25,000 nucleotides of DNA, taken from NCBI GenBank assembly GCA_023078555.1, contig JALAAN010000015.1, positions 12,501 to 37,500 on the forward strand, in the 5' to 3' direction. A program made the position numbers and the translations under genes. Shown piece after piece: positions 1 through 25,000 of this stretch. The stretch's first letter is position 1. Each line of letters opens with the position of its first letter. This DNA is from Ulva prolifera (taxonomy: Eukaryota > Chlorophyta > Ulvophyceae > Ulvales > Ulvaceae). The notes beneath the pieces are model-generated. The model was not told the DNA's origin, searched no databases, and saw only the letters and a program-made list of their open reading frames with translations.

Positions 1-1
1 G

Positions 2-1714
2 GATGCAGCGGCCACGTGCTTGGCTGCGCCGGCATCACATGGCAGTGCAGTCGCGGCATCACATGCTCCAAGGGCAGCGACTGTGGCCGCAAAACCTTCC
101 GCTTCAGTTGCGGAGCTGTCAGTGGGCGCGGCGGAGGTTCAGGGCGTAACCCACAGCGTGGTGCGGTTTGTGCACGCAGCGGCTCCAATGCCTGTGTCCA
201 CATCTGCTGCGGCAGCAGGTGTTGCTGCGGCTGCGCATGGTGTGAGTTTGCCCGGTTTGGCTGTTGCGGGCGCAGCAGCAGTGGCCACAGGTGCTGCGGG
301 TGCTGCACATGCTGCAGACCCACAGCTGGTTGCAGAGTTGACCCTGGCACACACCAGCGTGGGGCAGAGGCTGCGGGGAGGTGGTTCTGGAACCATGCTG
401 CCTGATCCCGGTGGTGGTGTGGAGGCTTGTAGTGAACGGGGCAGCGGCGGCTCGGCGGGGTCAGGCTCGGCTGAGGCGGTTTCAAACCGGCCGGCAGCGG
501 TGGGCAGCCCATCAGCCAAGTCGAAGCAGATTGCAGCTGCTGCATTGCGTCTCCGGACATCGCGGCAGTTTCGTATGATGTCGGGTGCCAGGCCTGTAGT
601 GAAGAAGCGTGTGCGTGAGGAGGCAGCTGACAGCGTGTGCGCAGTCGTAGGGAAGGCGGCGGGTGGGGGCGCGGCTGTCGATGCTGCAGCTGCAGTGGTG
701 CATGAAGGTGGCTGTCCTATGGCAGCTCCCAGTGTGGGTAATACCACCGTTGCAGACTCCGCCGCTGAGGATCGCCCCTCACCGGGGGGTCCTAGTGCAG
801 CCAACTGCATCCCTGTGATTGATGTATCATGGATCAGCGCTGGTGTGCGCCCCGCTGCTAGGAAGACGTGGCATGTGGGGCGCAGTGCCTCGCAGCGCCC
901 TAAACACAGCAGAGGTGCTGTGTCTCTGACCAGGGCCGTCCTCGATGATTCAGACGACGATGCGCCCTTGCCAGATGCCTCCAACCGGGGTACACCTGCG
1001 TCGTTGGTGGATGTTGCTGAGGGTGGCGCACGCGGGCCTCAAAAGTCTTTCACGCAGTGGCTCAGCGGGGTCGCTGCGCAGCGACCTGAGGTTGGGGTTT
1101 GTGGCGGCGAAGCGGCACCGGCTGACAGCAGCGCTACCTGTGGGCAGGGTGATGTTGCTGCCCCGGAGCCGGACATTGCGGCCGCGCTTCGCCGTCGTGA
1201 TTCTCTCATTACACCCGAGCAGGTGCCACCCGTGACAGGTGTGTGTGAGCGGGCGAGTGCTGCACACAGATGCAGTGGTGGTGCTGCCCCTACACCGCAA
1301 CTGATGCGACCCTCACCGGCACGTGGTGACGGTGTGCCACGCAGTGATGATGGCAAGGCAGAGTGTGAGAGTTTTTCATTCTTCAACTCCAGCGATGAGG
1401 ACATCGAGGGTGATGTGTCGTACACAGCGTCCCAGATTAGCCTACTGTCCTCGGAGTCTGGCGATGAGGACGGGGACAGCGACGTTGTGCCTGTGCCTGC
1501 TATGGGTCCAGGTGATGAAGCTGCTGCGCTGCATCGTCTTGGGGACTTGCTCGACAACCCGCAGATGTATGCTAGGTATGCGGCCACTCGTGTTTGTAAT
1601 GAGTTCTACTGCCGTGCATGTCCCGCCACCTCCGCACGAAAGCCATCTGTCATCATTGCAACGCACGCTGCCATTCACTGCAACGCACGCATGCATTGTG
1701 TGTTGAAACTATAG
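2..1714 (+). CDS. 5'-partial large exon: Ala-rich, acidic disordered protein region
   Basis: The frame is open from the left edge to a TAG at 1712-1714, about 570 codons, so the true start lies outside the window. The first 100 residues are strongly Ala/Val/Gly-rich. The middle is Ser/Pro/Ala-rich with basic clusters (KKRVREE near 605-620). Two acidic Ser/Asp/Glu tracts follow, near 945-975 and 1380-1490, of the kind seen in casein-kinase-2-type sites. The last part turns Cys-rich (VCNEFYCRAC, about 1592-1621). The last ~30 codons differ between this copy and the duplicate at 4239 onward, where about 27 extra bases sit near 4400, so the true exon end is probably near 1620 and the TAG may be intronic. 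I recognise no family. It is probably the disordered N-terminal part of the large gene that continues downstream. Confidence 0.5.
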   Translation, partial: DAAATCLAAPASHGSAVAASHAPRAATVAAKPSASVAELSVGAAEVQGVTHSVVRFVHAAAPMPVSTSAAAAGVAAAAHGVSLPGLAVAGAAAVATGAAGAAHAADPQLVAELTLAHTSVGQRLRGGGSGTMLPDPGGGVEACSERGSGGSAGSGSAEAVSNRPAAVGSPSAKSKQIAAAALRLRTSRQFRMMSGARPVVKKRVREEAADSVCAVVGKAAGGGAAVDAAAAVVHEGGCPMAAPSVGNTTVADSAAEDRPSPGGPSAANCIPVIDVSWISAGVRPAARKTWHVGRSASQRPKHSRGAVSLTRAVLDDSDDDAPLPDASNRGTPASLVDVAEGGARGPQKSFTQWLSGVAAQRPEVGVCGGEAAPADSSATCGQGDVAAPEPDIAAALRRRDSLITPEQVPPVTGVCERASAAHRCSGGAAPTPQLMRPSPARGDGVPRSDDGKAECESFSFFNSSDEDIEGDVSYTASQISLLSSESGDEDGDSDVVPVPAMGPGDEAAALHRLGDLLDNPQMYARYAATRVCNEFYCRACPATSARKPSVIIATHAAIHCNARMHCVLKL

Positions 1715-1773
1715 ACGCCCGGCACATTCTCACCAGTAACGGCGAGCTTGCGTGAAGGATCAAGAACAGCAGC

Positions 1774-2963
1774 ATGGGCACGGCGGCGATGGCGCATGAT
1801 GAGGTGGTCATGCCGCGCCGTGAAATGCTAGTGCGCGGCCTGGCCTCCAAGTGGTCAGCTTCGTGGACTGACGCCGATGCAGATTGGTATAAGTGCATAC
1901 CATGCAAAAACGTCGAGAATCAGGAAGGTGCTGCAAGGTTGATGCTTGTGTTTGCACGAGCGTATCTTGTAGCGCTGGTCTCTGCGCAAGACGACCCTGT
2001 ATTCGACCAGGGTAGCGATGACTCTCGGTCCACCCCTGTGAAGATTCTCGACGACATTCAGAAATCCAAGAATGGTAAAGGCGAGGTCAGCATGGGCAGC
2101 ATTGTGGCCTCATTTGCTAAGTGCCCTGGGCAGGTGTTCTGCGAAACACTCACATTGTTGTCATGGGCTGGCCACATAGGAAGCTTCAATACGCTTGCCA
2201 TGTACAGATACACCGTATCAACGGTTGTAGATGCGTACTTGGAGGGACAGCGTATGATTGTCCGTAAAACCCCGTCCGAGGAGCAGGTGTGGTCTCGATG
2301 CCCCTTTCGTGCATGCTGCAGTTTCGTACTGCACACCCCACAATGTTCCATGGGCACAAAAATACTGACTGTACTGCAGCAGATCGCACAGCGTACCGGT
2401 GTGCGGTGTGTGATGCTTGTCGATTGCGCATTGTGCCATCCAGTGCTACCGTCACGGCCACGTTGAATGCTGCTATGCAGGCCTGGAGAGAGGCGAGCCA
2501 TTTGTTCCGCGCGTTTCGCTTGCAAGTGCGACTATACATTATGGCCCTCAAGGCAAACGGCGCTTTGAACGCATTGAAGCCAAAGCCGATGCAAGCTGCA
2601 GAGATCCGGAGATGCGCCGAAGCGACCAACTGCGGGTCTATCACCATCATGTATGGCCGGGTGGCGGCGTTCTTGAAGATGCTTTCGGGAGCCCGGAACC
2701 CCGTATTTGTGGCGCTCACATGGGGTCACGTCCACTTCATCCCCACCTACTATGTGGATGAGGCAACTCAGACGAAGCAGGTGCGGGGGTTGCTCACTCA
2801 GCCATACTACATGGATGCACAGCCTATATGTGCATGCATGGTGTACATTGTTTATTCCATGTATGGTGACATGGATGCCTCTGCATCACTGGGGCACCAT
2901 AGGGAGGCCTGCGTGCACATTGCAAAAGTCGTGCACACCGTTATGTATTCATGCGTTGGGTGA
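1774..2963 (+). CDS. Uncharacterised coding block, one apparent 2-bp frameshift
   Basis: The frame is open from 1774 to about 2411, then coding potential moves to another frame that runs to TGA at 2961-2963. The switch coincides with an extra TG in this copy near 2407-2413. The duplicate at 5064-5765 lacks it and reads straight through, so the two parts belong together (about 395 codons). Visible features are CxxC at the start (YKCIPC), a Cys cluster (RCPFRACC to VRCDAC), a basic helix-like stretch (REASHLFRAFRLQVRL), and HVHF near 2727-2738. I recognise no family. It may be an internal exon rather than an independent gene: AG acceptors lie just upstream at 1769 and 1772, and another coding block follows at 3030. 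Confidence 0.5.
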
Positions 2964-3029
2964 CTGACGCTCGTGCTGGTCTCACGTCAATATGGTCGAG
3001 GCGGGCCGTTTACGGGGGCCCGCGTGTAG

Positions 3030-3330
3030 GTCACATTCATGTGCGAGTTCGCTATCGCATGGGACAAGGCACCCAATGTGTTTGGGGTTAAGAATATTGT
3101 GGTTGACAACACCGCAGCATTGAATGAGGAGGGTGTAAACTGGAATGACAGTCTGGGCTGCGTCGGGGAACATCTACTCTCCATCGCCTTGCACCAACGC
3201 GTCATTGATGTGGAGGATCTCTGCAATCTCAAGGTCGGTGACAGTTTCAAGCTCAGCCACCTTATCAAGAAGCGCACATCAAGCCCGGCCGCAGGACCCC
3301 ACATCGGAGGATGTGGACGCATGTGTGACT
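3030..3330 (+). CDS. Uncharacterised exon, continuation of the upstream coding block
   Basis: The frame is open after a good acceptor (GCGTGTAG at 3022-3029) and encodes a protein-like sequence starting VTFMCEFAIAWDK and including VFGVKNIVVDN and VGEHLLSIAL. A plausible donor for the preceding exon lies near 2955, giving an intron of about 75 bp and compatible phase. The 3' end is uncertain. The two assembly copies differ by one A near 3280, and the duplicate's frame (RPQDPTSEDVDA) looks better than the frame here. No known domain was recognised. It probably belongs to the same gene as the blocks on either side. Confidence 0.4.
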
Positions 3331-3539
3331 TGCTCATATCCCTTTGCTGTGCCTGTTTTCTTGTTAAATTGTTACATGTGCGACATGATGCAATGCTAAA
3401 CAACGCCCAATGGCTGCCGGCCGCTACTTGTGCATCATTCACACCATGGGTGCCAGCTGCAGCAATGTGGTGGTGTCACAGCTCGGTGAGCACTCGGGGT
3501 GATTCGAAAGTATATGGCGCACGCAATGCACCCATGCAG

Positions 3540-3774
3540 GTTTTGCTTCTGCCGCTACCAATGGATTGTCCCGCTACGATTTGTACCACTAGCGCCGTAC
3601 GCCATATCAGCTCTGGTGGCGCGGTTCACTGCGGCCGCCGACCATGAAAGTACTTTCAAGAGAGCTGGCGGACCGGCAATGGTCTTGGGGCGCATCATCC
3701 AGGCGGCAGCTACAATCACAACGGCCAGAGAACCGCGTTGCGATTGCCCATGCGGGGCAGTGGTCACTCAATAG
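3540..3774 (+). CDS. Possible exon, function unknown, low confidence
   Basis: Following a CAG at 3537-3539 (ATGCAG), a frame reading ALVARFTAAADHESTFKRAG and ending RCDCPCGAVV is open to TAG at 3774. Its composition is protein-like, with a terminal Cys cluster. The duplicate copy (6301-6573) keeps the same ending but is out of frame in the middle because of indels. Exon limits cannot be set from either copy. The rest of 3331-4237 shows coding-like fragments in changing frames but no boundary I can defend. Confidence 0.25.
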
Positions 3775-4237
3775 CATCACATACCAGACCGAGTACCTCC
3801 ACCCCTCAATCTTGCACTCGCTGTTTGGGGACCTGGTACGGACTAGCCCGCAACAGCTTTATGGAAACTAAGTGATGTTGCCTGTTAGCGAGGGGCGTGT
3901 GTATATATGGGCCGCGTGTCCGATACCAATCCTGTTGATGCAATACAGTCCGCTGCTTCGGACGAACGGGCACGGCCCGGTCCGACATACTGTCTAAATT
4001 CGCAAGCATGGTACGCAAGGCCCTAAAAGATCTGGGAGGGAAGTGCCGTCGGCAATGAGCAACCTGGTCAAGACGGCAGCGTTTAAGGCCATTGAGTCTC
4101 GTGCGGCAAAGACAAAAATCAATATGCATTGGCGGTGTATATGCATGCAGCTGTGGGGCAGTTGTTCTTACACAGCGACGAGGGCAGGGGCAGTTGCAAG
4201 AAGCCGATGTTCACGGGAAGACATTGCTCGACGCAAG

Positions 4238-4238
4238 N
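4238..4238. other. Single N at junction of the two duplicate copies
   Basis: The only ambiguous base in this half of the window sits exactly between the end of copy 1 (4237) and the start of copy 2 (4239). Some scaffolding programs insert a single n where two contigs are judged adjacent or overlapping but are not merged. The position therefore argues that the duplication is an assembly artefact. Confidence 0.9.
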
Positions 4239-4574
4239 ATGAGGACGGGGACAGCGACGTTGTGCCTGTGCCTGCTATGGGTCCAGGTGATGAAGCTGCT
4301 GCGCTGCATCGTCTTGGGGACTTGCTCGACAACCCGCAGATGTATGCTAGGTATGCGGCCACTCGTGTTTGTAATGAGTTCTACTGCCGTGCATGTCCGC
4401 CACCCCATGTCGAAAGTCTACTGATGATGGTCGCAGCCTCCTAAAGCCATCTGTCATCATTGCAACGCACTGCCATTCACTGCAACGCACGCATGCATTG
4501 TGTGTTGAAACTATAGACGCCGGCACATTCTCACCAGTAACGGCGAGCTTGCGTGAAGGATCAAGAACAGCAGC

Positions 4575-5765
4575 ATGGGCACGGCGGCGATGGCGCATGA
4601 TGAGGTGGTCATGCCGCGCCGTGAAATGCTAGTGCGCGGCCTGGCCTCCAAGTGGTCAGCCTTCGTGGGACTGACGCCGATGCAGATTGGTATAAAGTGC
4701 ATACCATGCAAAAACGGTCGAGAATCAGGAAGGTGCTGCAAGGTTGATGCTGTGTTTGCACGAGCGTATCTTGTAGCGCTGGTCTCTGCGCAAGACGACC
4801 CTGTATTCGACCGATGGGTAGCGATGGACTCTCGTCCACCCCTGTGAAGATTCTCGACGACATTCAGAAATCCAAGAATGGTTAAAGGCGAGGTCAGCAT
4901 GGGCAGCATTGTGGCCTCATTTGCTAAGTGCCCTGGGCAGGTGTTCTGCGAAACACTCACATTGTTGTCATGGGCTGGCCACATAGGAAGCTTAATACGC
5001 TGCATGTACAGATTACACCGTATCAACGGTTGTATATGCGTACTTGGAGGGACAGCGTATTGATTGTCCGTAAAACCCCGTCCGAGAGCAGTGTGGTCTC
5101 GATGCCCCTTTCGTGCATGCTGCAGTTTCGTACTGCACACCCCACAATGTTCCATGGGCACAAAAATACTGACTGTACTGCAGCAGATCGCACAGCGTAC
5201 CGGTGTGCGGTGTGATGCTTGTCGATTGCGCATTGTGCCATCCAGTGCTACCGTCACGGCCACGTTGAATGCTGCTATGCAGGCCTGGAGAGAGGCGAGC
5301 CATTTGTTCCGCGCGTTTCGCTTGCAAGTGCGACTATACATTATGGCCCTCAAGGCAAACGGCGCTTTGAACGCATTGAAGCCAAAGCCGATGCAAGCTG
5401 CAGAGATCCGGAGATGCGCCGAAGCGACCAACTGCGGGTCTATCACCATCATGTATGGCCGGGTGGCGGCGTTCTTGAAGATGCTTTCGGGAGCCCGGAA
5501 CCCCGTATTTGTGGCGCTCACATGGGGTCACGTCCACTTCATCCCCACCTACTATGTGGATGAGGCAACTCAGACGAAGCAGGTGCGGGGGTTGCTCACT
5601 CAGCCATACTACATGGATGCACAGCCTATATGTGCATGCATGGTGTACATTGTTTATTCCATGTATGGTGACCTGGATGCCTCTGCATCACTGGGGCACC
5701 ATAGGGAGGCCTGCGTGCACATTGCAAAAGTCGTGCACACCGTTATGTATTCATGCGTTGGGTGA
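4575..5765 (+). pseudogene. Duplicate, frame-broken copy of the 1774-2963 coding block
   Basis: It corresponds base for base to 1774-2963 but has single-base insertions around 4660-4740 and 4810-4885 and losses around 4990-5100, so only 5064-5765 stays open. That piece bridges the frame switch seen in the first copy. One substitution changes YGDM to YGDL near 5672. I regard it as an uncorrected assembly copy and not a biological pseudogene. It should not be counted as a second gene. Confidence 0.7.
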
Positions 5766-5831
5766 CTGACGCTCGTGCTGGTCTCACGTCAATATGGTCG
5801 AGGCGGGCCGTTTACGGGGGCCCGCGTGTAG

Positions 5832-6291
5832 GTCACATTCATGTGCGAGTTCGCTATCGCATGGGACAAGGCACCCAATGTGTTTGGGGTTAAGAATATT
5901 GTGGTTGACAACAACCGCAGCATTGAATGAGGAGGTGTAAACTGGAATGACAGTCTGGGCTGCGTCGGGGAACATCTACTCTCCATCGCCTTGGCACCAA
6001 CGCGTCATTGATGTGAGGATCTCTGCAATCTCAAGGTCGGTGGACAGGTTCAAGCTCAGCCACCTTATCAAGAAGCGCACATCAGCCCGGCCGCAGGACC
6101 CCACATCGGAGGATGTGGACGCAATGTGTGACTTGCTCATATCCCTTTGCTGTGCCTGTTTCTTGTTAAATTGTTACATGTGCGACATGATGCAATGCTA
6201 TAACAACGCCAATGGATGCCGGCCGCTACTTGTGCATCATTCACACCATGGGGTGCCAGCTGCAGCAATGTGTGGTGTCACAGCTCGGTGA
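5832..6291 (+). pseudogene. Duplicate, frame-broken copy of the 3030-3330 exon region
   Basis: It starts after the same GTAG acceptor and matches 3030 onward, but an extra base near 5915 and a missing G near 5935 disrupt the frame. From 5947 to 6291 a different frame is open and includes DPTSEDVDAMCDLL, which may be the better reading of the distal part. It is most likely assembly noise on a single genuine exon. Confidence 0.6.
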
Positions 6292-6877
6292 GCACTCGGG
6301 GTGATTCGAAAGTATATGGCGCACGCAATGCACCCATGCAGGTTTTGCTTCTGCCGCTACCATGTATGGTCCCGCTTACGATTTGCTACCACTAGCGCCG
6401 TACGCCATATCAGCTCTGGTGGCGCGGTTCACTGCGGCCGCCGACATGAAAGTACTTTCAAGAGAGCTGCGGACCGGCATGGTTCTTGGGCGCATCATCC
6501 AGGCGCAGCTACATCACAACGGCCAATAGAACCGCGTTGCGATTGCCCATGCGGGGCAGTGGTCACTCAATAGCAGCACATACCAGACCAGAGTACCTCC
6601 ACCCCTCATCTTGCACTCGCTGTTTGGGGACCTGGTACGGACTAGCCCGCAACAAGCTTTTATGGAAACTAAGTGATGTTGCCTGTTAGCGAGGGCGTGT
6701 GTATATATGGCCGCGTGCCGATACCCAATCCCTGTGATGCATACAGTCCGCTGCTTCGGACAACTGCACGGCCGGTCGACATACTGTCTAAATTCGCAAG
6801 CATGGTACGCAGGCCCTCAAAGATCTGGGAGTGCCGTCGGCAATGAGCAACCTGGTCAAGACGGCAGCGTTTAGGCC

Positions 6878-7160
6878 TTGAGTCTCGTGCGGGACAAAAT
6901 CAATATGCATTGGCGGTGGTATATGCATGCAGCTGTGGGGCAGTTGTTCTTACACAGCGACGAGGGCAGGCGGCAGTGCAAGAAGCCGATGTTCACGGGA
7001 AGACATTGCTCGACGCAAGCTTGCGCACTCATCGACGTGACCGCTCGGGAGCACATAGCTGCGTACGGCTGGACACTCATTCGCAAGATGCATCCCGATG
7101 GCCCTGCGCAACTCCACCTGTGGGGCAAAGACAAGTTTATGCCCGCTGAGAACCGTTCAG
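6878..7160 (+). CDS. Exon crossing out of the duplicated region
   Basis: The frame is open from 6878 and ends at a strong donor (TTCAG|GTGCGT, intron from 7161). It encodes a Cys/His-containing segment (MHWRWYMHAAVGQLF, then HCSTQACALIDVTARE) and ends in KDKFMPAENRSG. The part before 7020 is also present at 4120-4237, where the frame is broken by indels. This exon shows where copy 1 should continue. The 5' boundary is not resolved. The donor leaves phase 1, which fits the acceptor at 7424. Function is unknown. Confidence 0.5.
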
Positions 7161-7195
7161 GTGCGTTTTTTAAGTTCGTGGGGTAGGGTTTTCGC

Positions 7196-7221
7196 GGGGG
7201 GGGGGGGGGGGGGGGGGGGGG
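7196..7221 (+). repeat. Homopolymer G26
   Basis: This is an uninterrupted run of 26 guanines inside the proposed intron. Such a run could fold into G-quadruplex structures in the RNA or the non-template strand. Its exact length is unreliable in any assembly. Confidence 0.95.
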
Positions 7222-7298
7222 TTGCGTAGGCTAACCGAGTTGGCAGGTGCTGTACGCCTTTTGTGCATCCATGTCGGTTACTGTTCTTGTAGTTGAAA

Positions 7299-7322
7299 GG
7301 GGGGGGGTGGGGGGGGGGGGGG
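7299..7322 (+). repeat. Interrupted homopolymer G9-T-G14
   Basis: A second guanine tract about 80 bp after the first, interrupted by one T at 7308. Like the first, it could form a G-quadruplex and lies on the coding strand of the same intron. Confidence 0.95.
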
Positions 7323-7424
7323 CAATTGCAGGTGTAGTATTGAGCTCAATAGATGTGTTTCGGGAGGCGGTGTACCTGCGTAGGGTTCGGGGTGCGGGTC
7401 ATGAAGGACGGCCATTGTCCGCAG

Positions 7425-7495
7425 GAGTGCACTCGCGTGATACTCAAACCTGTTGGTACTTTGCGTGTCACACACAGTGTGTCTTCGCTGTGCAG
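7425..7495 (+). CDS. Small Cys-rich exon
   Basis: This 71-bp block lies between a CCGCAG acceptor and a consensus donor CAG|GTGAGT (from 7496). Joined in phase to the exon ending at 7160, it reads VHSRDTQTCWYFACHTQCVF, with three Cys spaced C-x4-C-x3-C, consistent with the Cys-rich character of the rest of the gene. Another frame is also open across this short exon, so the call rests on phase agreement and donor quality. Confidence 0.4.
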
Positions 7496-7545
7496 GTGAG
7501 TTGAAGGCTTTCTGCGTTATGCTAAGAAATGCTGACGAGGTGCAG

Positions 7546-7920
7546 ACGGCATGGTTACATGCACTGGAGGATGCTGGTGGTGATCATGGGGTGGATTTGC
7601 GATCCATGCTGAGCACTGCCAGTGGCGGCAAGATGTTATGCCACTGGAAGCCATGCATTCGGTTTGAGAGACAGTCGCAGCGGACGTGCGCGAGCACCTC
7701 GAAGATCGTGATGCCCAGCTTGACGGCGCCACCGTTGAAGACATTGCCCAAGACATTGACCTTTGCCGATTTGGGCAAGAGATGTCCACTGCTCAGCTCT
7801 TTGGGGAAGAGGGCGACTTCTTAGTGGAGCGCATGCGGAAACACGAGTGTGGTATACAACGCGGACGCAATGAGGCAGAAGCGCCTTACAAAGCTCAATG
7901 TCGGTGCCGTTGAAGTGGAG
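7546..7920 (+). CDS. Exon with probable one-base frame slips
   Basis: The exon opens after a short 50-bp intron (GTGAGT to GCAG) with TAWLHALEDAGGDHGVDLRS in frame. From about 7665 the protein-like frame is a different one (ETVAADVREHLEDRDAQLDG to FLVERMRK). From about 7840 it returns to the first frame (GNTSVVYNADAMRQKRLTKL) and ends at donor GAG|GTACGT at 7921. Two compensating single-base errors explain this better than two extra introns, since no GT-AG pairs fit. The product is a helical, charged segment of unknown family. The second frame contains one TGA at its edge near 7663-7665. Confidence 0.45.
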
Positions 7921-8105
7921 GTACGTGCGGCAGTCATCTCATGTTGTGCAGCTCCTGCTTAGTGCATGCCATGTACAATGAGCCATGGTTGGTGGAGATG
8001 AATGCGTGTCGTCCTTTACATGTGGGCCACAGAATTGCGATGTTGCATCGTGGCCACAAGTACTCGCAAGACCACGCATCACAAGGCATGGTGTTGGCAA
8101 TGCAG

Positions 8106-8309
8106 GTGACCACGGAGGGCCTCAATGCGATCCTTGTCCATCGCAAGGCGACTTTGCAGCACTTCAGCATCCCGGTACAGAGGCCGCCGACGCTGAACAG
8201 TGCGGGACTGGATCTGGACCGCGGGCGGTGCGGGGTTCATGGGTGTCATTCGCCAAATACGGCAGGGCAACGACAGTTTGGAGCAAAATGCTGCAGTATC
8301 TGCGCTTGG
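8106..8309 (+). CDS. Exon upstream of the zinc modules, one apparent frame slip
   Basis: After acceptor AATGCAG it reads VTTEGLNAILVHRKATLQHF in phase 0, matching the exon ending at 7920 across a 185-bp intron. Near 8215-8225 the protein-like frame shifts by one base into GFMGVIRQIRQGNDSLEQN and continues to a donor GG|GTGCGA at 8310. If that donor were not used the frame would hit TAG at 8347-8349, so an alternative is that a separate upstream gene ends there. Function is unknown. Confidence 0.4.
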
Positions 8310-8421
8310 GTGCGACCTCAACAACATTGTGTTTTCCCTTGAGGGCTAGGTCTGTTGTGAGTCGGCTGTCTACATGGCGCAAGATTATGTTGATGCTCCA
8401 CCGAATTTTTGTTTCTCACAG

Positions 8422-8916
8422 CCCGCATGTTCTTGTAGAAAGAGCACCGGTGCCGGTGTGTGGTGCGGAGCTACAAGTCGCTCGAGGTGGCAAATCCGGA
8501 CATACCGCTTCAGGCAAGTGCCTCGCTGTTGACTCCAAGAAATCGGCAGCGGGGGCGACGGTTGCAGACGATCTTGCCTTGCGGATACCGTGGGGGGGGT
8601 CAGCAATCAGATGCATCTGTGGCCCCCGACACCTTCGGAAGCCGCTTCGTCTTATTGAAGATTTCCGTGGTACGCGCACCGCTGGCTTTGGGCGGTACTG
8701 CAAGAATACAGCGTGCAAGAAGGTTCTGGACCTCGGGAATTTCACGGGATTTGCCACCGTTTGCAACATTCACAGGACAGGCGCAACGATGCTTGGCCGG
8801 AAGGCAGTGCTGCCGCCGGTCGATGAGGCATTTACGGGGTTTGCGGTGACTGAGCCCCGGCTCGAATCTCTGGTCGCTGGCTCTGCCAACTTGCACAAAC
8901 GCGATTTGACGCGTTT
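8422..8916 (+). CDS. Exon with first half of zinc-binding module 1
   Basis: The exon opens after TTTCTCACAG and is open past the proposed donor at 8917 (TT|GTGATT) to a TGA at 8918-8920. It contains a C-x4-C-x15-C-x2-H arrangement: Cys at 8699, 8714 and 8762 and His at 8771 (YCKNTACKK to VCNIHR). This resembles the first zinc site of the other modules downstream. The next exon's acceptor at 9181 requires a phase-2 donor; 8917 fits, and an earlier site at 8842 would also fit. Upstream residues (KKSAAGATVADDLALRIPWG) look genuinely coding. DNA or protein binding is inferred only from the metal-ligand pattern. Confidence 0.55.
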
Positions 8917-9181
8917 GTGATTCATCACTTGTACTGTGCTGCTAGAAACCCCAGAAGACTGGGCCTCTGCCCGAAGCATGTGAAGGTGATATTTCCATGC
9001 GTGTCTGCCCTAAGTCCACATGCGGTGCTACTCCATGCCATGCCGGGGACGTGTTGCTGATTCAGTGTTGCAGTACATGCATAAATAGGTTGCCTTGCAT
9101 GTGTTTTGAGTTTCAGATTGGCTCGAGAGTGTTTCTTCCTAAGATTTGCTTGTCAAGTGACAAGGGATGCTATTTTTGCAG

Positions 9182-11061
9182 ATCCCGCCTGATCGATGCT
9201 AATGGGGTCGGCGCCGTCAGCTGCAGCCGCTGCTTCTACCTGAAGGAAGAGGGCCTTTTCGCACAGGACTCGCGCAACTGGAAGCGCCAATGCTGCGTGT
9301 GCCTGGAGATGGACGCCCCGCGGCAGGAGCAGGACGAGCGAGTGCAGGCAGCATTGCCGCGTCCACCCGCACGTGCACCGGTGATGATCACCGCACGGAT
9401 GCCAGCTGGCGCGCCCTGGCCGGGGAAGCTGACCGGCGCGCAATGCGCTGTGTATGTGTGGGACAAGAAGACGGAGGCATACGAGGCTTGCCCGGGGGGT
9501 TCGATGACACCTAGCAACCACCGGCACCCCTCCCGAGTGTGCCCCTATCACCGGAGCTGTGTCATCCACCACACAAATGCGCATGTTACATTTGAGAGAA
9601 TGTTCTGCAATCGTTGCGCGCTGTGGAAGAGCCCGGACGCGTGGGTAACACGGGCCGACGGCACGACTGCGCGAAGCATTTGCAATGGTTGCGCTGAAGG
9701 CGGCGGTCCTAAGCGAGCTCCCGTGCAGCAAGTGCAGCATGGCACACAAACGCCCGACGGCTTGACCACTGTGCACCAGATCTTGCCCGACATGTCTGAC
9801 GGCATGGAGTGGCTGCTTTTCTATGCCCCCAAGTCGCGTGCCAGTAAGGACACTGCATTCAACATGTGGCCGACTCGGGCGGACGAGTGCCATGTTGCCG
9901 GTTGCACCAACAGTGTCGGGCCCACGAAGTCAAGGGTGTGTTATCCTCACATTGATGATGTGTTGTTCCGACAAAGTCAAGACGGGTGGGATGCGACAGT
10001 CGTGTACTATTGTCGTGGGTGTCAGCGCTGGACGGACGTGAAGCTGTTGGAGGCAGACGGCACGTGCGGGTTGAGATGCGTGTTACGTGGGGATCGAGGG
10101 TCGAAGGCTCAGATTGCGGGAGACAAGGACCTGAGACTCGTCCTCGAGCGTCTCCAGTCTGACCCGGCCCTCGCACTCCTGCCGGCTCGAGATTTCGCAC
10201 GCGCCCTTGGGCTGCCCACGTGCGACATGCGGGACAAATCTGAGGTCACACGATGCCATTACATCGATAGTGTGAAGGGCCGTTGCAAGAATAAAATCTC
10301 GTTGACGCATGACAGCTGCATGTGCAGCGCCAAGCAGCACTGCCATGCAGTGGTGCTGAGGGTGTGCGATACAACAGGCGACGCCACAACGTGGTATTGC
10401 CCCAAGTGCAAGCGGGTCTGCTCCATCGAGGGGGTGGGCCTAGTGCGAGGCAGCTATGTATGCGCCCGCTGTTGTGCTGTACATGCGAACCACCAGCAGG
10501 CAGCCGAGAAGGCTCGCATTGCCGAGCGGAAGGATGAGTCCTCGCCCGCAGGGAGCGTTCAGTTGTACAGTGATGAGGAAGATTTCGGCAATGCATGCTG
10601 TGTCTCCTCAGACACTGGCGCGGAGTCTGAAGCCGTCGATGCTGATCAGCCTCCTTGCGCTGTCGACACGGGTGACAGCGACGATGCACTCATGGGTGAC
10701 GATTACGGCGCCTACACCGAATCGGACTGTGATGGTGATGGGGTCGCCCTCATCGGAGAATGCATGCCCGTCGCGGCAGTGCAGGGACAGTCGGTGCCAG
10801 CCCCCGCACACGGTGGTGCAAGCTCAAGCCGGGCTGCTCTCGCGCAGACGCCTGCTGATGCTGCAGTATTTGAATGCCTGACGGCTCCGCCGCCCGGTCG
10901 CGCGCGTTGCCGCAACGCGCCCGCGTGCAAGAAGACACCGCCGCCAGATCGGCTTGTCGACGGACTATGCATCACGTGCTTGTCGAGTTCAAAGGACAGT
11001 GGCACAGCTCTGGACGCGATCGTGTTGGTGACTGTGCCGGGCACACTGCACCGCAGCGCAG
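9182..11061 (+). CDS. Tandem Cys/His zinc-module array with acidic linker
   Basis: The open frame actually spans 8997-11099. I start the exon at 9182 because a pyrimidine-rich TATTTTTGCAG acceptor precedes it. It completes module 1 (CSRC at 9222-9233, CCVC at 9291-9302) and holds module 2 (9444-9692: VCPYH, FCNRC, ICNGC), module 3 (9888-10079: CHVAGC, VCYPH, YCRGC, C-x4-C), module 4 (10254-10475: YCPKC, VCARC) and module 5 (10908-10979: C-x4-C-x13-C-x2-C). Modules 2 and 3 have C...C...CxxH then CxxC-x2-W...CxxC, reminiscent of the two zinc sites of plant SBP-box domains, but the SBP nuclear-localisation segment is not evident. An acidic Asp/Glu/Ser linker lies at about 10570-10740. The likely role is nucleic-acid or protein binding. 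The donor at 11062 is GTGCGA, phase 1. Confidence 0.7.
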
Positions 11062-11255
11062 GTGCGATATTGAGCACATGCACTGAACTGTTAATTTGAT
11101 CAACATTTGAAGGATGACCTTGTGTGCACGACTCCTGGTGACTGCACATGAGGACAGGTTTACGCGTGAGTCAGTAGATGAGTGCATTGCGTGCATCCGT
11201 GTTGCGACTCAGCTATCGTCATTTGTGCATTTAATTGGCCAATGTATTACACCAG

Positions 11256-11552
11256 TGTGCTGTGAAGGCACGCTTGACCTCGTGAAAGCCGATCTCATGG
11301 ACGACGCGGCTGATGGTGTGATTGTCCCGACCAACGCTCTGATGACGGATAAGGCTGCTAGGTACAACCACCGAAAGCGGCAGCGCTACGAAGCGAAGCC
11401 ACTATCTGAGAAGGAGAAATTGCGGAAGGCGTACGATGTGAGCATGCGGGCCGCACGCCGCAAGTCCAGCAAGGGCCTCAAAAACCTTGAGGCGGGCCCA
11501 GTCGCGAAAGCGATGCGTGGTCGAACATCATCGAGTCGGCGATGTGAGCATG
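11256..11552 (+). CDS. Exon encoding a basic linker
   Basis: It joins the zinc-array exon across a 194-bp intron (GTGCGA to ACACCAG) in matching phase and reads VCCEGTLDLVKADLMDDA. A strongly basic stretch follows (YNHRKRQRYEAKPLSEKEKL then RAARRKSSKG). That stretch resembles a bipartite nuclear localisation signal and would also suit nucleic-acid contact. The exon ends at GTATGA (11553), phase 1. The frame stays open another 45 codons into the proposed intron, so the donor is chosen by phase and by its fit with the acceptor at 11828. Confidence 0.55.
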
Positions 11553-11828
11553 GTATGAACTCTGGGTCGTTCTGTTGTGTGACTGGAATCGCCCGCACGT
11601 GGTGTCCCTCCGCACTGCTATGTATTAGAGTGACGTGGCCACCGAATGATCCCCTCCGCCTGGATCTGTGTCACGGTGCAGAAGTGTGATTTTATTTGGC
11701 TGCGGCACAACAGGATGTGTCCACAAGGGTTGCTTGCGTAGGGTGCGTGCGCACGTATGAACACGGAAAAAATAAAATCTTTGTGTGTCAGCGATCACTG
11801 TGAATGCTTGTATACCATGCCAATACAG

Positions 11829-12883
11829 AGGAGTTCCGATGCTGTAGCACGCCTGTCGCAGTTGCGTTGCCAGCCGATGTGTCTACAAGGGTGGGGTCGG
11901 TTTGTGATGATGCCGACTATGCCAGTCCTTGCATTGATAGCACCTCGCTGACCGACCACATGCATGCAGCGTCATCAGCAATGCAAGTGATGGATGGGCT
12001 GCACAGTTTAAGCCTCGCGGACTGGACGAAGCTGGCAGCGGTGGAAGATGTGCTCCCTGACATCTCAGTCGAGGTGCCGATGTGGGTGAGGCAACGCAGC
12101 AAACAGACGCTGGTGGTCCAGGAGTTTGTTCCTGTCGGCTTTGACTTCAAGGCACCGCGGCCGTCCAAGACGCGGCCGCCGAAGAAACAAGCACCGGCGC
12201 GAGCACGTGCGGGCGATGTGCAGGCATCCCAGGCTCAGCGGAGTGAGAACTCGGCGAGACTCCACATCGGGCTGTCTCACTGCAAGGCGGAAAAGGAACG
12301 CAGCGGCGACAAGGTGCAGTGCCTCACGTACTCAATGCGCGTGCAGCACCTCTCCATGTCACGCGAAATGACAGCGCCACAACCCCAGATCGGCAAGGTG
12401 GACATTCGGTACCTCCAGTTGGTGAGGGACACAGGCGAGCTGCTCATTGCTCGAGCCTTTGACCCTGATGCCCATGGCTGTTTGCGCGTGACAGTGCACG
12501 TGACTACCATGCAGCTGCTGAAGCAGTTGCAGCAGCTCCCGCGCCCGACGCTGCCGGCGCTGCTGACCCTGTTTGTGTGGGGAATCGCGCACTGCATCAA
12601 AGCTGTCCACGAGAGCTCGACAGACTCAAAAATTGCTGACCTGTCCAAGCTGATGTGGCACCATTCCTATGCGGAGGGCCTGTCGCTCTCATGGAAGCTC
12701 GTCCAGGTTGCTGCGGCCACGACCTGGGTCAACAGCGACGATGATGTCGGCACGGCCCTGTCGGTACTGGCCTGCATTCCCCGTGCAGCGCTCATCGGTT
12801 CAGAGCAGTTTGACAAGACCTCCTGGGCGACCATCCTCGAGCGGTCACGGACGCGACAAGGGCACAGAGCACCACTTGATGAG
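11829..12883 (+). CDS. Large exon, uncharacterised central domain
   Basis: This block encodes 351 codons after a CAATACAG acceptor. It starts with EEFRCCSTPVAVALPADV, then an acidic and hydrophobic helix (LHSLSLADWTKLAAVEDVL), a Lys/Arg/Pro linker (APRPSKTRPPKKQAPARARA) and a compact alpha/beta-looking region (DIRYLQLVRDTGELLIARAF; LKQLQQLPRPTLPALLTLFV; SLSWKLVQVAAATTWV). No catalytic motif was recognised. In rolling-circle or SF1-linked mobile-element proteins a nuclease sits upstream of the helicase, but I see no HUH or DEDD pattern here. The donor GAG|GTGCGC at 12884 is phase 0. Confidence 0.65.
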
Positions 12884-13035
12884 GTGCGCGCTGTTAAAAT
12901 TCACCATCCTTGAGCATAAAGTGCTGCTCTGTGTGGTCTGTGTTCGTGCATGAGCCTGAGAGACAACTCCCGGCTTAAGCAAGCCCGGAAAATGTCAGTA
13001 GTGTCTGTCATGAACTATACCTACGCAACATGCAG

Positions 13036-13539
13036 ATTCCATGGCCTGATGGATGTGACCCTGAAGTCATTGTGACATCGGGTTTTACACCTGCTGACCT
13101 GACAAGTCTGAAGGCTGCCGCCAAGACGGACGCGACACGTCAGCAGTTTGCGTTCACCGCTGATGCCCGCGTACGTCCGGTTGGTGATGTCACGCGAGGC
13201 AGGCAGGGTATCGGATCAAAGCGACGGGCATCAGCAGCCCGTGCAGCAGACAACGCGGGCGCGATCGATCTGACTGGTGACGGAGGCGCCTCTGCGCAGC
13301 CGCCAGCGATGCGTCGGAAGGGATACCAGCAGGAGTGGCCAGAGGGGCGCTTGCACCAGCCCGGCAAACGAAGTCACGGCAAGATCCTAGTTCAGGCGAG
13401 CGCAACACGGGAGAGGTCTGCGCAGAAGCGATTGCTATCGTGGGCGATTGCGCGGGGACTGGAGGCCAGAAGCGTGCTAGGAGCCCCGTGCATGGGCACA
13501 GCGGCGCGCGGGCAAGTGATACCCCGAGCTCGCATGGAG
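13036..13539 (+). CDS. Exon with basic/disordered linker and SUMO-interaction-like motif
   Basis: It follows a 152-bp intron (GTGCGC to ACATGCAG) in phase 0. It begins IPWPDGCDPEVIVTSGFTPADL and then becomes a low-complexity Arg/Ala/Gly linker. GAIDLTGDGG near 13260 resembles the hydrophobic-acidic core of SUMO-interacting motifs, which is suggestive only. Downstream of about 13390 a second frame (GGQKRARSPVHGHSGARASD) is at least as protein-like, so the distal 150 bp may contain an indel or an earlier splice. I end it at GAG|GTGCAG (13540) because this removes the in-frame TGA at 13666. Confidence 0.45.
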
Positions 13540-13770
13540 GTGCAGGCAGCAGCAGTGGCACCGGCGTTGGTGAAGGCAGCCTGGGACGCAACAGTCATGA
13601 TGGAGCCCGAGGCGATATCGGCGGCGCTGCTGGGGCGGCGGCGGCGGCGGCGACGGCGGCGGCGGTGACCCTGGGGTGCTGGTGGGAGAGGCAGCGGCGG
13701 ACCCAGACGTGGCGCACGCTGGGCCCCTATTGATCACCGTGTGCCCGTCACAGTGCGCAATCCAACGCAG
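13540..13770 (+). other. Proposed intron containing a (CGG)n tract
   Basis: The phase-0 pair GTGCAG to AACGCAG removes 231 bp, including a (CGG)n tract at about 13634-13665 and the TGA at 13666-13668, the only stop in the frame shared by both flanking exons. If it is retained, the frame reads ten Arg codons and then stops. Alternatively the region is an exon with indels. Confidence 0.35.
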
Positions 13771-13950
13771 GTGGCCGCATTGCTGCAGTCATGCAAGGAC
13801 ACCACGGCACAGCCTTTCAGCTACAAGCTGAGGGTCAGAGACCAGCACATGGGACCTGGAAAGAGTGTCAGAGCCATCACCGGCGCGGTGTGCTCCTTCT
13901 TTGACCTTTGCCACATGCGCACTGACCCTCACGTCTTGTCCGACTGTAGG
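13771..13950 (+). CDS. Short exon before the helicase domain
   Basis: It is open in the same frame as 13036-13539 and encodes VAALLQSCKDTTAQPFSYKL then GPGKSVRAITGAVCSFFDL. It ends with a Cys-containing tail (LSDCR) at donor GTGTGT (13951). The upstream bases 13741-13770 (VPVTVRNPTQ) are also open and protein-like, so the exon could begin earlier. It joins in phase 0 to the Walker A exon at 14103. Confidence 0.5.
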
Positions 13951-14102
13951 GTGTGTGATCTGTGAGTGTCTGTGATGGGAAATGTGCATGAAATGATATT
14001 GTCTCGTGCAGCATCTTTAAAAGAAAACACCGCTGTCACTGGTGTTTTGCCCTTTGTTATGTGACCCCTACCACGCAATGTACAAGGCTAGTCTTCGTGC
14101 AG

Positions 14103-14794
14103 GATCTGTTGCTGGCAGGACAGCCATCAGCCGACCATGCCAACGGAGTCATTGTTGTGGGCATGCCAGGGTCGGGCAAGACCGGGTTAATGCTGGACGC
14201 CCTCGCCCTGTCCGTTATCGGCTCGCCTCTGCGAACTGCAGCTCAGGGCAACACTGCTCAGCTGCCGGGGTTGACGCTCGATCAGGCAAAGCTAATGGTG
14301 CACAAGTCTGGTGTCACGCACAACATCGGGTTCCCCGCCGAGACGTGCTACAAGGCCATGGGCACCTACTTCTGGGAGCCGGCCTTGCCACCGCGACCAG
14401 CCGGATATAATCGCCCGACCTTTGAGCGTGTGGCCGGCCGGAAGCTGCATGTGCTGGAGGAGGTGCAAGCGTGGGTGCAACAAGTGCCGCAGCTCTTCAC
14501 CCAGCATCAAAGAGGTCTTCAGCAGGCGAATATGGCAAGCGGGTCTGCCAATTTGCTCCGCCAGTGCCAGTACATTCTGTCGTGTGACCCGCACCAGAGC
14601 CCGTGCAAAACATACGGAATCACGAACATCGATCACCAAGGCAGGGTGCAACAAGAGAAGGCGGAGGTTGTTATGCCATGGACGGCTGTGTTCAACGCCC
14701 TCGGCCAGCCCTGCTCAACCATGCATTGGCACATCTTTGCGGTGCATGGTCAGAGGCGCCTGCGTGGCCTGGGCTTCCGGCTACTACACAATCC
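14103..14794 (+). CDS. PIF1-like SF1 helicase, first part (motifs I-III)
   Basis: After GTCTTCGTGCAG the frame reads DLLLAGQPSADHANGVIVV and then Walker A GMPGSGKTGLM (14160-14192), which binds ATP phosphate. A motif II candidate is LHVLEEVQAW, with Glu-Glu at 14457-14462 in place of the usual Asp-Glu. Motif III is YILSCDPHQS, with DPHQ at 14586-14597, equivalent to GDPxQLPPV of PIF1-family helicases. The end (QRRLRGLGFRLLHNP) fits the motif IV region before the donor GTGCGC at 14795, phase 2. The order and spacing match PIF1/RecD-type SF1B helicases, 5'-3' DNA unwinding enzymes of nuclear and mobile-element DNA, but the sequence is strongly divergent. Confidence 0.7.
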
Positions 14795-14983
14795 GTGCGC
14801 TCCTTGCCTGTGTGTTTGCTTTGTCATGGCTGCTATGATCGGGCTGGCACGTGGTACATGTGGTTGAGGGCACCGCGTGCTGTGCATCAGCACATTTACT
14901 GAACCGCGGCAGCTGCGTGGAGAATGTACCATCAATCACTGCAAGTGCTAGGGTTTGTCCGTGAGGGACATGGTTGCTTTCAG

Positions 14984-15433
14984 GTCGAACGAGGACATCC
15001 GCATGATGAAGGGTCGCAAGGTCAACCTCGCGACCAGCTTCAACTTCGTCACCTTTTGCACCTCTGATCTGAAGAAGACCCCGCGAGAGGCTGCGGAGCA
15101 GAACACGGGCATCAAAGGGGTCAACTTTGGCTGGCAGGAGGCTGGTGCGGACCCGGAGACCTACCGGAACCCGAACTACGCGATTGACCTGTCAGGGGAG
15201 GATCGCAGCCTTCCGACAGCCACTGTCGTCATCGCGCCGTACAAGGCAGACTGCAAAGAGCTGCGCGACATTCTGCTGACGCGCGCTGACTACCGGGCTC
15301 TCATGTATTCATACAAGCGCACGGATGGTATGCGGCTCGGGCTCGGTGAGGGTACAACCTGCGAGATACCAGACGCTGTGTTTGCCGCAAGGGACGCGTA
15401 TGCATTCGAGTGCGCTTCGCAGCATCTCCCTGT
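14984..15433 (+). CDS. PIF1-like helicase, middle part
   Basis: After GCTTTCAG (189-bp intron) the frame continues in phase 2 with SNEDIRMMKGRKVNLATSFN, then an Arg/Lys-containing alpha/beta region (LPTATVVIAPYKADCKELRD). This plausibly matches the PIF1 segment after motif IV, where cofactor-like A-P-Y-K resembles the step before new strand contacts. It ends near ARDAYAFECASQHLPV at donor GTGTGC (15434). Joined to the next exon it makes LPVTMTKGGQKMV, which resembles the conserved L-x-L-x-x-G-x-x-V-M-L strand of PIF1 helicases. That match supports the splice. Confidence 0.6.
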
Positions 15434-15643
15434 GTGTGCTGCGTGCACGTGGGTAACCCTGAGGGCTAGTGTGTTGATTCCCATGTTCATGCAAAATGTG
15501 CTGGACTGCTGAACCACATCGTTGTATTGTGCCCCACACAACTGCGGTGTCTAGGGTGGGTGTGTGAATAGGTTGAAGTGTGGTGGTGCATGAGTTGCGC
15601 GCTGCTGCTTCACAGTTATTCTGACAAGCGTCAGTGCATGCAG

Positions 15644-16376
15644 CACGATGACGAAGGGTGGACAGAAGATGGTGCGACAGCTGGAGGACATGTCGTTCGC
15701 GAGCTGGGATTCCATCAAGATGTATCTGGGCGAGCCGATGCTTCTGACGGCGTGCCTCGGGCCGAGCCGGCCCAATGGGGCCTCGTGCTCGGCCGTGGCC
15801 TGGAAGTTTGTGGACACATCGACGGTGCGCGTGGAGTTCGAAAAGCGACTCGACTTCATGTGCAAGCAAGCGGACAGCCTGAAGGTCGCATGGACCCCCG
15901 TGCGGATGCGCACGGACACACATGACATAGACTCGGTCGAGAAGATTGCCTACAAGCTGCTGGAAGACTTCATCTCGGCAAATGAAGCCAAAGGCAAGAT
16001 GCTCCTGCCCTATGTCGCGATCCGCTCGCCAGCCAACACCATGATCCTAGAGCCGCTGCACCCCGAGCCTGAGCTGGAGTTCGTGGTCAGGACGCGGAAG
16101 GTGGCTGCACTGCGAGTTCAGCTGCCCATTGTGCCGGCGGCGGTGCGCACGGCGTCGTCCATGCTGAGTGCGACCGTGGAGCTGTCCGGGCAGCGCGTGG
16201 TCGTGCACAGCAAGTCTGCAGCGGACACGACGCTAGACGCCAGCGCGCACAATGCGCCGATGTATATCGGCTTGACCCGCGTATCGGACGCCGCGGATGT
16301 CGCCATCACGCACGACTCCATCATCCATGAGAACATGTTTGAGCCACGGCAGCAGCTAGCGTCCCTCGCACAGGAG
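15644..16376 (+). CDS. PIF1-like helicase, C-terminal part (motifs V-VI)
   Basis: The exon starts after CAGTGCATGCAG and reads TMTKGGQKMVRQLEDMSF. GEPMLLTACLGPSRPNGASC fits the PIF1 G-x-V-M-L...N-G loop. A degenerate motif V region (VPAAVRTASSMLSATVELSG) replaces the usual HKxQGxT core. Motif VI is clear: MYIGLTRVSDAADVAI at 16260-16307, with Thr-Arg at 16275-16280, the equivalent of the YVALSR arginine finger. It ends at GAG|GTGCAG (16377), phase 0; the frame would stay open to 16742, but the next exon looks better. The changed motif V and motif II raise the question of whether it is an active ATPase. Confidence 0.68.
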
Positions 16377-16431
16377 GTGCAGCATCTCAGTCAGGGTCGG
16401 GGGTACTGCAATTTGTACCATACATATGCAG

Positions 16432-16581
16432 AGGGCCATGACGGGCGGCCGCCGGAGGACCGGGGGTCGAGTGTACGACGAGCGGCTGCGCAGCCAGGCT
16501 GCGCACGGGTTTTTCGACTGGTCGGAGGAGGCCGAGCAGGATATGGTGCAGGCCTTTTTGCAGGCTCGAGCAGCCCCGTAG
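16432..16581 (+). CDS. Terminal exon of the helicase gene
   Basis: After ACATATGCAG a frame in phase with 16376 reads RAMTGGRRRTGGRVYDERLR and then HGFFDWSEEAEQDMVQAFLQ, ending in TAG at 16579-16581. Its charged amphipathic composition is much more protein-like than the read-through of the previous exon, which becomes Gly/Ser/Cys low complexity. The intron would be only 55 bp. The alternative donor GGTCGG at 16394 would change phase. This exon sets the likely end of the gene. Confidence 0.55.
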   Translation, partial: RAMTGGRRRTGGRVYDERLRSQAAHGFFDWSEEAEQDMVQAFLQARAAP

Positions 16582-17946
16582 TCTGTGCAGCTCCGCATCA
16601 TCACAACTGCCATGGCAGCTGGCGGTGTTGTTGTTTGTGGGGGGGAGCAGGAATTGGTGGGGCTCAGGCATGGATGTGGGGCTCTGTGTATCTCACGGTG
16701 CTTATGTGGGCAGTGTGTGGGTGGATGTGTTGTGGCGTATGAATGTGCTGAGAAACGGCTCTGATGAGATCCTGCTCAGAAGAATGTCCGGGAATGCTCT
16801 CACGTCACGTCTAATGAGTTTGGTTTGCCGTGATGTGGCAGCTCTGTTTCCTCCACAGCCACCTGCAATTGGCATCTGCCCGTCCCTGTAATCTGTGTAG
16901 CAATTGTCTAAGGTAGTCTTTAAGTTGAGATATGTTGTATTTATTTGTACTGAGGCTGGTGTGTTGTGTGCGGCATTTCGTCGTGGGTGGCCCGGCCGGC
17001 GCAAGGTGCACCGCATCGCAGCATGTCATTTGGGGCATCGATCTTGGAGGCAACCCGCGTGTTTGCCACTTGGTATGTCAATCCGGGATAAAGCCGCTGG
17101 CTGCGGACACCACACTGACGCGGGCACGGACAGACCACACGGCGCCTGTGACGAGTCTGAGTTGATATACCAATGAATGAAAATATATAGTATTTCATTG
17201 TGTGATTACGATCAGCGCCATGCTGGTTGCGCCAGCAAATCAGGCCGGCGTGCTTGACACACCCGCCACAGGAACCGCACGGATTGAGGCTTTGCACAGA
17301 GAGCATGAGCCAACAAGAAAATTATATGCTAATTTGACGTGGTGGTGGTGTGAATTTGAGAGATCAGCACGCACACCATCAGTAACGGATCGTCGAAACA
17401 CGGCCGGTGCTGCCAGCTGCAGCAACACCAGCTTGCCCTGGTGGCACGTGCTGCAATCTGCTTTCATCTCCACTGTATCCCATTCTTATTCTTCACTACT
17501 GGCGACGGGGGTTGCGTGAGCGACAAGAGACAGCGGGGCAGGTTACGGCGACTCGCAGCTCCACGACGTTGTCACGGTTTCCAACGAACATACCAGCAGA
17601 TCGACGTGATGTCTAACAATAGATATGTGACAACTACGAGGACTTTGATGTGCCCAGGTGATCGCAGTAGCACCAGTGACCAGCACGAGGTTCCGGCTGC
17701 TGATGCACATGGCAACGACTGCACCAAGCGGTGGTGTATATCATCGGCAGACTTGTCGCAGTATGCAGATACTGTAACTGTCATGCTAGTCAGCGTAGAC
17801 GCCGGTTGATGGGTTACCGTGGGGCTCGGGCCAGCGCGTTTGTGCGCTTATGGCCACGGCATAGCAGACCTACCTCGCGAGATGGTTGCAGACAGTGCAC
17901 GATGCAGGTTCACTTCGGTCGTGGATCCATCCCCTACCGGCGACCG
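16582..17946. other. Downstream region without a convincing gene
   Basis: Several short plus frames exist, such as 16932-17165 ending PVTSLS and 17441-17809, but none has a recognised motif or clear splice context. A TGTAA, the polyadenylation signal of many green algae, lies at 16887-16891, about 300 bp after the TAG. It could end the 3' UTR, but the pentamer is common by chance. The stretch 16900-17200 is more AT-rich than its surroundings. Confidence 0.4.
17175..17198. repeat. AT-rich hairpin
   Basis: AATGAAA at 17175-17181 pairs with TTTCATT at 17192-17198 around a 10-base ATATATAGTA loop. It lies in the AT-rich stretch downstream of the helicase gene, just after a TGA ending an open frame. 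It could be a transcript-end or element-end structure, or chance. Confidence 0.5.
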
Positions 17947-18044
17947 GCGACCTCCGCGCCACCGTCGGGCCCTGTTGTCTTTTGGGCCGCGGGATGCTGG
18001 AGGGGCGCTGCGGCCGGCGTGGCCAGAGGTGCATCGCGGCTGCG
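17947..18044. repeat. Dispersed repeat C, copy 1
   Basis: It starts GCGACCTCCGCGCCACC, then TCGGGCCCTGTT, and ends in CGGCCGGCGTGGCCAGAGGTG. A diverged copy is at 21256-21335 in the same orientation with a few small indels. Shorter echoes occur near 18811-18833 (TCGGGCCCTGTTTTTCGGGC) and 21779-21799 (CGTGGCCAGAGGTGCAGCGC). It is very GC-rich with no ORF I would defend. Confidence 0.7.
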
Positions 18045-18069
18045 GCCCGGATGGATGGCTCGGCGACCT

Positions 18070-18779
18070 CAGCATCTTCTTGGGTGGTGGAATCCGGGAT
18101 GGGCCCCTGCGTACGTGATTCACGCTGTTGTGATTCATGAATCAGTTGTTCAGCGCTCGTGCCTGTGTTCGACCGTGCACTAGGTACAGCGTGACAGGAG
18201 GAACGTCCGGCGACCTGACGCACCGTTGGTAGAACAATCAGCCATCTTTGCAATAATAGTTCGGCTGTGTGGATAGCAGAGGTAGCAGCAACAATGACGG
18301 CGGGGCAGCGTTTGAAGCCAGCATAGGTGTGTGCGAAGTTGCTCGGCGGATGTGCGTGCAGGCACAAGGTGGTAGGGGGTGGAAGCGGAGCGTGCTCGAG
18401 AATCTTGCTCTGGCCTGGACTGTAGCACTCGGCACACACCGTCGTTCTCCATGTGTACAGTGATGCGACCTGCGATTCACAGGCTCTCACCCCGCGTGCT
18501 GATCATGCAGGAGGTGCTGGACGGTGGTTCGGTGGCAGGGGTGGAGCCCATGGCAGATGTGGATGGGGCAGCACGCATGGACGCTGGCGTCCGCAGCCGC
18601 GGTGCCCGTGTGGCTGGCGGTGGGCTGCGGCATCCGGAGCGGGTCAGCGACGTCTTCGCGATGCAGCGTCAGGTTGTGGCGGCCGTGCGGGTGGGGGCCA
18701 TGATTCCCGCGCTGCTCAGATCTGCGGGCGTTGGCGCCCTCCCGGATGTGTGGGTGCGGGTGGGGATATCCAAGGCGGG
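18070..18779. repeat. Repeat block A, copy 1 (710 bp)
   Basis: It matches 22466-23173 in the same orientation from CAGCATCTTC to TATCCAAGGCGGG, with dozens of substitutions and few small indels, so it is older than block B. It contains a 14-bp perfect palindrome TGATTCATGAATCA at 18131-18144. Frames on both strands are preserved in both copies: plus, ending LPDVWVRVGISKAG; minus, VASLYTWRTTVC to AEQLIHESQQRESRTQ. The other plus frame (AEVAATMTAGQRLK) has a TAG here where copy 2 reads CAG. Which strand, if any, is coding is not clear. Flanks differ sharply between copies. Confidence 0.85.
18131..18144. repeat. 14-bp perfect palindrome in block A
   Basis: TGATTCATGAATCA equals its own reverse complement. 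A related GTGATTCAC lies 14 bp upstream. Both are kept at 22525-22538 in the second copy of block A, in the most conserved part of the block. It could be a bZIP-type dimer site or a recombination-related site; no factor can be named. Confidence 0.7.
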
Positions 18780-19302
18780 ATATCTCCAACAACCTTTTGG
18801 CCACCTCGGCGGGACTGTCGGGCCCTGTTTTTCGGGCTGGGGGGGTTGGCGGCCACGGCGGCGGCTTTCGGGCCGGGGGGGGGGGGGGCTGTGGGGCTGT
18901 GGGCACCGGTTCAGCCAACCTCGCTGTCTCGCATGCAGCATGCGTCATGGACACTGCCACGCGATGCACTACACAACAGCGTTGGTGACACTTGGATCGC
19001 AGGTTCTGAGCAGGCGCACCGCGGCAGCCCTGTGAATGCCATTTGAGATTGAGTGAACGCATAGCTACTTCCGCACGAGTAACGGTCAGACGTCAAGCAA
19101 ACACATGTTCGGGGGTGATACCACATGCAGAATGTTATTTAGAGGTAGTTTGCAAAGTGAGAGGCTCTGCTTGCAGGGGGCCATCTCTTGAAGTAAGTAT
19201 GGAACTCTGGTTGGGCGGAATTGGGAGATACAGCATGCTGGACATTTGGCCTTGAGGAAGCTAATTCTGGCAACACAACATCAGTGGGAATGCAATTCGG
19301 GG
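18780..19302. other. Single-copy spacer between blocks A and B
   Basis: It contains very G-rich sequence, including a run of 14 G at 18875-18888, and one weak partial match to repeat C at about 18811. Plus frames continue from block A to 19035 but lose conserved character after 18779. I see no gene. Confidence 0.5.
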
Positions 19303-19303
19303 N
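19303..19303. other. Second single N, possible contig join
   Basis: An isolated N lies between block A and block B. Unlike the N at 4238 it is not flanked by an obvious overlap. Base composition changes here to an AT-rich, A-rich stretch (19304-19375), so linkage across this point should be treated as provisional. Confidence 0.6.
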
Positions 19304-19381
19304 TTACAAAAGAGTGAACGGGAGAAAACAAACACTGAAACCGAATCTCATCCGAATCAAATGCAACATACACCCACACAC

Positions 19382-20092
19382 ACCTCTTGTTAGTCGAGCT
19401 CTGGCACGCATTGTGACATTTACATGGTAGAATTGAGATGAGCGTCTAGATACGCTCGTCTAGGCTTTGATTTAGAGTCGGTATTTGTCATCGCTGGAGC
19501 GTGGCAGCCTATTGCTTGAGTCGGAGATAGGTGCGACTGTCAGCTGGCGTGGCTGTGGGCGTACGCTTGCAAACTCGCACAGAGGCTCAGTGACCCACGG
19601 GCCGGGTCGGGCGCACCGAACCCCGAACACAGATCAGCGACGACGTGGGCAGGCAGCGATGGCGGCACCAGACAGCCTGACGACGGCTGCTACGATGGTA
19701 GAGCAGCGCATCGAAGTTGTGGCGGTATGTCGGACGATCGCGCTGATATGGTGCAAGTGCGTGCATACGCATGATCGAACAGGGTGGGATCTGGACGTGC
19801 GAGTGGATCCAGTCCTGTGTGGCTGGAGGTGCCTGTGCAGAAACTGTGCATGCATGCTGCAAGCCACACAACACCACCCCCGGCTGGACTGGTGGCATAC
19901 ACGGGCCTGTGCATCGCGACATCGTCAGTACACCCCCTCTGCTGAGCTGTACCCGTGTTATGCATTCAGGAGAGGAGGACGGTAGGTGTCATGCATGCGC
20001 ATGAGTCGTTGCCTGATCCGGTGCGGGGGTATGGAGCATCGTGCCAGGCGCTCGTTCAGGGCTGCCGACGTAGGCGCAAGCGTGAACGACGA
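19382..20092. repeat. Repeat block B, copy 1 (711 bp within window comparison)
   Basis: It matches 24290-25000 with about a dozen substitutions and no indel, so it is a recent duplication. It begins ACCTCTTGTTAG. The true right end of the repeat cannot be seen because copy 2 runs into the window edge. A hairpin lies near the start: GAGCGT at 19440-19445 pairs with ACGCTC at 19452-19457 around CTAGAT. Copy 2 has one mismatch in this stem. Confidence 0.92.
19659..19985 (+). CDS. Possible small Cys-rich protein in block B, copy 1
   Basis: From ATG 19659 the frame reads MAAPDSLTTAATMVEQRIEV, then a Cys-rich core (WCKC, then CGWRCLCRNCACML) and a His/Arg tail to TAG at 19983-19985. The frame extends upstream to 19485, so the start is uncertain. 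Cys spacing CxC, then CxxxCxCxxCxC, suggests metal or disulfide binding, but no family is recognised. Copy 2 has the same frame with an earlier stop. It might be an exon fragment carried by the repeat. Confidence 0.3.
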   Translation: MAAPDSLTTAATMVEQRIEVVAVCRTIALIWCKCVHTHDRTGWDLDVRVDPVLCGWRCLCRNCACMLQATQHHPRLDWWHTRACASRHRQYTPSAELYPCYAFRRGGR

Positions 20093-20175
20093 GGATGCCC
20101 ACAGATGCCCCCGAGGTGTGTTCCAGCTCACAAATTGTCGCATCCATTGTGCAGTCGATGTGGACCACCCGCACA

Positions 20176-20520
20176 GGAAACCTGGGCTGCCTCTTGCATG
20201 CTCTGCCATAAGCAGGAGCATCATGCATAGCATCCCGTCAACGCATGTCCCACCACCGCAGCGGCGTGTGATTGCGGGTGCGGCCGCACCCGCTCTGGCC
20301 ACAGCCATGCGCACGCAAACGCACACGCGCGCGTGCGCACGCATCGCGGGAAACCTTCGCTGCCTCTCACATGCTCTGCCATAAGCAGGAGCATCATGCA
20401 TGGCATCCCGTCATCGCATGTCCCACCACGCAACGGCGTGGGATCGCGGATGCGGCCGCACCCGCTCCGGCCACAGCCAGGCGCACGCAAACGCACACGC
20501 GCGCGTGCGCACGCATCGCG
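20176..20520. repeat. Two-copy tandem repeat, 173-bp period
   Basis: Units 20176-20348 and 20349-20520 share CTCTGCCATAAGCAGGAGC, GCGGCCGCACCCGCTC and a CG/CA-alternating end (CGCACACGCGCGCGTGCGC). They differ by scattered substitutions. The second unit runs straight into the (CA)n tract, suggesting that slippage from its alternating purine-pyrimidine end may have seeded the microsatellite. Confidence 0.88.
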
Positions 20521-20531
20521 CGCGACGCCCC

Positions 20532-21210
<679 letters not shown>

Positions 21211-21255
21211 TCACACACTGAGTGACAGTCTGTCGAGTGACCTTCACGGCCGGAG

Positions 21256-21335
21256 GCGACCTCCGCGCCACCCTCGGGCCCTGTTCCTTTTGGCCGCGGC
21301 ATGCGGCCGGCGTGGCCACAGGTGTCTCCGTGGCG
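21256..21335. repeat. Dispersed repeat C, copy 2
   Basis: A diverged copy of 17947-18044 in the same orientation, immediately after the (CA)n tract, sharing GCGACCTCCGCGCCACC and CGGCCGGCGTGGCCA. Several short deletions separate it from copy 1. Confidence 0.65.
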
Positions 21336-21359
21336 GAGCGCCGACGAAGGCACCGCTGC

Positions 21360-21680
21360 AGAGGAACGTCGCGTAGTTACCTGGTGTGCGGATGCAGCGA
21401 AGCCGACGCCGGCGTGGTGCAGCCGCCGGACACACGCCCGTACGTACATACATGCAGGAGGGCGGCTCGCGGCCCGGCCTCTGTCTTTTGCAACCACATA
21501 CAGGTTGCTGAACAGTAAACCTATGATATTTGGCGGATGGTGGCTGCAAACACGAGGCTTGGTCGTCTCCAGTCGGGTGCAGTGTTCCGTACCGCATGCG
21601 TCGCGTATGCATGCGCATTGGACAAGGGGGCGCGGCCGCTCGTGGATGGATGACATGGCACGCGGCTGAGGGCCGGCCAC
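21360..21680. repeat. Dispersed repeat D, unit 1
   Basis: A diverged direct repeat of about 21850-22170. Shared landmarks are GAAGCCGACGCCG, ACATGCAGGA-like, GGATGGTGGCTGCAAACAC (21535 and 21977), GGTCGTCTCCAGT and TGGATGGATGACATGGCA. The landmarks are 442 bp apart in the middle and about 497 bp apart at the end, so unit 2 carries roughly 55 extra bases. No gene recognised. Confidence 0.7.
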
Positions 21681-21849
21681 GGCAATTGATTCCCGTCGCA
21701 TCGGACATGACGCATATGATCTGAATCGCGATGGTGATGCCTCGGCCGAGCCATCCGTGGCGCGGCGCAGCTGGAAGCCGCGTGGCCAGAGGTGCAGCGC
21801 GACTTTAACGCCCGGCACCGCTGCAGAGGGACGACGCCGACGCGATGCG

Positions 21850-22170
21850 ATCGGCATCTCGGAGTTTTTGGATGCAGATGCTTGGATTCGAAGCCGACGC
21901 CGCAGCTCCGACGCGGAGGCGAGGCCGATAGATACATGAATGCAGGATGCTGAATATCATTCTTTTGATACTTGGAGGATGGTGGCTGCAAACACAAGGC
22001 TCGGTCGTCTCCAGTATCGCAGTACAGTGTTGTCGTGCATTGACTATCTGCTGCTCCTATGCATGCATGCGCGCGTGCATGCAAGCCACGGAGGACGGCC
22101 ACGGCGGCAGATCAGGCGACATGGGAACGCGGGCGCTCATGGATGGATGACATGGCACGCGGACGAGGGC
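21850..22170. repeat. Dispersed repeat D, unit 2
   Basis: Second unit of the diverged direct repeat described at 21360-21680. It contains the extra segment with TGCATGCATGCGCGCGTGCAT near 22058-22081, an alternating purine-pyrimidine stretch. The stretch 22171-22465 that follows contains neither a gene nor a clear repeat. Confidence 0.7.
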
Positions 22171-22465
22171 TGACCACGGGAGTGGTCGTCACCGTGACGG
22201 GAGGCGCCGTTGGCTTGCAAGTCCATGAAGGATGATATTTCCACGCGGTACACCATGCAGGATGCTATTTCAGCATTTCCACGGACCTGAGCTCCGCAAC
22301 TGTATATGTGTTGTCAGCGGTGGGCGCATGCAGCTGCGCAGCGTGTGGCTGGGGGCCGTCTGGAGAGACGCACATGCATGTGCATGTATGATTGCAGTCG
22401 ACCGGGATGGGCTGAAGAGGCCGCCTTGTCGCTGGGACATGGGACACAGCACATTCAACAATTGA

Positions 22466-23173
22466 CAGCATCTTCCTGGGTGGTGGAATCCGGGATGCCA
22501 CTGCGTACGTGATTCACGCTGTTGTGATTCATGAATCAGTTGTTCAGCGCTCGCGCCTGTGTTCGACCGTGCACTAGGTGCAGCGTGACAGGAGGAACGT
22601 CCGGCGACCTGACGCACCGTTGGTAGAACAGGCAGCCATCTTTTCAGTAATAGTTCGGCTGTGTGGATGGCAGAGGTGGCAGCGGCAATGACGGCGGGGC
22701 AGCGTCTGAAGGCAGGACAGGTGGGTGCGAAGCTGCGCAGCGGATGTGCGTGCAGGCACATGGTGGTAGGGGGTGGAAGCGGAGCGTGCGAGAGAATCTT
22801 GCTCTGGCCTGCACTGTAGCACTCGACACACACCGTCGTTCTCCATGTGTACAGTGATGCGACCTGAAATTCACAGGGAGTCACATCGCGTGCTGATCAT
22901 GCAGGAGGGGCTGGACGGTGGTTCCGTGGCAGGGGTGGAGCCCATGGCAGATGTGGATGGGGCAGCACGCATGGCCGCTGGCGTCCGCAGTCGCGATGCC
23001 CGTGTGGCTGGCGGCGGGCTGCGGCATCCGGAGCGGGTCAGCGACGTCTTCGCGATGCAACAGCAGGTTGTGGCGGCGGTGTGGGTGGGGGCCATGTTTC
23101 CCGCGCTGCTGAGATCTGCGGGCGTTCGCGCCCTCCCGGATGTGTGGGGGCGGGTGGGGATATCCAAGGCGGG
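22466..23173. repeat. Repeat block A, copy 2 (708 bp)
   Basis: Second copy of 18070-18779. It keeps the palindrome at 22525-22538. In one plus frame (AEVAAAMTAGQRLKAGQVGA to SGACERILLWPAL) it lacks the stop found in copy 1, and many differences there are at third codon positions or synonymous. A second plus frame (VAGGGLRHPERVSDVFAMQQ) follows a TCATGCAG and continues 20 codons past the block to 23237. This hints at spliced plus-strand coding, not proven. Confidence 0.85.
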
Positions 23174-23237
23174 TGCCGAGGTTTACTTTGTGTTTGGGCA
23201 GCGTGTACGCGCGCTGACGGGTGCTCGTGTGGGATAA
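22904..23237 (+). CDS. Possible exon in block A copy 2
   Basis: After GATCATGCAG the frame reads EGLDGGSVAGVEPMADVDGA, then LRHPERVSDVFAMQQQVVAA and LPDVWGRVGISKAGAEVYFV to TAA at 23235-23237. The first ~90 codons are conserved with block A copy 1, where the frame instead runs on to 19035 in low-complexity Gly-rich sequence. It has protein-like hydrophobic spacing but no known motif. Confidence 0.3.
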
Positions 23238-23397
23238 TTTTGGACGTCCATGGCTGCTGCCGCGGTGTGGAGGGTGGATGTTGGGGTGGGGTGGCACCAC
23301 CAGTGCATGAGGGGGGTCAGCCGCAGTGACTGTATGCATGCCATGCTGTGTCTATTGTCTCTGCCGGTGGTACCTGCATGCGACGGGATTGTGAAGG

Positions 23398-23445
23398 TTG
23401 TTGAAGATTGTTTTTGCGGGGTTGTTGAAGATTGTTTTTGCGGGG
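23398..23445. repeat. Tandem duplication of a 24-mer
   Basis: Two exact adjacent copies of a 24-base unit (TTGTTGAAGATTG...GCGGGG) at 23398-23421 and 23422-23445, immediately before a T homopolymer. This suggests replication slippage, or a basecalling or assembly artefact near the homopolymers. Confidence 0.95.
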
Positions 23446-23447
23446 GG

Positions 23448-23504
23448 TTTTTTTTTTTTTTTTTTTAATCATAATGTTAGGGCCCCCCCCCCCCCCCCCC
23501 CCCC
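23448..23504. repeat. T19 and C22 homopolymer pair
   Basis: A run of 19 T (23448-23466) is followed 16 bases later by a run of 22 C (23483-23504). The T run could be the reverse complement of a retroposed poly(A) tail, but no adjacent element is recognisable. The exact lengths are not trustworthy. Confidence 0.95.
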
Positions 23505-24289
23505 GGCGGTACATCAATATTGCCAGCTTTCCTTGCAGCTCAATTTTGTAACAATAACTCAGCCCAGCGAACCACCTGTTGTTTCGGCACCCGCCCACGT
23601 TGGATGTACCACAGTCGGACGGCTTCTTAGGAATCGTGACAATTCTGCGCTGTGGGAGTCTGCTCCGGTTGCAGTGACCTGACCTGTGCTGTTTCGCACT
23701 TGAGACATGATTGCAGCACCTCCGGGCACTGCTATAGATGAGCAGCATCATTGCGCATCACTCACGGGCGCTGCACTGCTGGTGTCAAGCCTCACCATGG
23801 CAGCAGCAAGTGCCACCGTATCACCCTACTGACAGCCCAGAAGTTGGTAGTGGCTGGACGAAGGTTGCTGCGATGAAGCACTCATGATCAGGTGGCATGA
23901 ACGCCTCACCACGTCACATCATGTGATGATCCAAAACACATGTGAAACAAGGCAACGCCAAAATCGACACAGAACCTGTCAACAGGACCAACAAGTAGCA
24001 TGTCTTTGTGTGTCATCGGAGGTTCCATTTTGCCGAAAGTTTCAGGGCGAGGCGCGCAGATGTGGGGTTGGTCAGCGGCGGGTGCCATGCATACAGTTGC
24101 AGGCTTCGTGGCGAGAGGGCTGCACTGCCTGGACACCTGCATGTGGAGACAGGCGACGAAGATGAATCGGTTGACTGATGCAACTCTGGAAAGTCGTGCA
24201 TTCGTCTCTCAGCAGCTGTGCACGCGGGTTAATACGTGAGCAGACGGACGTCGTGTACACAGAGTTGCATGTCAGTTACGATTTGTTCG
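23505..24289. other. Spacer before block B copy 2, no gene seen
   Basis: Only short frames occur on either strand, none with a motif. Its base composition is less GC-extreme than the repeats. It has no similarity to the corresponding spacer between A and B in the first set (18780-19381), so the A-B order is conserved but the spacer is not. Confidence 0.5.
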
Positions 24290-25000
24290 ACCTCTTGTTA
24301 GGCGAGCTCTGGCACGCATTGTGACATTTACATGGTAGAATTGAGATGAGCGTCTAGATACGCACGTCTAGGCTTTGATTTAGAGTCGGTATTTGCCATC
24401 GCTGGAGCGTGGCAGCCTATTGCTTGAGTCGGAGATAGGTGCGACTGTCAGCTGGCGTGGCTGTGGGCGTACGCCTGCAAACTCGCACAGAGGCTCAGTG
24501 ACCCACGGGCCGGGTCGGGCGGACCTAACCCCGGACACAGATCAGCGACGACGTGGGCAGGCAGCGATGGCGGCACCAGACAGCCTGACGACGGCTGCTG
24601 CGATGGAAGAGCAGCGCATCGAAGTTGTGGCGGTATGTCGGACGATCGCGCTGATATGGTGCAAGTGCGTGCATACGCATGATCGAACAGGGTGGGATCT
24701 GGACGTGCGAGTGGATCCAGTCCTGTGTGGCTGGAGGTGCCTGTGCAGAAACTGTGCATGCATGCTGCAAGCCACACAACACCACCCCCGGCTGGACTGG
24801 TGGCATACACGGGCCTGTGCATAGCGACATCGTCAGTACACCCCCTCTGCTGAGCTGTACCCGTGTTGTGCATTCAGGAGAGGAGGACGGTAGGTGTCAT
24901 GCATGCGCATGAGTCGTTGCCTGATCCGGTGCGGGGGTATGGAGCATCGTGCCAGGCGCTCGTTCAGGGCTGCCGACGTAGGCGCAAGCGTGAACGACGA
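24290..25000. repeat. Repeat block B, copy 2, cut by window edge
   Basis: Matches 19382-20092 without indels to the last base of the window, so the repeat continues to the right. The left boundary is sharp: the bases before ACCTCTTGTTAG differ completely between copies. Confidence 0.92.
24567..24824 (+). pseudogene. Copy-2 version of the Cys-rich frame, truncated
   Basis: Same frame as 19659-19985 but one substitution (C to A) gives TAG at 24822-24824 where copy 1 reads TCG, removing 23 or 24 C-terminal residues. The Cys-rich core is intact. The change is either a real truncation of one duplicate or an indication that the frame is not coding beyond this point. Confidence 0.35.

Follow-up and report, generated by a model that had tools for sequence, protein, structure and literature searches.

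Structure of the gene

The window, a 25,000-nucleotide stretch of the Ulva prolifera genome, carries one of the many copies that this genome has of a very large spliced gene; the copy is damaged. The exon boundaries in the window (Table 1) were placed by homology to a relative on chromosome C6, whose unaltered sequence encodes a single uninterrupted 3,900-residue protein in 16 exons, separated by 15 GT-AG introns. Between 8106 and 16581, eight GT-AG introns separate nine blocks, corresponding to exons 8–16, with about 40–72% amino-acid identity to three C6 copies. An earlier, sequence-only reading had proposed a single giant spliced gene over this span, and both the single gene and the joining of its exon blocks by GT-AG introns were borne out, with 8106, 8309 and 16581 being exact boundaries in the C6-based model. 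The proposal was incomplete, however, as the gene is nearly twice as long and the span covers the last nine of its sixteen exons. The gene does not start at 8106, since homologues of exons 1–7 occupy 1–7920 and exon 1 extends beyond the window edge. The claim that the frame contains no stop also failed: when homologous splice sites are used, exon 9 has no open frame in the window (2–4 stops per frame) and the 2,008 codons of exons 10–16 include a TGA at 13666, and there are several frame changes relative to C6.

Table 1. Features of the gene copy, numbered from the first base of the window.
Feature	Position	Strand	Remarks
Exon 1, 3′ part	1–1575	+	Off the left edge of the window; N-terminal region, by eye of low complexity and acidic in part; C6 exon 1 aligns at 269–1573 in tblastn; donor GT conserved; end read from sequence
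Exon 2	1758–2286	+	Start of conserved recombinase-like region; ends read from sequence; 64% identity to C6, dN/dS 0.10; AG/GT conserved
Exon 3	2481–2780	+	Contains SGARNPVFVALxWGHVHF block (recombinase box I by eye); 81% identity to C6, dN/dS 0.10
Exon 4	3030–3322	+	70% identity to C6; by eye, one base short versus second copy near exon end
Exon 5	3540–3835	+	First copy damaged, two overlapping frames; homologues carry RExR..GR..NG..GQWS..TYQ..Y block
Exon 6	4020–4237	+	Ends abruptly at N, position 4238
Second copy, end of exon 1 to exon 6	4239–7160	+	After N at 4238; scattered one-base indels
Second-copy exon E2′	~4560–5090	+	
Second-copy exon E3′	5283–5582	+	
Second-copy exon E4′	5832–6127	+	
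Second-copy exon E5′	6342–6634	+	
Second-copy exon E6′	6813–7160	+	
Exon 7	7496–7920	+	One stop, an in-frame TGA near 7685 (position read by eye); frame change relative to C6 near 7851
Exon 8	8106–8309	+	Frame change relative to C6 near 8200
Exon 9	8439–8985	+	First zinc modules by eye; 56% identity to C6; no fully open frame; further frame changes relative to C6 at 8450–8500 and 8905, read by eye
Exon 10	9182–11061	+	One open frame; Cys/His modules alternating in a row, then an acidic linker and a final Cys module
Exon 11	11268–11552	+	Basic linker; 43–45% identity to C6 copies
Exon 12	11970–12883	+	Central domain, fold not recognised; 49–55% identity to C6 copies, 34% to C3 over 173 residues
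Exon 13	13036–13887	+	Ends conserved; low-complexity stretch between them, apparently in a different frame here; contains the TGA at 13666
Exon 14	14103–14809	+	Helicase motor part 1; 71–76% identity to C6 copies; Walker A GMPGSGKT, LEEVQA (motif II), CDPHQS (motif III), VVMPW, HGQRR (motif IV by eye)
Exon 15	14984–15433	+	Helicase between motor parts; 61% identity to C6 copies
Exon 16	15644–16581	+	Helicase motor part 2, C-terminus, stop; 64–70% identity to C6 copies; motif VI-like APMYIGLTRV; frame change relative to C6 near 16473

Splice sites were then projected from C6 onto seven other copies, allowing a shift of 9 nt and scoring only ends with a protein match within 12 residues. Donors were retained at 60 of 61 sites (55 exactly and 5 shifted by 3 or 6 nt) and acceptors at 62 of 63; both misses, one donor and one acceptor, lie in the window copy beside frame changes. 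The dN/dS between window and C6 was 0.24 over exons 1–16 (3,192 codons). The gene is real, spliced, multicopy, under purifying selection and arrayed mostly head to tail, and that it is one giant gene we regard as practically certain.

The piece from the end of exon 1 to exon 6 occurs twice in the window, marked by direct repeats about 2.8 kb apart, and only once in the sister copy L051; the second copy is probably an assembly artefact. An Rfam search of the window gave no match.

Zinc modules and helicase

Exon 10 contains 34 Cys/His residues that are conserved in three subfamilies (the window, C6 and C3 versions), confirming the zinc modules, and a further 16 are common to the window and C6.

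The motif pattern and profile similarity of the C-terminal exons make a divergent PIF1-like SF1 helicase very likely, as previously suggested. SF1 motifs I, II, III, IV and VI are present in order, with motif names assigned by eye. GxPGxGK, LxEVQA, DPxQSxC and HxQxR are invariant in five sequences, some of them varying in a wider set, and the ALTRV-like motif VI was found in the two sequences compared. The P-loop, acidic motif II, DxxQ motif III, QxR/NxR motif and ALTRV-like motif VI are shared with PIF1-like SF1B helicases (PF05970); in contrast to these, the GD that is usual in motif III is missing, motif V was not recognised by eye, and the helicase is built into a protein of 3,900 residues.

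The profile link to PIF1 is indirect and runs via a single intermediate family encoded in this genome (L003/L004/L006). In hhalign the helicase-exon profile matched this family with probability 95, E 2.5e-8 and a score of 62.4 over 210 columns; the highest score in 60 column shuffles was 24.7. The intermediate family itself clears the Pfam PIF1 cut-off narrowly (26.2 versus 25.9 bits). The full-length helicase profile, built from two sequences, gave only 20% against the same family. Values were also low against other groups (L001/L002 5.1%, L005 0.5%, all six pooled 16.6%), RecD (28%) and UvrD (10%), while RuvB reached 80% over 40 columns around the P-loop. No direct Pfam match exceeded the cut-off in the parts scanned, and searches of solved structures with the helicase returned matches only at E 0.88 or worse. 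An AlphaFold2 model of window exon 14, aligned with nine relatives, had a pLDDT of 42, too low for a fold search.

The recombinase-like region

The lowest dN/dS of the gene (~0.1, with synonymous sites near saturation) is found in exons 2–6, upstream of the span first read as the gene. Exons 2, 3 and 5 gave 0.10 between window and C6, and 584 codons of exons 2–6 in two other subfamilies gave 0.07 and 0.10, again near synonymous saturation.

By eye, exons 2–6 resemble the layout of a tyrosine recombinase: across three to four subfamilies R, K, R, W and Y are invariant and plausibly spaced; in this by-eye catalytic assignment the histidine of H-x-x-R is not evident. Also by eye, an arginine block in an SGxR context, a lysine hairpin and conserved GR, GQW and TYQ/Y blocks follow the usual order of Cryptons and other tyrosine-recombinase elements, from which the present case differs in its intron-rich giant gene and in an unsupportive profile comparison. 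When the region was compared by hhalign with FimB/FimE, lambda Int, IntD, IntS, Cre and 80 XerC sequences, all bacterial or phage recombinases and none eukaryotic, the probability was at most 0.6% and the best score 19.9, within the range of 60 shuffles of exons 3–5 against the pooled recombinase profile (up to 23.0). This test is a weak one, as the XerC profile gives known recombinases themselves anything from 10.9% (lambda Int) to 99%. Pfam gave nothing up to E 5 on exons 2–6, and PF00589 gave nothing up to E 1 across the whole genome. We put the chance that exons 2–6 form a recombinase domain at about even; the tyrosine-recombinase identity is suggested by eye and is not supported by the profile tests. 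In the accessible text of a Crypton survey (PMC3212892), the word 'helicase' occurs 0 times.

Copies and arrays in the genome

Genome searches returned 81 exon-10, 65 helicase-exon and 156 exon-2–6 matches, including fragments and diverged relatives; many are truncated or stop-bearing. Copies lie in arrays on two chromosomes and on about a dozen small contigs, which suggests that such arrays break assemblies. The arrays are mostly head-to-tail, with units mostly 13–29 kb apart and old subfamilies alternating. All exon-2 matches were on one strand at C6:7.61–7.78 Mb (7/7) and at C2:1.85–2.09 Mb (6/6, one partial), while a further locus at C6:1.80–1.85 Mb has two minus copies and one plus copy. 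Copies with 58–59, 92 and 99% identity to the query alternate in the C6 array, and copies with 53, 58 and 64% in the C2 array. Within the C6 array, L061 at 7.607 Mb and the copy at 7.62 Mb differ with a pS of 0.74. Tandem head-to-tail arrays are also produced by unequal crossing-over of ordinary genes, and we counted this against mobility.

Diverged zinc-helicase or helicase relatives are present on C3, C1 and C5. In 18 kb around the C3 copy there is no exon-2–6 match, and none accompanies the C1 and C5 copies among the matches listed.

Neither element ends nor a target duplication or an empty site came to light. A candidate recombination site, an 80-bp stretch common to the flanks of both arrays, proved to be a genome-wide dispersed repeat. 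The C6 gene is flanked on both sides by a patchy direct repeat, some 1.2 kb long, which was not taken as an element end. Neither TTTAGGG nor TTAGGG nor TTTTAGGG was found in an exact run of four or five.

Relatives in public data

The view that the architecture matches no named protein was supported: in the parts scanned, no curated family, Pfam included, gave a match that passed its cut-off. Ten unnamed proteins from public assemblies (P0001–P0010) contain the helicase exon or exons 3–4 as exon-sized fragments only, with 31–99.7% identity to the compared C1, C3, C5, C6, window, L035, L037 or L061 copies. Homologue searches gave nothing up to E 0.01 with the full helicase among 7,994 candidates scored, nine proteins with exon 14 among 5,820 candidates, and one unspliced genomic piece with exons 2–5 among 7,998 scored; none of these yielded evidence of transcripts. 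PHROGs returned two weak unnamed families (best E 0.0076). Among the titles and abstract openings listed in literature searches, none describes such a protein.

Interpretation

We propose, with a probability of roughly 50%, that the window holds a damaged copy of a giant gene (about 3,900 residues, 16 exons) defining a family of eukaryotic elements that is new and probably self-propagating. The earlier suggestion of a helicase-bearing mobile element gains from the many near-identical copies and the arrays of interleaved old subfamilies, though not from any element end, target duplication or empty site. On balance we lean towards a mobile family over a plain host family. In the proposed family, exons 2–6 would encode a DNA strand-exchange enzyme of the tyrosine-recombinase type. 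It would recognise a site at the element borders and insert new copies next to existing ones, so that subfamilies become mixed in head-to-tail arrays. Binding to DNA of the element or of chromatin would fall to the zinc modules, while the helicase would unwind it during copying or strand transfer. More tentatively, the gene may represent a new superfamily of eukaryotic mobile elements: one giant spliced gene would unite a tyrosine recombinase with five or six pairs of zinc modules and a PIF1-like helicase, and the elements would insert next to their own kind, giving head-to-tail arrays shared by divergent subfamilies.

The serious rival, less probable but well within reach, is a host gene family confined to this lineage and perhaps serving genome maintenance, which was tandemly amplified by unequal crossing-over and whose helicase acts in trans for the cell, with no transposition. 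Mostly head-to-tail arrays at few loci, strong purifying selection and the lack of visible element ends agree with such a family, as do the diverged relatives on C3, C1 and C5, near which exons 2–6 were not found (for C1 and C5, among the matches listed). It fits less well with synonymous-saturated subfamilies sharing one C6 array (L061, pS 0.74), with arrays on two chromosomes, and with numerous truncated or stop-bearing matches, as in a repeat family.

Helitron RepHel proteins combine zinc motifs and a PIF1-like helicase in one protein, and Helitrons end in 5′-TC...CTRR-3′ with a 3′ hairpin. A rolling-circle element of Helitron-like kind, with a replication initiator too diverged to be recognised, would account for the similar order, zinc motifs followed by a C-terminal PIF1-like helicase, and for the remote PIF1 link of the helicase exon. 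It is nevertheless improbable: neither a Rep domain nor any other Helitron Pfam model was found in the parts scanned (exons 1 and 10–13 as window versions only), and reading by eye brought up no HUH motif; the HWH in exon 14 is not invariant.

Least probable of all are captured or endogenous DNA-virus replication genes, for instance of Polinton-like viruses, amplified in the genome; we rate this low mainly because of the 15 GT-AG introns, and no relative was confirmed in 2.9 million viral contigs (two peptide patterns) or in phage records (exon 14). In the accessible text of the sources (PMC4642659, PMC12721341), some of the Polinton-like viruses integrated in protist genomes, Tlr elements among them, carry a tyrosine recombinase and SF1 helicases, the Tlr1 one being PIF1-like, and large helicase fusions are known; this precedent raises the odds slightly. 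There, the recombinase has a gene of its own and the fusions join helicase with polymerase. Here, by contrast, there is one spliced gene with zinc modules, and no capsid gene was noticed incidentally.

If the family is indeed self-propagating, strand exchange and unwinding would be combined in one selfish protein of 3,900 residues. This would be a novel way of achieving DNA transposition in eukaryotes, and the seeding and upkeep of array-forming repeats would be explained. Should the family belong to the host, it would still deserve annotation, as giant helicases under strong selection that form large arrays and are missed by Pfam.

Results

The genome search covered 88.9 Mb in 44 contigs, the window (C14:12501-37500) lying on a contig 67.6 kb long. 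Exon 10, which carries the zinc modules, gave 81 matches, and exon 14, in the helicase, gave 65, fragments and diverged relatives being counted. The unaltered sequence at C6:7617501-7640500 holds an intact copy of 16 exons and 15 GT-AG introns with zero internal stops, encoding 3,900 residues; its exon ends and first methionine were predicted from homology and splice signals. Introns are also the ground for treating the DNA as eukaryotic. Three C6 stretches (L047, L048 and L049) keep the same exons as the window at ~40-72% identity. When the C6 splice sites were projected onto seven other copies, 60 of 61 donors (55 exactly) and 62 of 63 acceptors were conserved. L048 and L049 differ little from the C6 copy (pS 0.05 and 0.10 overall), so this conservation rests mainly on the window copy and on L051, L052, L060 and L061. 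Between the window and C6 copies pS was 0.65, pN 0.29 and dN/dS 0.24 (3,192 codons), with dN/dS of 0.10 in exons 2, 3 and 5 and 0.15 in exon 14; exons 4, 6 and 8 were saturated.

The sequence-only reading had proposed one gene free of stops at 8106..16581 of the window. Its exons correspond to exons 8-16, and 8106, 8309 and 16581 are exact boundaries, but exons 1-6 lie upstream of it. The stop-free frame did not hold: no frame is open across exon 9, and a TGA lies at 13666 within exons 10-16. Exon 7 is interrupted by a TGA near 7685 and changes frame near 7851 (positions read from the sequence), and the end of exon 1 through exon 6 is doubled around an N. L051, a sister copy with 98% likeness to window 1-4237, has that stretch only once, which makes assembly faults the probable source of the doubling and of its scattered one-base indels. 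Because L051 is stop-free in exons 2-6, 8 and 9 (exon 7 is spread over two frames), some of the window's lesions may be base errors as well.

Features located in the window and in other stretches of the same genome
Feature	Location	Remarks
~2.8 kb segment present twice	window 1464-7028	N at 4238; scattered one-base indels in second copy
Intergenic repeats 4.4-4.9 kb apart	window 17946-25000	18070-18779 vs 22466-23173; 19382-20092 vs 24290-25000
80-bp sequence	window 19304-19383	99-100% identity on 13 contigs (40 scored of 1,318 first-look candidates)
(CA)n run	window 20532-21208	~340 copies
Tandem repeats, 166-bp and 112-bp	L055 715-1771 and 1947-2371	directly downstream of C6 gene
Apparent 2,3-bisphosphoglycerate-independent phosphoglycerate mutase gene	L056 1-4500	upstream of C3 zinc-helicase copy; named by eye
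Partial extra zinc exon	L056 5819-7018	downstream of apparent phosphoglycerate mutase gene
Helicase relatives, clusters	C1:3.57-3.75 Mb, C5:3.37-3.45 Mb	mixed strands; 33-48% identity
L003, L004, L006	C2, C1, C10	three near-identical divergent PIF1-like genes; helicase-PIF1 bridge

The intergenic repeats recur upstream on the same contig (L050), and no convincing gene was found inside window 17946-25000. A second N stands at 19303. Judged by its matches, the 80-bp sequence is a short, abundant dispersed repeat. L049 carries the 166-bp array too.

In exon 10 all three versions compared (window, C6 and C3) share 34 Cys/His residues, and the window shares a further 16 with C6; by eye they form alternating C-x4-C...C-x2-H and C-x2-C...C-x2-C pairs. 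The C3 version is only ~23% identical there despite its conserved Cys/His. Against Pfam, single-exon translations gave nothing above cut-off, the exon 14 P-loop hits reaching only E 0.1-0.2. The helicase motifs GxPGxGK, EVQA, DPxQSxC, VxMPW and HxQxR are common to the five sequences compared. An exon-14 profile matched the PF05970 family L003/L004/L006 of the same genome at E 2.5e-8 (score 62.4, 210 columns); 60 column shuffles reached at most 24.7, and a reversed template 16.5. Other templates were weak (RecD 28%, UvrD 10%, RecB 0.1%), as were the PIF1 genes L001/L002 (5.1%), L005 (0.5%) and all six pooled (16.6%); the 80% for RuvB was confined to 40 columns around the P-loop. A PIF1-like helicase is therefore supported through a single bridge, against which a full-length helicase profile of two sequences gave 20%.

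Exons 2-6 form conserved blocks across four subfamilies which, by eye, resemble a tyrosine recombinase. When hhalign compared exons 3-5 with a profile built from 86 recombinases, the top alignment fell on box I and in the same register that had been picked by eye. Its score of 18.2 lay within what shuffles reached (mean 14.6, maximum 23.0), and exons 2-6 therefore count as a candidate recombinase.

Among the matches listed, with counts of at least these numbers, exon 2 lay on one strand in 7/7 cases at C6:7.61-7.78 Mb and 6/6 at C2:1.85-2.09 Mb, and on two minus and one plus at a small C6 locus (1.80-1.85 Mb). Exon-10 spacing was mostly 14-29 kb on small contigs (39 kb for one C17 pair) and 13-27 kb on C2, with a single 145 kb gap. 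The large C6 array interleaves copies 99, 92 and 58-59% identical to the query, and the C2 array interleaves copies at 64, 58 and 53%; two C6 neighbours checked by sequence, L061 and the 7.62-Mb copy, were saturated (pS 0.74). Because diverged subfamilies are mixed within arrays, we consider targeted insertion a better explanation than simple tandem duplication, though block duplication can likewise spread a mixed array.

The C1 and C5 helicase relatives had no exon-2-6 match among the matches listed. In the 18 kb of the C3 copy, tblastn with the C6 protein found zinc and helicase homology beginning at exon 10, with resemblance by eye to the end of exon 9 too; its other matches were to low-complexity exon 1 sequence only.

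Nine exon-14 relatives were found in public assemblies. P0001 and P0004 are 98-99% identical to the C6 and C5 copies, and P0010, an exon 3-4 piece, 99.7% to L061, so these probably come from the same organism as the window. P0002 and P0003 are 80-87% identical to the C3 and C1 copies; P0005-P0009, at 32-67% to the copies compared, may come from other species.

Discussion

Among the titles and abstract openings listed, no description of such a protein was found. The nearest systems found, in the passages seen, are Polinton-like viruses, in some of which a tyrosine recombinase occurs alongside an SF1 helicase, as separate proteins or as helicase-polymerase fusions (PMC4642659, PMC12721341). These passages slightly raised the odds of a viral origin of the family, which we still consider very improbable.

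Our analysis demonstrates only the gene, the selection on it, its zinc modules, a remote link of its helicase to PIF1 and the layout of the arrays; mobility and a recombinase we infer. The likeliest model is an element protein whose zinc modules would recognise its own element's DNA, with exons 2-6 performing strand exchange and the helicase unwinding the DNA.
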